Below are positions 1 to 64,000 of a stretch of DNA of 64,000 bases, piece by piece. The notes below the pieces were generated by a model. That model was not told where the DNA came from. It searched no databases and was given only the letters and a program-made list of their open reading frames with translations. The position numbers and the translations under genes are program-made. Source of the DNA: Microvirga tunisiensis. Lineage in GTDB: Bacteria > Pseudomonadota > Alphaproteobacteria > Rhizobiales > Beijerinckiaceae. How positions within the stretch are numbered: the first letter of the stretch is position 1; each line of letters starts with the position of its first letter. The stretch is from contig NZ_VOSK01000001.1 in assembly GCF_009296175.1 (NCBI RefSeq), positions 186,001 through 250,000 of the forward strand, read 5' to 3'.

Positions 1-2
1 TC

Positions 3-425
3 GCCATCCTGGAGAAGCTCAAGGAGCGCGATCGCGCCAATCGGACGGTCAGAGTCGGGCGGCGGATCGCCGGCAAGAAGATGACGCCCGAGTTGGCGAG
101 GCGGATCATCGAGCTCAACCAAACCACTGAGATGACCCAGCAGGAAATTGCGTTTCAGCTGGGCGTCAACCAGGGCCGCGTGAACGAAGTGCTCAAGCAC
201 GGAAAATGGCTGCAGGACAATCCAAAGTCCGAGGAAGCCGTGTCGCGCGACCGGGCCAAGGCACGCATGGAAAAGGCGCGGGCCGAGAGCGTTCCTGTGA
301 GCATGCGCAAGAGTGTGGCTCCACCAAATGAGATAGCGCATCGCCCAAAGCCAAGACCACGCAATGTGGCGCAGCTCTCGATTGAGGACTTCCTGAGTTC
401 GCCGCCCAAGTCCGAACAGCGATAG
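3..425 (+). CDS. HTH DNA-binding protein, 5' end outside window
   Basis: The reading frame is open from the first bases of the window, so the gene starts upstream; the internal ATG at 81 is not needed as a start. The visible 140 residues contain a helix-turn-helix-like stretch (TQQEIAFQLGVNQGRVNEVL) at about residues 40-60, followed by a basic, proline-rich tail ending in EDFLSSPPKSEQR. HTH segments of this kind occur in small phage and plasmid regulators that bind DNA; no effector domain is visible. A GC hairpin follows about 50 bp after the stop. The family is not recognised and the function beyond likely DNA binding is unknown. Confidence 0.6.
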   Translation, partial: AILEKLKERDRANRTVRVGRRIAGKKMTPELARRIIELNQTTEMTQQEIAFQLGVNQGRVNEVLKHGKWLQDNPKSEEAVSRDRAKARMEKARAESVPVSMRKSVAPPNEIAHRPKPRPRNVAQLSIEDFLSSPPKSEQR

Positions 426-471
426 GCCCAGCGGCGCCGGTGCCGGGATTGCCGGTGCCCAGACATGCAGA

Positions 472-491
472 AGCCCGCCGGAGGGCGGGCT
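472..491. terminator. GC-rich hairpin between convergent genes
   Basis: An 8-bp perfect stem (AGCCCGCC / GGCGGGCT) with a 4-nt loop lies between the HTH gene on the plus strand and the DUF1127 gene on the minus strand. There is no long T-run, so it may be a weak bidirectional terminator. Confidence 0.5.
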
Positions 492-518
492 CGACATCTC
501 TGACGAAGCTGAAGCGGG

Positions 519-677
519 TTAGGCCGCAGCAGCAGAATTGCGTGCGATGTAGTCAATGTCGTTCCGCACGATGCCAAGGTCGTTGAGCTCACGATCGCTG
601 AGATGCGACAGCTCACGAACCGTCTCGCGGTAACGCATATACGCGCGGATTTGGGAGAGAATGTAGGTTACGAACAT
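519..677 (-). CDS. DUF1127 small protein
   Basis: A 52-residue protein starting MFVTYILSQIRAYMRYRETV and containing the DUF1127 signature: a basic amphipathic N-terminal helix, then LSHLSDRELNDLGIVRNDI and a short Ala tail. The start is supported by GAAGG seven bases upstream of the ATG. DUF1127 proteins are short arginine-rich proteins common in Alphaproteobacteria; some members affect RNA turnover or phosphate and carbon metabolism, but no role is assignable here. It is a monocistronic minus-strand gene facing the upstream HTH gene. Confidence 0.85.
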   Translation of the reverse strand: MFVTYILSQIRAYMRYRETVRELSHLSDRELNDLGIVRNDIDYIARNSAAAA

Positions 678-700
678 AATATGCCTTCAGGTGCTAACTG

Positions 701-721
701 CCTCGACCACCGAGGTTTTTT
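701..721 (+). terminator. Short hairpin with T-run
   Basis: A 5-bp stem CCTCG/CGAGG with a 5-nt loop is followed by six T residues on the plus strand. No plus-strand gene immediately precedes it, so it may end an unannotated short or antisense transcript, or be fortuitous. Confidence 0.3.
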
Positions 722-840
722 CCATTGTCTGTGACAGGACTGATATGGGGGTGAGACACTTAAATGAACAGTCGGCCCTATGTAGAGGCGTTATGCACTA
801 AGAGCATATCGAGCCTAGCCGTATGGGACGGAAATGGATC

Positions 841-1536
841 CTAAGCTGCCGAATTCGGCTGGCCAGAATCCATGTTTGCCTGAAGGAATTGAGATCCGAC
901 TTTCCGGGCGCTGGCGCGGTTTGTGACGTTCAGGCCCTGCAGGATGGCGGCAACGTGAACTTTCACTGTGCCAAAGCCCATCTGAAGCTCTCGAGAGATC
1001 TCCTTGTTGGTCATACCTTTCACAAGGAGGTCGAGTACTTCGAGCTGACGACGGGTGAACTGGGGCTGACCCTGGGTAGGTCGGAATTTTGGCTGAGAGC
1101 TGTCGCCTACCTCCGATGATTTCAGCTCATCCATCCCAGGTGGAACGAAGATACTGCCGTCGAGGATGCTGGTGACTGCACCAGCGATGTCGCTGGAGCT
1201 CAACCCCTTCGGGATGTAGCCGTGGATTCCAGCCTGGAGCGCCATTTCGATATCAGTCGGGTGGCTTGAGCCAGACACGATGGCGATCTTGGTGTTGGGA
1301 AAGGCTTTGGTGAGCGCTCCGATCGTGGCGGCGTTCTTCACGCCTGGCATCTGAAGGTCGAAGAGAGCGAGTTGTACGCGCGGTGTCGCTTCCAGCTGTT
1401 CCACGGCTTCGTCGAATGAGCCGACTGTAATGGCATCGGCGAACCCGAGACGGTTGGTCAGAATGGCCGCAAGAGCTTCGCACATGACCTGATGGTCGTC
1501 GGCAACGATCGCAATTTTGTTCTTCTTCGCTGGCAT
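841..1536 (-). CDS. NarL/FixJ-type response regulator
   Basis: 231 residues. An N-terminal receiver domain (about 8-130) has the acidic pair D13-D14, the phospho-acceptor D60 in LFDLQMPG and the conserved Lys in GYIPKG. A LuxR-type HTH (about 155-220) contains RRQLEVLDLLVKGMTNKEISRELQ-like and VKVHV elements. Such proteins bind DNA as phosphorylation-controlled dimers. No histidine kinase is encoded nearby, so this is an orphan regulator in the window. It is transcribed alone; about 170 bp of non-coding DNA separates it from vapC. Confidence 0.9.
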   Translation of the reverse strand: MPAKKNKIAIVADDHQVMCEALAAILTNRLGFADAITVGSFDEAVEQLEATPRVQLALFDLQMPGVKNAATIGALTKAFPNTKIAIVSGSSHPTDIEMALQAGIHGYIPKGLSSSDIAGAVTSILDGSIFVPPGMDELKSSEVGDSSQPKFRPTQGQPQFTRRQLEVLDLLVKGMTNKEISRELQMGFGTVKVHVAAILQGLNVTNRASARKVGSQFLQANMDSGQPNSAA

Positions 1537-1708
1537 ATGACGTACTTGCTTCCGGCCTCTGGGAGGTGATTGTTAGCCGGGTAAGCTGACCCCTGATTTG
1601 ATTTAGCCCAATTTCCTTAAAGCTATGCAAGAGCTAAGGTCCATTCCGCTAAATCGCCCTACCCATTAGGTGGTAGGTTTGACGCCCGAGGGTCTTCGTC
1701 TGGTGCGT

Positions 1709-2104
1709 CTAGCTGAGATCTAATCCTGAGAACCGCCCGCCCGTGGAGAGCAGCGGAGCGCGATATGCCTTCGCGCAAGCATAAATCATGGCGTCGCCCA
1801 TATTGAGTTTGCCCGTCTCGCTCGCCTTCTTCCCATGCTTCTCATAGGCCTGGGCGGCACGGCGGCCGATCTCGGGCGTAATCGAAATGACTTGGATCTT
1901 GCTTAGGGTGAGGAACTCGTTGACCAGTTCCTGGGTCTTGGAGATCGGGGCCCCGGTGGCATTGGATAGACCGACGGCGGCCTCGAGAAGGCTCATCGGG
2001 GAAATGATCAGCGGGGATTTAGCCTCCTCGATGCGTCTGGCGAGCTCGGGAGCTTCGGCCCGATCGAGCAGCAGGGCCAATACGGCGGTGGAGTCGAGAT
2101 ACAT
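1709..2104 (-). CDS. vapC: VapC-family PIN-domain toxin
   Basis: 131 residues with the PIN-domain acidic residues D4 (MYLDSTA), E41 and D104 (NMGDAMIYACA), and the typical C-terminal APLLSTGGRF segment. VapC proteins are Mg-dependent ribonucleases that cleave tRNA or rRNA and are neutralised by VapB. In the final motif the usual acidic residue after the Gly pair is Arg (GGRF), so the fourth metal-site position is altered. Its ATG overlaps the stop of the upstream antitoxin by one base (TGATG), indicating translational coupling. Family assignment is firm; activity is inferred. Confidence 0.88.
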   Translation of the reverse strand: MYLDSTAVLALLLDRAEAPELARRIEEAKSPLIISPMSLLEAAVGLSNATGAPISKTQELVNEFLTLSKIQVISITPEIGRRAAQAYEKHGKKASETGKLNMGDAMIYACAKAYRAPLLSTGGRFSGLDLS

Positions 2105-2322
2105 CAGGCGGCCTCTCCTGGTGACTTGCTTTCGTTGTCGAGAAGCGCACGGACTTTCCGCCGCACTGGCTCTACACGTTCCAGAAAGGGTTGCTTGCTT
2201 TTCTCTCTCTCAAGGGCCTCTTGGCAGGCATCGCGGATGACGTCGATGATTGGCTTGTTGCGGCGGCGGGACAGCTCACGGATGAGCCGGTCAACTTCAG
2301 GGTCTTTGATGTGGTAAGGCAT
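2104..2322 (-). CDS. vapB: VapB-type antitoxin (Rv0623-like)
   Basis: 72 residues from the ATG at 2322, beginning MPYHIKDPEVDRLIRELSRR, the pattern of the Rv0623-like (PSK_trans_fac) antitoxin family: a short DNA-binding N-terminus followed by a helical toxin-binding region. The frame stays open to 2418, which would add about 32 residues, but the 2322 start matches the family and those extra residues are translated from a tandem repeat. It neutralises the adjacent VapC and probably autorepresses through the repeated GGATATCC-containing sequences just upstream. Confidence 0.82.
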   Translation of the reverse strand: MPYHIKDPEVDRLIRELSRRRNKPIIDVIRDACQEALEREKSKQPFLERVEPVRRKVRALLDNESKSPGEAA

Positions 2323-2365
2323 AGGGATATCCAGAAGATGTGGTAAGGCATAGGGATATCCAGAA
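2308..2365. repeat. 29-bp tandem duplication at the vapB start
   Basis: Two perfect head-to-tail copies, 2308-2336 and 2337-2365, each containing TAAGGCATAGGGATATCC. One copy includes the vapB start codon, the other supplies an out-of-phase copy of the same start region because 29 is not a multiple of three. GATATC palindromes recur just beyond (2367-2395). The repeats probably overlap the vapBC operator. Confidence 0.9.
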
Positions 2366-2436
2366 GAAGATATCCGGATACCCCGAGGCAGATATCTCCG
2401 CAAGGTGACTTTGGCCATAGTTGTTGATGAAAATCG

Positions 2437-3906
2437 TCAGAAATCGGGGACGTCGCCCGTCCGATTTTCCTCGTCAGTGAGCATGGCTATGCGGCTTCGG
2501 TCCACGCTATAAGGCGTGGTTCTGAATTCCACTGCGGCGATATGGTGGACAACCAACGACTGGACATCGAGCTTGAGGCTCGGATCACGGTTGTCTTGAG
2601 TGACAGGATTGTGTTCGTCCCATCCGAAGAAATGGGCGTACTGATCTGCCTTCTTGGCCTTTGGCGTTTCTGGCACTTCCTCCGATACCCAGTAATGCGG
2701 CTCGAGCCCATCATCCCATTGGGACGCGACCGAAGCCGTTATCCTTGACCCTTCCGGCAGATCCTGCGCTTGCACACGAGCAGCCTTATAGAATAGCACC
2801 ACGTTGCTTTGCCCACGCCCGGCTTGAACAGACGGGAACAGGATCCCGTCTAGCGTAGGACTTGCCTCGGTCGCGAGATAGTCGGCGATTGCCTGCGTCG
2901 CGAGATACTCGAACGGCTCGTCATTCGGCATGACCGGGATAGTGATACGGCGGCTCAGGCGATCGAGGAACTTCGCTCGCTTAATCTGTGTGACATAGGC
3001 CGGATCGAAGAGGCTCCCATGGGCCTCAACCTCCTGCAGCGCAGAGAGATCAAGGAGGCGCAAAGATCTTGTGACATCGAAACGGCCGACCAGTACCTTG
3101 CTACCGACTGGCGGCCGCACTTCTGCGAGTGCCACGATCGGATCGCTGGACCCATAGAAGACGGAGATTCCCCTGGCGTTCATTCGTCCGTCCTTGCTCA
3201 AGGACGAGGGGGCAGGACCAAGTTTTCGTTCCGGCGCTTCCAAGGCTTCCTGAAGGGTATCATCGGACTCGAACGTGCGTGCACGGTAGAAGGCGGTAAA
3301 TTCCGTGCCTGGCCCCACCTCGATAATGACGGAGCGGCCGGCTTGGGTCTTCAAGCCATCAAGTGAGCCGAAGATTTCTTTGAGAGTGTCTGCGGCTTCC
3401 TGGCTGAAAAACCGGGTTTGTGTCTTCAGAACATGCTCGAACTGGCGCCACTTGGTGTGCCATTCCGCATCATCATGTTTCTTGGGTGTGTAACGGGCTT
3501 CCCGCTCGAACTCATATTCCACTTCGCGCGGAGCGCCGGGATCACGCTCAGCGTAACGGTCCGCCAAAATCTCTTGGACGTCGGTGGCCGGCTGCACATC
3601 GATTTGGGCCGCCTCCCCAATCACATCTATGGTCTCTTCGCCTTCGCGCTCCCACTCGCGAATACCTTCCCGCTGCATGGCATATTCAAAGCCGTCTGGT
3701 TGGGTCTCAGTGCGCTCATAGTGCTGCTGAAAAGCCACCTCGACGAGGCTCGCCATGTCCTCAATCGTGAAGGTCCGTCCGGTCTGGTTGCAATAATCGC
3801 ATTCAGCCTCCTGCCCTGACTCCTCAATCTGATCTTGGAGGTACGGTTCTCCAACACATTCGGAACAGATCCGCTTTTCCTTCAGTTGATCGACGTAGTC
3901 ACGCAT
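2437..3906 (-). CDS. RES-domain protein with HEPN/RES N-terminal domain
   Basis: 489 residues. The N-terminus has a four-Cys zinc-ribbon-like site (C14, C17, C36, C39) as in the HEPN/RES N-terminal domain family. Residues about 200-375 form a RES domain: FYRAR (R208, R210), GPAPSSLSKDGRMNARGISVFYG with Y251, and AEVRPPVGS with E262, the Arg/Tyr/Glu set of the active site. RES toxins degrade NAD+ by phosphorolysis or modify proteins with ADP-ribose. No Xre-type antitoxin is adjacent; the next genes downstream are vapBC. A GGAG sits seven bases before the ATG. Toxin or defence role is inference. Confidence 0.82.
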   Translation of the reverse strand: MRDYVDQLKEKRICSECVGEPYLQDQIEESGQEAECDYCNQTGRTFTIEDMASLVEVAFQQHYERTETQPDGFEYAMQREGIREWEREGEETIDVIGEAAQIDVQPATDVQEILADRYAERDPGAPREVEYEFEREARYTPKKHDDAEWHTKWRQFEHVLKTQTRFFSQEAADTLKEIFGSLDGLKTQAGRSVIIEVGPGTEFTAFYRARTFESDDTLQEALEAPERKLGPAPSSLSKDGRMNARGISVFYGSSDPIVALAEVRPPVGSKVLVGRFDVTRSLRLLDLSALQEVEAHGSLFDPAYVTQIKRAKFLDRLSRRITIPVMPNDEPFEYLATQAIADYLATEASPTLDGILFPSVQAGRGQSNVVLFYKAARVQAQDLPEGSRITASVASQWDDGLEPHYWVSEEVPETPKAKKADQYAHFFGWDEHNPVTQDNRDPSLKLDVQSLVVHHIAAVEFRTTPYSVDRSRIAMLTDEENRTGDVPDF

Positions 3907-4099
3907 TCGAAGCTCCGGGCCGGGTCTACTCTAGCCTATTCGGCGTAGTGGCAATCGATGTGGCAACGAGCATTCGGCTTTTCCAGAACGGAACAAGCAG
4001 ACGAGGCGCAATGTCCCTCCCTGTAGCCTAACATTCGCTCGTCGTGTTTATATTGCATCGTGGCCGTTGGCGCGGTGGAGGTACGTAACGCGGTGCCCT

Positions 4100-7000
4100 T
4101 TACCGAAAATCTCTGACTGCGACTCGGATCTCAGGTTCGGCGCGGTGTTCTTCTGGAAGCGCAACAGAAGGATTTTGGGGTTCCTTTGCCCCTTCGCGCA
4201 GAACTGAGCGGGAGCCAATCTTAGCCTCATCGCCGCGACCATGCCGAAGGTGGAAGCCTTGATCGCGGTCGCCGACACTTCGGAGAAGTTCGGAGAGATC
4301 CATCAGGTGTTCCGCAACAAGGTGGATGATATCGCCTTCCCGTTGTAGGCGTCCGCGACAGGCGATCATTCCGCTGGATAGGATAAGGCGCCGTTGTCTG
4401 TCGAACAGCGATGACCAGATGACCAGATTGGCGACATCGGTTTCATCCTCAACCGTCATGAACATCACGCCTTTGGCCGAGCTTGGCTTCTGTCTTACTA
4501 GCACCAGTCCGGCCACGGTGACCCGATGGCCATCGCGAACTCGCCGGAGGTCAGCACAGGTGATCATCCGGCGCTCGTTCAACTCCTGGCGCAGGAAAGC
4601 CAAGGGGTGCTGACGGAGGGTCAGTCCATTTGAGCGGTAGTCCTCAACGACCTCCCGCCCTTCCGTCATGGGGATCAGCGTAACATCAGGCTCGATGCTC
4701 TCCGGTTGGATCAGATCTGCTCGACGGTCAGCTGCTGCGAAAAGCGGAAGTACCTCATTGCCGAGGCCGCGTATCGTCCATAGCGCATCACGACGGTTGA
4801 CGTGTATGGAGCCAAAGGCATCTGCATCCGCCAGTCGCTCCAAGGCTGAGACCGGAATACCTGCGCGCCGCCAGAGGTCCTCAACGGAGGTGAAGGGTCT
4901 CTCTTGACCAGCAAGCGGGATCATCGCGGCGTCAGAATTGGCAAGACCTCTTACCAGGCGAAGTCCGAGCCGGACGGCAAAGCGACGGGGGTTTCTTGTG
5001 GGCTCGAGGGTACAGTCCCAGCGGGAATGATTAATGTCGATGGGTCTGATTTCGACGCCATGGTTTTTCGCGTCCCGCACCAACTGCGCCGGCGCATAGA
5101 AGCCCATCGGTTGCGAGTTTAGGATTGCGCAGCAAAACACATCCGGGTGATGACACTTCATCCACGATGATGCGTAAGCGATCTTGGCGAAACTCGCGGC
5201 ATGGCTCTCTGGGAAGCCGTACGAGCCAAAGCCTTCGAGCTGTTTGAACGTACGCTCTGCGAAGTCGCGATCGTACCCGCGACTGGTCATTCCCTGAACA
5301 AGCTTGTCACGGAACTTCGTGACGCCAGCTGTCAGCTTGAATGTCGCCATCGCCCGTCTGAGTTGATCGGCCTCAGAGGGTGTAAAGCCAGCGCACTCGA
5401 TAGCCACCCGCATGGCTTGCTCTTGGAAGAGCGGGACGCCTAGGGTCTTTTCCAAAACCCGTTTCAGCTCGGGCCGCGGATACTCAGGCTTCTCACGCCC
5501 CTCTCGGCGCCGCAGATAGGGGTGGACCATATCCCCCTGGATGGGGCCCGGCCGCACGATCGCAACCTGGATGACGATATCATAAAAGTTCTTCGGGCTG
5601 ATCCTCGGGAGCATTGCCATCTGAGCCCGGCTTTCGATCTGGAAGACACCGACGGTGTCGGCGCGCTGGATCATCCGATAGGTCCGTTCGTCATCCATTG
5701 GGACGGAGGCGAGGCTTCGTTCCTCACGCTTATGCTCGCGAAGCAGTTCGAAGGCGCGGCGCATGCAGCCGAGCATGCCGAGCCCCAGCACGTCGACCTT
5801 CATGAACTTCAGGGTGTCGATGTCGTTCTTGTCCCATTCGATCACCTGGCGATTTTCCATTGCCGCTGGTTCGATCGGCACGAGATCGTCCAATCGCTCC
5901 TGGGTCAGAACAAAGCCACCGGGATGCTGGGACAAATGGCGCGGAGCACCAATCAGTTCGGATGCAAGCTCTAGCGTTAACCGCAAGCGAGTGTCATCGA
6001 GATTTAGGTTGAGATCCGCAGCGTCCTTCTCAGAGATGCCGTTCTCGCCCCAGCCCCAAACTAGTCCAGCGAGGTTCGCTGTGACATCCTCCGGCACACC
6101 GAGCACCTTACCCACCTCACGCACCGCGCCCCGCGCCCTGTAACAGGTCACGACGGCGGTGAGAGCAGCGCGGTGGCGCCCGTAGGTGTCATAGATCCAT
6201 TGGATCACCTCTTCCCGGCGCTCGTGCTCGAAGTCGACGTCAATGTCAGGCGGTTCCTTGCGTTCCTGGCTGACGAAGCGCTCAAAGAGCAGATCGTGTT
6301 CCGTGGGATTGATCGAAGTGATCCCAAGCACAAAGCATACGGCCGAGTTGGCCGCTGATCCGCGACCCTGACAAAGGATGCCGCGCCCTCTAGCGAACGT
6401 AACAATCGAATGGACCGTCAGGAAATATGGAGCATATCCCAGTTCCTGAATGAGGTTGAGCTCGTGCCGGCAGGTTGCGGCGACCACGTCCGGGATCCCA
6501 TCCGGATAGCGGCGGCGGGCGCCGTCCCAAGTCAGGCGTTCGAGCTTTTCTTGGGCAGTCTCACCGTTTCCTGTTTCGGCCGGGTACTGATACTGGAGCT
6601 CGTCGAGAGAGAAGGTGCATCGTGCGAGGATCTCTTGAATGCGCGCGATCGCCTCGGGGTGGCGCTCGAAAAGCCGCGCCATTTCGGCAGGATCTTTGAG
6701 ATATCGGTCAGCATGGCGCTCCAGCCGATAACCGGCCTCGTCAATCGTGCAACCCTGTCGAATACATGAGACAACATCCTGCAAGCGCCTTCGATCTGAA
6801 TGGTGATATAGGACATCCCCCATAGCGATCGTTGGTACCTTGGCCGCTTGAGCAGCCTGTTCAACATAGTAGAGGCGCAGGTGCTCATTTGGAGCGAAAC
6901 GCCGGATCAGAGACATGTAAGCGCGATCGGCGAAGACGGCTCGCATCCGGGACAGGTTGGCCCGAAGTTCGTCATTGTCTTCGTCGCCGAGCAGAATTGC

Positions 7001-7357
7001 GATGAGTCCGTCATTCCAGGTAACGACGTCATCCCACGTGAGGAAACACTTGCCTTTGCCGCCCCGGCTTTTACCGACACTGAGCAGCCGGCAAAGTCGC
7101 GAGTAAGCGGGCTTATCTGTCGGGTAGACGAGAAGAGATGTGCCATCGGTGAGATCAAGGCGACACCCGACGATCAGCCGAACGCCGGTTTCCTTCGCCG
7201 CCTCATAGGCACGGACGATTCCAGCCAGCGAGTTGCGATCTACGATTCCAAGAGCCTCGATACCAAGAAGCTTCGCCTGTTCGAAGAGCTCGGCCGGACT
7301 CGATGCGCCGCGCAGGAAGCTGAAATGAGTGGTGACCTGGAGTTCTGCGTAGGTCAT
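4100..7357 (-). CDS. dnaE2: Error-prone DNA polymerase III alpha, DnaE2
   Basis: 1085 residues, full length for the family. It has an N-terminal PHP domain ([15 protein letters not shown] near residue 10), the polymerase palm with [16 protein letters not shown] (about 375), the fingers with [16 protein letters not shown], and a C-terminal OB-fold ([18 protein letters not shown]). DnaE2 performs damage-induced translesion synthesis together with ImuA and ImuB. The ATG at 7357 overlaps the imuB stop (ATGA), so the earlier in-frame ATG at 7378 is not chosen. It is the last gene of the SOS cassette controlled from the LexA box at 9621. Confidence 0.95.
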
Positions 7358-8853
7358 GCAAACAGTCCATGCAGCCACCAGTGTCCCCCATCCGCAGCGG
7401 GGGCATCGCGGAACATCCAGAAGCGAGCGCCTTTGTCGGTTTCAACCCGATAGTAGTCGCGGATCGCCTTGGGTTGATCACCCAGCCACCACTCGGACGT
7501 GATCCGTTCGGGACCGTCGGCCTTGGCGACCCGGTGGCGAACATGGCGCCAGATAAAGGCAGCCGGCGGGTGATCTGGCAAAAGCGCGGTTACGGTGACG
7601 GGCTCCGGCGGATCGATGAGGCGCGAAGGCCGCAGGAGGCTCTTAGGCCAAGCAACACCCGTAGCAGGCGACAGGGGAGGAACTTTAGCCGTCATCCGTT
7701 CTGGGACGATAGATTGGACTGGCGCCAAGCGGTAGACGCGGCCCGATCCGACCCGCGCAGTCAGGCGGTCGACAAGTTGGCTCATGTCCGGCGCAGCAGG
7801 CTCCTCATCGATGCCACGAGCTTCCGTCTGATACTCGTAAAGGGGCTCTGTTCGGCTCGCGATCAGCACGACTTCTTCGATGCCGAAGCCAGGATCAATA
7901 GTTTCCAGACGCTCGTCGAACAGTTTTGCAAGGTGCCCGTGGTCGCGCGAGGCCTTTGCCGTGCCGACACGAAGGGATGCGCCCTTTGAATCGACACGGC
8001 GGAAGATGAGATCAAGGCGACGAACCCCTTCTCCTCGCTTGGTGAGATCAGCACAAAGACGCTCTGCAAGATGGCGCACTACCTGCTTGAGATCCTCAAG
8101 GCGCCCAATCGGGTCGGCGAAAGCGACGGAGGAGACAGCCGCTTCCTCTGGTATGAGAGGATTGAGAGGTTCAAACGCGTGTCCCAGTGCCTGGTCCAGA
8201 CGCAATGCAGCTTCCTTGCCGAACCGTCGCACCATTGGGGCTAGAGGCATGGCGGCAAGCTGGCCGACACGATCGATGCCGAGCCGATGCATAGCGCTCA
8301 GTGTTTCGGGAGGAAGCCGTAAAGCTTCAACTGTGAGCGTTGCGACAGCATCGACCATACGTCCAGGAGGAACGACGCCTGCTTTTCCATATCGGACGAC
8401 GGCCCAAGCCGCGCCGGGCGCATCTGCGACAGCCGCTCGCGCTGCGATACCGGTCTTTTTCAAACGGCCTATCAGATCCGCAAGTAGCGCTTCCTCGCTG
8501 CCGAAGAGATGAGCAACGCCGGCAATGTCGATCCAGATGCCACTAGGGTCATCAGGGGAAACAACGGGCGAATAGCGGATTGCCCACCGGGCGAGCTCGC
8601 GTAACGCAGCCGCGTCATCATCTGGTGTTGCTTCAACCACATGAAGATTTGGAATGAGTGCCTGGGCCTGAGCTAGAGGCATTCCCGCCTGCAGTCCGAG
8701 GTCTTGGGCAGCTCGGCAGGCCGACACCACAATCCGGCGCGCGCCATTCATGCCGACGGTGACGAGGGGCTTATCGCGCGGCGGATCGCCGAGCCGTCGC
8801 CTGATCCGATCTGTCGGCCAGGTCGGCAGGTAGAGCGAGACGACCCTTCTCAT
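7354..8853 (-). CDS. imuB: ImuB, Y-family polymerase-like protein
   Basis: About 499 residues from the ATG at 8853 ([20 protein letters not shown]), the usual ImuB N-terminus; a longer start at 8904 is possible. The Y-family fold is recognisable ([24 protein letters not shown]) but the catalytic acidic residues are not intact, as in known ImuB proteins, which act as adaptors linking DnaE2 to the beta clamp. The C-terminus carries the [15 protein letters not shown] segment typical of the family. Its start lies inside the 3' end of imuA and its stop overlaps dnaE2, so the three genes are translationally linked. Confidence 0.93.
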
Positions 8854-9523
8854 CACATGCCTCAACAATCCAGCTGTGGGGTTCTGCCCCACGACAGCGC
8901 ACAAGATCGACCTGCCATCGCTCTCGTCCGAGCCCGGGGGCAGGCATGGTTTCAGAAGATGCGGGCGCGATGCGCCAGCGCGTTGTGGCGGCGGTCGGAA
9001 GGTTCGTCAGATCCTTTTCCGCAACCGTCCACCAGCGCCGAAGCACAAGAGCCGGTACTCCTGATCCCTCTGCGGCAAGTTGCAACCGGCGGGAGGCTGT
9101 GAGGCCAAGGCGAGTAACTTCCCCGACCACGGCACCGAGGCCCTTCTCTCGAAGACCCTCCTCAACAAGAGGGAGAATGTCGCGGTCGTGGGATGTTTCG
9201 GCATAGATGACACGATCAGGATGTAGACCGACTTGGTGGAGCCCAGGCGCGAATAGATCACGGCGGGTGAGGCACCACAGAATGGGACCCTTGAGTCTTG
9301 CTGCGATGCCCGCGACGAAGAGGGTGGCGGTTCCGGCAAATTCGCTAGCTGGACCCGCTTCGATCACCTCGTGCAGCGCTCCGAGCGGGAGGCCTCCGCC
9401 CGGAAGGTGCCCGTCGAAGCTGGAAACTCCGAAGGGAAGGGGCTTCCGTCGGCGTGATCCGCCTTCCAGCCGCTCGATCTGGCGTCGTAGGTCGTCGATC
9501 GCGCTCTGGGTCCGGGGTTGCAT
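8771..9523 (-). CDS. imuA: ImuA, RecA-like SOS mutagenesis protein
   Basis: 250 residues. Begins with a helix-rich segment (IDDLRRQIERLEGG) and continues with a RecA-like core (GVSSFDGHLPGGGLPLGALHEVI), but lacks a normal Walker A motif, as expected for alphaproteobacterial ImuA. ImuA is required with ImuB and DnaE2 for induced mutagenesis and interacts with RecA. It is the first gene of the cassette, about 100 bp downstream of a perfect LexA box on the same strand. The 3' end overlaps imuB by about 80 bp. Confidence 0.92.
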   Translation of the reverse strand: MQPRTQSAIDDLRRQIERLEGGSRRRKPLPFGVSSFDGHLPGGGLPLGALHEVIEAGPASEFAGTATLFVAGIAARLKGPILWCLTRRDLFAPGLHQVGLHPDRVIYAETSHDRDILPLVEEGLREKGLGAVVGEVTRLGLTASRRLQLAAEGSGVPALVLRRWWTVAEKDLTNLPTAATTRWRIAPASSETMPAPGLGRERWQVDLVRCRGAEPHSWIVEACDEKGRLALPADLADRSDQATARRSAAR

Positions 9524-9939
9524 TGAATCTGCTCAAAGCACCGATCCGCTAAGGCGACGACAAGGCAAAAGGGAAGGTCTCATGCTCAATGTCATGCCTG
9601 GAACTCGCTGCGACAAAATAGAACAAAAAGAGAACACGCGGACAGGCTGTGAGTCAATCAGCGGGGAGAAGCCGCCCCTGTGGATAATGGGGATGAAGTC
9701 CTCGGGGGGCGGCCCAAAAGCCTGTGCCGCCTCGAACCAAAATGATGGCGCTCACGGTGCGCCCGGCAGTCAGGATGCCGGAGGTAGACCGCAGATAGAC
9801 CCTTTTTCAGAACGCCTCAAGAGCAATCGTGTTTTTCGAGAGTTGTACTGTCTTCGTTCGTTGACAGGGATAGAGGTCAGGGGCTCTGCTTGTGTTGAAG
9901 AGGGCTCTTCACAAGTGATTACGTTAAAAGGGTAGATTC
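9524..9939. other. Divergent intergenic region with SOS box and DnaA-like box
   Basis: About 416 bp without a credible gene separates imuA (minus) from a MucR-like gene (plus). It holds the LexA box at 9621-9635 and one sequence TGTGGATAA at 9679-9687 matching the DnaA-box consensus in reverse orientation. A single box gives no support for an origin. Confidence 0.6.
9621..9635 (-). promoter_or_regulatory. LexA (SOS) box of the imuA operon
   Basis: GAAC-AAAAAGA-GAAC is a perfect match to the alphaproteobacterial LexA site (GAAC-N7-GAAC, equally GTTC-N7-GTTC on the other strand). It lies 98 bp upstream of the imuA start, the expected place for SOS control of the mutagenesis cassette. Confidence 0.9.
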
Positions 9940-10359
9940 GTGTCCGATGCCAACTTTGAACAGACGCTGGTAACGCTTACCGCCAACGTTGCGTCTGCGT
10001 TCCTTAGCAATAATACGGTGAGCCTCGATCAGATCCCGAAAGTTGTCGATGAGACCCACAAGGCTCTCAAGAGGCTGGCGAGTCCGGATGTGCCTGAAAC
10101 CCCAGCAGCGACCCCGGCTGTATCAATCAAGAAGTCGGTGCAAGAGGACTATCTCGTGTGCCTCGAGGACGGCCGCCGGTTCAAGTCACTCAAGCGGCAC
10201 CTGAAGACGAAATACAATCTGACGCCAGATGAGTACCGTAGGAAGTGGAGCCTCCCGGCCGATTACCCGATGGTTGCGCCGGGCTATGCCAAAAGGCGAT
10301 CGGAACTAGCGAGGGGTATGGGATTAGGCCAGATTCGTCAGCGGTCAGCCGCTGGCTAA
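9940..10359 (+). CDS. MucR/Ros-family transcriptional regulator
   Basis: 139 residues from a GTG start. The C-terminal half matches Ros/MucR: VSIKKSVQEDYLVCLEDGRRF followed by LKRHLKTKYNLTPDEYRRKW and LPADYPMVAPGYAKRRSELAR. These proteins bind AT-rich promoters as H-NS-like silencers controlling envelope, motility and plasmid genes. Of the four zinc ligands of Ros only C74 and H87 remain; the second Cys is D77 and the second His position is Lys. Zinc-free Ros relatives are known in Mesorhizobium, so the fold can survive. A strong terminator follows. Confidence 0.9.
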   Translation: MSDANFEQTLVTLTANVASAFLSNNTVSLDQIPKVVDETHKALKRLASPDVPETPAATPAVSIKKSVQEDYLVCLEDGRRFKSLKRHLKTKYNLTPDEYRRKWSLPADYPMVAPGYAKRRSELARGMGLGQIRQRSAAG

Positions 10360-10384
10360 GCTTAAGAACGGAACCTATAAAAGA

Positions 10385-10410
10385 GGGCCGGTTCATGCCG
10401 GCCCTTTTTT
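10385..10410 (+). terminator. Rho-independent terminator after the MucR-like gene
   Basis: GGGCCGG/CCGGCCC stem of 7 bp with a 6-nt loop followed by six T residues, 25 bp after the stop codon. Confidence 0.88.
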
Positions 10411-10450
10411 GTTGCGGGAATGCAAGCGGAATAGATTGGGGGGAAGTGCA

Positions 10451-11461
10451 ATGCTGATGCTGATCGAAGATTATTCGGAGAAGTTGCGGATTCAGAAGAC
10501 GCTTGAGGGCATCCTTCTCGATGCACTGCCGGAAAAGGGCAGGTACACTTTGGGGTACAAGGGAGCAAACCGCGAGAGAACGCTCCGATACCATCCTGAC
10601 AGCCCATTGTATTACGTACCAGGCCGACACGACGATGCCCATGTGCCACGGTACGCAAACACGCTGGGTATTCTTGATCGCACGAAGGCGCCGCAGGACA
10701 TCGTTGTTGTGATCAACATCCCTATGAAGTCGAATGGTCAGAAGGCAGCAGGGTTCTTTGCGAAGGACAGCCGGTCCGGCCGAATCTACCTCATGCATAC
10801 TGGCAGAGTGGGAGGAGGGCGAGCCGGCATCGGCAAGCTGGCTTACCTGGCTTGGAGTGATCGGAAGCCTGTCGCTGTGATCGACAATGACGGCGGAGAG
10901 CGTTTTGGAATCGTCGTCACTGAAATTGACGAGAAGGGGCTCGTCTCCGAAATCACGAAATTTGTCGAGGATGTCAAAGAGTTCAAGCGCTATGCGACTG
11001 GCACCAACGAAGAGGTCGAAGCGCTGAAGAAGAAGATCGGGCGCTTTCAAGCTCTCCATGGAGATGAGTTCTCAGGCACGAAGCGCGGGCGTACCCAGGG
11101 AGTTCTCGAGTACGACACCTATCATGGTGACATCGTTAAGGCGCTTCGCCAGATGTTGGAGGCAGATCTTCGTTCAGATGAAGAGGTCTTTAGAACTGGG
11201 TTGATCGACCTACTCGTCGAGCGCAAAGGAAAGCGGAGCCAGGTATACGAGGTCAAAACCGGGATGACGCGGCAGCATCTCTACACGGCCATCGGCCAGC
11301 TGATTGTCCATTCCGGCGATAATAAGAATTGTCGGAAGTTCCTTGTCATTCCCAGTGGCGAGGATTTGCCTGACGACGTGAACGGCGCTGTGGGGCGGGC
11401 CGGGATTGAGATCATGCGGTTTCGGAAGGTTCGAAAGGACTGGAGAATAGAGCCCGTATGA
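10451..11461 (+). CDS. PD-(D/E)XK nuclease-like protein
   Basis: 336 residues from the ATG at 10451, preceded by GGGGGGAAG four bases upstream; an earlier in-frame TTG lies within the terminator and is rejected. The N-terminal two thirds is an unrecognised mixed domain with a charged helix near 175-200. The C-terminal part contains a PD-(D/E)XK-like core: GLIDLLVE with D253, then YEVKTG with E267 and K269, followed by a helix YTAIGQLIVHS containing the Gln often seen in this fold. Such domains cut DNA in restriction or repair systems. No methyltransferase or helicase is adjacent; function is inferred. Confidence 0.65.
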   Translation: MLMLIEDYSEKLRIQKTLEGILLDALPEKGRYTLGYKGANRERTLRYHPDSPLYYVPGRHDDAHVPRYANTLGILDRTKAPQDIVVVINIPMKSNGQKAAGFFAKDSRSGRIYLMHTGRVGGGRAGIGKLAYLAWSDRKPVAVIDNDGGERFGIVVTEIDEKGLVSEITKFVEDVKEFKRYATGTNEEVEALKKKIGRFQALHGDEFSGTKRGRTQGVLEYDTYHGDIVKALRQMLEADLRSDEEVFRTGLIDLLVERKGKRSQVYEVKTGMTRQHLYTAIGQLIVHSGDNKNCRKFLVIPSGEDLPDDVNGAVGRAGIEIMRFRKVRKDWRIEPV

Positions 11462-11469
11462 CGCATCGC

Positions 11470-11500
11470 TTGCTCAGGATCGTCATCAGTCGGGTATAAT
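11470..11500 (+). promoter_or_regulatory. Candidate promoter for the 79-aa gene
   Basis: A perfect TATAAT lies at 11495-11500 with TTGCTC at 11470 (19-bp spacing, longer than ideal). It is followed by a perfect 8-bp inverted repeat GGCCGGAA/TTCCGGCC at 11517-11534, which would lie in the 5' leader of the gene at 11557. Confidence 0.45.
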
Positions 11501-11556
11501 GCAGCTTGAAACATAGGGCCGGAAGATTCCGGCCTAGTGAAACGAGGAGCTGACTG

Positions 11557-11796
11557 ATGCAGGTAGGGGCCGGCCGTGATGTAATGCAGGCGTACCTTGA
11601 AGCGTGTGGTGGCGACGCTCAGCGTGCCATGGAGGCCATGTCGGATCGTCTGGTTTGGTTCGCAAGCCTCTCGAACGGCGGGTTCCTGAAGCGGAACGTG
11701 AACCTGTATTTTGCAGACGATGTGGAGAAGCTCTCGCACGAGACGGATGCGCTTACGGCGCCACTCCCGCCCATTGATGAAAGCATGGCAGGCTGA
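11557..11796 (+). CDS. Hypothetical 79-aa protein
   Basis: Starts MQVGAGRDVMQAYLEACGGD behind a clear GAGGAG ribosome-binding site. The sequence looks like a small helical protein with an acidic C-terminal half (FADDVEKLSHETDALTAP). No family recognised. It has its own likely promoter and a hairpin leader. About 280 bp of non-coding DNA separates it from the downstream CarD gene. Confidence 0.6.
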   Translation: MQVGAGRDVMQAYLEACGGDAQRAMEAMSDRLVWFASLSNGGFLKRNVNLYFADDVEKLSHETDALTAPLPPIDESMAG

Positions 11797-12076
11797 CGAG
11801 CTAACGCCATTCCGGAAGCGAGGCCGCAACTTTATGGCTTCCGGCCCGTTCAACCTATCGATTGGGCGAGCCAGCGTTCAAATCTGGCACCGCCCGACGT
11901 CGCTCAGACGTAGCGGAGGCAAGGAACTTTACTGTTCCTTTGCCGATCCTGCATTAGGCTCTGCCTCGGACTGGAAAGGCGGATCAACTCCATCTGCGTC
12001 CGCTTTGCCAAGATATGCCAGGCGGGCTGGGTCAGATGATCGATTGAGAGTTGATCGCAACGGAGAATGGGTTCGA

Positions 12077-12646
12077 ATGTCGACCGCCAAGAAGAGTGCT
12101 AATCCCAGCTTTACGACCGGTGAAACCGTTGTTTATCCCGCGCATGGGGTAGGCCAGATCACTGCGATTGAAGATCAAGAAGTGGCTGGCTTCAAACTCC
12201 AGGTGTTCGTTGTGTACTTCGCCAAGGAGAAACTTACGCTGCGGGTTCCGATGGGGAAAGCTGCGGCCATGAGGAAGCTGTCGGGGTCTGAAACTGTGGA
12301 TCAAGCTATTGAAGTGCTTGGCGGCCGCCCGCGGCCGAAGCGCGGCATGTGGAACCGCCGGGCGACTGAATATCAGGAGAAGATCGCGACCGGAAAGTTG
12401 ATCCCTATCGCAGAGGTGGTGCGCGATCTTTACCGCGGGCCAAATCAGGAGGATGCGTCTTTTAGCGAGCGCAGGATCTACGAGACTGGTATCGATTTTA
12501 TGGCCCGAGAGCTCGCATCCATTAAGGGTATGACTGAGGCGGAGTCCCTGAAGCTCATTGAGCAGGAACTAGCTAAGTCACCTCGGACCGCCAGTGACGT
12601 CAAGGCAGCCGAAGATGATGCCGAGGGCGAGGCTGACGCCGCTTGA
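12077..12646 (+). CDS. CarD-family transcriptional regulator
   Basis: 189 residues starting MSTAKKSANPSFTTGETVVY. The N-terminal RNA-polymerase-interacting Tudor-like domain (VVYPAHGVGQITAIEDQEVAG, KLTLRVPMGKAAAMRKLS) and the helical C-terminal DNA-binding domain (MWNRRATEYQEKIATGKLIP, AEVVRDLYR) match alphaproteobacterial CarD. CarD binds the RNA polymerase beta subunit and stabilises open complexes at rRNA and other promoters. The frame extends upstream to 11711 without a recognisable start or conserved sequence, so the ATG at 12077 is used. The acidic tail is typical of plasmid or divergent copies. Confidence 0.92.
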   Translation: MSTAKKSANPSFTTGETVVYPAHGVGQITAIEDQEVAGFKLQVFVVYFAKEKLTLRVPMGKAAAMRKLSGSETVDQAIEVLGGRPRPKRGMWNRRATEYQEKIATGKLIPIAEVVRDLYRGPNQEDASFSERRIYETGIDFMARELASIKGMTEAESLKLIEQELAKSPRTASDVKAAEDDAEGEADAA

Positions 12647-12678
12647 TCATGGAGCTCTGCCTGAGATGGGCAAACAAA

Positions 12679-12704
12679 TTCGGGCCGAACTGAATCGGCC
12701 CGAA
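12679..12704. terminator. Bidirectional terminator hairpin
   Basis: Perfect 10-bp inverted repeat TTCGGGCCGA/TCGGCCCGAA with a 6-nt loop between the convergent CarD (plus) and GcrA-like (minus) genes, flanked by short A-rich stretches. Confidence 0.75.
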
Positions 12705-12734
12705 AGTAGCAGATGAATGTGTCTGGAGTTTCCG

Positions 12735-13883
12735 TTAGAGCGTGGAAGCCCAGGGCAAGAGCCTCAGTGTCGGCTTCTTAGCTGCAACACGCTTCGGCTT
12801 CGTGAAGGGGACATAGTTCATGCGATGGTGATGCACGCAGAATGAGGATCCATCCTTTTTGTGCTGCCCGCAGAACACAGCGAGGCCGCCATCAGAGCCC
12901 ATGATCTCCCGGCAATGGCGTTCCTTGACGTCCATGAAGGAGACGTCGAGGGATCCGGGATAGGGAGGCAGTTCTTCCTGCTGTGCCGCTTCCTTCACGC
13001 GTTCCTTCTTGGTGGGAGCCGCTTTTGGAGCTGCCTCCTCTGAGGCTTGCTTCTTCCGCGGAGCGCGGGCCACGGGGATTGCGGGCGAGAACGGTGTCGG
13101 AGCCCTCACCGAGATCTGGTTGACTGTGCAGATTTCCTGGACCGTTTCGGCGGCGACGCGAAGGACCTGAGCGGTATCTTCGGTCGACAGGCCATGAACC
13201 TCGATGAGATCGCGGACGCTGGCAATCTCTGCTGACCCGGTGTCGTAGGCGAGTTGGATCCAGGAGAGGTCCACTTCGGCATTTACGACTGGGACGGTAG
13301 CTCTACGGTTCGCGCGCGGCCGAAACGTGAGCAGCTCAGCCGGAATGCCCGACTGTGCTACGTCTGAAGTGGCCGGGCGGGAGTTGTTGAGCTGTTCTGC
13401 GTTCTGGATACGCAATTGAAGGCGGGCGGTGCGTTTCGCCACTTCCTCTTCCGAGAGAGGCTTGCCGTTCTTGGTCTTTTTGGCGATGCCCTTCAGGTTG
13501 TCCATGTAGGGCTTCTTGTGCTTGAGCTCGATGCCGAGACGATTGCACTTGCAGATGACCGAGTTTTTGGTCGTGCCCATAATCTCGGCGATCTCTCTGG
13601 CCTTCTTGCCCTCCGCAGCCAGTGACTTGAGGTGTTCGATGCGGCCTTCGGTACTCCAGGAGAAACACTCTTCCTTCGCGGCGGCATCGACAGAGTTGAC
13701 CGGCGCCATCGGAACATCTTGGCGAGACAAAATGACTGGAAGCTGAGTGACGTTTCCTTGCCGGGCAGGCACGGGCGCCAGGAGCGGAGCAGTGTCCTCC
13801 GCAGCTTGGAGAATCCGATTGAGTGGAGCCTGCCGGATGGGAGCGGAGGAAAAATCAGCGATGGACTGTACAGCGTTTGTCAT
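12735..13883 (-). CDS. GcrA-like cell-cycle regulator
   Basis: 382 residues, about twice the length of chromosomal GcrA. Residues about 70-120 resemble the GcrA helix-turn-helix (FSWSTEGRIEHLKSLAAEG, AREIAEIMGTTKNSVICKCNRLGI). A second HTH-like stretch occurs near 225-260 (VHGLSTEDTAQVLRVAAETV). The C-terminus has the Cys/His-rich RNA-polymerase-sigma70-binding-like segment (HCREIMG, FCGQHKKDGSSFCVHHHRMN). GcrA activates promoters carrying methylated GANTC sites. This enlarged copy is on an accessory replicon; whether it responds to CcrM methylation is unknown. GAGG lies upstream of the ATG. Confidence 0.75.
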   Translation of the reverse strand: MTNAVQSIADFSSAPIRQAPLNRILQAAEDTAPLLAPVPARQGNVTQLPVILSRQDVPMAPVNSVDAAAKEECFSWSTEGRIEHLKSLAAEGKKAREIAEIMGTTKNSVICKCNRLGIELKHKKPYMDNLKGIAKKTKNGKPLSEEEVAKRTARLQLRIQNAEQLNNSRPATSDVAQSGIPAELLTFRPRANRRATVPVVNAEVDLSWIQLAYDTGSAEIASVRDLIEVHGLSTEDTAQVLRVAAETVQEICTVNQISVRAPTPFSPAIPVARAPRKKQASEEAAPKAAPTKKERVKEAAQQEELPPYPGSLDVSFMDVKERHCREIMGSDGGLAVFCGQHKKDGSSFCVHHHRMNYVPFTKPKRVAAKKPTLRLLPWASTL

Positions 13884-14001
13884 TGTTGCCCGCCTCTTAA
13901 ATATCTTGCACCGGAGTGCTTATCTTGGTCCCTGTGTGGAAGGCGGTTGTCCGCCTCCCGTTGATACTGATCCGGGATCATCCCGGCACTGGTGGGGTTC
14001 G

Positions 14002-16128
14002 TTAGAGGAACCCAAACTGCGTCACCTTCTCGCCGCGATCTTCACGCTCTTGCCTGAGCCAAGTCAGAAGCTTTGCGGGATCGTTGGTTTTGAAGAGACT
14101 TGCTTTCCTCGCGACGTTCGCGAAGTCTGCGACCGTAAGTGCTTCGAGATCGCGGTCTTGCGGAACCGTGGTCTCACTGAGGCCCAGCACTGAAGTCCAG
14201 GCGAGCCTGGCGCGTTCAGTGTCGAGCGGCTTCAACTCGTAGCGCAGCGTGAAGCGACGTACCGCCGCTCCATCGAGCTGGTCGAGAAAGTTCGTGGTGC
14301 AGGCGAACGGGAGGGGATGGGAGTTCATCCAGGTCAGCATCTCGTTCACCTGAGTCTTCTCCCAGAGGTTACGAGCGCCTTCGCGCTTGGATAGAAGCGA
14401 ATCCACCTCGTCGAAGAGGAGGAAGGCATTCTGGGCCTGAGCATCCTGGAACGCTGCGGCGATTGCCTTCTCCGTGTCACCCACATAGCGGCCAAGAATA
14501 TCGGACGCGCGCTTCATCAGGAGCGGCAGACCCATCTCGTCAGCCATATACTGGGCTAACGTCGTTTTGCTCGTGCCGGGAGCGCCGTGGAGCAGGATTG
14601 AGATCGGCTTGTCTTTGTTCTCCACGACCGTGGAGATGATATCTGCAAGCGGCTCCACGGTGTTGACGAGCCGGATGTCGAACGCTTCCGGGCCACGCGG
14701 GGGGAGAGACCTGTGGATTTTCGAGCCAACGATGATCGACCGGACCGCAGCCTCTAGCCCATCCACGTTGTTCGTCAGGGCGGCAGCCCGAATGGCGCCT
14801 GCAATCTCGTTTGGATTGGCGACAAACGAGGCGAGACGACGGGCGACTGAGTGCGGGAGTTCGAGCCCGAACGATCCGGCGAGCCTCAGGATTGCACTAG
14901 CACGCTCTGCCGTATCATCCTGCGGCATGGTGTGAATGCCCGACAGCACAGACAGGAGTTTAGCCGTGACTGGCTTTTCTTCTGGAAGAAGCCAGATGGA
15001 GGGCGTGACCGTGTTGTTCAGCAGATGGCCGAGCAGGACCTTCTGCGGGGTCATGCAGGTGATGTCATATCGGGCCGGGCCCTGCTCACTTTGCGGAGAG
15101 AGCGGAGCCAAGTCGTCATGTTCCTCTTCGATCGCGGTAATGAGATCGGCGTCATCCGTGATGATCAGAACCGGCTCGACCTCGGTGGAACGGAAGGCCT
15201 TCAACTGTGAAACGACCAGTGAGACCAGGATTTCGTTCGGGTTGGAGTCTTCGTCAATGACGATCGGGAGAAAGTTCTTGGCTGCAAGAGCGTCGACGAT
15301 CTTGCCAGCGGCAGTAAGAGCCGCTTTCGTGCGAATGGCGATATTGATACCAGTGACGTCGTTGGCGACAGACTTTTCAATGAGCTCGAGGACCGGCTGC
15401 AGGTGGCGGTCGGCGGAACCGGTAGACAATGCGTCGCAAGAGGAGCCAGAATAGATCTGGCCGGCCTTCATCGTGCTCAGAATCCGATCATGGACGCGGA
15501 CAGCGTTCGCAGGAGTTCCGTGTGGAGTGTCCTCGTCGATGACCTCGTGCTCCGAAAGGATCCTGGTTTTCTTCTGAGCATGCTTGGAGCAATGCAGGTG
15601 TGCTGGCAGCAGAAGCCCGGACGACAAAAGAGTGGCGAAGCCGTCGCGCGGGTTACGGGCTCGGGCAACCGTGTAGGTCACGTCCGCAAGTTGCAACGCG
15701 GCGATGCCGGCCATCGGAAGGGCCGACGTGCTGGGATGCGGAAGAACCCCGTATCCGGCGAGCGTGCAGGTGGTGAATAGGTGTTGGTCGCAAGAGGCGA
15801 GGAGGATCGTCTGTAGGATCTCCTGATCCTCTGCCCGGTCCGCAAGGAGGCATGCAGCCAGTTTGGCTGTGTCGTAGAGCTCGCTCTGGAAGTCTACCGA
15901 CTGTGCGCCAGTGGAGATGATGCCCTGAATGAAAGGCCCGACCACTTCCTGCTTCTTAAACTGGAGCAATTGGCGGCGATCCTCCCCAGACGGCTCGGAC
16001 AGGCCGAAGGCGAGGAACTGGTCTGCGATATAATCGAGCAACTCGTAAGCGAGGTCGTAGGTCCCAGCTGCGATGAGACGCTCGACGGCTTTTGCTGCGT
16101 AGCGGATTCTGGTGTGCTTCGTGAGCAT
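14002..16128 (-). CDS. AAA+ ATPase, 708 aa
   Basis: The C-terminal third is an AAA+ module: Walker A variant HGAPGTSKTTLAQYMADE (about 515), a pore-loop-like ILGRYVGDTEKAI, Walker B FLLFDEVDSLL (about 572), sensor-1 ACTTNFLDQLDGAAVRRF and an Arg finger. The pattern is closest to the spastin/FtsH/proteasomal AAA class that unfolds or remodels proteins. The Walker A has Ser in place of the usual Gly before Lys. The first 450 residues are helical and unrecognised. It follows two small genes on the same strand with gaps of 75 bp or less, suggesting an operon. Confidence 0.8.
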   Translation of the reverse strand: MLTKHTRIRYAAKAVERLIAAGTYDLAYELLDYIADQFLAFGLSEPSGEDRRQLLQFKKQEVVGPFIQGIISTGAQSVDFQSELYDTAKLAACLLADRAEDQEILQTILLASCDQHLFTTCTLAGYGVLPHPSTSALPMAGIAALQLADVTYTVARARNPRDGFATLLSSGLLLPAHLHCSKHAQKKTRILSEHEVIDEDTPHGTPANAVRVHDRILSTMKAGQIYSGSSCDALSTGSADRHLQPVLELIEKSVANDVTGINIAIRTKAALTAAGKIVDALAAKNFLPIVIDEDSNPNEILVSLVVSQLKAFRSTEVEPVLIITDDADLITAIEEEHDDLAPLSPQSEQGPARYDITCMTPQKVLLGHLLNNTVTPSIWLLPEEKPVTAKLLSVLSGIHTMPQDDTAERASAILRLAGSFGLELPHSVARRLASFVANPNEIAGAIRAAALTNNVDGLEAAVRSIIVGSKIHRSLPPRGPEAFDIRLVNTVEPLADIISTVVENKDKPISILLHGAPGTSKTTLAQYMADEMGLPLLMKRASDILGRYVGDTEKAIAAAFQDAQAQNAFLLFDEVDSLLSKREGARNLWEKTQVNEMLTWMNSHPLPFACTTNFLDQLDGAAVRRFTLRYELKPLDTERARLAWTSVLGLSETTVPQDRDLEALTVADFANVARKASLFKTNDPAKLLTWLRQEREDRGEKVTQFGFL

Positions 16129-16203
16129 GGTGGTGATTGCTTTGACGGTTCTTGATGGGCCTGGAGGAAAGTCGATCGCAGCGTCCAGGTGGGTTGGGAT
16201 GGG

Positions 16204-16842
16204 CTAGGAGTTGAGGAAGCGGCGGGCGATGGCGTCCTCGGCCTGCTTGAGAGCAAGGACGAGCTCATCGCCAATTCGGTCTTGAGCAACATCTCGGCCG
16301 CGGAGCACATCTAGAGCCTGAGCGGCTCGGCGAATGGTGTCCCGGTCCTGAGGGTTCTTGGCCCCAGAGGCGACCTGGAAGAGGAGCTCTCCGAGAACAA
16401 GGTCGGCCGGGTGTTTGGGATGGTTGGGATCGAACTCCGTGGCCAGGTGGAAGGAGGACCCGTCGATAAACGTCGAGGTAATATCGAGTGTCAGTTCCCG
16501 CTGGCCTTTGAAGGACTTGGCATAAACGAGGACCTGATCACGGGCGCCCTGCCATGAAGGAGCCGAGGAGTGCCGCAACGACTGCCCCGACCGGCTAAGA
16601 ACTCTGAGTTCGATGCTTTCCACGGGGAGCCGCAGACCAACTGGGGACGTAGCGCTGAAGGAAATTGAACCTTCCTCACCTGGAAGACTGATGGGAAGGT
16701 TGCTGATGAGCGATCCGCTCCGGAGGAGGCGGAGAGCCTCGCGCTGTCCCTCGGACGAGAGTGTGGAAGGAATATCCACCAGAACATCCAGATTGAGGCA
16801 CATCCGGCGAAACGGCCGGCTTGAGGCGTTAGAGTGGGCCAT
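16204..16842 (-). CDS. Hypothetical protein, 212 aa
   Basis: Start chosen at ATG 16842 (MAHSNASSRPFRRMCLNLDV), overlapping the upstream gene by 14 bp; ATG 16800 is an alternative. The central part reads as beta-strand rich (SLPGEEGSISFSATSPVGLRL, ELTLDITSTFIDGSSF) and the C-terminus is helical (DELVLALKQAEDAIARRFL). No family recognised. It lies between a 155-aa protein and the AAA+ ATPase gene in a probable three-gene operon and may be a partner of that ATPase. Confidence 0.55.
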   Translation of the reverse strand: MAHSNASSRPFRRMCLNLDVLVDIPSTLSSEGQREALRLLRSGSLISNLPISLPGEEGSISFSATSPVGLRLPVESIELRVLSRSGQSLRHSSAPSWQGARDQVLVYAKSFKGQRELTLDITSTFIDGSSFHLATEFDPNHPKHPADLVLGELLFQVASGAKNPQDRDTIRRAAQALDVLRGRDVAQDRIGDELVLALKQAEDAIARRFLNS

Positions 16843-17296
16843 TGGTGAAATCTTTTTGCGTGAGAGTGGCAACCTGAAGAGCCGGGCAATGAACGATATG
16901 ATCGCCGGCATCGTCGGTCAGAGCGATCGGACGGTTCGGGAAGCCTGTGCGGAAGGGACGGAGGAACTTCGTCGTCGCCTGCAGGTGTGCAAGCCAGCCG
17001 GACGCCTTGAGAGCGGTGTCTTCGATTGAACTGAGGTTCCCGTCCCGGCCGAGGCAGGCAAGAACAGCCGTACCTCGCAGGGTGCCGGACGAATTCAGGC
17101 TCTCGGGTTTGAAAATCTCGATGAAGCGCTGGCCCGGGACGAACAGTGAATGCTCACCCACTAGGGCTACAACGTTGTCATAGACAGGAATGCGGTCGAA
17201 ATCAGGTTCGGAAAGAAGACCGACAAGGTCATCCTCCGACTGAACGTCCTGACAAGCGATCTGCCGAGAATTGGCGTCTATCACGATCACCTGCAC
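16829..17296 (-). CDS. Hypothetical protein, 155 aa
   Basis: Start assigned to GTG 17296 because GGGGG lies seven bases upstream; the TTG at 17311 would overlap that site. Residues begin MQVIVIDANSRQIACQDVQS; the rest is a mixed alpha/beta protein with no recognised motif (GQRFIEIFKPESLNSSGTLRG). First gene of a minus-strand set leading to the AAA+ ATPase. Its leader contains a perfect palindrome (17313-17329) and the TAATGGGG motif described under findings. Confidence 0.55.
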   Translation of the reverse strand: MQVIVIDANSRQIACQDVQSEDDLVGLLSEPDFDRIPVYDNVVALVGEHSLFVPGQRFIEIFKPESLNSSGTLRGTAVLACLGRDGNLSSIEDTALKASGWLAHLQATTKFLRPFRTGFPNRPIALTDDAGDHIVHCPALQVATLTQKDFTNGPL

Positions 17297-17300
17297 CGTA

Positions 17301-17340
17301 AACCCCCTCAAACGTTCATTGAACGTTAATGGGGTTTTTA
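17301..17340 (-). promoter_or_regulatory. Palindrome in leader of the 155-aa gene
   Basis: AACGTTCA-T-TGAACGTT is a perfect 8-bp inverted repeat with a single central base, bracketed by AACCCCC on one side and GGGGTTTTT on the other so that the whole segment can fold into one longer hairpin. Its place next to the start codon suggests an operator or translational control element. Confidence 0.55.
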
Positions 17341-17733
17341 TGGGAATCTAAAAAGGGTGTCAAACCTTTGATTCGATTTTTGTTCGGTATTCGTACGGTC
17401 TCTAAAATAGGGTTAAGGACCTGCTGCCATTTGGCGGAAAGGAAGGCTCTCGCTAACAAATTCAACAAGTTAGTTCACTTAAAAGGGATTAAATATTTTA
17501 GTTAAAGATGCCACTGGGCACTCAATAGTGGCGTGTTCGCTGTCCAATTCGAGATTCGTAAGCCTGGGGAAAACCGGCATAACCCGAGCAGGATAACCAG
17601 TACGGCCGCAGAGGCGGGCAGTCCTCGGGGTTCGCGAGGGCATGGATTTACTTTGTAGGGGTTGGGTCACAACCCCCATTTAATTTCGTGACAAACCAGG
17701 GACCTGAGGGCGGATGGTCCGAGATGCGCTGCG
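17341..17733. other. AT-rich intergenic region
   Basis: About 390 bp between two minus-strand genes. It holds one copy of AAAAGGGATTAAA (17481-17493, repeated at 18390), a GTTC-N7-GTAC near-match to a LexA site around 17383, and an inverted repeat GGGGTTG/CAACCCC near 17660. A 66-codon minus-strand frame (17479-17679) has no ribosome-binding site and is not called as a gene. Confidence 0.5.
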
Positions 17734-18198
17734 TCAGCCTTCTAAGTTCTCGTTAGCGGGGGCATGAGCTTCGTCTCCGTCGCGGGGTAGACCAAGACCC
17801 GCTTCAATCCTTTCTAGGAAGCGCTCCTCGTCTAGAACGACAACGATGGAGGGATCCTCCAGGACCTCTTCCATCCCAGGGCTTGCCGCCACCCGTTCAG
17901 CAATCCGAATGAGCAAAGCGAGGTTTTTGGCAGTCTCCCTTGGCAGAATGTCAATTTCGGGAACACCGTGCGGAAAGAGGGCGTCGAGAATGTTCTCGGC
18001 GCCATGGATCGGGGCCAGGGCGCGCGTTCCATGGACGAATGCGGGAAGGGGCCGGTGAGCAGCCGAATAGGCCGTCTTAAGTGCCTCAATGGTCGGATAG
18101 ATTGTCTCTTGGTCAACAATCGGCTTCGCCCATTCCTCCGGGGCGACGAGTCGGGATGTTATGAGGCGAAACGCCTGGTCGTCCGGGGAAGGGGCCAT
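17734..18198 (-). CDS. Hypothetical protein, 154 aa
   Basis: MAPSPDDQAFRLITSRLVAP at the N-terminus, a mainly helical body (ETAKNLALLIRIAERVAASPG) and an acidic tail ending EAHAPANENLEG. GAGG lies about nine bases before the ATG. No family recognised. It is divergent from the 18477 operon across about 280 bp that contains A-rich promoter-like sequence. Confidence 0.55.
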   Translation of the reverse strand: MAPSPDDQAFRLITSRLVAPEEWAKPIVDQETIYPTIEALKTAYSAAHRPLPAFVHGTRALAPIHGAENILDALFPHGVPEIDILPRETAKNLALLIRIAERVAASPGMEEVLEDPSIVVVLDEERFLERIEAGLGLPRDGDEAHAPANENLEG

Positions 18199-18389
18199 TT
18201 GCCGATCCTCTTCGAGTGTCTGTGTCGGCCTGATCGCGATCGGGGCAGATGGAGATTCCGCCGCCCGTAAAGTCTAGGCCGGATCTGAATAGCGCAGATT
18301 TACCTAAATAGGACCAGAGCCTTTGCTGGAAAACCCACCAGTCTCTTAAAAAGCCATAAACTAGCGCATCCGGTGGTGTGGTCCGTGAA

Positions 18390-18402
18390 AAAAGGGATTA
18401 AA
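18390..18402 (+). repeat. AAAAGGGATTAAA direct repeat, second copy
   Basis: Identical 13-mers at 17481-17493 and 18390-18402, both in intergenic DNA. The second copy is 75 bp upstream of the gene at 18477. Possibly a regulator site or part of a promoter; too short to exclude chance in AT-rich DNA. Confidence 0.35.
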
Positions 18403-18476
18403 ATGAATCTGCACCCTAATGTGTACCTGCTTTATGGTAAAGCTGACGCAATTGGGACGATTCTCGGGAGTCCAGA

Positions 18477-18815
18477 ATGTTGAATCTCGCCTTCGAAAAT
18501 GACGGAGAAGAGCGTCAGGGCTTTATGAAGATGTTCTCATCCCTGGCGGATGAGGGACTCAAGAATGCCAGCAAAGGCTTCTCTGAGTTCGTGTCTGGTC
18601 ATGAGATCGGAGCTCCTTCGGCTCCGGAGAGTAACCGCGGTCAGCAGTCGGAGAGATTCTATGCAACGGCCCTGGCAGCGGCTGACCGGGGTATGGACGA
18701 ACTGGCCGGTAAAGGATTCGAGCAGGGATGCCACCGGGCGGCCGCTGAGCTGTTTCATGCTCAGGAGGCTCGGCCCGCGAAGTCGCGCACTTCGGCCGGG
18801 CGGGACTTTGATTAA
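18477..18815 (+). CDS. Hypothetical protein, 112 aa
   Basis: MLNLAFENDGEERQGFMKMF start with GGGAG eight bases upstream. A soluble helical protein rich in Ala, Glu and Gly; contains ERFYATALAAADRGMDELAG. No family recognised. It ends 11 bp before the large membrane-protein gene on the same strand, so the two are probably co-transcribed and may work together. Confidence 0.6.
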   Translation: MLNLAFENDGEERQGFMKMFSSLADEGLKNASKGFSEFVSGHEIGAPSAPESNRGQQSERFYATALAAADRGMDELAGKGFEQGCHRAAAELFHAQEARPAKSRTSAGRDFD

Positions 18816-18826
18816 GGGGCCCAAGT

Positions 18827-21751
18827 GTGAGCAGTCTACGTGCGGCGTTGCCCATCAGTGCTCTCCCGTTTTGGGAGAGCCATCGGGGCGTCTATATTTC
18901 GACCGGCGTGGGCGGAACAGCGTTCGTCTCCGTCTACCTGTTGTCTGGATCATGGTTTGCCAGCGTCCTGGCGCTGGGACTTGCGATTAGGATCTCGCTT
19001 GTTGGTAAGCCATTGGTGCTCTGGGGAGCTGCCGTCAGTTTGAACTGGCTTCTGCTGACATGGCTCGTCTCAGGAGTGAACCTGATCTACCCGCCGGATC
19101 TGGTGGAGATTGCGCGGAGCTGGTCGTCCGACACTCCCATCAACGGGTGGGTCCCTGGTCTCACCTTCGTTGCGCTTTTGGCTTGGCTTGGTCCGGCTAG
19201 GTGGGGAGAGACCAGGACGAAAGCGTGGATTGGCCGGCATTCCTTACCAAACGTCGCCCTGATCCTAATCGGCCTGGTGGCTTTGCTGATGGTCGGTCGT
19301 CTTTTTCTTTCAGATTTTGGAATGCTTGTGCGGCTTGGTGCCGGAATAGGAGTTTTTCTCATGGGATGGCAGTGGCTCAACAGGCTTCAGACCTCGATGA
19401 AGAAGGATCTGAAGCAGATGGTGGTCGACAGCTCGGTTGATCGTTCGCGGTCCGACGTCGCGGACGCCAGGATTGCATCCCTAACACGTGCCCAGGCTGC
19501 GGCGCCTCAGGTCAACCGTAGCACAGGGATGGTTCAAGCTAGCCCACTTGTGGCCCCGGCGGTTCCGCAGGTCGTTTCAGTCTTCGACCCTCTAATGAAT
19601 GGGGGAGGGGAGGACTTCACCACATCGCTGACTTCGGAGGATGTCGAAGCCGTCAATGATAACGACGATGGCGAGACCGGCGAAGAGATTCCCCTAGGGC
19701 GGTTTCACGACACGATCGATCTCGATCTGGTCGAGAACCTTCTTGCTGGCTCAGAGGATGATGACGAGAGCTACGTGCTATTGCGCGACGCGAGGGCTCT
19801 CCTCATCGAGAGGCAACGGCAACAGACCGCAGCTTCCGTCGAGTCAGATGATGCCGATCTCGTCCAAGAACCTGAGATCGTCCCAATCATCCCGCCAGAG
19901 AGTGTGGCTCCAGTCAAAGTTGAAGTAGCGGAAACGAAGGCAGTAGAACCCGTGCAACAGTCTCTCGCATCCGTGGCCCCTGTCGTGGTCACGCCATCCA
20001 TTCCTGAGATCTCTGAAGATCAGGAGCACCGCCTGCGGATCAGGAGCGAAGCTGTCCGACTGCTTGAGCTGTACAAGCGGATCCTATCCAGCGGTTCTGT
20101 CGAGGAAAAGCTCACGACGGACATTCTTCCGCTTATTACAGAAGAGCATGAGGAGGTCATCGCGACCCTCGAAGGCGGCTTGGATCTGAATCGTTCCGTT
20201 AAACATCTTAGGGAGGGTAAGCCCCCAGAAGCGGCCGAGCAGGGCTCTGAGGCCACTGAGGACGATGTCGGACAATCCAGTGAGGAGGAACTCTACAACG
20301 CAGCCGCCGGGGCTGCGATCATGCCTCAGCATGAGATCGAGCGGCGCCTTGGCGAGCGGGGCCGGGAACTCCCGGAGGAAGACGAGATCAACCAGCTTCT
20401 GAAGCGTCTGATTAAGTATAACGGGACCGATGAATTTTTCAGCTATTTAGACCTGCACGTCCGGGGTCTGATCGCGAGGGATGCCTCGATTGAATTCGAT
20501 CGAGTGGATTTCGGATTGTGCAAGGGTCTGCTCGGACTGGCGAGTGAAGACAGCCTTGCCAAGAAAGGGTTTGGATCGATCGAGGCCGCGGCCAACCGTC
20601 TGACTTTCTTTCTGGCGCATAAGGTAACCGCCAGTCGATTTGCAAAGGTGAAGGAGCTCGCCGAGGTCGGCTTCCAGAACAAGACTGAGCTCAAGTGGGC
20701 TCAAGGAGTGCGGCCCTATCTGGAAACGTTCTTTGAAGCCTTTCCAGAGCATCAGGATATTGGCGCAGGGTTCGCCTCCCTACTGAGTGAAGCAGAATTT
20801 CGGTACGACTTCGCCGGGACAAGGGACTGGGTACAGGAGGGATTGTCGGGCCGGTCTGGGCTGGATCAGAAGGCAATCAGCATTGGCCGCAGTCGTGTGC
20901 TGGGCAGCAGCTTACCTGGAGCAACTCAGGAGGCGTTAACCCAGTTCATCAACCTGCAGAAGCCGATTGATATCATTGAATTCGCGATGCGGCAGGAAAG
21001 CATGATCACCAGGAAGGATGAGGGGGATCACCCCCTTTATCCGGCCTATATGGCGCTGTACTGCCGTGCGTACCAAATCGTATGTCAGATGAAGGCGAGC
21101 TTGCAGGGACGCCCATTCCTGCTTGACCAGCTTCCGGAGATCCTAAAGTCCCGTGACGAGAAGTTGCTCGGCTTGTTCCATAAGATGGAACGTGACGGCG
21201 AGATGTACGAGACATGGGTCCGGGAGCAGAAGGACAAGATTGATAACGTGGCTAGCCTCGAAGGGACGATCGGTCGCCTGACTGAGGATCTCTCGAACCG
21301 GAATCAGGAGTTGCAGGTTTTCAAGGAATCCAAGACCGGCCTGCGTGTCGATCCACTCGAGGAGGTCGCCCGCCTGATTGTCGAGAAGAAGCCGATGTTC
21401 AAGATGGTTAAGGACCAAGGCCCCATCAGACTTCAGGCCAATTCAAGTGGGCACATTATCTCTTTCGTTCATGGGATGTCGCTGAACTGGAAGGTCGAGA
21501 ACGGAGGGAATGGATTGGCCTCGGAGAACGGCCACTTCAAGGTTGATTTGGCGGCTCTGAGGGCCAGCCTGCGCGGAAAGAGCGGCTTGGACGAAGCAAT
21601 GCCAATCCGGCTAAGAGTCGTGGTGGTAAATGGAGCAGTTGTGGGCGCACGACCGCAGAACTTTGCCTTCACAGATAAGGAAGTTCTGCAGAACCCTGAT
21701 ATTGTGATGAATCGGAGCGAGGTCGACCAGGACAAGAACGCTAAGGCGTAG
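18827..21751 (+). CDS. Large membrane-anchored protein, 974 aa
   Basis: GTG start with AAGGGG upstream. The first 190 residues hold about six hydrophobic segments (VYISTGVGGTAFVSVYLL, VALILIGLVALLMVGRLFL, MLVRLGAGIGVFLMGW). Residues about 200-400 are acidic and low complexity; 400-800 are helical and charged; a coiled-coil-like segment follows near 800-850 (MERDGEMYETWVREQKDKID, GTIGRLTEDLSNRNQELQ); the last 120 residues are mixed alpha/beta. This layout suggests an inner-membrane scaffold with a large cytoplasmic part. No homologous family is recognised. A long hairpin follows the gene. Confidence 0.7.
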   Translation: MSSLRAALPISALPFWESHRGVYISTGVGGTAFVSVYLLSGSWFASVLALGLAIRISLVGKPLVLWGAAVSLNWLLLTWLVSGVNLIYPPDLVEIARSWSSDTPINGWVPGLTFVALLAWLGPARWGETRTKAWIGRHSLPNVALILIGLVALLMVGRLFLSDFGMLVRLGAGIGVFLMGWQWLNRLQTSMKKDLKQMVVDSSVDRSRSDVADARIASLTRAQAAAPQVNRSTGMVQASPLVAPAVPQVVSVFDPLMNGGGEDFTTSLTSEDVEAVNDNDDGETGEEIPLGRFHDTIDLDLVENLLAGSEDDDESYVLLRDARALLIERQRQQTAASVESDDADLVQEPEIVPIIPPESVAPVKVEVAETKAVEPVQQSLASVAPVVVTPSIPEISEDQEHRLRIRSEAVRLLELYKRILSSGSVEEKLTTDILPLITEEHEEVIATLEGGLDLNRSVKHLREGKPPEAAEQGSEATEDDVGQSSEEELYNAAAGAAIMPQHEIERRLGERGRELPEEDEINQLLKRLIKYNGTDEFFSYLDLHVRGLIARDASIEFDRVDFGLCKGLLGLASEDSLAKKGFGSIEAAANRLTFFLAHKVTASRFAKVKELAEVGFQNKTELKWAQGVRPYLETFFEAFPEHQDIGAGFASLLSEAEFRYDFAGTRDWVQEGLSGRSGLDQKAISIGRSRVLGSSLPGATQEALTQFINLQKPIDIIEFAMRQESMITRKDEGDHPLYPAYMALYCRAYQIVCQMKASLQGRPFLLDQLPEILKSRDEKLLGLFHKMERDGEMYETWVREQKDKIDNVASLEGTIGRLTEDLSNRNQELQVFKESKTGLRVDPLEEVARLIVEKKPMFKMVKDQGPIRLQANSSGHIISFVHGMSLNWKVENGGNGLASENGHFKVDLAALRASLRGKSGLDEAMPIRLRVVVVNGAVVGARPQNFAFTDKEVLQNPDIVMNRSEVDQDKNAKA

Positions 21752-21807
21752 TCTGTCGAGCAGGTACGGCTCGAGCACGGACTTATGTTGAATAGGCCCG
21801 GACTTAA

Positions 21808-21849
21808 TTGCGCCGTGGGTCTGCTCGGGTTAGCAGGCCCACGGCGCAA
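21808..21849 (+). terminator. Long near-perfect hairpin
   Basis: TTGCGCCGTGGG pairs with CCCACGGCGCAA and, inside it, CTGCT pairs with AGCAG around a six-base loop. No T-run follows, so it could be a terminator-like or mRNA-protecting structure for the 974-aa gene or part of the leader of the next gene. Confidence 0.6.
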
Positions 21850-21893
21850 AGGTCGTTAACCACTATTTTGGTTAGAGAATAAATCCCATTAGA

Positions 21894-21911
21894 GTGGCCT
21901 AGGTCATTTTC
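21894..21911 (+). promoter_or_regulatory. Shared intergenic motif, copy 1
   Basis: GTGGCCTAGGTCATTTTC lies 119 bp upstream of the 22030 gene. A 17-of-18 match (C instead of T at one position) occurs on the opposite strand at 34884-34901. The central GGCCTAGG is nearly palindromic, as expected of a dimeric-regulator site. Confidence 0.45.
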
Positions 21912-22029
21912 AACGGTTTACTGTTCAGGTTTACGGGTGTTATGATTCTTATGTTGCGGCGGGAGATGCGCTGCCCCGATTCCCGGCACTGGGCCGGCGG
22001 GATGTCCGAATGGACAATGGAGAGTGAGC

Positions 22030-22659
22030 ATGGCGACGGCGGTACAGCACGCTGAAAACACCACTCAGAAGGCTTCCAAGAACACCGCGATCGATGAGGC
22101 TCTGGCCACCATCGACGGCCTGACGAACCGGAAGGGTCACATCCCGATGGTTCTTCCGCGGCAGGTTCCGAGGCAGAACCCGGAGACTAAGCAGTTTTTC
22201 TTCACCGGTCGTTTCATTTCGATCGACGGCAAGTACTTCGACCAGGCTGCCAAAGCCCATGAGAAGGCGACCGGCGAGAAGGTAAATGAGATCAAGGTCG
22301 GCAAAAACACGCTGACGCGTGACGAGAAGGGTCACTTCCCGTCTGCTCGGGTCAACTGGTTCGTGGGTAAGGAAAACCCAATCGTAGCGGACGCCGCCTA
22401 CAAGAAGGTTATGGGGAACCATCGGATGCAGTTCCTGATGATGAACCACGACCTCGTTCGCAATGACAAGACTGGCAAGACCGGTCTCGAGGCGATTGAT
22501 AAGTCGGGCTTCGCCTTCATAGAGGCAAAGGGTCTGCGTGAGCGGGTCAACCAGGTGAACGCACGAGCCATCAAGGATGCCGTGACGCAAGGTAACCAGA
22601 TCTATAAGGATAAGGTTGCCGAGATGCGGAGCGCCAAGGATCAAGGTCAGTCTCGCTAA
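22030..22659 (+). CDS. Hypothetical protein, 209 aa, probably abundant
   Basis: ATG at 22030 with GGAGAG upstream; a GTG two codons earlier is less likely. Soluble, basic and Lys-rich, with FFFTGRFISIDGKYFDQAAK, NWFVGKENPIVADAAYKKVM and a helical C-terminus (RERVNQVNARAIKDAVTQGN). No family recognised. It is monocistronic, with a long leader region and one of the strongest terminators in the window, a pattern seen for highly expressed nucleoid or structural proteins. That inference is not tested by the sequence. Confidence 0.65.
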   Translation: MATAVQHAENTTQKASKNTAIDEALATIDGLTNRKGHIPMVLPRQVPRQNPETKQFFFTGRFISIDGKYFDQAAKAHEKATGEKVNEIKVGKNTLTRDEKGHFPSARVNWFVGKENPIVADAAYKKVMGNHRMQFLMMNHDLVRNDKTGKTGLEAIDKSGFAFIEAKGLRERVNQVNARAIKDAVTQGNQIYKDKVAEMRSAKDQGQSR

Positions 22660-22690
22660 GCAACTGGCGAACAGCGTCAAGAGATTAAGG

Positions 22691-22719
22691 GGGAGGTTCA
22701 CTGGAACCTCCCTTTTTTT
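22691..22719 (+). terminator. Strong rho-independent terminator
   Basis: Nine-base-pair stem GGGAGGTTC/GAACCTCCC with a four-base loop followed by seven T residues, about 30 bp after the stop of the 209-aa gene. Confidence 0.93.
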
Positions 22720-22776
22720 GTCTCTGCCAATTTGGTAGCCGTTGAGAAGTCAACCAATCTGTATTGGACAGATTCT

Positions 22777-23193
22777 ATGCTGCATACACCCCAAGTCATG
22801 CACGAACTGGGTGATCGCTTTGTCGCCCTGTGCCGCGAACTAGCCGCCCACTATAAGAGTCCGCACGATTTTCCTATGACCGCTACCTCTCTTGTCCGTG
22901 GTCGCGAGCCTTCGGTGGCGCGGTCGATCGGGATCGTTAATCCGATGAACCTGGACGGCAAGATCTCAGATCCGATCCTCGTACTGTCGCAAATGAGCCA
23001 ATGCTCGCCGCTCCAACCGGTCTCGCCACTGGACAACGTCGTGGAGCAGAATCTCAAGAACGGCGCGCGCCGAGGCCTCAATCGACGGCGAACGGCGGAG
23101 ATTCATGCTCGCATGCGGGAGGAGGGGCATACCCAGATCCCCATGAGTGGGCGTGGATTCGAAGGCGGCGGATCCGCCGGCGGACCGGGTTAG
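22777..23193 (+). CDS. Hypothetical protein, 138 aa
   Basis: Frame open from a TTG at 22732; the ATG at 22777 (MLHTPQVMHELGDRFVALCR) is preferred although its ribosome-binding site is weak. The middle contains SLVRGREPSVARSIGIVNPM; the C-terminus is basic then Gly-rich (GRGFEGGGSAGGPG). No family recognised. It ends nine bases before the next gene, which has its own GGAGG. Confidence 0.5.
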   Translation: MLHTPQVMHELGDRFVALCRELAAHYKSPHDFPMTATSLVRGREPSVARSIGIVNPMNLDGKISDPILVLSQMSQCSPLQPVSPLDNVVEQNLKNGARRGLNRRRTAEIHARMREEGHTQIPMSGRGFEGGGSAGGPG

Positions 23194-23202
23194 GAGGTCG
23201 CG

Positions 23203-23559
23203 ATGAGCTATCCAGTATGTCGCCGGGATCTCGATCTTGTGGCTCGGCCGAATGGACGTCCGATGCTCCTGATGAAGGGTCCGCGCGTTCCGGAAGAGGA
23301 CTATCTTGGCGCCCGTCTATTCATCGACTTCGACCGCAACTCAATCAAGGGCTACTTTAAGCACTACGAGAGCGAGAATAACGAGGAGCGTATTGTCTCG
23401 ATAGTGGAAGTTGACGCCGTGGAATGGTCACTCTCGATGCCGCTCACCGAAGGCATCTATGTAGACTTCCTAGTCCTCAACGACGCAAAGGATCCGGCGT
23501 CATACGGAACTGAGGATATTCAAAACTTTATGGCTTGCGTTCGCAGGGTCGGACAGTAG
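23203..23559 (+). CDS. Hypothetical protein, 118 aa
   Basis: Very good ribosome-binding site (AGGAGG) seven bases from the ATG. A small mixed alpha/beta protein with FIDFDRNSIKGYFKHYESEN and IYVDFLVLNDAKDPASYGTE. No family recognised. Probably co-transcribed with the preceding 138-aa gene and possibly with the ParA-like gene 59 bp downstream. Confidence 0.6.
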   Translation: MSYPVCRRDLDLVARPNGRPMLLMKGPRVPEEDYLGARLFIDFDRNSIKGYFKHYESENNEERIVSIVEVDAVEWSLSMPLTEGIYVDFLVLNDAKDPASYGTEDIQNFMACVRRVGQ

Positions 23560-23618
23560 CCTTTCTACGTTGTTGTTACTTGCCGTGAAATCTCCGGCAG
23601 ATTCCTAGGGATAGAACC

Positions 23619-24437
23619 ATGCAGCCCGCAATCCTTGTCGGCAACCGTACTGGCGGCCAGGGCAAGACCTTAGTGTCTCATATTCTCCATTATTCATACG
23701 GCCTGGTAGGGTCCGATATGAAAGCCGTTGCGGCTGACACTCCAGAGGAGGGAACAGATCAGCATTCCAAGCTCGGTCGGATCCTCCCGGATGTGGCGGA
23801 GTTGGGCATTGGTGCTGGACTGGCCAAGATTCGCGCCAACCCCCAATCCGCGGTCCAGTATTGGGATAAGATTGGTGCATACCTGCGAAGGGGAGACTGC
23901 ATCATCGACCTTGGTGCCAATGTCCTGCCGCTGGTTTTCGACTGGGCTAACGCGCGCAATGCAGGACGGCTTTTTGAAGCGTCGGAGATCTATCTAGTTA
24001 TTCCAGTGACGGCACAAGCGCAGTCCGTACACGATGCGAAGGAAATCCTCGAGCTTGCAGCCAAGAACCAAGATAAGCTTCCAATCACCAGGCGCTACGT
24101 CATTCAGAATGAGTATCATGGCAAATTTGATGCCCTGAAGACACTGCCGGAGTACCGAGCCCTCCTTGAAGCCGTGAAGGCAAATAAGGCAACGCTCATC
24201 ACCATTGAGCGCTGCCAGTCTGAAGTCTGGGATCAAATTGAAGGGAAGTTCATGAACTTCCGCGACTTGGCAAACCTCGATTACAAAGGCTTTGCTGACA
24301 AGTTCAAGATCGACGATTTTGCAGCTTCCGGTGCTCAGCATGATTTCATCACGTGGCTGAACAAAAATGACGAAGTGTTCACGGCTGCGGGATTAGTAGC
24401 GAAGCGCATGAACCACGAATCGCTGAAGATCGCGTGA
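23619..24437 (+). CDS. ParA/StbB-like P-loop ATPase
   Basis: 272 residues with a deviant Walker A at the N-terminus (VGNRTGGQGKTLVSHIL), a Walker A' -like region, CIIDLGANVLPLV as Walker B, and YLVIPVTAQAQSVHDAKEIL. This is the MinD/ParA/Mrp fold used for partition, cargo positioning or conjugative plasmid stability (StbB). No centromere-like iterons were noticed nearby. The following gene overlaps by four bases (GTGA), as expected of a partner protein. A role in segregation is plausible, not proven. Confidence 0.7.
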   Translation: MQPAILVGNRTGGQGKTLVSHILHYSYGLVGSDMKAVAADTPEEGTDQHSKLGRILPDVAELGIGAGLAKIRANPQSAVQYWDKIGAYLRRGDCIIDLGANVLPLVFDWANARNAGRLFEASEIYLVIPVTAQAQSVHDAKEILELAAKNQDKLPITRRYVIQNEYHGKFDALKTLPEYRALLEAVKANKATLITIERCQSEVWDQIEGKFMNFRDLANLDYKGFADKFKIDDFAASGAQHDFITWLNKNDEVFTAAGLVAKRMNHESLKIA

Positions 24438-24901
24438 TCAGAACCTCAGGCGATCTAAAGCGTGCTGCCGAGGAGGCGAAGCGACGTCATGCAGTCATGC
24501 GTCGGACGCGCCTCCTAGAAATTACCGCAAACATCGAAGCGGCAATTAAGCAGGGTAAGGGTCAAGTCGGGCAGGTTCTGGAGGCGCTCTCTGAACGGGA
24601 GCGGTCTGATCTGCTCATTCACTTCCCCGAAATACTTGAGCGCCTTGCTGGAGCTCAGAATGTAGATGAGATGTCCGAGATTCTTCGCGGAGCTCGGACA
24701 TTACTCTTGAAAGGTAGGTCAAGCTGCCGGTCTGATGGCGACATAGATCTGACCTTGCGGGCATTCGTGACTGCGCGAGTACCTGAGTCGAGGCAGCGGG
24801 ACACCTGGGAAAAGCTGAAGGAGATAGAGAGCACTTCGAGGAAAGGCCTTCTTCCTCTAGCTTGGCTTTGGCTTAGGTATCGACTGTGCGTGAAGTGGTA
24901 G
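24434..24901 (+). CDS. Hypothetical partner of the ParA-like ATPase, 155 aa
   Basis: GTG start overlapping the ATPase stop by four bases. Helical, basic N-terminal half (DLKRAAEEAKRRHAVMRRTR, EITANIEAAIKQGKGQVGQV) resembling a DNA-binding or adaptor protein, ending in a Trp/Leu-rich tail (GLLPLAWLWLRYRLCVKW) that could be a membrane-peripheral helix. The family is not recognised. A strong terminator follows, closing the operon. Confidence 0.55.
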   Translation: MIRTSGDLKRAAEEAKRRHAVMRRTRLLEITANIEAAIKQGKGQVGQVLEALSERERSDLLIHFPEILERLAGAQNVDEMSEILRGARTLLLKGRSSCRSDGDIDLTLRAFVTARVPESRQRDTWEKLKEIESTSRKGLLPLAWLWLRYRLCVKW

Positions 24902-24920
24902 TTGAACCCATTCGCCACAA

Positions 24921-24950
24921 AAAAGGCCCGGAGGCTTCTCCGGGCCTTTT
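24921..24950. terminator. Strong bidirectional terminator
   Basis: Perfect 13-bp inverted repeat AAAAGGCCCGGAG/CTCCGGGCCTTTT with a four-base loop between the convergent ParA operon (plus) and the coiled-coil gene (minus). Confidence 0.93.
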
Positions 24951-24988
24951 CGTTTCGTCTAAGGGGATCTGAGCCAATGAGGCTCCGA

Positions 24989-25789
24989 TTAGTTCCAGTC
25001 CTCATCATCGTCGGCCGGGACTCCTGGGATCGCAGGACCGACCTCGTCTGCAGCTGTTGTTTCTGCCCCCGTGCCAAGGAGAGAGGCAATGAGCGGATCG
25101 GCCGCCTGTTCGTCGTGGCCTAGGGAATGTCCTGACGTAACAAGGTGTGCCTCCGCGAGGCCTGCGAAGGGATCATCGCTAGTCTGCGTTGTCTCGCTGT
25201 CTTCGTCGATCAGCAATTCAGACCCTTCAAACCCTCCGTTGTCTCGCGTCAAGGACTCGTGCGTAGACTCCTGGTAAGCTCCGTCGACTGAACCAGCGCT
25301 ATCGTTGCTCGGCTGCTGCTCATCACCACCCAGTAATTCTGAATGAGCTGCGACATCCGCCGCCTCTCCTACGGGGTTAACCTCGTCAGAGCCCGAATCC
25401 GCGGCGGGGGTATCCGCGGTCTCGCCGCGAGTACGGCGCTTTGTGCCTCTGGCTGGTCCCGGCCGGCGCTGCGGCCTGATCTCCTCGATCGGAACCTCTA
25501 AGCTGGCGACACCGGCTAGCACGAGGGCGTCGGTTCTCTGGGAGATCAGAGCACGTACCGCGTCTTCGTTCAGGTTCCGCTCGTGCAGGATATCATGAAG
25601 AGACTTTTCGTAAGCATCCTTGGCGATCGAGATAATCGCGTTGATCTCTTCAATCAGAGTGTCATGATCGCGCCGGAGTTCCTCCATGCGTTGTTCGAAC
25701 TCAGTCGAACTCTTGGTCAACGCCAGTTCCGCGGCGCGCAGCTTCAGAAGCGCTTCTTCAGCGCGGGCGAATTCTATTGGATTGAACAT
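24989..25789 (-). CDS. Coiled-coil protein with acidic disordered tail, 266 aa
   Basis: ATG 25789 (MFNPIEFARAEEALLKLRAA) follows AGAGAG; an upstream in-frame start is less likely. The first 85 residues are a heptad-like coiled coil (FEQRMEELRRDHDTLIEEIN) followed by a helical segment (AVRALISQRTDALVLAGVAS), a short basic patch (RRPGPARGTKRRTRGE) that could bind DNA, and about 140 acidic low-complexity residues ending DDDEDWN. The layout recalls nucleoid-associated proteins, but no family is recognised. Its leader carries a CAATCCCCTAGAG motif. Confidence 0.6.
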   Translation of the reverse strand: MFNPIEFARAEEALLKLRAAELALTKSSTEFEQRMEELRRDHDTLIEEINAIISIAKDAYEKSLHDILHERNLNEDAVRALISQRTDALVLAGVASLEVPIEEIRPQRRPGPARGTKRRTRGETADTPAADSGSDEVNPVGEAADVAAHSELLGGDEQQPSNDSAGSVDGAYQESTHESLTRDNGGFEGSELLIDEDSETTQTSDDPFAGLAEAHLVTSGHSLGHDEQAADPLIASLLGTGAETTAADEVGPAIPGVPADDDEDWN

Positions 25790-25977
25790 TTTTCTCTCTA
25801 GGGGATTGAAACCGTGAATGCCTCTGCAAGGCGAGTACAATCAGAGTCCCGACCGGTTGACTCTAGGCTCGCTCATTTCCTGGCTGCGTCCCCGCCTTAG
25901 TGGGCGAAAATCGGAAATAGCGTCAGACTTTCCTGCAATTTGGGTCAGCGTATTGCATTAGAAATTCATACTTCTGG

Positions 25978-25989
25978 GTGTTCGAACAC
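25978..25989. repeat. 12-bp palindrome
   Basis: GTGTTCGAACAC is a perfect palindrome in the 215-bp gap between the M15-type peptidase gene end and the coiled-coil gene start. It could be an operator or part of a terminator; nothing else supports either. Confidence 0.4.
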
Positions 25990-26004
25990 ACTGTCAAAGA
26001 AGCC

Positions 26005-26622
26005 TCACCAAACCCTGATCGGCCCAGTGTCGCAGTGACAGAATCCTGGATAGCGCCCGAGCCCGCCATACCGCATGCTCTGGACGTAATCGGCGACACG
26101 GCTCGCGGAGATCCCGTCGAGCACTATGTCACAGGCCTGACTGTGCAGATGATACGAGTTAAGAGCGGATCCTTCGGACCGAAGCAACTCGTTCGTTTTG
26201 ACCGTCCGATATCCAGAGTTGATTAGAAGTGGACGCTCAAACCCAGATCCGCGCTGGATAGCCCACAGCAGGTGAAGCAGACGCGGATCCATCGGCATTA
26301 CCTCATTCTCACGCCAATCACGTAGAATGTAGCAAGTTCGGTCATAGCCATACCGGTCATAGACTCCCTGGCGCCAGAAAATGGCTACGAGCTCCTCATG
26401 CGTATGCGGGTTGCGCAACCAGAGTCCGCGATCAGCAGGTAGACCGTTGTCGGTAAGTACCGATAGAGCGTCCATCTTGCGGAGCTCCGAGGGCGGGAAG
26501 CCGGTGGAGACGTCCGGTGCTGCGCCGAGCGCTCGCGTTGGTGAGACTGCTCCGAGGCCAAGTGATGCGAGCCCGGTCAAGATGGATCGCCGCGTCGGAG
26601 CAGGGTATGAATCTTTAAACAC
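26005..26622 (-). CDS. TAT-exported M15-family (DUF882/MepK-like) peptidase
   Basis: 205 residues with a twin-arginine signal (RRSILTGLASLGLGAV) and cleavage near RALGA. The mature part carries the DUF882/peptidase M15 zinc motifs: LLINSGYRT, then SYHLHSQACDI (His and Asp ligands) and GFCHCDTG (second His). Family members cleave peptidoglycan cross-links in the periplasm (MepK/YcbK). On a mobile replicon such an enzyme may open the wall for transfer machinery; it lies near, but is not part of, the envelope gene region downstream in coordinate order. Confidence 0.85.
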   Translation of the reverse strand: MFKDSYPAPTRRSILTGLASLGLGAVSPTRALGAAPDVSTGFPPSELRKMDALSVLTDNGLPADRGLWLRNPHTHEELVAIFWRQGVYDRYGYDRTCYILRDWRENEVMPMDPRLLHLLWAIQRGSGFERPLLINSGYRTVKTNELLRSEGSALNSYHLHSQACDIVLDGISASRVADYVQSMRYGGLGRYPGFCHCDTGPIRVW

Positions 26623-26653
26623 GACAAATTACTCTGTGGGACCTTAGCACCGT

Positions 26654-28939
26654 TTAGGCCATACGACGGAACCGGGACAGGTCTCTGAGAACGGTATCAA
26701 GGGTATCGTGGTACTTCGGGCTTGCTCGTTTTGTATGGTCGAGCGGGACGACGACGACTTGCCAGCCAGTGCTTTTCAATTGTGCAATTTCGGCCTGCTC
26801 GTCCAGGGGATGCTTCGCGCCTGTCGTGTAGATCGCTCCAATGTGAATGCCACGCTCGTCCCTGATGCACATTACATCATTGTAAAGTTCGGCTTCGAAA
26901 CTATTGAGCCTTAGCGCACGAGTTAGCTCAGAAAGTGGGAACTTGGGCTCGAGCGCAGGGAAGCCCAACTCCGCCAGTCGAAGGTAATACTTCAGCACCT
27001 CTACGCCGGGGGTTTTGGCCGGGCTCATTTGCGCTGCGCGGAACGACGCGAAAACATCAGTTCGGTACTTGGCCCGAGTGATGACGACATTGAATCTCTT
27101 ATCGCCCCCCGGTTGGTTAAGCGAACCAAAGTTTGCCGAGAGTTTCCCGTTGGCATCTCTCCCGTATGTGAGGGACAGCAGGACAATGTCGCGTTCGTCA
27201 CCTTGAACGTGCTCCGCACTGCGGATGAAGAGCTCCGCGTCCGTCGTCAGGTTTAGCTGATCTATCGATAGGCCAGCTTCGGAAAGCCTTGCCTCAACCT
27301 TGGCCCGAATGAGATCCCGCTGACTGTCATTCATGGCGATTACGCCTAGGGAAAAGGTCGGGTTCTTTTGGGCATTCCTGACCACTTCTTGGGCGACAGC
27401 CTCTGCCTCGAGTTCATTGGTGTTTGTATCTCCTCGATCGTACACCGCGCCATCGACGTAATGAAGTTTGACGCCGATACTGGCGTTGGCGAAGGGAGAA
27501 GGGATTTGCGAAAGCCGTCTTTCGTAGAAAATTTGGTTGGAGACATAGATCAAGGAAGGATGAAGCGATCGATAGTGACGCTCTAGCATCGTGCTCGGCA
27601 TATCGGACCGATCGGCAGCTTCTAGAAGGCTGGCCGGGGGATGGTTCGTATGGACGGAGTCCAAGCTCTTCTGGAAGGTAAGGCTCGGGCCCATCTGTTT
27701 GGAATCCCCGCACACAATGAGCTGTCTAGATGAGGCGATCGCAGCGGCGGCGGCCGCTAGGTTCATCTGCGAAGCCTCATCAATGATCAGGAGGTCAAAG
27801 CGCCAATCTGATGGGACGTGGAGCGCGAAAGCTGCTGGCGAGGTCATAAGGATGGGCCGAACCCGCTGGGCATCGGACTGTCGGAGAAGATTTGCGACAC
27901 CGAGAACGCCTTCAGCTGAGATGTTTAGCTCGTCAGCAAGGGCGGCTCGGTCGAGCCGCGATCCATGAAGAGCTAGGATGCGGTTTTGGATCTCCGGAGC
28001 AGTTAGGCGCCGATGGACTGCATCAAGCGCGGTAATCTTCTCAGTCATGAATAGGACCGAGCGACCGTCCTTGAATGCGTTGACGATGATATTGGCTATC
28101 GTTTGGGACTTTCCCGTTCCCGGCGGACCCTGGATAACGAGATGCTCGCCACTTCTGCTGAGCGCGATAGCACGATCCTGTGATGCGTCGGCAGGCACGG
28201 TATGAATGTTTTCCGACGGAAGAGCAAAGGCCCCGACGTTCAGATGGCGTTTTGCGGCCGGCGGGCGATAACCTGGCCGAGTCGTCGCAATGAGACGCTG
28301 GAGAATATCGCTCTCAAGAATTTCCGGATGAACGGTGGGATCCGCTCTTCGACTCATGGCAAGACGGGCTTGGGAGAAGAGGCCGAGGACCGCTTCATCG
28401 ATGACACTTCGGATGACAGCGCTTGCTCCGGATCTAAGATAAGGGATCGGATTATGGCGGAGCTGCTCAAGATCCAGCCCAGCTTTGCTCGCGAACGACT
28501 CGTTGATCTCGAGGTTGTCGTCCGCTGCTCGGATACGGAACTCCTTTCCGTGTTTAGAGACCGTTACAGGAAGGATCCAGAGGGGCGCATAGCGATCGCG
28601 GTCGTCCTTCGGCTCGCGCCAGCGGATGAGGTGTAGGCCGAGTTTCAGGGAGGAGATTCCCTGTTCTTCCATTAGAGTTGCATTGTCGGCCAGAATGGCC
28701 CGGAGCTTCTGGAGTACCAGAGCTGGATCTGTCCATGTCGCGAGCTCGTCATCGCCGATTGTGAGTTCCCGCCCTTCCGCTATCAGTTGGTCCTTGATGC
28801 GGCTGGCCGTCCCAGCGAACTTGATGACGCGAGCCCGATCATCGACCGGAAGATTAATGAGACGGTTCCTCAGGGAGAGGTCGAACATAGAGGATCGGAG
28901 GGCAGCCAAATCCTGCTCGAATGAGATCGAAGTCGTCAT
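26654..28939 (-). CDS. Compact DUF4011-like SF1 DNA helicase
   Basis: 761 residues from ATG 28939 (MTTSISFEQDLAALRSSMFD). N-terminus matches the DUF4011 pattern LSLRNRLINLP. SF1 motifs: Walker A IQGPPGTGKSQTIANI, LLIIDEASQMN, IVCGDSKQMGPSL, ERHYRSLHPSLI, HVQGDERDIVLLSLTYG and FNVVITRAKYRTDVF. The C-terminal segment LKSTGWQVVVVPLD resembles the Vsr-like nuclease of larger relatives but the acidic catalytic residue is absent (IYTTG). Relatives usually exceed 1200 residues, so this is a shortened form. It follows a methyltransferase gene by seven bases. Confidence 0.82.
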   Translation of the reverse strand: MTTSISFEQDLAALRSSMFDLSLRNRLINLPVDDRARVIKFAGTASRIKDQLIAEGRELTIGDDELATWTDPALVLQKLRAILADNATLMEEQGISSLKLGLHLIRWREPKDDRDRYAPLWILPVTVSKHGKEFRIRAADDNLEINESFASKAGLDLEQLRHNPIPYLRSGASAVIRSVIDEAVLGLFSQARLAMSRRADPTVHPEILESDILQRLIATTRPGYRPPAAKRHLNVGAFALPSENIHTVPADASQDRAIALSRSGEHLVIQGPPGTGKSQTIANIIVNAFKDGRSVLFMTEKITALDAVHRRLTAPEIQNRILALHGSRLDRAALADELNISAEGVLGVANLLRQSDAQRVRPILMTSPAAFALHVPSDWRFDLLIIDEASQMNLAAAAAAIASSRQLIVCGDSKQMGPSLTFQKSLDSVHTNHPPASLLEAADRSDMPSTMLERHYRSLHPSLIYVSNQIFYERRLSQIPSPFANASIGVKLHYVDGAVYDRGDTNTNELEAEAVAQEVVRNAQKNPTFSLGVIAMNDSQRDLIRAKVEARLSEAGLSIDQLNLTTDAELFIRSAEHVQGDERDIVLLSLTYGRDANGKLSANFGSLNQPGGDKRFNVVITRAKYRTDVFASFRAAQMSPAKTPGVEVLKYYLRLAELGFPALEPKFPLSELTRALRLNSFEAELYNDVMCIRDERGIHIGAIYTTGAKHPLDEQAEIAQLKSTGWQVVVVPLDHTKRASPKYHDTLDTVLRDLSRFRRMA

Positions 28940-28946
28940 GGGGATC

Positions 28947-29690
28947 TCACGCGGCCATACGGAGGGAGGACAAGCGATCACGCCGGCTCTCAACGAGCTG
29001 AGTGATTGCCTTGGATTCCGCCATCACTTGATTGCAGATGGCCGGCGGAATGAAGTCGAAACGTTTTACGTCAGGCGACTTGTGGTCCCAGATGAACCAA
29101 GCATAGGCAACGGTGCCGGCCTTCTTCTTTTCGCCTTCCGGAACCTTGTCGCCGGGATGAATCACTCGATTTTTTACCATCGTGAGGCGTTTGCTGAAGA
29201 TCCAGACGCGCGAGGGCGGAATCTTCGTATAGACATCATGGTACCGCTCCTGGCCCTCCAGTACGGCAAGGCGCATTAGGAGGGCGAGCTTGTTGCGCGT
29301 GACCGAATGTCCGATCTTCATGAACTCGGCCGGGAGGTCTTCTAGGTAAGGCGGGTTTGTAATGATGTTATCGGCCAGCTTTTGGCCTTGATCAGCATGT
29401 TCGCGGTACGAGGTAAAGTCGACTCCAGCGGTTCCGTAGCCCCGGCCGAACAGATCGGAGGAGTGAACCTTCATGCCCCGCGAGCGTAACGTCAGGCTGA
29501 GATAGCCTTCGCCGCAGGCTGGCTCCCAAACATTCCCTTGAAACTCCTCGACGGCGAGGAGGGCGAGGAGTGCCCAAGGAGGCGTGGGATAGTAGTCACC
29601 TTCAGAGGAATCCGCCTTGCGCTGAACCCGCGGCTGCGGAGCCAGTACGTATTCCTTTCCTGAAAGCTTCGACTTCTTTGTCTTCGGCAT
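28947..29690 (-). CDS. SAM-dependent adenine-type DNA methyltransferase
   Basis: 247 residues from ATG 29690 (MPKTKKSKLSGKEYVLAP). Contains the YYPTPPWALLALLAVE entry motif common in phage and plasmid methyltransferases, SAM motif I WEPACGEGYLS, and catalytic motif IV ITNPPYLEDLP (NPPY), indicating N6-adenine methylation. Target site is unknown; no cognate endonuclease is present, so it is an orphan or works with the helicase seven bases downstream. The start codon directly follows CAAACCCCT, a variant of the recurrent leader motif. Confidence 0.85.
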   Translation of the reverse strand: MPKTKKSKLSGKEYVLAPQPRVQRKADSSEGDYYPTPPWALLALLAVEEFQGNVWEPACGEGYLSLTLRSRGMKVHSSDLFGRGYGTAGVDFTSYREHADQGQKLADNIITNPPYLEDLPAEFMKIGHSVTRNKLALLMRLAVLEGQERYHDVYTKIPPSRVWIFSKRLTMVKNRVIHPGDKVPEGEKKKAGTVAYAWFIWDHKSPDVKRFDFIPPAICNQVMAESKAITQLVESRRDRLSSLRMAA

Positions 29691-29732
29691 AGGGGTTTGA
29701 AATCTTTCTTGTCCGAAGTGCACACTCCGCCA

Positions 29733-29755
29733 TCACGCCAAAGTACTCGGCGTGA
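29733..29755 (-). terminator. Hairpin after exported protein gene
   Basis: TCACGCC/GGCGTGA stem of 7 bp with a nine-base loop, 30-50 bp downstream of the 29787 gene on the minus strand. No T-run. Confidence 0.5.
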
Positions 29756-29786
29756 CGGCAGAGGCGCGGGATCGGGGGGCGAAGAT

Positions 29787-30716
29787 TCACCAGGATCCCC
29801 GGTCCTTGAGATTCTTGATGTAGACGTTGTTGATTGTATCAGTGCTGAAGAGATCGTTGCTTACTCCGATCTGGTAGCTGACACACAAATGAGCTGCCCA
29901 AATGGCACCTTCGATTGGGGACGGTTCCCTCCCGGCGCTCTGCTTGGTCGAGAAATAGGCTTGCTTGAGGTAGCGGCCGAAGAACTGGTTCTTGCCAGTG
30001 ATTGCGTCGATCGTCTCGTCGGCAGACTTCTTCATGACCTCGTCAGCCTGCTTGCTCACATAAGATCCGGTAGGGCCGATCGGCCCGGCCCAGTAGATGC
30101 GATAGGGCTTATTGTTGACGAAGAATTCGAACGCGTTTGCCGGGATGGAGAGCATGATTGTCTGCAAAGTGCCGGTAAAGCCAGTAACCTGCTTCATCTT
30201 TTCGGCACTGAGGGGAGACACGTCCTGCGATGTCCAGGCAGAAGTGGCAGCCTGATTGACTTCGTAGAAGAATTCACTGCTTCCCTTTAGCTCGGCGAGA
30301 ACAACCTGACGGGCAGCTGAGATAAAACTGAAGGCGTTGCCGTCGCCATTCATCTGGCTGGAGAGCTTAGCGAACCATTGGGGATCAGTGATGTTGTTCT
30401 TGATCTCTGCAGCGATGGCTTGGACGATGCGCGCCCTTGCAGACCGAAACTCCTCCTTCTCCCGGGTCCGGATTGCATCGAGCCTTCGGGCTTCATTGGC
30501 TCGATTGTTAACCTCCATGTAGCGGGAGAGATTCCCGAAGAAGGCCTCTCCGATCGCTGCATTCGTTTCGTCGGGACCGCATGCCTTCTCGACGAAGGCT
30601 ACACGGGCTGCTTCGCCGGACAGATCCTGCGCAGACACGGGGACAGCGTATGCCGCTGATGTAACTGTAAGGGCGACAAAAACTGCCCGTGACGTCAAAT
30701 CCGGCTTGCTCAGCAT
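29787..30716 (-). CDS. Exported protein, 309 aa
   Basis: ATG 30716 has GAGG six bases upstream; a methionine four codons earlier is possible. Signal peptide: MLSKPDLTSRAVFVALTVTS with cleavage after AVPVSA. The mature part is helical with charged segments (RTREKEEFRSARARIVQAIA) and a C-terminal Cys-containing region ending STDTINNVYIKNLK. That ending resembles the ending of the exported protein at 33206 (RTRINDVYIIRKEN). No family recognised. Divergent from the VirB6-like gene, sharing an 88-bp promoter region with a CCCCATTAGA motif. Confidence 0.6.
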   Translation of the reverse strand: MLSKPDLTSRAVFVALTVTSAAYAVPVSAQDLSGEAARVAFVEKACGPDETNAAIGEAFFGNLSRYMEVNNRANEARRLDAIRTREKEEFRSARARIVQAIAAEIKNNITDPQWFAKLSSQMNGDGNAFSFISAARQVVLAELKGSSEFFYEVNQAATSAWTSQDVSPLSAEKMKQVTGFTGTLQTIMLSIPANAFEFFVNNKPYRIYWAGPIGPTGSYVSKQADEVMKKSADETIDAITGKNQFFGRYLKQAYFSTKQSAGREPSPIEGAIWAAHLCVSYQIGVSNDLFSTDTINNVYIKNLKDRGSW

Positions 30717-30804
30717 GTTTTTCCTCATTGGGACCCAATCTAATGGGGTTTTGGTATTTCTGTGAGTCCCGCTTTGGCTTATAAATTCCTGAAAAGGAAC
30801 CCCC

Positions 30805-32073
30805 ATGAATCCTACAGATTCCGCCATAAGCTTTTGGTTTAAGCAAGTCTCAGATGTCTCCTATGCCCAGGCCTCACAGGGTCTGCAGTCTGGCGGTAGT
30901 TCGATCAATGGTTTTCTCCAGCAGGGCATGGGGATCGATTTTTGCTGGTCCTGTAACGTCTACAAGACGCTCTTTAATGGGATGGATGGGCTCATCCTGA
31001 CCATGTATCGTCAATTGGTTGAGAATTCGCCTGAACTGATCACGCTGGCGACGATCATTGCCCTCCTGGCACTCTGCCTTAGGGTAGGGAAGATGATTGC
31101 GACGCCGTTCGCCGGGGATCACGGGCATGAGTGGCGGGATCTGTATGGTTTCCTGATCCGACTGGCAGTGGTCTACGTCGTCTTCTTGACCTCGGCGACG
31201 ACTGCAGGGGTGTCACAGTCCCAAGCCGATCAAGGCAAGCTCGCTCCGGTCTCAGACCTCTTCATTATGGGACCACTGGCCTTGGGTACCGAGATCGGTT
31301 CGCTGCTCATGTCAGCGAGCTGTGATGTCGCCCGATCCGGGGGTGCAAATCTTGCGGTATGCCAGGGGGGCGACCAGCAGCCATCGGACATGAACGGCTA
31401 TTCTCAGACCCACGTGTTTCAGGCGCAGAAGCTGCTGCTGGCCCTGCACCAGCTGGGTGTCAGCGGAATCGCGGCCGGGACCTGGATCGCGACACAGCTG
31501 CCGAGCACTCAGAATTCCGGCTGGATGATGTTGCTATCGTACATGATCGCTGGGCTCATTATGGCTGGAACATTCTTTATGCTCACCCTGACCTTCGGGT
31601 TCAGATATGTCGATGCACTGCTCAGGATGATGGTCGTATGCGCCCTAGCGCCGATCTTCTTCTTCCTGTGGATATTCGAGTCGACACGACATATTGCCCA
31701 GACGGCACTTCGGTCTGTGCTGACAGCAGGAGCGGCGTTCGCTGTGTCCGGGCTGGTCATCACCACAGCCGCCTTCATTTTGGACAGCGGCTTCAAGCAG
31801 GCGTTCGGCAGTCAAGGAGCGTCGGGGATGTTCAGCCCAGAGTTCTTCGCCAACATGCGGCCTGGGTCGAGCCAGTTCGACTGGATGTCCTATTTCTATC
31901 TGCTTGGGTGCGCGTTGATCGTTCAGGGGCTCGCGAAGGTGGTTTTCGATCTCTCGCAGCAGCTCTTCCAGACGGGAGCAGGGCTGACCGGAGTTGGTGC
32001 GCAGATGGAAGGTCAGGCCGGTGCAGGTGTGAACTTCGTTCGGAAGCAGACCGTCGGCCGTCTCGGAATTTAA
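30805..32073 (+). CDS. VirB6/TrbL-like polytopic membrane protein
   Basis: 422 residues with AAGGA upstream. N-terminal soluble region with Cys pair (IDFCWSCNVYKTLFNGMDG), then about seven hydrophobic segments (LITLATIIALLALCLRVG, LAVVYVVFLTSATTAG, LLSYMIAGLIMAGTFFMLTL, LLRMMVVCALAPIFFFLWIF, FYLLGCALIVQGLAKVV). Topology and the FFLWIFESTRHIAQ-like segment recall TrbL/VirB6 of type IV secretion systems, which form part of the inner-membrane channel. No VirB4, VirD4 or relaxase lies in the window, so the assignment rests on topology and context. Confidence 0.6.
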   Translation: MNPTDSAISFWFKQVSDVSYAQASQGLQSGGSSINGFLQQGMGIDFCWSCNVYKTLFNGMDGLILTMYRQLVENSPELITLATIIALLALCLRVGKMIATPFAGDHGHEWRDLYGFLIRLAVVYVVFLTSATTAGVSQSQADQGKLAPVSDLFIMGPLALGTEIGSLLMSASCDVARSGGANLAVCQGGDQQPSDMNGYSQTHVFQAQKLLLALHQLGVSGIAAGTWIATQLPSTQNSGWMMLLSYMIAGLIMAGTFFMLTLTFGFRYVDALLRMMVVCALAPIFFFLWIFESTRHIAQTALRSVLTAGAAFAVSGLVITTAAFILDSGFKQAFGSQGASGMFSPEFFANMRPGSSQFDWMSYFYLLGCALIVQGLAKVVFDLSQQLFQTGAGLTGVGAQMEGQAGAGVNFVRKQTVGRLGI

Positions 32074-32088
32074 AGGGTGGAGGTATCC

Positions 32089-32910
32089 TTGCGTCAGTGG
32101 TTGCTTTCGAGCAGTGGGAACCGGACCCTTTGCCAGGATGAGGTGACAGGCCTCTGGGCGATGGCGTTCGATCTTAACGGGCTTGTGTACGGCCAAGTAG
32201 GCCTAAAATCGATTTGCCGGAAGAGAGAGGCGAGGGTCATTGTCGGCCCATTCGCACACCTCTCTGCTTTTGTTGATACGCTTTGGGGTGTGAGGAGGAG
32301 GCACCTGGGCGAGGAAAGTGACGAATCCGTGGTTTTTCACCGCGTCGATGACGCAACGTTGGTTCGGGCTCCGGCAGAGGTTCCCTTTTTCAGGACTGCG
32401 AAGGATCCAATGCACCCATTCCTGGCTGCTGAGCTCCTGTGGCGGGCGCAGACGGCTCTGGATTCTGATGAGGACGTAGATTCAAGGCTGGCCATCGTAG
32501 AGCAGGGCTATGGCGGGCCACGGATCGATCCGAAGACCCGCGAGGAGTATGAGGAAGAAGCGGACTTTGACTTGCCGGCGGATGCGCTTGTTCCTGGTCC
32601 CAAGGCCCAGGTAAAAGGAGAGGCGATCCGGGTCCAGGTAGTTCCCGTATCGCCTGCGAAAGCGGAGGCGTGTGTTTCGTCTCTGCCTGTGCCCGCTGTA
32701 TCAGGTTTGCGTGCATCTAGGACCGTTAATTCGCTGTCGGCTGCTCCGGTTTCTCCTGCTCCTGCTGAGAAGTCTCCTCCTGAGAAGGACAGTGCGCCGG
32801 GGCGCAGAACATCGGTCTCGATAGACTGGAGCAATCTGCCCGTGTGTGTGGTGGAGCAAAAGATCACCGCGGGCTTCTCATACCTGAAGGCAAAGCCGCG
32901 GATCGGTTGA
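32089..32910 (+). CDS. Hypothetical protein, 273 aa
   Basis: TTG start at 32089, five bases after GGAGG; a GTG at 32077 is the alternative. The first 130 residues are folded mixed alpha/beta (GNRTLCQDEVTGLWAMAFDL, REARVIVGPFAHLSAFVDTL), then an acidic stretch and a Pro/Ser/Ala-rich linker (VSPAPAEKSPPEKDSAP), ending SIDWSNLPVCVVEQKITAGF. No family recognised. It follows the VirB6-like gene by 15 bp and is probably co-transcribed, so it may be part of the same membrane machinery. Confidence 0.55.
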   Translation: MRQWLLSSSGNRTLCQDEVTGLWAMAFDLNGLVYGQVGLKSICRKREARVIVGPFAHLSAFVDTLWGVRRRHLGEESDESVVFHRVDDATLVRAPAEVPFFRTAKDPMHPFLAAELLWRAQTALDSDEDVDSRLAIVEQGYGGPRIDPKTREEYEEEADFDLPADALVPGPKAQVKGEAIRVQVVPVSPAKAEACVSSLPVPAVSGLRASRTVNSLSAAPVSPAPAEKSPPEKDSAPGRRTSVSIDWSNLPVCVVEQKITAGFSYLKAKPRIG

Positions 32911-32948
32911 TGGGTGGAGGGTGAGCCTCCTGATGCTCCCGAAGCAAA

Positions 32949-32974
32949 CCGGGCTCAGTGGGATATGAGCCCGG
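32949..32974. terminator. Hairpin between convergent genes
   Basis: Perfect 9-bp stem CCGGGCTCA/TGAGCCCGG with an eight-base loop between the 32089 gene (plus) and the small lipoprotein gene (minus). Confidence 0.65.
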
Positions 32975-32991
32975 CCGCAGTGCGCGAAAGT

Positions 32992-33213
32992 TTAGGGCTT
33001 CACGATTACACGTGAGGTTCTCGTGCTCTTGCGGAGGCGTTGTTCCTCAGGTGGATACATCCAGGCATCATCGTCGAAGGGTTTCTGCTCGATGTAATAG
33101 GCCTGGTTGGTGAGGGGAACGAAGGTTTCCTTCCCGGCGACAGGTGCGTCGCTGACGTTTGCGCAACCTGCAAGTCCGAGACCCAAGAGAGCGAGCGTCA
33201 CTGGCTTAATCAT
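32992..33213 (-). CDS. Small lipoprotein, 73 aa
   Basis: MIKPVTLALLGLGLAGCANV is a type II signal peptide with lipobox LAGC, so the mature protein is lipid-anchored. The remainder (VPLTNQAYYIEQKPFDDDAW) is short and ends TRTSRVIVKP. GGAAGGA precedes the ATG. The gene overlaps the preceding exported-protein gene by eight bases, so they form a minus-strand operon. Small lipoproteins of this size (VirB7/TraV-like) stabilise secretion channels, but no specific family match is claimed. Confidence 0.75.
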   Translation of the reverse strand: MIKPVTLALLGLGLAGCANVSDAPVAGKETFVPLTNQAYYIEQKPFDDDAWMYPPEEQRLRKSTRTSRVIVKP

Positions 33214-33562
33214 TGTTTTCCTTCCTGATGATGTAGACGTCGTTGATCCGGGTGCGTTCAAGATCAAGGAGCGGCCCGAGATCGCATTGCAATGACCAGG
33301 CAATGGTGAGAAGCCGGTCCAGAGTGGCATGGCGAGCCACCGTCGCGGATACACCCGCGAGATCGCGGTGCGAGGTATTCTTTGGATCGGTCGGAGGAAG
33401 GCGCGGATCCGATGTCATAACGCGCTTGTAGTCGTCGACGATTTTCTCGCACGCCTCCGTCTTAAACCGATCTCGCAGACTGCTTTCGGCCCGAGCTGAT
33501 GGGACAGTGGAGACGAGCGGCGGTATAAACATAAGCGCCATCAAAAGGGGTGAGATTCTCAT
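33206..33562 (-). CDS. Exported protein, 118 aa
   Basis: Signal peptide MRISPLLMALMFIPPLVSTV with cleavage after SARA. Mature part helical with two Cys (KTEACEKIVDDYKRVM and AWSLQCDLGPLLDL) and ending RTRINDVYIIRKEN. The ending and the position of the second Cys resemble the end of the 29787 product, suggesting the two exported proteins share a C-terminal module. Overlaps the small lipoprotein gene. Confidence 0.6.
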   Translation of the reverse strand: MRISPLLMALMFIPPLVSTVPSARAESSLRDRFKTEACEKIVDDYKRVMTSDPRLPPTDPKNTSHRDLAGVSATVARHATLDRLLTIAWSLQCDLGPLLDLERTRINDVYIIRKENND

Positions 33563-33644
33563 CTGATCCGGTTCGCGATTGATCTGATCTCATTCGTACC
33601 GGCAAATTCTGTCCGAACAACACATCAAATGCGGAGTGATCAAC

Positions 33645-34160
33645 TTGTCGAGTTTTGGGTTAAGCGGAGGCACGCTGTTGGGCACTGAGGTTTCAGAGTT
33701 CCGGCCCCATTGGATTGCGTTCTCGAGAGCCGTGGTCATCTGGACGCTTGTCTTCGCATCTTTCGGATATCTGGGGGTGTTCGTTTCCGACTACCCTGAT
33801 GCATTTAAGATTTGGATGGATGTCGCGCCCTGGGCCTCCTTGATTTTGTTGGCTGGCTTCGTGTTCGCCGTCCTGTCAGCATGGGTTCGATGGCGGTTTA
33901 GCATCCTGACGGTTTATGGAGGTCGCATCGAGTATCGGATCGGTTTCATCCGGGTTCGGCTGATGACGGTCCCTCTTCGTGAGATCGCCAACATGGAGGT
34001 AGCCCAAGGAGCAATGCAGCGAGTCCTTGGATTTGGCGATTTGGTTGTCGACATGAGAGGAGCGTCGTTGCTGCGGGTCTCGGACGTTGTGTCCGTCCAG
34101 CAGGTGATGGCGCTGATCAGGTCCAATCGGGACAGATTGTTAGCCGGTGATCGACTTTGA
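33645..34160 (+). CDS. Bacterial PH-domain membrane protein
   Basis: TTG at 33645 lies eight bases after GGAG; GTG at 33636 is the alternative. Two membrane segments (AVVIWTLVFASFGYLGVFV and WASLILLAGFVFAVLSAWV) are followed by a bPH2-like (YdbS/YdbT) domain with the typical LTVYGGRIEYRIGFIRVR and TVPLREIANMEVAQGAMQRV...GFGDLVVD pattern. Such proteins sit in the inner membrane; their ligands are mostly unknown. The 3' end overlaps the convergent HNH gene by 21 bp. Confidence 0.8.
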   Translation: MSSFGLSGGTLLGTEVSEFRPHWIAFSRAVVIWTLVFASFGYLGVFVSDYPDAFKIWMDVAPWASLILLAGFVFAVLSAWVRWRFSILTVYGGRIEYRIGFIRVRLMTVPLREIANMEVAQGAMQRVLGFGDLVVDMRGASLLRVSDVVSVQQVMALIRSNRDRLLAGDRL

Positions 34161-34727
34161 AAGGTCATGGGCTGCCCCGAAGGGGTGTCCGACCCACTCA
34201 TGACAGGCGAGGATCGCGCGAGCTGACTTCTTGGGCTTAAGGGGGAATCGCGGCTCGACGAGACTGAGATCGACCGTCCATCTGTCAACACGACTGTTAC
34301 GGGTATGCTCGGCCAAGGCCCTTTGTGCCTCTTTCCAGGCCATTTCCTCCTTTATACCGAAAACCTGAGCGTATCGAACGACGGCTCTTTGGAGACCCAC
34401 CTGGCCATGAACCGCAAGCATGCGTCCGGGATGCATCATATCGTGGCAGTTACCACAGACAGGCCATAGGGCCTCTAGGCTTGCGGTTCCTTCCTTGTAG
34501 CGCCAACGTTCGTGTAGGTGGATTGAGCCAAAGTGATGTGTGCGGCGGTCAGGGTTGTCGGCATACATACACCGCGCGCCGGAGCGTAGCGCATCGGCCC
34601 GAATGGCTCCCCAGCAAGATCCCGTACACAGGCCGGCCAGGGAAATTCCCCACAAGGTCGTTGGGATAAGGCGGATGTCGGGACGTAAGGGGCTAATGGG
34701 GATACCCAAATCCTTATTGAAGGTCAT
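34140..34727 (-). CDS. HNH-type zinc-finger nuclease-like protein
   Basis: 195 residues from ATG 34727. The central motif HHFGSIHLHERWRYKEG followed by ALWPVCGNCHDMMHPGRM is an HNH-like arrangement (His-rich beta-hairpin, CxxCH knuckle) found in a family of phage and plasmid HNH proteins. An upstream Cys (GARCMYADNPDRR) could complete a zinc site. The C-terminal half is helical. Predicted to nick or cut DNA, or to be a structural zinc-finger relative; no partner identified. Confidence 0.65.
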   Translation of the reverse strand: MTFNKDLGIPISPLRPDIRLIPTTLWGISLAGLCTGSCWGAIRADALRSGARCMYADNPDRRTHHFGSIHLHERWRYKEGTASLEALWPVCGNCHDMMHPGRMLAVHGQVGLQRAVVRYAQVFGIKEEMAWKEAQRALAEHTRNSRVDRWTVDLSLVEPRFPLKPKKSARAILACHEWVGHPFGAAHDLSKSITG

Positions 34728-35097
34728 TCTTGAGGTTCCGCTTAGAGGCAATCACGGATTCGCAACGGGATGGCCCCATCTCAGGATAGGATTCACCGGG
34801 AATCCTTGCGCCGGGATGGGATTTTCTCCCAGAAATAAAGGATTAAGGCCCTTGTCCGCGGGTAAAACGCCAGCAGATACTGCGAAAATGGCCTAGGCCA
34901 CATTTGCTCCCTAATCCAGAGGAAAAGCTGCTAAAAATGGAACGATTGAGCAGAATAGGTTGAAGCCTTTGGCGAAGCAGGCGAAAGCAGGTAGGTGGCA
35001 GCCTCGGCGGAGCCATGCGGCCAGGGGAAGCCGTCCAAAGGGAATCCTTAAGGGCGCAAGTAGACTGTCATTATAAGATCCAGATTTGGGGAATTCA
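34728..35097. other. Divergent intergenic region with shared motif
   Basis: About 370 bp between the HNH gene (minus) and the AT-hook gene (plus). It holds the minus-strand motif GTGGCCTAGGCCATTTTC (34884-34901), almost identical to 21894-21911, and a 12-bp palindrome TGGCCTAGGCCA within it. No open reading frame with a ribosome-binding site is present. Confidence 0.5.
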
Positions 35098-36141
35098 GTG
35101 GTCGATCACTCTGGAAAAAAGGGAACGGAAGTTCCGAAGGGTAAGAAGAGCGCAGCGAAAGGGCGGGCGGCCGCGAGGGCTCGAGGGTCGGCAAAAAACA
35201 GGGGATCGGAGGATGCGACAATTTCCGCGCAGCCCCTTGAACCCGCCGGGACCAGCCAAGGGTCGTCTGGCGTTCTAACGTCGCCACTGGTGAGTGGCCT
35301 GATGGGTATGTTCGGGACGCAGCCCAACACGGACGCGGCCGCAGGCACCGAAGCTGTTAAGTCCCAGCTGGCGTCTGTGATTGGTGAGACCGCTTCGCGG
35401 AACCTGACACCGCTTGAATCCTGTCTGATGCTGGGCATCGCAGTCGTCGGGCGCGCGATCGTGTCGGGCACTCTGCCCCGGACCCAGGACGAGCTCATGC
35501 AGATCTTGCAGCAGGGAGTTCCGTCGGTAGGCCCAACAGCCCAGCCGGCGCGCGTTGAGCGGGACGTGGCGCCGATTGACGAGGCGGATGTCGAAGCAAT
35601 CCCGACGGCGGCAAGTGTCAAGGAGTCGATCGATGAGATCATCGCGAGGACGGTGTTCGACGACTACATCGTATCACTGATCGATGGCCGGCGGTTCCAG
35701 ACCCTGACCAGGCATCTGCGGTCAGCTCACAATATGACGCCGGAGGATTACCGGAAGAGGTTTGGACTGCCTGAATCCTATCCGATGACGGCGAAGAACT
35801 TCCGTGAAAAGCGGCGGGAGAAATCTCTTCAGATTGCCCAGGAATCGACCATGGAGGATGTGCCGTTCTACCTGATCGGCGATCCGAACTACTCAACGAT
35901 CGATGAGAAGTTCCCTGATCCAAGCGTTGATCAGATCGGGCGTCCAGTTGGCCGCCCGCCGACACGGGAGCGGGATACCGAAGGGCCGCTGCTCTCACAG
36001 GAAGCGGTCGACAGCATCCTGAGTGGCGTTTCTAAGAACGACCCCGACTTCCAGATCCTCTGGGACTATCGCGAGCGGATGTGGCCTAGCAACGAGAATG
36101 CGAAGGCAGGAGCCCGGGCTAGCGCACGTCGTCAGGGTTGA
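35098..36141 (+). CDS. MucR/Ros-like protein with AT-hook
   Basis: 347 residues; GTG at 35098 has GGGGA upstream, a TTG at 35086 is possible. N-terminus is Lys/Arg/Ala-rich (KGKKSAAKGRAAARARGSAK). Residues about 195-260 match the Ros/MucR domain (DDYIVSLIDGRRFQTLTRHL, then RSAHNMTPEDYRKRFGLPES). Both zinc Cys positions are replaced (Ser and Asp) while both His remain. A GRPVGRPP AT-hook follows near 295. The combination suggests an AT-rich-DNA silencer of enlarged form. More than twice the usual MucR length. Confidence 0.78.
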   Translation: MVDHSGKKGTEVPKGKKSAAKGRAAARARGSAKNRGSEDATISAQPLEPAGTSQGSSGVLTSPLVSGLMGMFGTQPNTDAAAGTEAVKSQLASVIGETASRNLTPLESCLMLGIAVVGRAIVSGTLPRTQDELMQILQQGVPSVGPTAQPARVERDVAPIDEADVEAIPTAASVKESIDEIIARTVFDDYIVSLIDGRRFQTLTRHLRSAHNMTPEDYRKRFGLPESYPMTAKNFREKRREKSLQIAQESTMEDVPFYLIGDPNYSTIDEKFPDPSVDQIGRPVGRPPTRERDTEGPLLSQEAVDSILSGVSKNDPDFQILWDYRERMWPSNENAKAGARASARRQG

Positions 36142-36499
36142 ATGCGTTAGGATCCAACAAGCCCTCCGCGTCAGAATGCGCGGGTGGAAGCATGGTTGGA
36201 ACCTGTGACTGCGCAACGCGGCGGGTCGGCATGGATTGCCGGCCCGTTTTGTTTTTTGTGGTCAGCCGGTGCTCGACCCAACTCGTAGCTCCGAGTGTGT
36301 CCTCTGCATCCGTTAAGGTTGAGGACGATTTGGCTTTCTGAGGCCCGACATCACGATCACTGGCGCCCAAGTCCGCGTCATGATCCACGTACGAGGTCGT
36401 AGCATTCGTGCTGAAGGCGTTGTCGAGCGTCTGGCATCCTCCGAGCGTCATGCAGGCGGCAAGAAGGGCGATGCGGACCTGTCCAGTTGTTGCGATCAT
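36119..36499 (-). CDS. Lipoprotein, 126 aa
   Basis: Type II signal peptide with lipobox (IALLAACMTLGGCQTLDNAF), then a Thr/Ser/Asp-rich, probably unstructured region and a Pro-containing tail (VPTMLPPAHSDAEGLLDPNA). The 3' end overlaps the convergent AT-hook gene by 23 bp. No family recognised; one of three lipoproteins in this region. Confidence 0.65.
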   Translation of the reverse strand: MIATTGQVRIALLAACMTLGGCQTLDNAFSTNATTSYVDHDADLGASDRDVGPQKAKSSSTLTDAEDTLGATSWVEHRLTTKNKTGRQSMPTRRVAQSQVPTMLPPAHSDAEGLLDPNAFNPDDVR

Positions 36500-36644
36500 C
36501 GAGATTCCACTGAAGCCAAATTCGTAAAGTGCAGGCTGGGCGTATCTGTTGGTTTATTGATCCCTTTTCGTTCGTGCAAGAATGACATCAGATGGAATTC
36601 TGCTTAGATGTTGGCAGCCTTCTTGGAAGCGAGGATTCCTATCA

Positions 36645-37598
36645 ATGTTCTTTTCCGCAGCGCGACAGATTCGCCTCGGGTCAATCGCTTTTGCTGCAGC
36701 CGTTTTTGTCGCCGGATGCTCACAGAATTCGATAGAACCCGGAGACGTTCAGGCTGTGCGGGATTCCTACGAGGACGTGGTATCGTCCTTGAGTGACAAT
36801 CCCGGTCAAGTCAGGGGCTTCTCCCTTGCTCTTTATCGCATCGCGGTTCCTGGAAAGTTCCCGGAGATTTCCGATGATTTCGACCCTTCCAAGCCCCTCC
36901 CGGTAGCGGTTGATCGCGGGGCGATGCCCGCAATTGGGACAGACACCTTTTTTGAAGCCATCGTCCAGGCCGCTCCGAAAGTTGCCGGGATGACGCCGGC
37001 AACCATCGTGAACAAGTATGTATCCGAAGATTCCATGTTGTTGAGCCGACAGGAGGCATGGGTCCGTGACTGGCAGGTTCGTAATCGGATTAGGGTGAGG
37101 AACGAGCGCCAAGAGGCCGAGCGGCGGCAACAGTTGCTATCGCAGTTCCATCCCATTCGACCGAGCTATTCATGGTGGCAGAGCAAGCCTGTGCTGCGCT
37201 TCTCGATTTTCAATCCTCTTGACGTGCCTCTAACCAAGGTCGGTATCGACCTGGATCTCTTTGATGCGAACGGTCAGGCTCTGGCATCAGGGTTTGTCGA
37301 GGGAGCTCTCCAGACCCCCTTGCAACCCGGCACCGAGACAACGGCAGCCTTTGATCTGTCTCGATATGAAGCATTCTCTAGGAGAGGCCTGCAGTCAGTG
37401 GTGGGTGGCTTCCAAGTTGTGCTGAAGGTCAAAAATGTTTGGTCAGGTCAGAAGAGCCTAATCGACACCAATAGTAATGTGGATGCCGTCGTTGAGGCCC
37501 GTCAGAACGCTGTCATCGATCTCCTGAGCAAAATCAGGGAAGCCCGCGAGAACTTGTCGAAGTTCCGTATTACCTTCGACGAGGGGAAGACATCATGA
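36645..37598 (+). CDS. Lipoprotein, 317 aa
   Basis: ATG 36645 (MFFSAARQIRLGSIAFAAAV) begins a type II signal peptide with lipobox VAGC. The mature part has a helical region (EAWVRDWQVRNRIRVRNERQ) followed by a beta-sandwich-like segment (VLRFSIFNPLDVPLTKVGID, LYF-type strands to GGFQVVLKVKNVW). No family recognised. The stop overlaps the EndA-like gene start by four bases (ATGA), so the lipoprotein and that exported protein are coupled. Confidence 0.65.
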   Translation: MFFSAARQIRLGSIAFAAAVFVAGCSQNSIEPGDVQAVRDSYEDVVSSLSDNPGQVRGFSLALYRIAVPGKFPEISDDFDPSKPLPVAVDRGAMPAIGTDTFFEAIVQAAPKVAGMTPATIVNKYVSEDSMLLSRQEAWVRDWQVRNRIRVRNERQEAERRQQLLSQFHPIRPSYSWWQSKPVLRFSIFNPLDVPLTKVGIDLDLFDANGQALASGFVEGALQTPLQPGTETTAAFDLSRYEAFSRRGLQSVVGGFQVVLKVKNVWSGQKSLIDTNSNVDAVVEARQNAVIDLLSKIREARENLSKFRITFDEGKTS

Positions 37599-38503
37599 GG
37601 ACCTGGGGCCTGGCTAGAGGAGTGTCGTGGAAGGCCGCCATCGTGGCGGCGATCTCTGCTCAACTCATCGCCGGCAGCCCGAGCTGGGCACTGGATAGTG
37701 AGACGGTGCGCTTGGACAAGGCGATCGCAGATGCTGGGGGCGAGGCGGCTGCCAGGGACATGTCGAATGCGCTCTTGACCATCTACGGGCGGCTGGCGTC
37801 CGAGGGGCTCACGACAAGTAGGGATGGCGCTGTGCCCGTGGCAAAGGACGGCGCGAGAGATGACATTTGTGGCTGTCGCTTCGGCCCGGATGGGCGAGCC
37901 ATCCACCCTGAACTCTGTGAACCGATCGATCGGAGCGGAAGCGAGGATCTCGCGCGATCCGGGATCGTCCGGGTGATAACCCGTGAGCAGCTCGGGGCGA
38001 CCCGTCAGTGCTTCAAGGAAGGATCCCCGCGATGCGTCATGGGAAGGAACCTCAAGTATGTCGGACTGCGCTGTTGCAGTGATTCAGATACGGAATTTCG
38101 AGCCATGGAGCGGGATCCGCACCTGGTGCTACTGGCGCCACTGCCTGTGGCTGACCGACTGTCTAGACTGCAGATAGGCAATGTTGAGAATCCCAAGCAA
38201 CCATGGCAGGCCTGTGAAGTCGCGGTTGACCAAGAGCACTTTGCCCCGCCCGCGCGGTTGAACGGCTTCATTGCCCGGGCCATGCTGTATGCCGCCGACC
38301 GGTATAAGGTGCAGGTGGAGTATCCGCTTGGAACCTTGAAGAGGGTATCAGATCAAAACCCGCCTGAGGCTTGGGAGATGCGCCGGAACGAACTGATTGC
38401 TGAGATAAGTCGGTCATATCGCGTTGTTGGCCCCAATCGCTTCATTACGGAGGCCGCGAAAGCCAGCGGAGCCATCAGACCGGAGACGGTGCAAGGGCGG
38501 TAG
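37595..38503 (+). CDS. EndA-like exported protein lacking catalytic His
   Basis: 302 residues with signal peptide (VSWKAAIVAAISAQLIAGSPS). Resembles endonuclease I (EndA/NucM, PF04231): DICGCRFGPDGR, the GRNLKYVGLRCC Cys region, RDPHLVLLAPLPVADRLS for the metal-site loop, FAPPARLNGFIARAMLYAADRY and the Asn-containing RRNELIAEISRSYRVVGPNRFI end. The position of the catalytic WEHV(V)P motif reads RVITREQLG, so the general-base His is missing. Likely a pseudoenzyme with structural role, coupled to the lipoprotein upstream. Confidence 0.7.
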   Translation: MRTWGLARGVSWKAAIVAAISAQLIAGSPSWALDSETVRLDKAIADAGGEAAARDMSNALLTIYGRLASEGLTTSRDGAVPVAKDGARDDICGCRFGPDGRAIHPELCEPIDRSGSEDLARSGIVRVITREQLGATRQCFKEGSPRCVMGRNLKYVGLRCCSDSDTEFRAMERDPHLVLLAPLPVADRLSRLQIGNVENPKQPWQACEVAVDQEHFAPPARLNGFIARAMLYAADRYKVQVEYPLGTLKRVSDQNPPEAWEMRRNELIAEISRSYRVVGPNRFITEAAKASGAIRPETVQGR

Positions 38504-38522
38504 AAGAGCCTACTGGAACTCG

Positions 38523-38548
38523 GCGCGGCAGCTGTCTTGTTGCCGCGC
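38523..38548. terminator. Hairpin between EndA-like and rseP genes
   Basis: GCGCGGCA/TGCCGCGC 8-bp stem with a ten-base loop between convergent genes. Confidence 0.6.
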
Positions 38549-38574
38549 GACGCTCCGATTGGCTCGAGATAGCC

Positions 38575-39603
38575 TTAGGGTGTTGGAAACGAAAGAAGTA
38601 TGATCTTCTGGAGATCGCTCCAGGTCACAAGTATGCCCGTAAAGGCGATGACGGCGACTGAGATGCCCGCCAATGCGTTCTCAACGCTGCGGCTCGCAGG
38701 CTTTTTAACGCAACTCTCAATGGCATAAAGCAGAATCCGCCCCCCGTCGAACAACGGGACGGGCAGGAGATTGACAAGAGCAAGGCCAAGGTTGAGGTGG
38801 GCGAGAAGCAGAAGGACGGTAAGCAGGGCCTCTTCGCTTTGAACCGCTTTGCCCGTGACATGAGCAATCCCGACTGGGCCAGAGAAGACCTCGATCGGAT
38901 TGCCTCCCATGCTGTAGACCAGTGCCGGGATGTTGAAGATTCCGACAGAGGCGGAGACCATCTGCTTCATGGCGAGAACGAACGACTTGGGGAGGTCGGA
39001 GCGCGCATGTTCCCGGTTGAAGACCAGGCCATACTTGCCGTCAGCCTTCAGGACGTCGAGCTCCATCAGAGATCCGCTGCGGTCGAGTTGAAAGCGATCG
39101 ATGCCGTCAGGATCGCCGAAGTGGCTCGCCGCATAGAGATCGTCGACGGACGAGATTGCCACTCCGTTAATCGAGACAATGCGGTCGCCCGGGTGAATGT
39201 CAGCCAATTGGGCTCCGCTGCCCGGAACAGTCGCAAGGATGGTGGTCGAGGACCAGGTAAGACCGGCATAGAAGACGGCGACGAAGAAAACGAATGATGC
39301 CAGGATATTGAAGCTCGGCCCGGCGAATGCAACGGTAATGCGGGAAAGGCCGGATGCTTTGCGGAAACTTTTCTCGCCGGTCTCCGCAAATCGCACATAC
39401 CCGCCGAGCGGAAGGGCACGAATGGTCCAGAGATTGTGCTTCCCCTGGTCGCGCCGAAGCAGAGGGCCAAAGCCGATGGAGAACTCCTCAACCTTGATCC
39501 CCAGCCATCTGGCGACCCAGTAATGTCCTGCCTCATGGATTGTAACAACCACGGTCATGATGAACAGGAAGGGCAAAATCGTGATCAAAATGGTTTCGGC
39601 CAT
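38575..39603 (-). CDS. rseP: RseP-family site-2 protease
   Basis: 342 residues. Zinc motif HEAGH (H23-H27) in the first membrane helix, PLGGYVRF, a PDZ domain (about 120-190; HPGDRIVSINGVAISSVDDL) and the second metal-site loop LLPVPLFDGGRIL with the Asp ligand. M50 proteases cut anti-sigma factors or signal-peptide remnants within the membrane. Chromosomal copies sit between dxr and bamA; here it stands alone on an accessory replicon next to exported proteins and lipoproteins. Its promoter region contains two copies of an AACCCC(A/C)TAG-like motif. Confidence 0.93.
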   Translation of the reverse strand: MAETILITILPFLFIMTVVVTIHEAGHYWVARWLGIKVEEFSIGFGPLLRRDQGKHNLWTIRALPLGGYVRFAETGEKSFRKASGLSRITVAFAGPSFNILASFVFFVAVFYAGLTWSSTTILATVPGSGAQLADIHPGDRIVSINGVAISSVDDLYAASHFGDPDGIDRFQLDRSGSLMELDVLKADGKYGLVFNREHARSDLPKSFVLAMKQMVSASVGIFNIPALVYSMGGNPIEVFSGPVGIAHVTGKAVQSEEALLTVLLLLAHLNLGLALVNLLPVPLFDGGRILLYAIESCVKKPASRSVENALAGISVAVIAFTGILVTWSDLQKIILLSFPTP

Positions 39604-39620
39604 GATGGCTCCAAGGCGGA

Positions 39621-39711
39621 CTAGTGGGGTTTGCTATCTATTTCTAATGGGGTTCTATGCCTGAGGTGAAGCGGTTTGTATAATGGCTTCACCCCTTTTG
39701 TGGGGTTTTAG
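39621..39711. promoter_or_regulatory. Divergent promoter region of rseP and the 39742 operon
   Basis: Contains CTAATGGGGTTCTA and CTAGTGGGGTTTGCTA on the plus strand (reverse: AACCCCATTAG, AACCCCACTAG), and an inverted repeat GGTGAAGC/GCTTCACC (39665-39672, 39686-39693) around a TATAAT (39679-39684). An inverted repeat flanking a -10 element is a classical repressor-site arrangement. Confidence 0.5.
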
Positions 39712-39741
39712 ATTCTACCCACATGATCCAGCGAGGACGTT

Positions 39742-40290
39742 TTGAACCAGTCGAACGATGAAGATCGGACCACAGGTCCAGACGAAGGCGGGGCTGATAT
39801 TGACGAGGCCTATGAGGCGTCATCGGCCGGACATGACGCGACGTCTGCGGAAGCTGATCCAGCAGGTGACGCATCGAACATGGCTGAGCCTGAGTTTTCC
39901 GGGGAAGGGGCGGAGATGCTAAATTCGCCATCCCTCGACGTCACGGCGGACGGATCTTTAATGCCTCAGTCGGGCTTCCACGATGATCCGTACATCGAAT
40001 TCGATAACGTCACTCGCAAGGAGATCATGCGGATGACGACGGACAATTCAATGAGATTCTATCAAGCCGTCGTGATCAAGGATCATGAGCTTTTGCCTAT
40101 TGAGGAAGGAGCCCGACTGTTCGGAGCTGTCCTTCAGCACATTGTCATGGGGCTGAGCCAGACATTGAGTGACCAGGAGATGGGACTTCGGTTCGACGAA
40201 TTCGCCAGGCGGCAGAACGGAGAAGACCCGTGGCATCTTTCTATCCGCCGTGAGCGGTTTCGTATTGAGACCTCACGAGGGGAAGGATGA
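39742..40290 (+). CDS. Hypothetical protein, 182 aa
   Basis: TTG start five bases after GAGG. The first 85 residues are acidic and low complexity; the remainder is folded (EFDNVTRKEIMRMTTDNSMR, EEGARLFGAVLQHIVMGLSQ). No family recognised. Stop overlaps the P-loop ATPase start by four bases, so the two are a translationally coupled pair. Confidence 0.55.
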   Translation: MNQSNDEDRTTGPDEGGADIDEAYEASSAGHDATSAEADPAGDASNMAEPEFSGEGAEMLNSPSLDVTADGSLMPQSGFHDDPYIEFDNVTRKEIMRMTTDNSMRFYQAVVIKDHELLPIEEGARLFGAVLQHIVMGLSQTLSDQEMGLRFDEFARRQNGEDPWHLSIRRERFRIETSRGEG

Positions 40291-40946
40291 GTGCCATGAA
40301 CGATCCAGAGGTGATGCGGCACTTTATGAGCTCCCTGCCACGGGCCGGATTGGTCCGCCTTCTGGGTGAGTCAGGTGCTGGGCGGACCTCGGTGGCACTT
40401 AGGATTGCCGAGGCGCTGACCTCGGCATCAGGACACAGCTCGGGGAAATGCGTGGCCCTGATTGACACCTTGGGGCACGGTAAAGAAGCCCTTGAAGGCG
40501 TGCTTCCCAAGGCGCTCGATGCCGATCGCGTGGTCTACTACCAGGGCGCGGGGATGTGCACGGCGATGGGCGTGGCGAGGCATCTCTGCTTTAAGCCGGA
40601 TATTGCCGTCGTGGTCATTGACGACTTATTAGGGCTTGATCCCGCAACCGGTCCTGAGGGTACTGGCTCGTTCGGATCGATGGTTCGCCGGCAGATCAAC
40701 GTACTGGCGTCGGCCTGTCTGTCCCAGAATGTGCTCGGAATCTTAGTGGATCGGCTGTCACCTTCCTGGCTCTCAAGAGAACCTATCGGTTGTTCAACCT
40801 ATATTGTGTCGGCTGTGAAGCATTCAGGAGTGGGCGGCCGCGGATATCAACTTCGCCGTGTTGGAAATATCGATCCGTCCCGACCAAGCGACGTGATCAT
40901 TCCTGCTGTATCAATCGGAAATGAGCGGCTTGCGGAAGTTGCCTGA
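40287..40946 (+). CDS. RecA-fold P-loop ATPase, 219 aa
   Basis: Walker A LLGESGAGRTSVALRIAEAL at about residue 26 and Walker B IAVVVIDDLLGL near residue 110. Total length and the GESGAGRTS motif recall small RecA/RadA-like ATPases of phages and plasmids, used for recombination or DNA-associated switching. The following terminator is strong. Coupled to the upstream acidic protein. Confidence 0.65.
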   Translation: MSAMNDPEVMRHFMSSLPRAGLVRLLGESGAGRTSVALRIAEALTSASGHSSGKCVALIDTLGHGKEALEGVLPKALDADRVVYYQGAGMCTAMGVARHLCFKPDIAVVVIDDLLGLDPATGPEGTGSFGSMVRRQINVLASACLSQNVLGILVDRLSPSWLSREPIGCSTYIVSAVKHSGVGGRGYQLRRVGNIDPSRPSDVIIPAVSIGNERLAEVA

Positions 40947-40994
40947 GCTGGCGGACTGCCACGGACTTCTACGGTGTACCTGACTTAAAAAAAT

Positions 40995-41029
40995 GAAAGA
41001 GGGCGCGAACTCATTTCGGGCCCTCTTTC
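40995..41029 (+). terminator. Terminator after the ATPase operon
   Basis: GAAAGAGGGC and GCCCTCTTTC form a 10-bp stem with a 15-base loop, ending CTTTCT on the plus strand. Confidence 0.7.
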
Positions 41030-41088
41030 TGGCGTCTTCATCTTGCGGAGCATTCGAAGATTATGTGAAGGCCGCCATGGGCGAACGG

Positions 41089-41310
41089 TCAAACGTCGTT
41101 CTCGATCAGGTCATCAAGTGAATACTGGAAATCGGAGAGAGCCTCGAGGCCGGCTTCGAGCTCGGCATCATAGCGGTCGTTGGTGCTGTTGGGATCGATC
41201 TCGCGAGCAAACTCGGTCTCAAGATCCTCGATAGGGGATACGCGATGATTGCCGGTTAGGCGGGCAAGAACCTCATCTTCACGAGTTCTGCCGGAGAAGG
41301 CTGTGTCCAC
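41089..41310 (-). CDS. Small acidic protein, 73 aa
   Basis: GTG start with AGGAG seven bases upstream. Acidic (IDPNSTNDRYDAELEAGLEA, SLDDLIENDV) and helical. No family recognised. Leader holds ATACCCCAATAGGAGC, where a variant of the recurrent motif merges with the ribosome-binding site. Confidence 0.5.
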   Translation of the reverse strand: MDTAFSGRTREDEVLARLTGNHRVSPIEDLETEFAREIDPNSTNDRYDAELEAGLEALSDFQYSLDDLIENDV

Positions 41311-41434
41311 GGGAATGCTCCTATTGGGGTATTGGAATCTGATGTGTGAGCATCAGTTTAGTCTAATTTTCGCCATAAAGCACATCAGATTGCAAAGTGC
41401 TCGGTCAAAGGCCATTTACGGTAAAGAAGAGTAT

Positions 41435-43000
41435 TTAACGTCCATGCGAGGCCTCGGCATTGCGGGGGCCTGCATAGCGCCGCCGGCGGACGGACTCTCC
41501 CTGGTGGGTCTCTGGTAAGCTCTTGTCTTTCCTTTCATTTTGCGAGCGGTCCGGCCCAAGTGCGGACGATCCTAGATGCCCTGCGGCGAGCCCCGCAATT
41601 GCACCAAACGCGGTGAGAATCTGCTGTGTATTAATGTGCGCTGGTGCGATTTCGACCCGGGCGTTAAGGGATTTGTCACCGGTTGCTCTAATAGTGCCCG
41701 GTTGCTCCGTGCGATGTCCGGCAGATCCGTTTTCCCGAGCCTTCAAAAGGACATCAAGGCTGTCGCGTAGAACGGCTTTACGGGTTTCTGGGACAAGAAG
41801 AGCACTCTCACGCTGGAGCTTCGTTTCGACGTTTGCGACGGCATCCTGCCGCTGAGCGACTGTCTCCAGCAGCTCGTCCTTTTTTGACTGAAGCTGTTGG
41901 GCTTCCACCGCGAGCTCCGAGACTGTCTTCAAGTTCTGGGCATATCGGGTGAGCAGCTGAAACGCTTGGCCGCTATTGATGATGGCGATGTTGTCGCGGC
42001 TGGTGGCCTGCTCTGATGTTTCGAGGAAACCCGGCTGCCGATTGGGCTGGCCGAAGAGGGCGGGGCGCTTGGTCAGGTTATCTAGGGTTTGTTCCGACCC
42101 GATCCGCTGCGCACTCATTTCGAGATTGGATAGGAATTGATCGGGCTGCCTCAGGAAACCGATCTCTCGAAGGGCTTGGGCGATCTCCGCATTATCCTGG
42201 ATGAGGGTCCTAGAGCGAATCTCCCGTTCCTCACAGGCCCGGTCGATCAGGCCGGTCTTGCGGTCGGTCTCGTCCTTTTCCTCTTCCAGGCGCCGACGGG
42301 CTTCGATCAGATCGGCGTCAATGACCTCAAACAAAGCCTTCTTCAGTTCGGTGTCGAAGTCTGACTTGATGATGCGGTCAATGGTCGATTCCGCCCGATC
42401 AGGGGCAAGATGGCCTTCTTCTGCAATGATCTGGCTGATCTTAGCGACTGCCTCATGTCCATTCTGGAAAGCCGGCATGGCATCTCGACGCTTGGAAGCA
42501 GAATCTCCCAGATCAAGCTCGATGACGTTTAGCCCCGCCTCGCGGGCGCGGCTGACGAATGCCTTGTACCCGTCTTCACTGAAGATCAGGTCTGCAGTGA
42601 CGGGCTTCTCCTGAGAGGTCATGGCCTTAGCCATGAGCTTCTCGAAATCCTGAGCATTCTTGCTGGAGTAGATTGGGCGTTCACCACGCTCAGGCATAGT
42701 GCCTTCACGGACGCCGGGACCAGCGATCATGCATGTCACGGCCCGAATGCCTTTGACAGTGCGGCCGATGCTCGTCCCTATCGCGTCATAGGTGAGGTCG
42801 ACTAGGCGACGGTTAGACGTTTTCTTGGGCTTCAGCATATGCCAAGCGGCATTCCAGACGACGACCGTTCCGACCGCTGCGCCTGCCACGCCCAAAGTAG
42901 TTGGGGCAAGAGTTGCGAAGAGGCCGGCTCCAATAAGTTTGGTTGCTGCCACTTCGCCGATCGCTGTGATAGCGCCTGCTTTGAAGATTCCTCGTTTCAA
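41435..43000 (-). CDS. Membrane-anchored coiled-coil protein, 521 aa
   Basis: N-terminal hydrophobic region (AITAIGEVAATKLIGAGLFA, LGVAGAAVGTVVVWNAAWHM) anchoring the protein, then a mixed domain (VTADLIFSEDGYKAFVSRAR) and long helical coiled-coil segments (DADLIEARRRLEEEKDETDR, VEAQQLQSKKDELLETVAQR). C-terminus has a second hydrophobic stretch (ILTAFGAIAGLAAGHLG) and basic tail. No family recognised. Lies just downstream of dnaE on the same strand (83-bp gap). Confidence 0.6.
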   Translation of the reverse strand: MKRGIFKAGAITAIGEVAATKLIGAGLFATLAPTTLGVAGAAVGTVVVWNAAWHMLKPKKTSNRRLVDLTYDAIGTSIGRTVKGIRAVTCMIAGPGVREGTMPERGERPIYSSKNAQDFEKLMAKAMTSQEKPVTADLIFSEDGYKAFVSRAREAGLNVIELDLGDSASKRRDAMPAFQNGHEAVAKISQIIAEEGHLAPDRAESTIDRIIKSDFDTELKKALFEVIDADLIEARRRLEEEKDETDRKTGLIDRACEEREIRSRTLIQDNAEIAQALREIGFLRQPDQFLSNLEMSAQRIGSEQTLDNLTKRPALFGQPNRQPGFLETSEQATSRDNIAIINSGQAFQLLTRYAQNLKTVSELAVEAQQLQSKKDELLETVAQRQDAVANVETKLQRESALLVPETRKAVLRDSLDVLLKARENGSAGHRTEQPGTIRATGDKSLNARVEIAPAHINTQQILTAFGAIAGLAAGHLGSSALGPDRSQNERKDKSLPETHQGESVRRRRYAGPRNAEASHGR

Positions 43001-43083
43001 GGTTGCCCCCGTTTTGATGCCTTCTATGAATTATACCTTTCCTTGATAAACGATGAAAACGATTAGATGGCTTGATCCCCTTT

Positions 43084-46000
43084 CTACGCCTCCACCGCGA
43101 CCGAAACGACACCATCAATAGCCTCGACGCTCTGTATGAACTCAGCTGTCGGGTTCACTCGATTAAACAACGTCTTGATCTCGTTTTGCTGGGTTTCGTG
43201 ACCGTCGGCAATAACAGGCCCAGCATTGAAGTAGACGAGGCGGTAGGTTCCGCCTTTCCCGTATAGACGGATCGAAGTCTTTACTTGGGTTTCAAGCTCT
43301 CGCGCTGGGGTTGCAGTCAGGCGGGAGTCTGCTTGAACGACTACAGCAGGGGATGAGGTTTTCCTTGCCTCATCGGGGGTCTGCCAACTGGACAGGACGC
43401 GCCCATCATTTCTGGAGACCAGTTGCAGAACCGCCACATCGCCAGCCTGTGGCGCTTTGGTCGGGCTCTCGGCAAAAGCCCGGATCCTGCCGGAACTGTC
43501 GCTGATGATGAGTTCCACGCCGGTCGCGTCTATGCCGGCAGGGCGGCGGTCTTTGGCCGGGTAGATCGCTTCGATTTGAGCAATGACCGTGAATGTCGTG
43601 TCATTTCGGACTTTGCCGACGGCTGATACCGGTGAGGCCGCAATCCGGTAGGAGAGGATCTTGTAGGCATCGGCCGGATGGTTTCTGAGGCGGAAGCCGA
43701 TGGCCTTGGTTTCGGCTTCGATCTCCTCGGAGACAGCTTGAGGCGGCGGAGGGGGCAACTTGCCCTGAGCAAGCGCCTGGCGACGAAGGCGGCGTTCGGC
43801 GTCGATGGCCGTCTCGCTTTGGAGATCCTCGAAAAGAGAGGGCGCCGAGCGGTCGACCTTGCCGCCGGTCATGTCGGACACAATCTCCCGAAGATCAAAG
43901 CGCCGCTCCCGGCTGCTGTGGTCAATGAGTGGATCGAAGGCGCCGGCATCTATGAGGGTGACGATCTGAGCCCGGTTGAGCCCAGTCTCGAACAGGCGAG
44001 CTACGGCGTCTGAAGCAGATCGGAACGGACCTTGAAGCGTCCGGTTACGCACGACGTCTGCTGCCGTAGAGCCACTGATGCCAGATAGGCCGGCGAGGGG
44101 AAAGCGGATGGCGTGATTACCCTCAGGATCGAAGGTGGCGGTCGAGACGTTGATGTCGGGCGGTAAAACAGCAATCCCGAGCCGCTCGGCCTCCCGTACC
44201 ACCGCTTCCAGCTTATCCGCATCGCTGCGATCGTAATCCATGTTGGCGGCCATGAAGGCGACCGTATGGTGGGTTTTAAGCCAAGCCGTGATCCAGGAGA
44301 TCCGCGCATAGGCCGCGGCATGGCTCTTGTTGAAGCCATAATCGGCGAACTTCTCCACGGTATCGAAGAGGCTTGCGCCTTGATCCCTAGGAATGCCGGA
44401 GTGACTTTCACAGCGCGAAATGAACTGGTCACGATTGCGCTTGAGCTCGTCCGCCTACTTCTTGCCGATAGCACGGCGTAGAACGTCCGCTTCTCCCAGA
44501 GAGTAGCCAGCGAGGACCCGGGCGGCCTCCATGATCTGCTCCTGATAGACCATGATGCCGTACGTCTCTTTTAGCACGGGCTCTAGTTTGGGATGAGGAT
44601 ACTCGACCGAGGTCCTGCCCGCTTTACGCTCGGCATAGAGGGGAATTTGATCCATCGGGCCGGGTCGGTACAGGGACACGAGGGCGACAATATCCTCAAA
44701 GGTGTTCGGCCTGATCTTCTTCAAGGCGCTGGTCATGCCCGGTGACTCCAGCTGAAAGACGCGCTGGGTTCGACCCTCATTGAGGTGCTTAAAGACGAGT
44801 TCGTCTTCGTAGGGAATAGAGTAGGGGTCGATCTCGATACCCTGAGACGCCAGGATGTTCTTGGTCCGGGTGATGACGGTCAGGGTTTTCAGACCGAGGA
44901 AGTCGAACTTCACCAGCCCGGTTTTCTCAATCGGGCCCATGTCGAACTGGGTCACAGGGACGATGCGTCCCTCGTCGAGCACGCCCATGACAGGCGTGGT
45001 CTCGGGCAAGGGCTCATCGGAAATCACGATGCCAGCGGCGTGCTTGGTGGCGTTGTCGAGAACGCCTTCAAGCTGCTCGGCGATGGACATAGCATCATCG
45101 AGCTCGATATTGTCGGCAAGAGCGTCCTTGACGGCTTGCTCCTCCCGGAAGCTCCTCAGGCCGTCACCCTTTTCCGGGAACTTCTTGGTGAATGAATCCG
45201 CCATGCCAGCCGGGATGCCGATGGCTCGGGCCGTGGCCTTGAAGGCGCCCCGGCCCTTTAGCGTGTTGTAGGCGGCGATATGGGCGACGTGATCGGCCCC
45301 ATACTTGGCACGGACATAATCGAGAACTTCGTCGCGACGCCGTTCGCAGAAGTCCACATCGAAGTCCGGCAGTGAGATACGCTCAGGGTTGATGAACCGC
45401 TCGAAAAGAAGGCCCCAGCGGAGCGGGTCGAGCTCGGTAATCCCGAGCGACCAGGCGACGAGCGATCCCGCACCGGAGCCACGACCGGGTCCGACTGGGA
45501 TATCATTGTGTCTGGACCAATTGATGAAGTCGGCGACGATCAGAAAATAGCCGGAGAAACCCAGTTTGGTGATGTGACCAAGCTCGATCCGCAGTCGCTC
45601 TTCATAGTCTGCGCGGCGCTCCTCCATATAGGGATTCTGCTGAAACAGGCGTTCGAGCCCTTGTTGGGCTGCCGTGACAACAGCTGCGTTCTCATCCGCG
45701 ACGCCTGGAGCGTGGGGCAGGCGGGGCTTGGATTCGATGACAGCGAAGTTGCCCAACATGAGAACGGACAGCGTGTTCTCAATTAGCGAGGCAGACTCCG
45801 CGAACAGAGCTTCGAATTCGTCAACGGACTTGAGATGCGAGCCCACGGGAGGAGCGGGAAAACCTGGGTCCTTGATCGTTGACTTGGCGGTTCCGTCGGC
45901 CGCGAACGTGAGGACGTTAAGGGCGACCCGATCTGCTTCGCTGGAGTGGCGTGCGGGGCTGATGGCGATTCCGGGAATGCGGTAATGCAGACACCATTGG

Positions 46001-46542
46001 GCGAGGAGTGCCTCGCGATCGGTGTCGCTGGCGCCCATCTCCAAATGCCGGTCGAATGCGACTGCCAATTGATCGCCAAAGACGGAGACCAGGCCCTTGA
46101 GAAACTTCTCGCCGGTTTCGACCCGATTCTGAAGAATGGCTTGGTCGATAGGGCCTTCGATCCCTCCAGTGGTGGCAAAGAGGCCGTCGGCATACGCAGC
46201 CAGATCCTCGAGCTCGATAAGGCTGCCCTTGCGCTTGTTGAAGAAACAGCTGTTGAGGCGAAGCAGGTTTTGCCAGCCAACAGCGTTCATCACATGGAGG
46301 GTGATGTAGCCGGAGGTGATCGGATCTCCGAACCGGAACCGCTCACCGATGACAGGCTTGAGGCCGGCGGCGATCGCGGCCTTGCTGAATTCAAGAGATC
46401 CGGCAAGGGACTGGCGATCCGCGATCCCGATCATGAAATGTCCGCGCTCCTTGGCGAGAGACACGAGCTTTTTCGGTGAAAGGGTGGAGCGGTGATGATG
46501 GCTGAAATGGGATTCGCAGGCGAGGAGCATCGGGAGGGTCAC
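43084..46542 (-). pseudogene. dnaE: DNA polymerase III alpha subunit, dnaE, with in-frame amber
   Basis: Both halves are in one frame, separated only by TAG at 44457-44455. The N-terminal 695 residues hold the PHP domain (ESHFSHHHRSTLSPKKLVSL) and palm (PDFDVDFCERRRDEVLDYVR) and end in the fingers at VLRRAIGKK. After the stop the same frame continues ADELKRNRDQFISRCES and EKFADYGFNKSHAAAYARIS, exactly where intact DnaE continues, then the beta-binding and OB-fold parts. With one residue at the stop the protein would be 1152 aa, normal length. It follows dnaQ by six bases. Could be a mutation, assembly error or read-through. Confidence 0.9.
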
Positions 46543-46548
46543 GCTTTA

Positions 46549-47274
46549 TCAGGATGCTTGCTTGGCAAGCCAAGCGAGCATTTCGTCGTGCTTGTCGTAG
46601 TCGTCATGGCTGAGGTTCATCAGCGGAAGGCCGTGGTTGACCGGGACAAACACCTTTGAAGCTGGGGCGGACGACTTCGTGCTCGTGAAGTCGAGCTGTC
46701 GTTCGGTCATCATGGTGGCATAGACTTGGGCGAGCAGGATGCAATCGACGAGGGCGTCATGCTTCTTCGACCGGTCGGCGGAGATGAACTTCGGGTCGAT
46801 CCCGGCCTCGCGGCAGGTGCGTTCGAGCGATGCCGTATCGCCCTGGATCATCAGGCGCCGGCAGAGGGCGTCGAGACTAACGGGCTGACCGGGCCACCGC
46901 TCGCGGGCGATGTCGATGGTATCAACGGCGTCATAGGGGAAGAGCTGACCAATCCGCTTGCACTCGGCGCCAAGGAAACTGAGGTCGAAGCGCTTGTTCT
47001 GAATGACCAGAACACTGTCACCGATGAAGTCGAGCAGCTGGTCGTGAATCTCCTCATACCGGGGCGCGCGAGCTGCATCCTCGTTGGTGATCCGATGGAT
47101 CTGATAGCTGTCGTAGGTGATCGGGCGGCCTTCTGGGTTAACGAGAGTGTTGAAAGTTCTCCCCGTCAGTCGGAAGTCGGCCATCTCGACACAGGCGATC
47201 TGGACGATGCGGTCCCCGTCTTCGGCCGACAGGCCGGTCGTCTCGGTATCAAGGGTCACATGGTAGAGAGGCAT
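46549..47274 (-). CDS. dnaQ: DNA polymerase III epsilon-like 3'-5' exonuclease
   Basis: 241 residues with the DnaQ exonuclease motifs: ExoI LDTETTGL near residue 8, ExoII VIQNKRFDLSFLGAE (Asn...Asp pattern), ExoIII HDALVDCILLAQVY with the catalytic His and Asp. It supplies proofreading for the alpha subunit encoded six bases downstream. C-terminal 50 residues (KVFVPVNHGLPLMNLSHDDY) may bind the polymerase. Starts after a strong terminator, so it has its own promoter or depends on read-through. Confidence 0.92.
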   Translation of the reverse strand: MPLYHVTLDTETTGLSAEDGDRIVQIACVEMADFRLTGRTFNTLVNPEGRPITYDSYQIHRITNEDAARAPRYEEIHDQLLDFIGDSVLVIQNKRFDLSFLGAECKRIGQLFPYDAVDTIDIARERWPGQPVSLDALCRRLMIQGDTASLERTCREAGIDPKFISADRSKKHDALVDCILLAQVYATMMTERQLDFTSTKSSAPASKVFVPVNHGLPLMNLSHDDYDKHDEMLAWLAKQAS

Positions 47275-47298
47275 GGAGATTCCGTCGGCTTGCAGAAA

Positions 47299-47328
47299 AA
47301 AACGAGGAGTTTGGCGACTCCTCGTTTT
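47299..47328 (-). terminator. Strong terminator upstream of dnaQ
   Basis: Perfect 12-bp inverted repeat AAAACGAGGAGT/ACTCCTCGTTTT with a six-base loop; on the minus strand it ends in a T-run and closes the 47355 gene. Confidence 0.92.
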
Positions 47329-47354
47329 GGTAGGTTTCAGGAGGCCCGGATGGG

Positions 47355-47786
47355 CTATGCTGCCTCTTGCTGGCGATCTTCCCAGTCGCGAATGTTGAGC
47401 GAGAGGTAGGGATTGCCGTTTCTGCCCGTGTACTCCCAGATCGAGACCCGCTTTTTGACCACGAGATCGTCGTTCACGCGCCCTGCAACCAGGCCGGTGT
47501 AACGAGGGCGGTTCTTGGCCACATCCTCTTCCTGCTCGGTTGCAGAGTTCTTCTTTTGGTCGAAGACTGTGCCGGAGAAGGTAAATCCTGTCTGCTTGCC
47601 GACGAACTTGATGCGCCGGCCTTGGGCCGGGCCGTTCTTGGTATTGATCTCAGTCTGGGGCTCGATAACGACGCGGTATTCCTCGCCGTCGATGTCCATC
47701 TGACTGCCGCTGTATTCCCCTTCGTCGCCCTGGCGCGTGTTCTTCCACGCGTTTCCCGTATTTGGCTTCGGAGTGTAATTGGACAC
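47355..47786 (-). CDS. Small DUF736/OB-fold-like protein, 143 aa
   Basis: GTG start nine bases after AAGGAG. The pattern GEYSGSQMDIDGEEYRVVIE, then RRIKFVGKQTGFTFSGTVFD and a C-terminal GRNGNPYLSLNIRDWED resembles the small DUF736-like or phage single-stranded-DNA-associated proteins with beta-strand-rich folds. The name is tentative. The position between cobT-like and dnaQ, with its own strong terminator, fits a replication accessory protein. Confidence 0.55.
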   Translation of the reverse strand: MSNYTPKPNTGNAWKNTRQGDEGEYSGSQMDIDGEEYRVVIEPQTEINTKNGPAQGRRIKFVGKQTGFTFSGTVFDQKKNSATEQEEDVAKNRPRYTGLVAGRVNDDLVVKKRVSIWEYTGRNGNPYLSLNIRDWEDRQQEAA

Positions 47787-47843
47787 TGAAAGATTCTCCT
47801 TAATGGATTTTGGCCTATCAGGCCTGTCATTCTAACCCGTCTC

Positions 47844-47867
47844 GTGAAACCCCATTAGAAGTTTCAC
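47844..47867. terminator. Hairpin between cobT-like and 47355 genes
   Basis: GTGAAAC/GTTTCAC 7-bp stem flanking CCCATTAGAA; the loop is part of the recurrent CCCCATTAGA motif and the hairpin overlaps the stop of the cobT-like gene. Confidence 0.45.
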
Positions 47868-50392
47868 AAAATGGGTCTAAGTGCAGTTAATAGTTTTGTG
47901 GGCAACTCCTGAATGGTTGGGACCGTTACCCAGAACGGCATTTCGAACTGCGGTTCCTGACTTCCGACGCTGACCCCAATCACGAACCCGCCCTCTTGCT
48001 TGATCATGGCAGCAGCCCGCTCGGCGAGGCCCCCATCGTTCGGCTCGCCGTCCGTGATGACGATGAGGATCTTCTTGTCCTCTTTTCTTGCGCGCATTCC
48101 CGACCACGCTTCGAGCATGGCTTCCCCGGTCGGGGTGCCTCCCATCTGGAACTGGGATTTAGCCATTTGGGACATGAGCCGGTCGATGCCTGCCCGGGCT
48201 GTCACGATGTTGTCCGTGAAGTCCTTGAGCAGGTACAGCGGGATTGAATTGTAGTGATTGGTATAGGCGAGGTAGCGCGTTACCACCCGCCGAGCGGGTC
48301 CCAAGGCCTCAGTCAGAGCAATCTTGGCGTCAAAATAGAGATCGATACGGCGGGGATTGCTCTGGCGATGGTTGATTGGGGTGTCGTCGTCGTCATTCGC
48401 GAACTCGGTCATCGACACTGATACGTCGCCCAGGAAGGTGATTGCAGTGTTGTTTGATCGGGTGATGGTGGTCCGGGCGTAGATATCCGGAGACATCGTT
48501 GCAATAGCGGTGATGTTGCGCATGTCGAGCTGCCCTTCCTCCCGGTTTGGGCTGCGCCGTCGAACATCGCGGGCGATCACGAGCGAACGGAGGGAGCCGG
48601 CAAGCGTGGATGTTACGCCTGCTAGACGGTCGCGCGCCGAGTTGTAGTGTCCGAGGTCGGATGGACCTTGCAGGGTCCGGTCGAGCCGGACGGTAGAGCC
48701 GATCGGAGTCGGGGAGGGAATGCAGCCCTCCTTTTCGAGCTTCTCGGCAATCTCCCCGATCTGATCGAGAATGTCGCCGATATCGAGCCGGTCTTGATCC
48801 TCGGGTTCGTGACCCTGTGCGGCCTGACGGATCCGCTCTTCGCGGGCGTCCGTGTCGTCCTCGTCGCTTCCATCCGTGCTCTCACCGTGCCCGTCGTCGT
48901 CTCCTGCCTCGTCCAAGGAGGGAACAGCGTCGAGATCCTGCCCCGATGCATCAGCAGTACCGGGTGAGGTTGTCTGGTCAGCGGAATCCCTCTGGTCGGA
49001 GCCGCAATCATTGGTGTCTCTGTCGGTCGCTGGGTCTTTCTCGGCGCCGGTGCCCGGGTTGGGGCTGTCCGGGGACTGAACTCCATCTTCGCGTTCTCCG
49101 TCATCGCCCTGATGAGAAGCGGCGTCGGACGGATCTTTGCCATCGGCTCCGTCGGAGCCATCGGAACGCGACGTGATGTCATTGTTCCCGGACTGGTCGG
49201 CCGTATCAGAGCTGGATGCGTCGTCGGTCAGGTCGGGATCTTCTCCGCCCTGACCACCCTGAGGGCCGTCCTCCGTGCGCTCGGGCTCCGACTCGCCGTT
49301 GCCAGGTTCGTCCGAGCCATCGGACCGATCTTCAGTGGCGCCAGATCGGTCTGTGTCAGCGCCCGGGCCATTGCTGGAATCGTCAGATGAGCCGTCCTGT
49401 GCGTGATCAGTATCGTCGGAGACATCTTGTGAGAGGTCATCCTCGGTCTGGTTCTCGTCCTCAGGTTGCTGATTGGGATCGGCCTCATCCGGGATTGCGG
49501 CGTTCTGGTCGTTCTGCGCTGACTGTTGATCCGGTTCGCTGTCCTGGTCCTCGTCTTGATCTTGGACTTGTCCCTGATCCTGATCCTGATCTGGGTCCTG
49601 GTCTTGCTGCTGATCCTGGTCCTGCTGCGGGTTAGGCTTGGGATCGTAAAAGCGAGTCAGGATGGTGTCAGTGAGGAGCTCTGCTTCATCCATGATCTTC
49701 TGGTTCGCGGTGACGTCGTCCTCTGAGACCGTCGAAAGGATCCGTGGCCACATCTCGTCGATCATCGCCGCGACTTCCGGATTGATCTTCCGAGCAATCT
49801 TCAGGCAGGCCTGGGCGGTGCTGGCACAGGTATAGCCGTTGGCAACAGCGTTGTGCCAGGTGAGCATGGCGCCGGCAGCTGTGAACGGGTTCTCAAGGCC
49901 CTTTGGGTTCTTGCGAAGACCGGCGATATCTCTGGAGACAACGTGTTCGCGTGTCGCATTGAGGTTATCACGGGTCCCTCGCCAATCCCTCATCAGATGG
50001 TGCTCGATCCGCCAGTCCTCTGCACAGTTCCAGAGATCGTGGATCGTCTTGATGCGGATGAGAGTTCGCTTGTCCGGCTTAGGGTTGAAGATGCCGGTGC
50101 GGATCTGATCGACCGAGAGGCCGGTCTTGTCCGCCAACATTTGCTGCCGCTTCCGCGTCGGTGTGTAGATGATGTGAGCTGACTCATGGTCCGCATAGCC
50201 GCGCATCACGCGGGCGTCAGGGACTCTATAAAGAGAGGCATCATCGATCGCTGGGAGCTTGATCAGGCCCGCGCCGTCAGTATAGGCACCTCTGCCCCTG
50301 AACTCGACTTTGACCTTGGCGCGGGAAACCGCCGTGCAATTGATGTCGATCTCGCGCTTGAGATCGTATCCAGGTACCGTGGCAGCGATCAT
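47864..50392 (-). CDS. CobT-like vWA-domain protein
   Basis: 842 residues from ATG 50392, overlapping the AAA+ gene stop (ATGA). N-terminus has a metal-binding-like HESAHIIYTP and helical region. Residues about 270-550 are a very acidic, Gln/Asp/Ser-rich linker. The C-terminal vWA domain (about 640-840) has a MIDAS: GDVSVSM, GGTPTGEAM and VITDGEPND. CobT/CobS pairs are a chelatase-like AAA/vWA couple; on plasmids and phages similar pairs serve other unknown tasks. No cobaltochelatase CobN is present, so cobalamin synthesis is unlikely. Confidence 0.82.
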   Translation of the reverse strand: MIAATVPGYDLKREIDINCTAVSRAKVKVEFRGRGAYTDGAGLIKLPAIDDASLYRVPDARVMRGYADHESAHIIYTPTRKRQQMLADKTGLSVDQIRTGIFNPKPDKRTLIRIKTIHDLWNCAEDWRIEHHLMRDWRGTRDNLNATREHVVSRDIAGLRKNPKGLENPFTAAGAMLTWHNAVANGYTCASTAQACLKIARKINPEVAAMIDEMWPRILSTVSEDDVTANQKIMDEAELLTDTILTRFYDPKPNPQQDQDQQQDQDPDQDQDQGQVQDQDEDQDSEPDQQSAQNDQNAAIPDEADPNQQPEDENQTEDDLSQDVSDDTDHAQDGSSDDSSNGPGADTDRSGATEDRSDGSDEPGNGESEPERTEDGPQGGQGGEDPDLTDDASSSDTADQSGNNDITSRSDGSDGADGKDPSDAASHQGDDGEREDGVQSPDSPNPGTGAEKDPATDRDTNDCGSDQRDSADQTTSPGTADASGQDLDAVPSLDEAGDDDGHGESTDGSDEDDTDAREERIRQAAQGHEPEDQDRLDIGDILDQIGEIAEKLEKEGCIPSPTPIGSTVRLDRTLQGPSDLGHYNSARDRLAGVTSTLAGSLRSLVIARDVRRRSPNREEGQLDMRNITAIATMSPDIYARTTITRSNNTAITFLGDVSVSMTEFANDDDDTPINHRQSNPRRIDLYFDAKIALTEALGPARRVVTRYLAYTNHYNSIPLYLLKDFTDNIVTARAGIDRLMSQMAKSQFQMGGTPTGEAMLEAWSGMRARKEDKKILIVITDGEPNDGGLAERAAAMIKQEGGFVIGVSVGSQEPQFEMPFWVTVPTIQELPTKLLTALRPIL

Positions 50393-52022
50393 GGGTTGAC
50401 GTTCTCCTCTGCCGGCCAATCATCGCCCATGACCTTGCGGGCGAGCTCGGCGATGGCACCGGACTCGGCTTCGTCCGATCCACGGTTGACAATGATTTTC
50501 TTGACGGACTCGACGCATGCCTTTGTCTCGTCATGAAGGATGGCTGTCTGGAAGGCAGCATAGCGGGCGCAGGCCTTCACCTGGCGGTAACTAAAGGCGC
50601 TCCTCAGCTTGCCTTCCCGAAGTGCGATCCTCATGGCGCCGGCGATGCGAACGATGTTGGTGGCAGTGTTGAGCGGAAGGTTCTGAACTTCCTTCCGGAT
50701 CTGCTTCACCTCGTTCTCTTCGGTCTGGTAGTCAAAATCGATCCAGAACGCGAAACGGTCACGGGTTGCCTCGCTCATTTCCTGAACCAACGCATAGAGG
50801 TTCATGCCGTCGGCGCGACCCTTGGTGTTGGCTGTCGCCATGATCGCCACCTTGGGGTGGGGGTAGACGACGCGGCCCTCATCCTCGAGGATGGTGATGC
50901 CGTTGCCCTCGTAGAGCTGGTGGGCGAGGTACTGCAGGTCCGGGTCGCCGCGGTCGATTTCGTCCACGTCGATGATCGCCGGCAACTTCATGGCCTGAAG
51001 GGCGATGCCGTCGAACCATTTTGTGGTAGAGGCGCCGTTCTCGACGACCTGCTTGAAGCCTCCGACGATCTCGCGGCGGCGCATCTCGCCGTCGATCGGA
51101 ATTCGGAACCACGGACGGCCCAGACGGGCAGCGATTTGTTCCGTAATGGTGGTCTTGCCGCAGCCAGGAGGTCCGACCAGAGCAGAGTTGTAGCCGTTCT
51201 CGATGGACCACAGGATCGGGGTCAGCTTTTCGGCATCGAAGGTGAACTCAGGCCTGATCACAGGAACCTTCGGGTGCGGCTCGTTCCAGACAACCACCTC
51301 GACGGGGAAGTTCAGATCACTGGGCTGCAACTTGGTCGGGATGGCATCTTTGAAGACGTCCCGGGCGAGTTTTCGTACGATGGTGTAGGTCGGCTCGTTT
51401 TCCGGCAGGGCTGACTTAGTGAGGCCCTCTTTCTTGAGACGAACGACCTCATCCTCGGCTGCGCGCAGCTTCTTGATGAGCTCCTCGACCGACCCAATTC
51501 TCTTGCTGGTGCCCTGCTGAATGACCGTGTCAGCGATCGCGAGTTTTTTCGGGTCATAGTCGAATGGCCCGACCGGGCAGAATGCGGTGACCGTGGAGGT
51601 TTCAACCGGTGGAGGCGGGGGGCGTCCGGGTCTGTGCTTGTCGAGTAGTACTGAGCCGCCATTTGGCGGATCTTCTCGATGTCCCTGTTCATGAGTTCTT
51701 CGTTGAACGGCGCGAACCCGTCGAAGTCCTCCTTGCGCTTCTTGCCGCGACCGAGAATGGTCATGGCAATCTCGCGCACCATGGGATCGTGCTCGAGGAA
51801 GGGGTTGATTTCGAAGACGGCCGCCAGCTTATTGACGTAGGAGTCATAGGCGGCCGCGATCTGGTCGTCGGTGAAGATCCCTTCGACAGCCAGCCTGATC
51901 TTCTGATCCTCTTCGAATTCCGCCGGCAGTGCCCCCGTGTGCTTGGGCTGCAGGACCATGCGAATGCGTGGCCCCAGCTTGAAGGCCGCGATGTGTCGGA
52001 AGACAGGTACGTCGTAATTCAT
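50389..52022 (-). pseudogene. CobS-like MoxR AAA+ ATPase, frameshifted
   Basis: The AAA+ part (50389-51330) has Walker A GPPGCGKTTITEQIA, Walker B IIDVDEIDRGD and sensor IMATANTKGRADGM. Coding continues upstream in that frame without a usable start, through PTYTIVRKLARDVF, CPVGPFDYDPKKLAIADT and PPPPVETSTVTAF, to a C6 tract (51617-51622). From there the N-terminus lies in a second frame starting ATG 52022 (MNYDVPVFRHIAAFKLGPRI). One extra C would join the parts into about 543 residues. Alternatives: programmed frameshift or assembly error. Confidence 0.85.
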
Positions 52023-52059
52023 GGATCTTTCCGCTGGAATTGGGTTGCAGAAATGCATC

Positions 52060-52082
52060 GGGGCGGACACTTGGTCCGCCCC
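52060..52082. terminator. Hairpin upstream of the cobS-like gene
   Basis: Perfect 9-bp stem GGGGCGGAC/GTCCGCCCC with a five-base loop between the SF2 helicase stop and the cobS-like start. No T-run; may act as a weak terminator or attenuator. Confidence 0.6.
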
Positions 52083-52133
52083 GGCACGCGGCTCTCGGCC
52101 GCTCTCATTCATTCTTTGGGTTTGGGGTCAGCC

Positions 52134-53891
52134 CTACATTTCCCATCCGACACTTGGTCTAACTGGACGGCTAGTTCTGGGAGGCTTCGGAGTCGGTACT
52201 GAAACGCCCTTCGGCTGGGAGGTGCCCTCTAGGCCTGTTCCCATTCTCTTCTGGGTCAGGGTTTTGAATTCTTCCTGAGACAACCTATTGAGGTTGGTCA
52301 TCATAGAAATTCCCTTTTGGCTCTGCTGAAAAACCTCCGAGGCAATTTGGAAGGCTTTCGAGACCTTGATCGTCTGATCTTCAATCTTGACCTGTACCTT
52401 GCGGCTGCGCAGGGACAGGTAGTCCGACTCATGCCTGGCTATAGTGTCACGGGCGAAGGTGACGAGTTCCTTTGCACTGAAGGGGCGGGACTGGACGCTT
52501 TTGATGCTGCGGCTGCCGGTAGTCCTCTCCTCCGAGCAGCAAACAACGTGGAACGACGGCTGGCCCTTGGCATCGCGAACGGCCTGGGCAAAGTACACTT
52601 CGCTGCCAGTGCAGATCGCCCGAACCCAGGGGTTGTCGGAGACCTTTGTCCAAGCCTTGTAGGTTGTGTCTCCCTTTTCCACGAACCGCTGGGCGTCAAT
52701 GTATTCGTTCATGGTGCCATGAACATAGGTGCTCGCCCCCATATCGATGAGGATCCCGTGCGTCTTCCCTATTGCGCTCCGGGCGGCGCGGCCGACCATT
52801 TGCATGTATTCAGCCCGGCTCAAGATCTCCTTGGTATTAAGAATGGCGACCGTTTCCGGAGCGTCAAAGCCTTCGCCGATCATACCGACTGAACAAAGCG
52901 CCTGGACCTTGCCGCTTGCATAGTCGGTGACGGCAGCCTCGATCTCGTCATGCCGCATCTCGGAATGAATTACTCCGGCACCGATGCCTTGATCCTCGAA
53001 CGCGGTCTTTAGTTTCTCCGCATCATCGATTGTCGTGGCAAACCCAAGGATCGGCCTTCCCTCAAGCCCTCGTCTTCTCATCTCTTGACAGGCTTCACGT
53101 GCCGCTCTGTCGAAAAAATCATCTGGCCTGTTGCGTTGGATCAGTGAGCGGATTCCCGCGCGGGTCTTCTGGATATCCCGGTCGTCGATCTTCGCTTCGA
53201 TGGCGTCCCTGACCCAAGTGCCATTCTTCAATGGGTAATCGGGTGTGACCGTTGGGACCTCCGTGATTTGTCCGATCTTGATGGCCTCGGCATAGGTCAT
53301 GACAATCCGTCTCGCAGAGGCAAGACGGGGATGGAGGCTGGCACCGTCCCCACGGAACGGCGTTGCAGTGGTACCGACAATGACGGCACCGGGGTTGGCT
53401 TTGGTCACCTCGTCGATGACACGGCTGTATTCGGAAGCTGGATCTTCGTCAGTGGTGTGGTGGCATTCGTCGATTTGGATGAGGGCGAAATGCCCGAGTT
53501 CATCCATCCTTGAGGCGATAGTCTGGGGAAGGGCATAGACGACATCGGCTTGCTTGGCGCCGAGGATATTACCGTCCATTGCAACGGCTGTTCTATCGGG
53601 GTCGATCCCGGAGTGAGAGGATTTCTGAGAATTCTGGGAGGCGATCCTGCGAAGACCCTGGAGCACGAGGACCCGGCTGTCGCTGATGCCGTCCTGAAGG
53701 CGATCACCGTCACTGATAGCAGCTGCCACCCGATTGTTGATCCAGGTTTTCCCGCCACCCGTGGGGGCGATCAGAAGCACGTCTTCGCCGTTCCGGACCG
53801 CATCTATGATCTCAGAAGCGATCCGCTCCTGAAGCTCGCGAGCTTTAGGATTGACGTAAAACGCCGGCGTCTGGGATGCATTGGGCGACAT
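52134..53891 (-). CDS. SF2 DEAD/DEAH-type helicase, 585 aa
   Basis: Walker A VLLIAPTGGGKTWINNRVAA, DEXX box LIQIDECHHT, motif III VGTTATPFRG, motif IV/V region ALCSVGMIGEGFDAPETVAI and motif VI YMQMVGRAARS. The overall architecture resembles restriction-type or UvrB-like SF2 translocases. C-terminal 150 residues are helical then Pro/Arg/Ser-rich. Reads into a 111-bp gap before the cobS-like gene. May repair or restart DNA replication on the replicon; no nuclease domain seen. Confidence 0.88.
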   Translation of the reverse strand: MSPNASQTPAFYVNPKARELQERIASEIIDAVRNGEDVLLIAPTGGGKTWINNRVAAAISDGDRLQDGISDSRVLVLQGLRRIASQNSQKSSHSGIDPDRTAVAMDGNILGAKQADVVYALPQTIASRMDELGHFALIQIDECHHTTDEDPASEYSRVIDEVTKANPGAVIVGTTATPFRGDGASLHPRLASARRIVMTYAEAIKIGQITEVPTVTPDYPLKNGTWVRDAIEAKIDDRDIQKTRAGIRSLIQRNRPDDFFDRAAREACQEMRRRGLEGRPILGFATTIDDAEKLKTAFEDQGIGAGVIHSEMRHDEIEAAVTDYASGKVQALCSVGMIGEGFDAPETVAILNTKEILSRAEYMQMVGRAARSAIGKTHGILIDMGASTYVHGTMNEYIDAQRFVEKGDTTYKAWTKVSDNPWVRAICTGSEVYFAQAVRDAKGQPSFHVVCCSEERTTGSRSIKSVQSRPFSAKELVTFARDTIARHESDYLSLRSRKVQVKIEDQTIKVSKAFQIASEVFQQSQKGISMMTNLNRLSQEEFKTLTQKRMGTGLEGTSQPKGVSVPTPKPPRTSRPVRPSVGWEM

Positions 53892-54047
53892 GGCAGATCC
53901 GGGTCCTTGCCTATTTCCGCATTGTACCCGAACGAAAACCCAACAGAAAAGGGGCTAAGTGCCTTGAATCGGGTTTTGTATGTTCCTTAATGCCTCCGAA
54001 CCTCCTATGATCGTCGCCGACGTTATTCCCTCAAGTGGAGATTGATC

Positions 54048-56021
54048 ATGCGAAAGCGGTTCTTCGGTGGTCGCAGCCAGCCGGAACCCCACCAACCTCA
54101 TCCCCAGCCCCACCTTGGCAATTCGCCCCAGGCTGGCGTGAATGGGTCCGGTCCAGCCGGCGGGCGTAAGTCTGGTGCTGGCGACGCCAGTGCGGACATA
54201 GCCGGTGAACTGGCCTCAGCAGCGCTGGGTGCGAACGGACAGTCGCGCGGAGGCATTGGCTTCCTTAGAGGCGCAGCTGGGATGGCCCTGAGAGCTGGGA
54301 CGTCCGATATCGCGATGTCGGCAGGGAAGGCATTTCTATATTACCAGCTGGCACAGATTGTTTACGGCGAGATCAAAGAATACCTCAACGCCTTCCTAGG
54401 CACCGATAAGCACCGATCCGATAGCTGGGCTCAAGGCATCCGGGACCCTTCGCTCGAGCAGGCACTCAACAACTCGGGTGCGGGACGTGATGCAGTTGCC
54501 GCTGGGCAGAAGATCGAGGCCCTGACCCAAGGTCAGTCGCTGGCCGGACGCGCGGTCGATCCAACCACACATCGGGGGTTGGGGTCTTACGAGACGGGGA
54601 ATCTCAACCAGCCTCACCCGACGCTTGGTGCTGGATCGCAGATGGTTGTGAGGCTTCCCGGTGAGACCGGGCAAGAGTTTAGGCTCGACATGAGCGGGGC
54701 CCATAATGACAAAGAAGCCCTGAACACGCTCCTATCTGATTATCCGAACAAGGCGCGGGCGTTCGGCCTTCCGCCAGAACTGCCCTCCGGGTCCTCCGTA
54801 ATGATTGGCAATCGGGAGACCGGGGAAGACGCCCGAGAGTACCAGTTTGTCGATGGCAAGACCTTCCTTCAAAACAACTCCATCGATGGATCCCTGGACC
54901 GTGCCTCTCACGCCATCGGCACCTCTGAGACGTACGGATCCAAAGATTTCAGCTTTAATAAAGAGGTGATCGCGGTATCCGATCCAAGGCTTATCGATGC
55001 GGCGTCCTTCGCGGATCAGGCAAAGAGCAGCAGCCTCATCGTCCGGGAGAGCCGGTATGAAGGCATGGAGTCCCAGCAGGTTGTTGGTCCGGAGGGCTGG
55101 TTCAGCAAAGGGGACGGCGAGGCGATGGCCAGTCTGGCGACCTCGCTCGGCATTCAGGACGGGGCAGGAAAGGTCGTGCAGGCTCATGACGTCCGCACGG
55201 GCGAGAACGCTGTAGCAGTCAGCGGCCCAAGCGGGATGGCGGCGATGAGCGTCGATGCTCAGGGTGGCCAGCATATTGTGGCACAAGCCCAGCAGGGTGA
55301 GTGGTACCGGACGGTCGCTGTCAGTGCAGAATCCGATGAAAAGGCGCTGTCCTTCGATTCCCAGGGCCAAGGCCACCTCACTGACAAGGGGGTGGAACGG
55401 CTGGACAACGTATCCAAGTTCGTCAGCAATGCTTCCCCGATGGAGGAACTCGCGCAGGCGGTTGATGGCAGCGCGAGAGGCGCGGTGGTTGCCGACCTTT
55501 CAGGCAAGGAGCCCCTGACGGCCATGCGGGTGTCCTTCGACAATGAGAATTCTCAGTCCCAGATGGACTTCATTGTGAAGAATGGGCAGTTGACCATCAC
55601 GGAGAACAGCCGCGCCGACGGAAAACCAATTGAATTGGCGGTGATCCGGGACGCCTCCATCAAGGTTGATCCGCAAAGTGGTGCTGTCGAGATGGGTGAG
55701 AAGGCCCAAGGCCTGATGAAGCACGCGCTGGAACTTGGAGCGGAAGGCGGACGCGAGGGCAAGACCGCGATGCGGATGTTCGCTGAGGCACACCCAGAGA
55801 CCCAGCAATTCGCTTCGGTCACGGATCGTCAGCAATCGGGTCAACCGAATATCTTCGCGCAAGTGGCCGGATCTGGAGATTTGGCTCCGAATGCGAGGGG
55901 TACGATGAGCGGGATCGTCAACCAGGCGTCCCAGGAGGCCGATCATATCGCTACGGCTATGCCGGCGCGGGTGGCTCAGATGCCGTCCGTTGCGAAAGCG
56001 TCCCTTGAGATTGGAGGCTGA
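54048..56021 (+). CDS. Hypothetical protein, 657 aa
   Basis: ATG 54048 follows GGAG; an earlier in-frame TTG is less likely. N-terminus has a His/Pro/Gln-rich low-complexity stretch (QPEPHQPHPQPHLGNSPQAG), followed by Gly/Ala-rich (GGIGFLRGAAGMALRAGTSD) and possibly one membrane-peripheral helix. The rest is long, mixed and apparently soluble with repeated GxxG-type strands. No family recognised. It ends two bases before a small exported protein gene, so an operon is likely. Confidence 0.6.
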   Translation: MRKRFFGGRSQPEPHQPHPQPHLGNSPQAGVNGSGPAGGRKSGAGDASADIAGELASAALGANGQSRGGIGFLRGAAGMALRAGTSDIAMSAGKAFLYYQLAQIVYGEIKEYLNAFLGTDKHRSDSWAQGIRDPSLEQALNNSGAGRDAVAAGQKIEALTQGQSLAGRAVDPTTHRGLGSYETGNLNQPHPTLGAGSQMVVRLPGETGQEFRLDMSGAHNDKEALNTLLSDYPNKARAFGLPPELPSGSSVMIGNRETGEDAREYQFVDGKTFLQNNSIDGSLDRASHAIGTSETYGSKDFSFNKEVIAVSDPRLIDAASFADQAKSSSLIVRESRYEGMESQQVVGPEGWFSKGDGEAMASLATSLGIQDGAGKVVQAHDVRTGENAVAVSGPSGMAAMSVDAQGGQHIVAQAQQGEWYRTVAVSAESDEKALSFDSQGQGHLTDKGVERLDNVSKFVSNASPMEELAQAVDGSARGAVVADLSGKEPLTAMRVSFDNENSQSQMDFIVKNGQLTITENSRADGKPIELAVIRDASIKVDPQSGAVEMGEKAQGLMKHALELGAEGGREGKTAMRMFAEAHPETQQFASVTDRQQSGQPNIFAQVAGSGDLAPNARGTMSGIVNQASQEADHIATAMPARVAQMPSVAKASLEIGG

Positions 56022-56023
56022 CG

Positions 56024-56338
56024 ATGCGGAGGTTTGGAATTCTTGCGGTTGTGGGATTAATGCTCGGCGCATCGGCTGGGGGGCATGCTCGCGATTTGAC
56101 GAAGCCTGGGGTGGACCTGAGTGGTTTGGATCCGCTCGGACCATCGAAAGGACAGGGGCAGGCCGTCATTACCGGGTTTAGGGATCCGCCCAGAGCAGAC
56201 CCTCGGATCGACTTCAGCGCCCCGGGGCTGCAGGACACGCTCTCGTCGGGATCGCCGGGGTCCTCCTCGACCTGTCCGGGGCCGTGCTCTGGGCTGGTTG
56301 GGCCGAGCAATTCGAGATTCCTCGGCAGTACGTACTAG
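56024..56338 (+). CDS. Small exported protein, 104 aa
   Basis: GGAGG seven bases upstream. Signal peptide MRRFGILAVVGLMLGASAGG with cleavage before the mature part (RDLTKPGVDLSGLDPLGPSK). The mature part is short, Gly/Pro/Ser-rich with two Cys (STCPGPCSGLVGPS) and probably unfolded or anchored. No family recognised. Confidence 0.55.
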   Translation: MRRFGILAVVGLMLGASAGGHARDLTKPGVDLSGLDPLGPSKGQGQAVITGFRDPPRADPRIDFSAPGLQDTLSSGSPGSSSTCPGPCSGLVGPSNSRFLGSTY

Positions 56339-56847
56339 CGTGCAGCGAGCTTTCGCGCTGCGCCCACACCACGGGCATAGCGACCGATTGCAATGATCAG
56401 AGCGGCAGCCAACACGATAAGCGTGAGGCTGCCGTTTCCTTTGAAAAAGCGGTTGGCGCCTGCGAACATCACGAAGGGACACCAGTAGGTGATGACGTAC
56501 ATCACTTGGTCATAGGCTGAGACCGCGCGCCGGAAGCTGACGGTCTTGCCCGATTGTACTGAGATGCGCGGGGCATCCATGACGGCCATCGTGCGGAGCC
56601 AGAAGGTCCCTAGACGGGTCTCGTCCAGGGCACGCGGATTGTAGCCGGTTAGCGCAATGAGCGAGCGGTGACCGTAATAGCGGTCAAGATTGAAGGCGGC
56701 GACCACCATGAGCAGAAGCAGATTCATGGTGCCCATACCGGCGAACGCCAGGATCGCCATCACGCCAAGCGAGATGATGTCTATCAAGGCATCCAATAGG
56801 GAGCGACTGCGGGAGGGCGCAGCCGCGGGGGTGAGATTCTCAGTCAA
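56335..56847 (-). CDS. Membrane protein, 170 aa
   Basis: TTG at 56847 lies six bases after GGAGA; an earlier TTG at 56880 overlaps the helicase stop. Two clusters of hydrophobic residues (ALIDIISLGVMAILAFAGMG, MNLLLLMVVAAFNLDRYYGH and GSLTLIVLAAALIIAIGRY) predict three or four membrane helices. No family recognised. It follows the strawberry-notch helicase gene on the same strand and may be co-transcribed. Confidence 0.5.
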   Translation of the reverse strand: MTENLTPAAAPSRSRSLLDALIDIISLGVMAILAFAGMGTMNLLLLMVVAAFNLDRYYGHRSLIALTGYNPRALDETRLGTFWLRTMAVMDAPRISVQSGKTVSFRRAVSAYDQVMYVITYWCPFVMFAGANRFFKGNGSLTLIVLAAALIIAIGRYARGVGAARKLAAR

Positions 56848-56861
56848 ACAGCGTCTCCACT

Positions 56862-59800
56862 TCAGGCAATCAGGCTCCAATCGGGCTGATCCGAAGTATA
56901 GGCGTATCCGTACAGAGCGATAAGGTTCTTCAACGTCTGTTCAGCCTTAGCTGAATCCGTCGGGAAGGCGAGATACTCCAGACCATTGAACGTAACGAGA
57001 TCCAGGCCGAGGTGCGGGGCATTTGCCTTGAACGTCTTCAGCTTGTCGTCAGACAGGTTGTAGGTCTGACGCACGGCCGTCATCACGAGCTGCGGGGTGA
57101 TCATCGTGCTGTTGCTCAGGACAATCGTCTTTCCGGCGTCGAGCTCCTGCTTGATCTCGGCGAAGTCGAGCGCTCCGCCGACCTTGAGGTTGCCAAGCTT
57201 GATGCGGATATCCTCGACCTCCTCCTCCGAGGTGATGAACCCAAGGATCCGGCTCCCGTCGCTGGTGTTGGCGATCCAGAGGCGGCGACCGAAACCGAAC
57301 TTGGTCTTGCCGAAGTGCTTCCAGATCAAGGGCAGAGCGCCCGAGATCATGATCTTCTCGCGGGCACGATGGTTCTTGATGCGATCCACCTGAACCTGCC
57401 AGAGCATCTCGGCCCGTGACTGATCCTCGACCTTCTCGATACGGCGTCCCCGCATGGCGAATTTCGGCATCACGCACTCGCCGTCTGGGCGGATGACATG
57501 AACCATTTCCCAGCCGTTGGAGGCCAAGCCCGTGGGCACCTCGATCCATACGTCCGCCGTCGACATGTTGAACCAGGTTTGGGGCATGTCAGTTGTGGAG
57601 CGGAGGAGGAGCGCCGTCTGGTACGCTTGGCTGAAATACGAGATGTTCGAGTTGGGGTCGCATTCGAGCTTGGTGACCTTAACCCGAGCGCCCGTGAAGG
57701 GATGGGTGTAGATCACGTTTTCGTCGATGGTGCGAACTTCCTCCCGCATGAACTCCGGCCCCGTGTCGAAATTGCCGTCCGAGATGAGTGCCATCACGTG
57801 GTTTGCGATCTCGGAGTCGAGGTAGGCGAACGCCTTCCGCTGCACGGCGATTGGGAGCGTCGCTGCCCGACGGAGGAAGACTTCGAGGGTGATGTAGCTT
57901 TGGCCCCGGTAGCTGCCCTTGGTCTCAAGGTCGTTGAGGAAGGTGATATCCTCCGGTTTGAGATCATCATAGCTGCCACCTTTGAGCTTTGCGTAGAACG
58001 AGCTCCAGCCTGAATACGCATGGGACGAGCGGTAGCTGTCCAGCGACGTAAAGAGACCGTTCGAGGTCGCCTGTCGGTGCCCCTGGCTCAGGGCGCCGAG
58101 GCTCGCCATGCGGGTCACGACAGACGAGAGATAGACCTTCTCAGCGGGGATATCGAGGGCAACGTACGATACCACAGGCGGCTGCTTTTGGTTGCTGCGA
58201 TGCGACCGGCCGAGACCCTGAACGGCCTGATCCGCCTGCGATCCGAGCTGCAGGACGTAGTGGCGCCGCTGCCGCTGGTTTCGCGCGAACAGGCTCGCGT
58301 GGTAATCCATTCCAGTGCCGCCGGCGCTGTTGCTGAAGACAAGGATCTGTTTCTGGTCGTTCATAAAGGCCCGCCAGTCCTGACGGACGTCGCGCTCCGT
58401 GCGTGGCTCCAACTTGCTTGCGGCGTTAGCATCCCCGTGGTTGCCCAGAGCATCGACTGGCACGACGCGCTTAGACCGTCCGGTGATCTCCGCCACCTGG
58501 GACGTGCCAAAGTTTCCGAGAAGTGCTTCCAGCGGGCGAATAAAGCCCGGCATGGACTGAATCTTCTCGATCAGGGCACGCTTGGCATCGACGTTCATGT
58601 CGATTGTGACCATGGAACCGTTCTTCTTGATCGCGAAGCCTTCCTTGTTGGTCAGGACCTCCGGCAAGGACTCTACGAACCGGATGAGTTCGCTCGCTGC
58701 CTGGAGCTTCGAGGCATCGATGTCGCCGCTATCGAGATGGCGGTCGAGCTCCGCTTCGAACGTGTTCTGCAGCTGGATGACGCAGGCTTCGCCGCGTGCG
58801 AGGGCCTTCTTGATGTCCTCGATGAGGCTGTGTGTCTTGATCGAAACGATCAGGGTGTCGATCACGCGCTTGGAGAGTTGGGCGTAGAGCGCACCGAAAT
58901 ACGTGCCGCCGTTAGCCGTCCGGACTTGGCGCCAAGTTGGCTTCCAGCCCTTCTCATCGGCGGGCACGGCGTTCTCGATGCACGTCCGGGCAATGCTGGT
59001 GATCTCGTAGAGCATATTTGAGTATCGGTCGAACAACTCGATGTCGTTGGCCGACATCGGGTGGATCAGCTCTTCGTAGCGGACACCCTCAAGGGAGAGC
59101 TGCCGGCAGACCATCTGCCCTGCGGCCTTGATGTGCGAGGTGATCGCTTCCAGTCCCGAGAGGCCCGCGCCACCGAAATCGTCGAAGAAGTCGGTGGGCT
59201 TGGCGTAGCTGGTCCCGGCGCCCCACAGACCAAGGCGGACCATGTAGGCGAGATTGTCGAGCTCGGTTGCACCGGTGGCCGAGCAATAGACCACGCGAGC
59301 GTTCGGCAGGGCGTTCTGTAACTTGATGCCAGCGAGACCCTGCAGGGAGGTGGCGACGCCCCAGCCACCGTCGTTCTTGTTCGAATCCAGACCGTTGCGC
59401 ATGTTCTGGCTCTCATCCAGCACGATGACGCCGTCGAAGTCCTCACCGACCCAATCTGTGATCTGCTTCAGGCGGTCGAAACGGCCGGTTTCATTTTGGC
59501 TTCGGAGAAGTGCATAGGTCAGATAAAGGATACCATTGCGCTTCGGTACCGCATGCTTGCGGTTGTAGTCGCCGAGATTGATCAGATTCTCGGTCGACAT
59601 TCCCAGCATTTGCATGGCCTTAACGACATTCTCTCGATGCCTCTGCTTCTCGCCGACGACGATCGCCTTACGGCGGCCGCGGTTCCAGTTGTCGAGAATG
59701 ATGCCGGTGGTTTCGTTGGTCTTGCCCGCGCCGGTACCGTCTGCAACGAGGAAGCCCAGCCGAGGCTCGGCATTGAGGTCAGGGTCAAACGGAAGAAGCT

Positions 59801-60722
59801 TGCTGTGAGCCTCGCCGGCGAGCACGATGCTCTCCAACTGAATGTCGGACAATGCACCGGAGCGGATTACCTCCGGGTCGAGCATGGGCTTATATGTCGG
59901 CGCGACTGGTTTGGACCCGGCAAGGGTCTTCGACTGAATCAGGGCCGCCGGATGGGGTTTAGCTTCGGCGAAGATTGCGCATTCCGGACGGTACTGGTCG
60001 TAGATCTCATTCACGCTGCCGGAATCATCTTCCGTCGGTGGATTGTGGGAGATCTCGATTGCCTTGCCCTTGGCCACTTTGGGCGGGCGGCGGGTGGCCG
60101 GATCGCGCACAGGAATGATGTCGAGCGCCTGACCGGCGGTCTTGTCGATCACTTTGATGTCTACGACTTCCGGAGCGACGGTGGCATCCGTTCCGCCGAC
60201 ATAAAGGTCCACAGCTGCATCCTCAATGTTGAAGCTGGCGATGCGACCGGCATTGACGAACAGGTGATCGGATGGGGCGTCAGCCTTGCTGCGAACCACA
60301 GCGACACGAGTATCATCCGGGACGGCAAAGCCTTGGGGAGGAACGGATTGCGCGGGGCTGGACAGAATGATGCCGTTCGGGGAAGGGCTCTTCTTCTTGG
60401 GGGTAGCGCCGCTAGCCGAAACGATGGCGGCGGACACGCAGCTGTCGACAAGGATATTGTCGTTCTGGGCAATGCCGACGAGGCGGGCGGCGGCCCAAGT
60501 AGCTTCTATGTTTGCAGTTTTCGGGAGGGCGCACAGCTTGCGCAGCACTGCGACGGCGTTGAGAGAGGCTGCGCTGGATGGTGCGTCTGGGCCAATCTGA
60601 TCGGCATAGCGGGCGAAGGCCGCCTGCATGGTCTCCATTGCAAGCTCCTGATCGCCTGCGTCGAGAGTGTGGCCGCGTGCGATCTTTTCCAGAGCCTTGG
60701 TCACTTCGGTTTGCGTCGCCAT
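56862..60722 (-). CDS. Strawberry-notch-like SF2 helicase, 1286 aa
   Basis: ATG 60722 (MATQTEVTKALEKIARGHTL) is chosen; upstream in-frame sequence lacks coding character. Walker A FLVADGTGAGKTNETTGII, DEXX box VIVLDESQNMRNG, motif III VVYCSATGATELDNLAYMV. A second RecA lobe is seen near SNSAGGTGMDYHASLF with QGLGRSHRSNQKQPP as motif VI. The architecture matches bacterial and phage strawberry-notch helicases, which remodel DNA-bound proteins or chromatin in eukaryotes; bacterial role unknown. The first 300 residues are a separate N-terminal domain. Large and well conserved in motif spacing. Confidence 0.88.
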   Translation of the reverse strand: MATQTEVTKALEKIARGHTLDAGDQELAMETMQAAFARYADQIGPDAPSSAASLNAVAVLRKLCALPKTANIEATWAAARLVGIAQNDNILVDSCVSAAIVSASGATPKKKSPSPNGIILSSPAQSVPPQGFAVPDDTRVAVVRSKADAPSDHLFVNAGRIASFNIEDAAVDLYVGGTDATVAPEVVDIKVIDKTAGQALDIIPVRDPATRRPPKVAKGKAIEISHNPPTEDDSGSVNEIYDQYRPECAIFAEAKPHPAALIQSKTLAGSKPVAPTYKPMLDPEVIRSGALSDIQLESIVLAGEAHSKLLPFDPDLNAEPRLGFLVADGTGAGKTNETTGIILDNWNRGRRKAIVVGEKQRHRENVVKAMQMLGMSTENLINLGDYNRKHAVPKRNGILYLTYALLRSQNETGRFDRLKQITDWVGEDFDGVIVLDESQNMRNGLDSNKNDGGWGVATSLQGLAGIKLQNALPNARVVYCSATGATELDNLAYMVRLGLWGAGTSYAKPTDFFDDFGGAGLSGLEAITSHIKAAGQMVCRQLSLEGVRYEELIHPMSANDIELFDRYSNMLYEITSIARTCIENAVPADEKGWKPTWRQVRTANGGTYFGALYAQLSKRVIDTLIVSIKTHSLIEDIKKALARGEACVIQLQNTFEAELDRHLDSGDIDASKLQAASELIRFVESLPEVLTNKEGFAIKKNGSMVTIDMNVDAKRALIEKIQSMPGFIRPLEALLGNFGTSQVAEITGRSKRVVPVDALGNHGDANAASKLEPRTERDVRQDWRAFMNDQKQILVFSNSAGGTGMDYHASLFARNQRQRRHYVLQLGSQADQAVQGLGRSHRSNQKQPPVVSYVALDIPAEKVYLSSVVTRMASLGALSQGHRQATSNGLFTSLDSYRSSHAYSGWSSFYAKLKGGSYDDLKPEDITFLNDLETKGSYRGQSYITLEVFLRRAATLPIAVQRKAFAYLDSEIANHVMALISDGNFDTGPEFMREEVRTIDENVIYTHPFTGARVKVTKLECDPNSNISYFSQAYQTALLLRSTTDMPQTWFNMSTADVWIEVPTGLASNGWEMVHVIRPDGECVMPKFAMRGRRIEKVEDQSRAEMLWQVQVDRIKNHRAREKIMISGALPLIWKHFGKTKFGFGRRLWIANTSDGSRILGFITSEEEVEDIRIKLGNLKVGGALDFAEIKQELDAGKTIVLSNSTMITPQLVMTAVRQTYNLSDDKLKTFKANAPHLGLDLVTFNGLEYLAFPTDSAKAEQTLKNLIALYGYAYTSDQPDWSLIA

Positions 60723-60808
60723 GAGGTTCTCATCTTGCGGGCGGCAGGCGCCCGTCATTTTGGGGATTTGGGGAATTCCGCTGATCACCTGGTGAACCAA
60801 ATAAAAAT

Positions 60809-60828
60809 GCCCCGCATCCTGGCGGGGC
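60809..60828 (-). terminator. Rho-independent terminator
   Basis: GCCCCGC/GCGGGGC 7-bp stem with a six-base loop. On the minus strand the hairpin is followed by ATTTTTATTT, so it ends transcription of the 61038 gene before the strawberry-notch gene. Confidence 0.8.
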
Positions 60829-61037
60829 CCTTTTCCAATGCAAGTAGGCATAATGGCGTGGTTTTAGGTTCGCGAGACGGCAAAGGGTAGGTCAAAAATT
60901 GTTTGGCACCGGAAGGCTCTAGTACGGAGTCAACTGAACCTTCGGCTTACCATGGGTCGGGATTGAGCGCATCGTTTCATCGCCGCGATTGGAGGGTTAA
61001 ACTCGCCGGGAACCTGAAATGATGAACTGCAGCAGCT

Positions 61038-61541
61038 TCACCGGCAGGTGACTGCAGAGCCTTGCCTTGTACAAGAGATCGCCTGATCCTTGCTAAGCGA
61101 GAGCGCGGCATCCCAGTCCGGCCTATCCTGAGCCTTCGGGCGTCCACAGCAGGCAAAGGCCTCCCGGACATTAAACTTGTAGTAAGCCTGTAGGATCCCG
61201 GTCTGGACGCCAGTCAGCGCAGCCTCCTCGTTGTCGTCAGACCACTCTGTAGAAAGATTGTCCCCGTTTGGCTTGACGGACATTAGGGTAAAGCTATCGG
61301 GTGCGCGATCAATCGCTGCGTAGCAGGCATCCGCTTTATCAAGTAGCGTAATCAGATCAGCTGGATAGCCTTGACGGGATAGATCGCTTTTCTTAGTAGC
61401 CAGCCGCACCGGATACCGGGCGTCGCCTTGGCAGAAGTCTGGTCCGCACGCACATTGCGCCCATGATCCCGGGGACAGTAAGAATGTCCCGAGACATGCG
61501 AATGCGAGACGGCACAGGTTCGTCATTCTCCCAGATACCAT
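61038..61541 (-). CDS. Cys-rich exported protein, 167 aa
   Basis: Signal peptide TNLCRLAFACLGTFLLSPGS with cleavage after SWA. A second ATG at 61526 gives a cleaner signal but its GGGAG is too close. The mature protein has several Cys (QCACGPDFCQGDARYP, LDKADACYAAIDR, FACCGRPKAQ, ISCTRQGSAVTCR), suggesting disulfides in the periplasm. No family recognised. Single gene, ended by the hairpin at 60809. Confidence 0.6.
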   Translation of the reverse strand: MVSGRMTNLCRLAFACLGTFLLSPGSWAQCACGPDFCQGDARYPVRLATKKSDLSRQGYPADLITLLDKADACYAAIDRAPDSFTLMSVKPNGDNLSTEWSDDNEEAALTGVQTGILQAYYKFNVREAFACCGRPKAQDRPDWDAALSLSKDQAISCTRQGSAVTCR

Positions 61542-61584
61542 GTAGGGCTACAGATCTGGATCCTCCGTATCGGCCGGAGTGCGG

Positions 61585-62361
61585 TTACCATACCTTCTCC
61601 TCCCATTCTTTGTATTCTGAAATTTCCTTAAATTCTGCGGATATACATCTCACTGTTGCTTCGAGCTTGTGTTCGAGGCACTGTAGGATGTGAGAAATAA
61701 ACATGGAAATCGAAGCATCTATGTTCTTCCCGCCATGAATCAGAATGACTATGGCCGTGGAAATTGCGGCCGTCTCTATGCACTCACGGAGAGATCTTTC
61801 GGAGTCGTGCTTAATATGTTCTTCCGATAAGACGTATCCCCACCCGACACGGTTTCGTTCGCGGGACTCGATAACTGGTACCTTCGTGCGAACGATCCTA
61901 CACCGTCCTATTTTGACGTCTTTTAACTTCATTACGGTGCGCCACTCGGGATGCTTGAAGATGGTTCCGATCCGATGCGCAGTTACGGCGATCGCATCGG
62001 AACAAGGTCCGCCCTTTTGCCGCTCGTACTCTAAGATAGCACCTTCCGGGTCGTTTACGTCTCCATAGATAATATGCTCTTCTGGGGTCGCATTGGACGG
62101 CGCATCACAGAGTAGCCGAATGCCGCTTTCACTTTCCCGCATTCCAAAATAGGGATTGCCGAGTTCATCAACGTGATTTCGTGCTTGTTCGAGCAAATTA
62201 TCAATACAATCCCGACAATCTCTAAGATCTTTATACTCTAATCTTTCAAGGATATAGGAAAGGGCCATGCGGTAGTCGTTCGAAGGTATACCAGCATTGG
62301 CGAGTCTATCCGCCGAATCCGAAATTGCAGTCTCATCGGGATCAGTTTGATCGGTAATTAC
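61585..62361 (-). pseudogene. Hypothetical protein, 5' end cut by IS66
   Basis: The reading frame runs into the IS element; sequence upstream of 62361 (first 50 codons of the present frame) is antisense IS DNA. Without the IS and one target duplicate, the gene would begin ATG within the upstream gene, as MRSIKVITDQTDPDE. The surviving part (DYRMALSYILERLEYKDLRD, CIDNLLEQARNHVDELGNPY, SEEHIIYGDVNDPEGAILEY) looks like a folded protein of about 260 residues, with lower G+C codon use than neighbours. No family recognised. Its start and ribosome-binding site are lost. Confidence 0.75.
62354..62361. repeat. IS66 target-site duplication, left copy
   Basis: GTAATTAC immediately left of the IS end, identical to 63714-63721 on the right. 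Eight base pairs is the usual IS66-family target duplication. Confidence 0.9.
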
Positions 62362-63713
62362 CCAGGCCCTTGCACGAGTCGGGCTTCGCTGATTCCATGC
62401 CTGTATGGGCCGCAGCGATCTTGAGCGTCTGAGCAAGGAAGAGCTGATCGAGCTGGTGCTGCGACTGCAGCGGCCGCAAAAGACCTCGCGCACGTCCTCA
62501 AAGCCGCCCTCGACCGATCGCAAGCAGCGTCGGGATCAGGCCAAGCCCGGCGGAGCCAAGCCTGGTCACGAAGGCCACAGCCGGATCCTCAGCGCCACGC
62601 CCGATGAGGTGGTCGAGCACCGTCCTGACCGGTGCTCGTGCTGTTCGGCTGTCCTGATGGCGGATTGGCCGGCGGAGACGATCAGCCTCCACGAGCAGAT
62701 TGAGCTGCCGGCGGTGGCGCCCCGTGTCACCCAGCATCGGCGCCTGGCGGTGCGCTGCCGGGCGTGTGGAACGCGGGTCGCCGCGGCCGTGCCGGACGCC
62801 GCCAAGGGGACGCCGTTCGGGCCCCGCGTCCATGCCATGGCGACTTATCTCAAGACCTTCCAGGCTCTGTCCTACGAGCGGCTGCAAAGCGCATTCGCGG
62901 ATCTGTTCGGGCTCACCGTCAGCCAGGGCGGCCTGATGACCATGCTGCGCCGAGCGCAGGGCGCCTTTGCGGCCGAGCGCGACAAGGCGGTTGCGGCGTT
63001 GCGCCAGGCCAAGGTCATCGCTTCCGACGAGACCGGCGTCCGGATCGAGGGCTCCAACGCCTATCATTGGGTGTTTCGCTGTTCGGAGGCGGTGGTCCAT
63101 CACGCCTCTCCAACCCGGGGCGCCAGCGTGATCCGGACCGTGATGGACGGGCACCGGCCCGAGGTCTGGTGTTCCGACCGCTACAGCGCGCAGCAGGGCC
63201 ATGCCGACGCCCACCAGACCTGCCTGGCCCATCTTGCCCGCGACGTCGCCTATGCCGATGAGGCGAGTGAGGATATCCTGCCCTCCCGCCTCCAGCTGTG
63301 GCTGTACCGGGCCTTTGCCCTGGCGGAGGAGGTCGGATCCCTTGCCGCCTCGACCCTCGCTCGCAAGCGCCGGGCCCTGGAGCGAAGTCTGGACGCGATC
63401 CTGGCCGCGCCGACCTCCTGCGATCTGGCCCGTGACCTTCAGAGCAAGGTCCGGCGCGCCCGCGATCAGCTCCTGACCTTCGCCCACTGGCCCGGACTGG
63501 TTGATGCGACCAACAACGCCTGCGAACGCGCTCTCAGACCCGCCGTCATTCAGCGCAAGGTGACCAACGGCTATCGCTCCATGTGGGCCGCCGAGGGCGA
63601 AGCGGACATACGCACGGTCGTTGACACGGCTCGTCTCGGTCCGGCCACCAATGCGTTCAACACAATCCTTCAGACCGTGTCTGCCTGAACCTCAGTGCGA
63701 AATAGGGGCGTGG
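62362..63713 (+). mobile_element. IS66-family insertion sequence (single-ORF type)
   Basis: 1352 bp bounded by identical GTAATTAC duplicates. Ends are imperfect inverted repeats: left CCAGGCCCTTGCACGAG, right (reverse complement) CCACGCCCCTATTTCGC. It carries only tnpC, without tnpA or tnpB, as in the ISBst12-type subgroup. The intact target duplication points to a single, fairly recent insertion. It splits two overlapping host genes. Confidence 0.88.
62405..63688 (+). CDS. tnpC: IS66-family transposase TnpC
   Basis: 427 residues. N-terminal basic linker (SSKPPSTDRKQRRDQAKPGG), a zinc-binding-like CSCCSAVLM...CRACGT region, then the DDE core: SDETGVRIEG (first Asp), EVWCSDRYSAQQGH (second Asp), and NNACERALRPAVIQRKVTNG (Glu), typical of IS66 TnpC. 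Performs transposition of its own element. Intact reading frame without stops, so probably active. G+C content is higher than in neighbouring genes. Confidence 0.93.
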   Translation: MGRSDLERLSKEELIELVLRLQRPQKTSRTSSKPPSTDRKQRRDQAKPGGAKPGHEGHSRILSATPDEVVEHRPDRCSCCSAVLMADWPAETISLHEQIELPAVAPRVTQHRRLAVRCRACGTRVAAAVPDAAKGTPFGPRVHAMATYLKTFQALSYERLQSAFADLFGLTVSQGGLMTMLRRAQGAFAAERDKAVAALRQAKVIASDETGVRIEGSNAYHWVFRCSEAVVHHASPTRGASVIRTVMDGHRPEVWCSDRYSAQQGHADAHQTCLAHLARDVAYADEASEDILPSRLQLWLYRAFALAEEVGSLAASTLARKRRALERSLDAILAAPTSCDLARDLQSKVRRARDQLLTFAHWPGLVDATNNACERALRPAVIQRKVTNGYRSMWAAEGEADIRTVVDTARLGPATNAFNTILQTVSA

Positions 63714-64000
63714 GTAATTACTTTGATCGAACGCATCGCGGAGTTGATCAATTTGATCTTGGGTCAGTCCAGGGCGGTTGAATAGCCTTGCAACCACGGT
63801 CATTTGCATTCTGTTTGGAACGATGTCTAACACGTCCAGAGTCTGAACAACTCTTCCGTCGGGTGAAACCATCTCCACCGGGCGAGAGACGAAGCAGTTG
63901 ATTACAAAGTCAGGTGGTTCGGTAGGAAAGGTCCGTTCCGCACCCTGCACAAGCTCAAGTCCCTCGCTGATCACCTCCTCGGTAATCAATTGATGGTCGT
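63657..64000 (-). CDS. Hypothetical protein, 3' end altered by IS66, 5' end outside window
   Basis: The frame is open to the window edge, so the start is not visible. The surviving part (PDFVINCFVSRPVEMVSPDG, TLDVLDIVPNRMQMTVVARL) is a mixed alpha/beta protein; sequence before the IS ends IDQLRDAFDQSNY. Without the IS it would end three residues later (RSN then stop), overlapping the start of the downstream gene. Instead, it now reads 18 residues into the IS. No family recognised. Only the last few residues are changed, so function may persist. Confidence 0.65.
   Translation of the reverse strand, partial: DHQLITEEVISEGLELVQGAERTFPTEPPDFVINCFVSRPVEMVSPDGRVVQTLDVLDIVPNRMQMTVVARLFNRPGLTQDQIDQLRDAFDQSNYPRPYFALRFRQTRSEGLC
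63714..63721. repeat. IS66 target-site duplication, right copy
   Basis: GTAATTAC directly right of the IS end, identical to 62354-62361. Confidence 0.9.

Follow-up and report, generated by a model that had tools for sequence, protein, structure and literature searches.

Does a polymerase gene that is complete except for one in-frame amber codon still serve the element that carries it, has it recently been lost, or has its sequence been misread? This question is raised by an accessory dnaE in a 64,000-nt stretch of DNA (henceforth the window), which is part of a 281,640-bp contig (C135) in the draft genome of a soil-type Microvirga bacterium. The draft comprises 8.83 Mb in 1,022 contigs with an estimated contamination of 8.78%. 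The gene closes a 10.8-kb operon (43084-53891) that encodes, in this order, a helicase, a MoxR-like ATPase, a VWA-domain protein, a small protein, DnaQ and DnaE. Ordinary loss of function or a sequence error, rather than a new form of gene control, is most likely to account for the amber codon. The features on which the argument draws are the following.

43084-46542, minus strand: accessory dnaE (DNA polymerase III alpha), 1,152 codons with one TAG interruption
44455-44457, minus strand: in-frame TAG, codon 696, close to the end of the fingers domain
44458-46542, minus strand: part of dnaE before the TAG, 695 codons, with PHP, palm and most of the fingers (Pfam)
43084-44454, minus strand: part of dnaE after the TAG, 456 codons, with the fingers end, HHH_6 and the C-terminal part
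46549-47274, minus strand: dnaQ-like proofreading exonuclease gene, 6 bases before dnaE
47355-47786, minus strand: small gene, GTG start assigned by eye, placed like a hypothetical gene of Microvirga sp. VF16 in a comparison of layouts
47864-50419, minus strand: VWA-domain protein; its Pfam CobT match is under the cut-off
50389-52112, minus strand: gene of a MoxR-like AAA ATPase, split into ORFs 51312-52112 and 50389-51330
51617-51622, minus strand: run of six C where the frame of the MoxR gene changes, the second lesion of the operon; a scan places the switch at 51610
52134-53891, minus strand: RadD-like DEAD helicase, head of the operon

A DnaE frame with one internal TAG

The dnaE frame starts with a GTG at 46542 and has a TAG as its terminal stop. 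Its translation reads ...LRRAIGKK up to the internal TAG and ADELKRNRDQF... behind it. Profile searches recognize DnaE on both sides: PRK05673 matches the half before the TAG with E=3e-206 and the half after it with E=1.8e-59, and the NCBIfam DnaE model is covered from position 11 to 708 and then from 711 to 1017, i.e., continuously across the TAG. The PHP, palm, fingers and HhH domains follow each other in DnaE order, divided between the two halves; in Pfam searches, the half before the TAG matches PHP, the polymerase domain and the fingers profile as far as its position 146 of 166, and the half after it matches HHH_6. In an alignment to 2hpi, a DnaE of known structure, the TAG comes directly after the conserved GKK. 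Near-invariant positions (at least 98% conserved) are kept in 101 of 103 cases (85/86 before the TAG and 16/17 after it), compared with 103/103 in five sister proteins from other Microvirga. A bacterial DnaE is expected to be encoded in an uninterrupted frame, and this frame is broken at codon 696.

The translation and the DnaE profiles thus agree with the initial annotation of this DNA, which had described one amber codon in the fingers, just after RRAIGKK, that interrupts a full-length DnaE whose parts share one frame. They likewise confirm that the 456 codons behind the TAG are open and include GFNKSHAAAYA, that the next in-frame start is the GTG at 44358, and that intein residues or an insert are absent. 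An intein or split intein was rejected as an explanation: the profile match is continuous, no insert is present, and the TAG lies ~40 residues before FNKSH, which we take to be the known split-intein site of DnaE, rather than at that site.

The genome holds four matches to PF07733, namely a chromosomal-type dnaE, two dnaE2 and the accessory dnaE. The chromosomal gene (contig C578, 1,159 aa) is intact, as are both dnaE2, one on contig C220 and the other in the window at 4100-7378; an extra dnaE2 fragment lies on contig C243. Window positions 4100-9523 form an ImuA-ImuB-DnaE2-like mutagenesis cassette, the ImuA model being under its cut-off. The window also encodes a large Strawberry-notch type helicase (56862-60851) and contains an IS66 family transposase region (~62343-63725), whose counterpart on a plasmid of Microvirga ossetica is 94.7% identical.

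Relatives of the polymerase and the age of the break

The nearest relatives of the accessory DnaE come from five other Microvirga genomes (G003, G009, G011, G020 and G021) and are 41-42% identical by BLAST and 44-45% by another search. A phylogenetic tree unites the accessory DnaE and these five sisters in one clade (support 1.0); plasmid-encoded DnaE from Erythrobacter and Sphingosinicella join it with support 0.999, and that from Bosea with a lower value of 0.776. The accessory DnaE therefore belongs to a plasmid lineage. All five sister loci conserve the order MoxR-VWA-DnaQ-DnaE and have no stop in the aligned parts of the four genes. A helicase was also found in both sister loci that were read far enough: VF16 has a DEAD helicase before MoxR, and in BT688 the RadD-like helicase of the window has its match in the corresponding place.

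Plasmid pMVF16-3 of Microvirga sp. VF16 (NZ_CP069357.1) and the loci of the four other Microvirga share gene order and clade with the window, but differ in that their dnaE lacks stops, their MoxR gene is a single frame and their DnaE is just 41-42% identical. Large plasmids of Erythrobacter aureus, Sphingosinicella and Bosea likewise carry an additional DnaE close to a DnaQ-type gene; in the stretches read there, the annotation names neither a MoxR nor a VWA gene. Given that the homologous operon of VF16 lies on a circular 731-kb plasmid, the accessory dnaE is probably plasmid-borne as well. The initial annotation had called the gene replicon-borne; VF16 favors this assignment, but the 281,640-bp contig itself showed neither a RepC match nor a terminal overlap, and we retain it as probable. 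Elsewhere in the genome, 14 RepC matches are spread over 12 other contigs, in keeping with many RepABC-type replicons or a mixed sample.

All five sister DnaE, which include the plasmid comparison proposed in the initial annotation, are uninterrupted and have a sense codon at the aligned TAG site. So do 34 of 34 loci when dnaE1, dnaE2 and plasmid types are taken together (one genome is represented twice), and 122 of 122 full-length homologues, none of them close in either set. The length filter applied to the latter set would drop broken genes; the 5 of 127 sequences that it did drop also lack a stop. The site tolerates variation: the 122 aligned homologues show six different residues at it, and given this variety any residue inserted at the TAG would probably do.

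Searches for closer relatives returned, among the matches listed, proteins whose identity does not exceed 45% in 101 genomes (the gene's own among them, the window itself excluded), 44% in 397 genomes of the order, and 42% in plasmids and in contigs of genomes and viruses; among the best matches to plasmids and phages none reached 60%. These collections may omit records very near the window's genome. At the DNA level, 48 genomes of the genus yielded only short diverged pieces, and a plasmid search with 40000-64000 yielded only matches to the IS66 region, in four plasmids. A close relative that shows the state just before the change was not found in these searches.

Behind the TAG, conserved residues have survived to about the same extent as in the sisters. 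Of the positions with at least 90% conservation, 38 of 45 after the TAG are kept, the same count as in every one of the five sisters; before the TAG the count is 123 of 137 (sisters: 121-122). The corresponding counts after the TAG are 28 of 31 at the 95% level (sisters: 28-29) and 16 of 17 at the 98% level (sisters: 17). Judged by this conservation, the break is young. Identity to the 122 other homologues after the TAG lies on average 2.5 points (short measure) or 3.3 points (longer measure) under a regression on pre-TAG identity, around which single pairs scatter by 3.5 and 2.9, respectively. The protein thereby ranks 17th lowest of 123 in post-TAG relative identity by the short measure and 2nd lowest by the longer one; uninterrupted plasmid DnaE (L234 and L235) are also low. 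These values leave room for a slight relaxation of constraint after the TAG.

Other lesions and the decoding of the TAG

The MoxR gene is a single 552-codon frame in VF16 and has no stops in any of the five sisters. Here, the coding signal before the C6 run lies in a different frame, the second frame has no start codon before 51330, and similarity to VF16 begins at 51615, two bases past the run. The first 135 residues are no more similar to the N-terminus of VF16 than shuffled sequences are; the N-terminal lengths are alike (135 here, 152 in VF16). From coding signal, frame, start-codon absence, the start of the VF16 match and N-terminal length, we infer that the two ORFs are one frameshifted gene.

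A scan for in-frame stops, which used lower thresholds and a six-frame comparison and was confined to stretches of the 281.6-kb contig with coding signal (125 ORFs, 58% of its length), gave 11 stops between coding stretches. Inspection assigned ten of these to gene boundaries and left the dnaE TAG as the only stop in the interior of a gene; at a stricter threshold the scan reports one place, which is not dnaE. A scan for frame switches reports two places at its strictest setting (MoxR and the gene boundary 113496), ten at the middle setting (MoxR, 115529, seven boundaries, and 123239, of uncertain type) and 35 at the laxest. The switch at C135:115529, outside the window, is a frame change in the middle of an alcohol dehydrogenase-like gene. 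By our own arithmetic, one or both of the other two mid-gene lesions would fall in the 10.8-kb operon by chance with a probability of ~7.5%. A small number of lesions is thus present on the contig, and two of these share one operon (10.8 of 281.6 kb); this clustering is suggestive but not strong. Decay by several mutations, which the initial annotation had regarded as speaking against an isolated amber break, is therefore seen at the level of the operon, through moxR, and not within dnaE.

Breakage of accessory polymerases also occurs elsewhere in the genus. Internal stops are absent from dnaE1 in 48 of 48 Microvirga genomes. Among 56 dnaE2 matches of at least 1,000 residues, five are listed with one stop, which lies inside the aligned gene only in genome G041 (a TAG) and in none of the other four. 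A further dnaE2, in G021 (L246), has a TAG and a frame change, and dnaE2 fragments are present in more genomes, e.g., G018 and G027. The G041 gene (L214, C1:1293900-1298900) resembles the accessory dnaE in that both encode accessory C-family polymerases and are interrupted by one TAG; it differs in being another gene with the stop at another site, which aligns to residue 586 of the window's DnaE2. In the portion of Belinky et al. 2021 (PMC7918605) drawn on here, in-frame stops in bacterial genes are described as widespread and short-lived, with mobilome genes over-represented; many are argued to keep purifying selection, and some are suggested to be read through. These cases likewise have one stop in an otherwise conserved coding frame, but the main set of that study consists of stops common to at least two species, whereas the dnaE TAG was seen once.

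The genome encodes RF1 (prfA, over cut-off), and TAG ends 26 of the 125 well-supported ORFs on the contig, about a fifth, one of them being the dnaE piece before the TAG. With RF1 present and TAG in normal use as a stop, a changed code was rejected. RF00005 gave 54 tRNA matches in the genome; ARAGORN recognizes tRNAs at 52 of 53 loci, and CTA is not among their anticodons; those of the other locus and of the match on C135, read by eye, are TTT and CAT. A CTA anticodon is accordingly absent from these 54 matches, a list that is incomplete and lacks tRNA-Trp. At normal settings, ARAGORN detects no tRNA in the window or the rest of the contig. The contig's only RF00005 match (C135:165639-165711, outside the window, 32.9 bits) is a weak tRNA-like sequence with a CAT anticodon and an encoded CCA; the CTA suppressor tRNA on the same replicon, for which the initial annotation had suggested a search, did not appear. 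Very relaxed ARAGORN settings return 256 tRNAs on the rest of the contig, including at least one 'Pyl (cta)' among those listed, which was regarded as noise. Pyrrolysine was rejected too: the PylS match scores 20.6 bits against a cut-off of 178, and 13 of 14 control genomes also match, one of them over the cut-off. RNA folds around and after the TAG are not clearly better than those of shuffled sequences (z -0.14, 0.12 and -1.60). The marks of a recoded amber codon, i.e., a suppressor tRNA or PylS, loss of RF1 or avoidance of TAG, and a stop kept in relatives, were thus not observed, and amber control of dnaE is unsupported.

Explanations of the break and the role of the operon

We consider it probable that the TAG is a recent, real nonsense mutation in an accessory polymerase that can be dispensed with. 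The Pol III core (DnaE and DnaQ) would be the element's own, encoded together with a helicase, a MoxR-like ATPase and a VWA-domain protein in one operon, and loss of the accessory DnaE would be tolerated because the chromosomal DnaE of the host is intact and could replicate the element. Translation would end at codon 696 and yield a fragment without the fingers end and the entire C-terminal part. In DnaE proteins, the C-terminal part carries clamp binding. Lacking both, the truncated DnaE should be inactive as a replicative polymerase. As in a pseudogene, a disabling lesion occurs where relatives are intact: a TAG stands where they have a sense codon; a pseudogene here would be very young at most. 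Against a nonsense mutation count the lack of clear decay after the TAG, which read-through would also predict, the position of the MoxR lesion in a C6 run, where indel errors typically arise, the lack of a close relative with the preceding state in the collections searched, and the ~7.5% probability that a second lesion falls in the operon by chance. On balance, we infer that the sequence is correct and the accessory dnaE dispensable. As with every amber codon, traces of read-through may be produced; this would not be a control device.

A sequence or assembly error, or a mixed sample, would mean that the actual gene is functional, with a sense codon in place of the TAG. The fragmented draft with its estimated contamination, the conservation of the part after the TAG and the nearby MoxR lesion in a homopolymer, where indel errors are frequent, all favor this account; yet the dnaE TAG is the sole in-gene stop among the 11 scanned on the contig, and the assembly shows dnaE1, prfA and the two dnaE2 intact. 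A single substitution is, moreover, not the usual type of consensus error, and we regard an error as unlikely. Useful read-through, leaky or regulated, that supplies a small amount of full-length polymerase would fit a single stop in an otherwise conserved gene, the tolerant site with its six residues among 122 homologues, and the purifying selection argued for many in-frame stops in the portion of PMC7918605 drawn on here. It is very unlikely in view of the missing CTA tRNA among the 54 matches (the list without tRNA-Trp), the presence of RF1, the PylS score under its cut-off, the absence of the TAG from all aligned homologues (none close), the unremarkable RNA folds and the second lesion of the operon, in the MoxR gene. 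The more specific idea that a leaky amber codon at a tolerant site restrains the element's private polymerase, which would give DnaE in traces and DnaQ in full from the same transcript, is highly improbable. A split polymerase, in which translation restarts after the TAG and the second chain joins the first, could use the in-frame GTG at 44358; by eye, however, no Shine-Dalgarno-like sequence precedes this codon at the right distance, a restart there would omit fingers codons 696-728, and the profile match is continuous without an intein insert, which makes this arrangement barely conceivable. Of the three options in the initial annotation, a very recent break is thus favored by the kept conserved residues, an assembly error persists as a lesser possibility, and read-through gained no positive support.

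With a recent nonsense mutation as the preferred reading, the locus is a plain case of an accessory polymerase lost while the host copy does the work. Should read-through be shown after all, a stop codon would be limiting a replicative polymerase to traces, which would be an unusual case. Searches of titles and abstracts found no report of an amber codon in a plasmid dnaE, nor of an operon of helicase, MoxR, VWA, DnaQ and DnaE. Immediately ahead of dnaQ (~47326-47296, by eye), a hairpin with a T run suggests that dnaQ and dnaE form a transcript of their own. The MoxR and VWA proteins also match the phage families phrog_249 (named porphyrin biosynthesis) and phrog_1576 (annotated as unknown), which we take to be CobS/CobT-like. 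This conserved operon is a more useful by-product of the analysis than the broken dnaE itself: it joins a Pol III core to a MoxR/VWA pair and a helicase on large Microvirga elements, and its role in replication or repair is testable.
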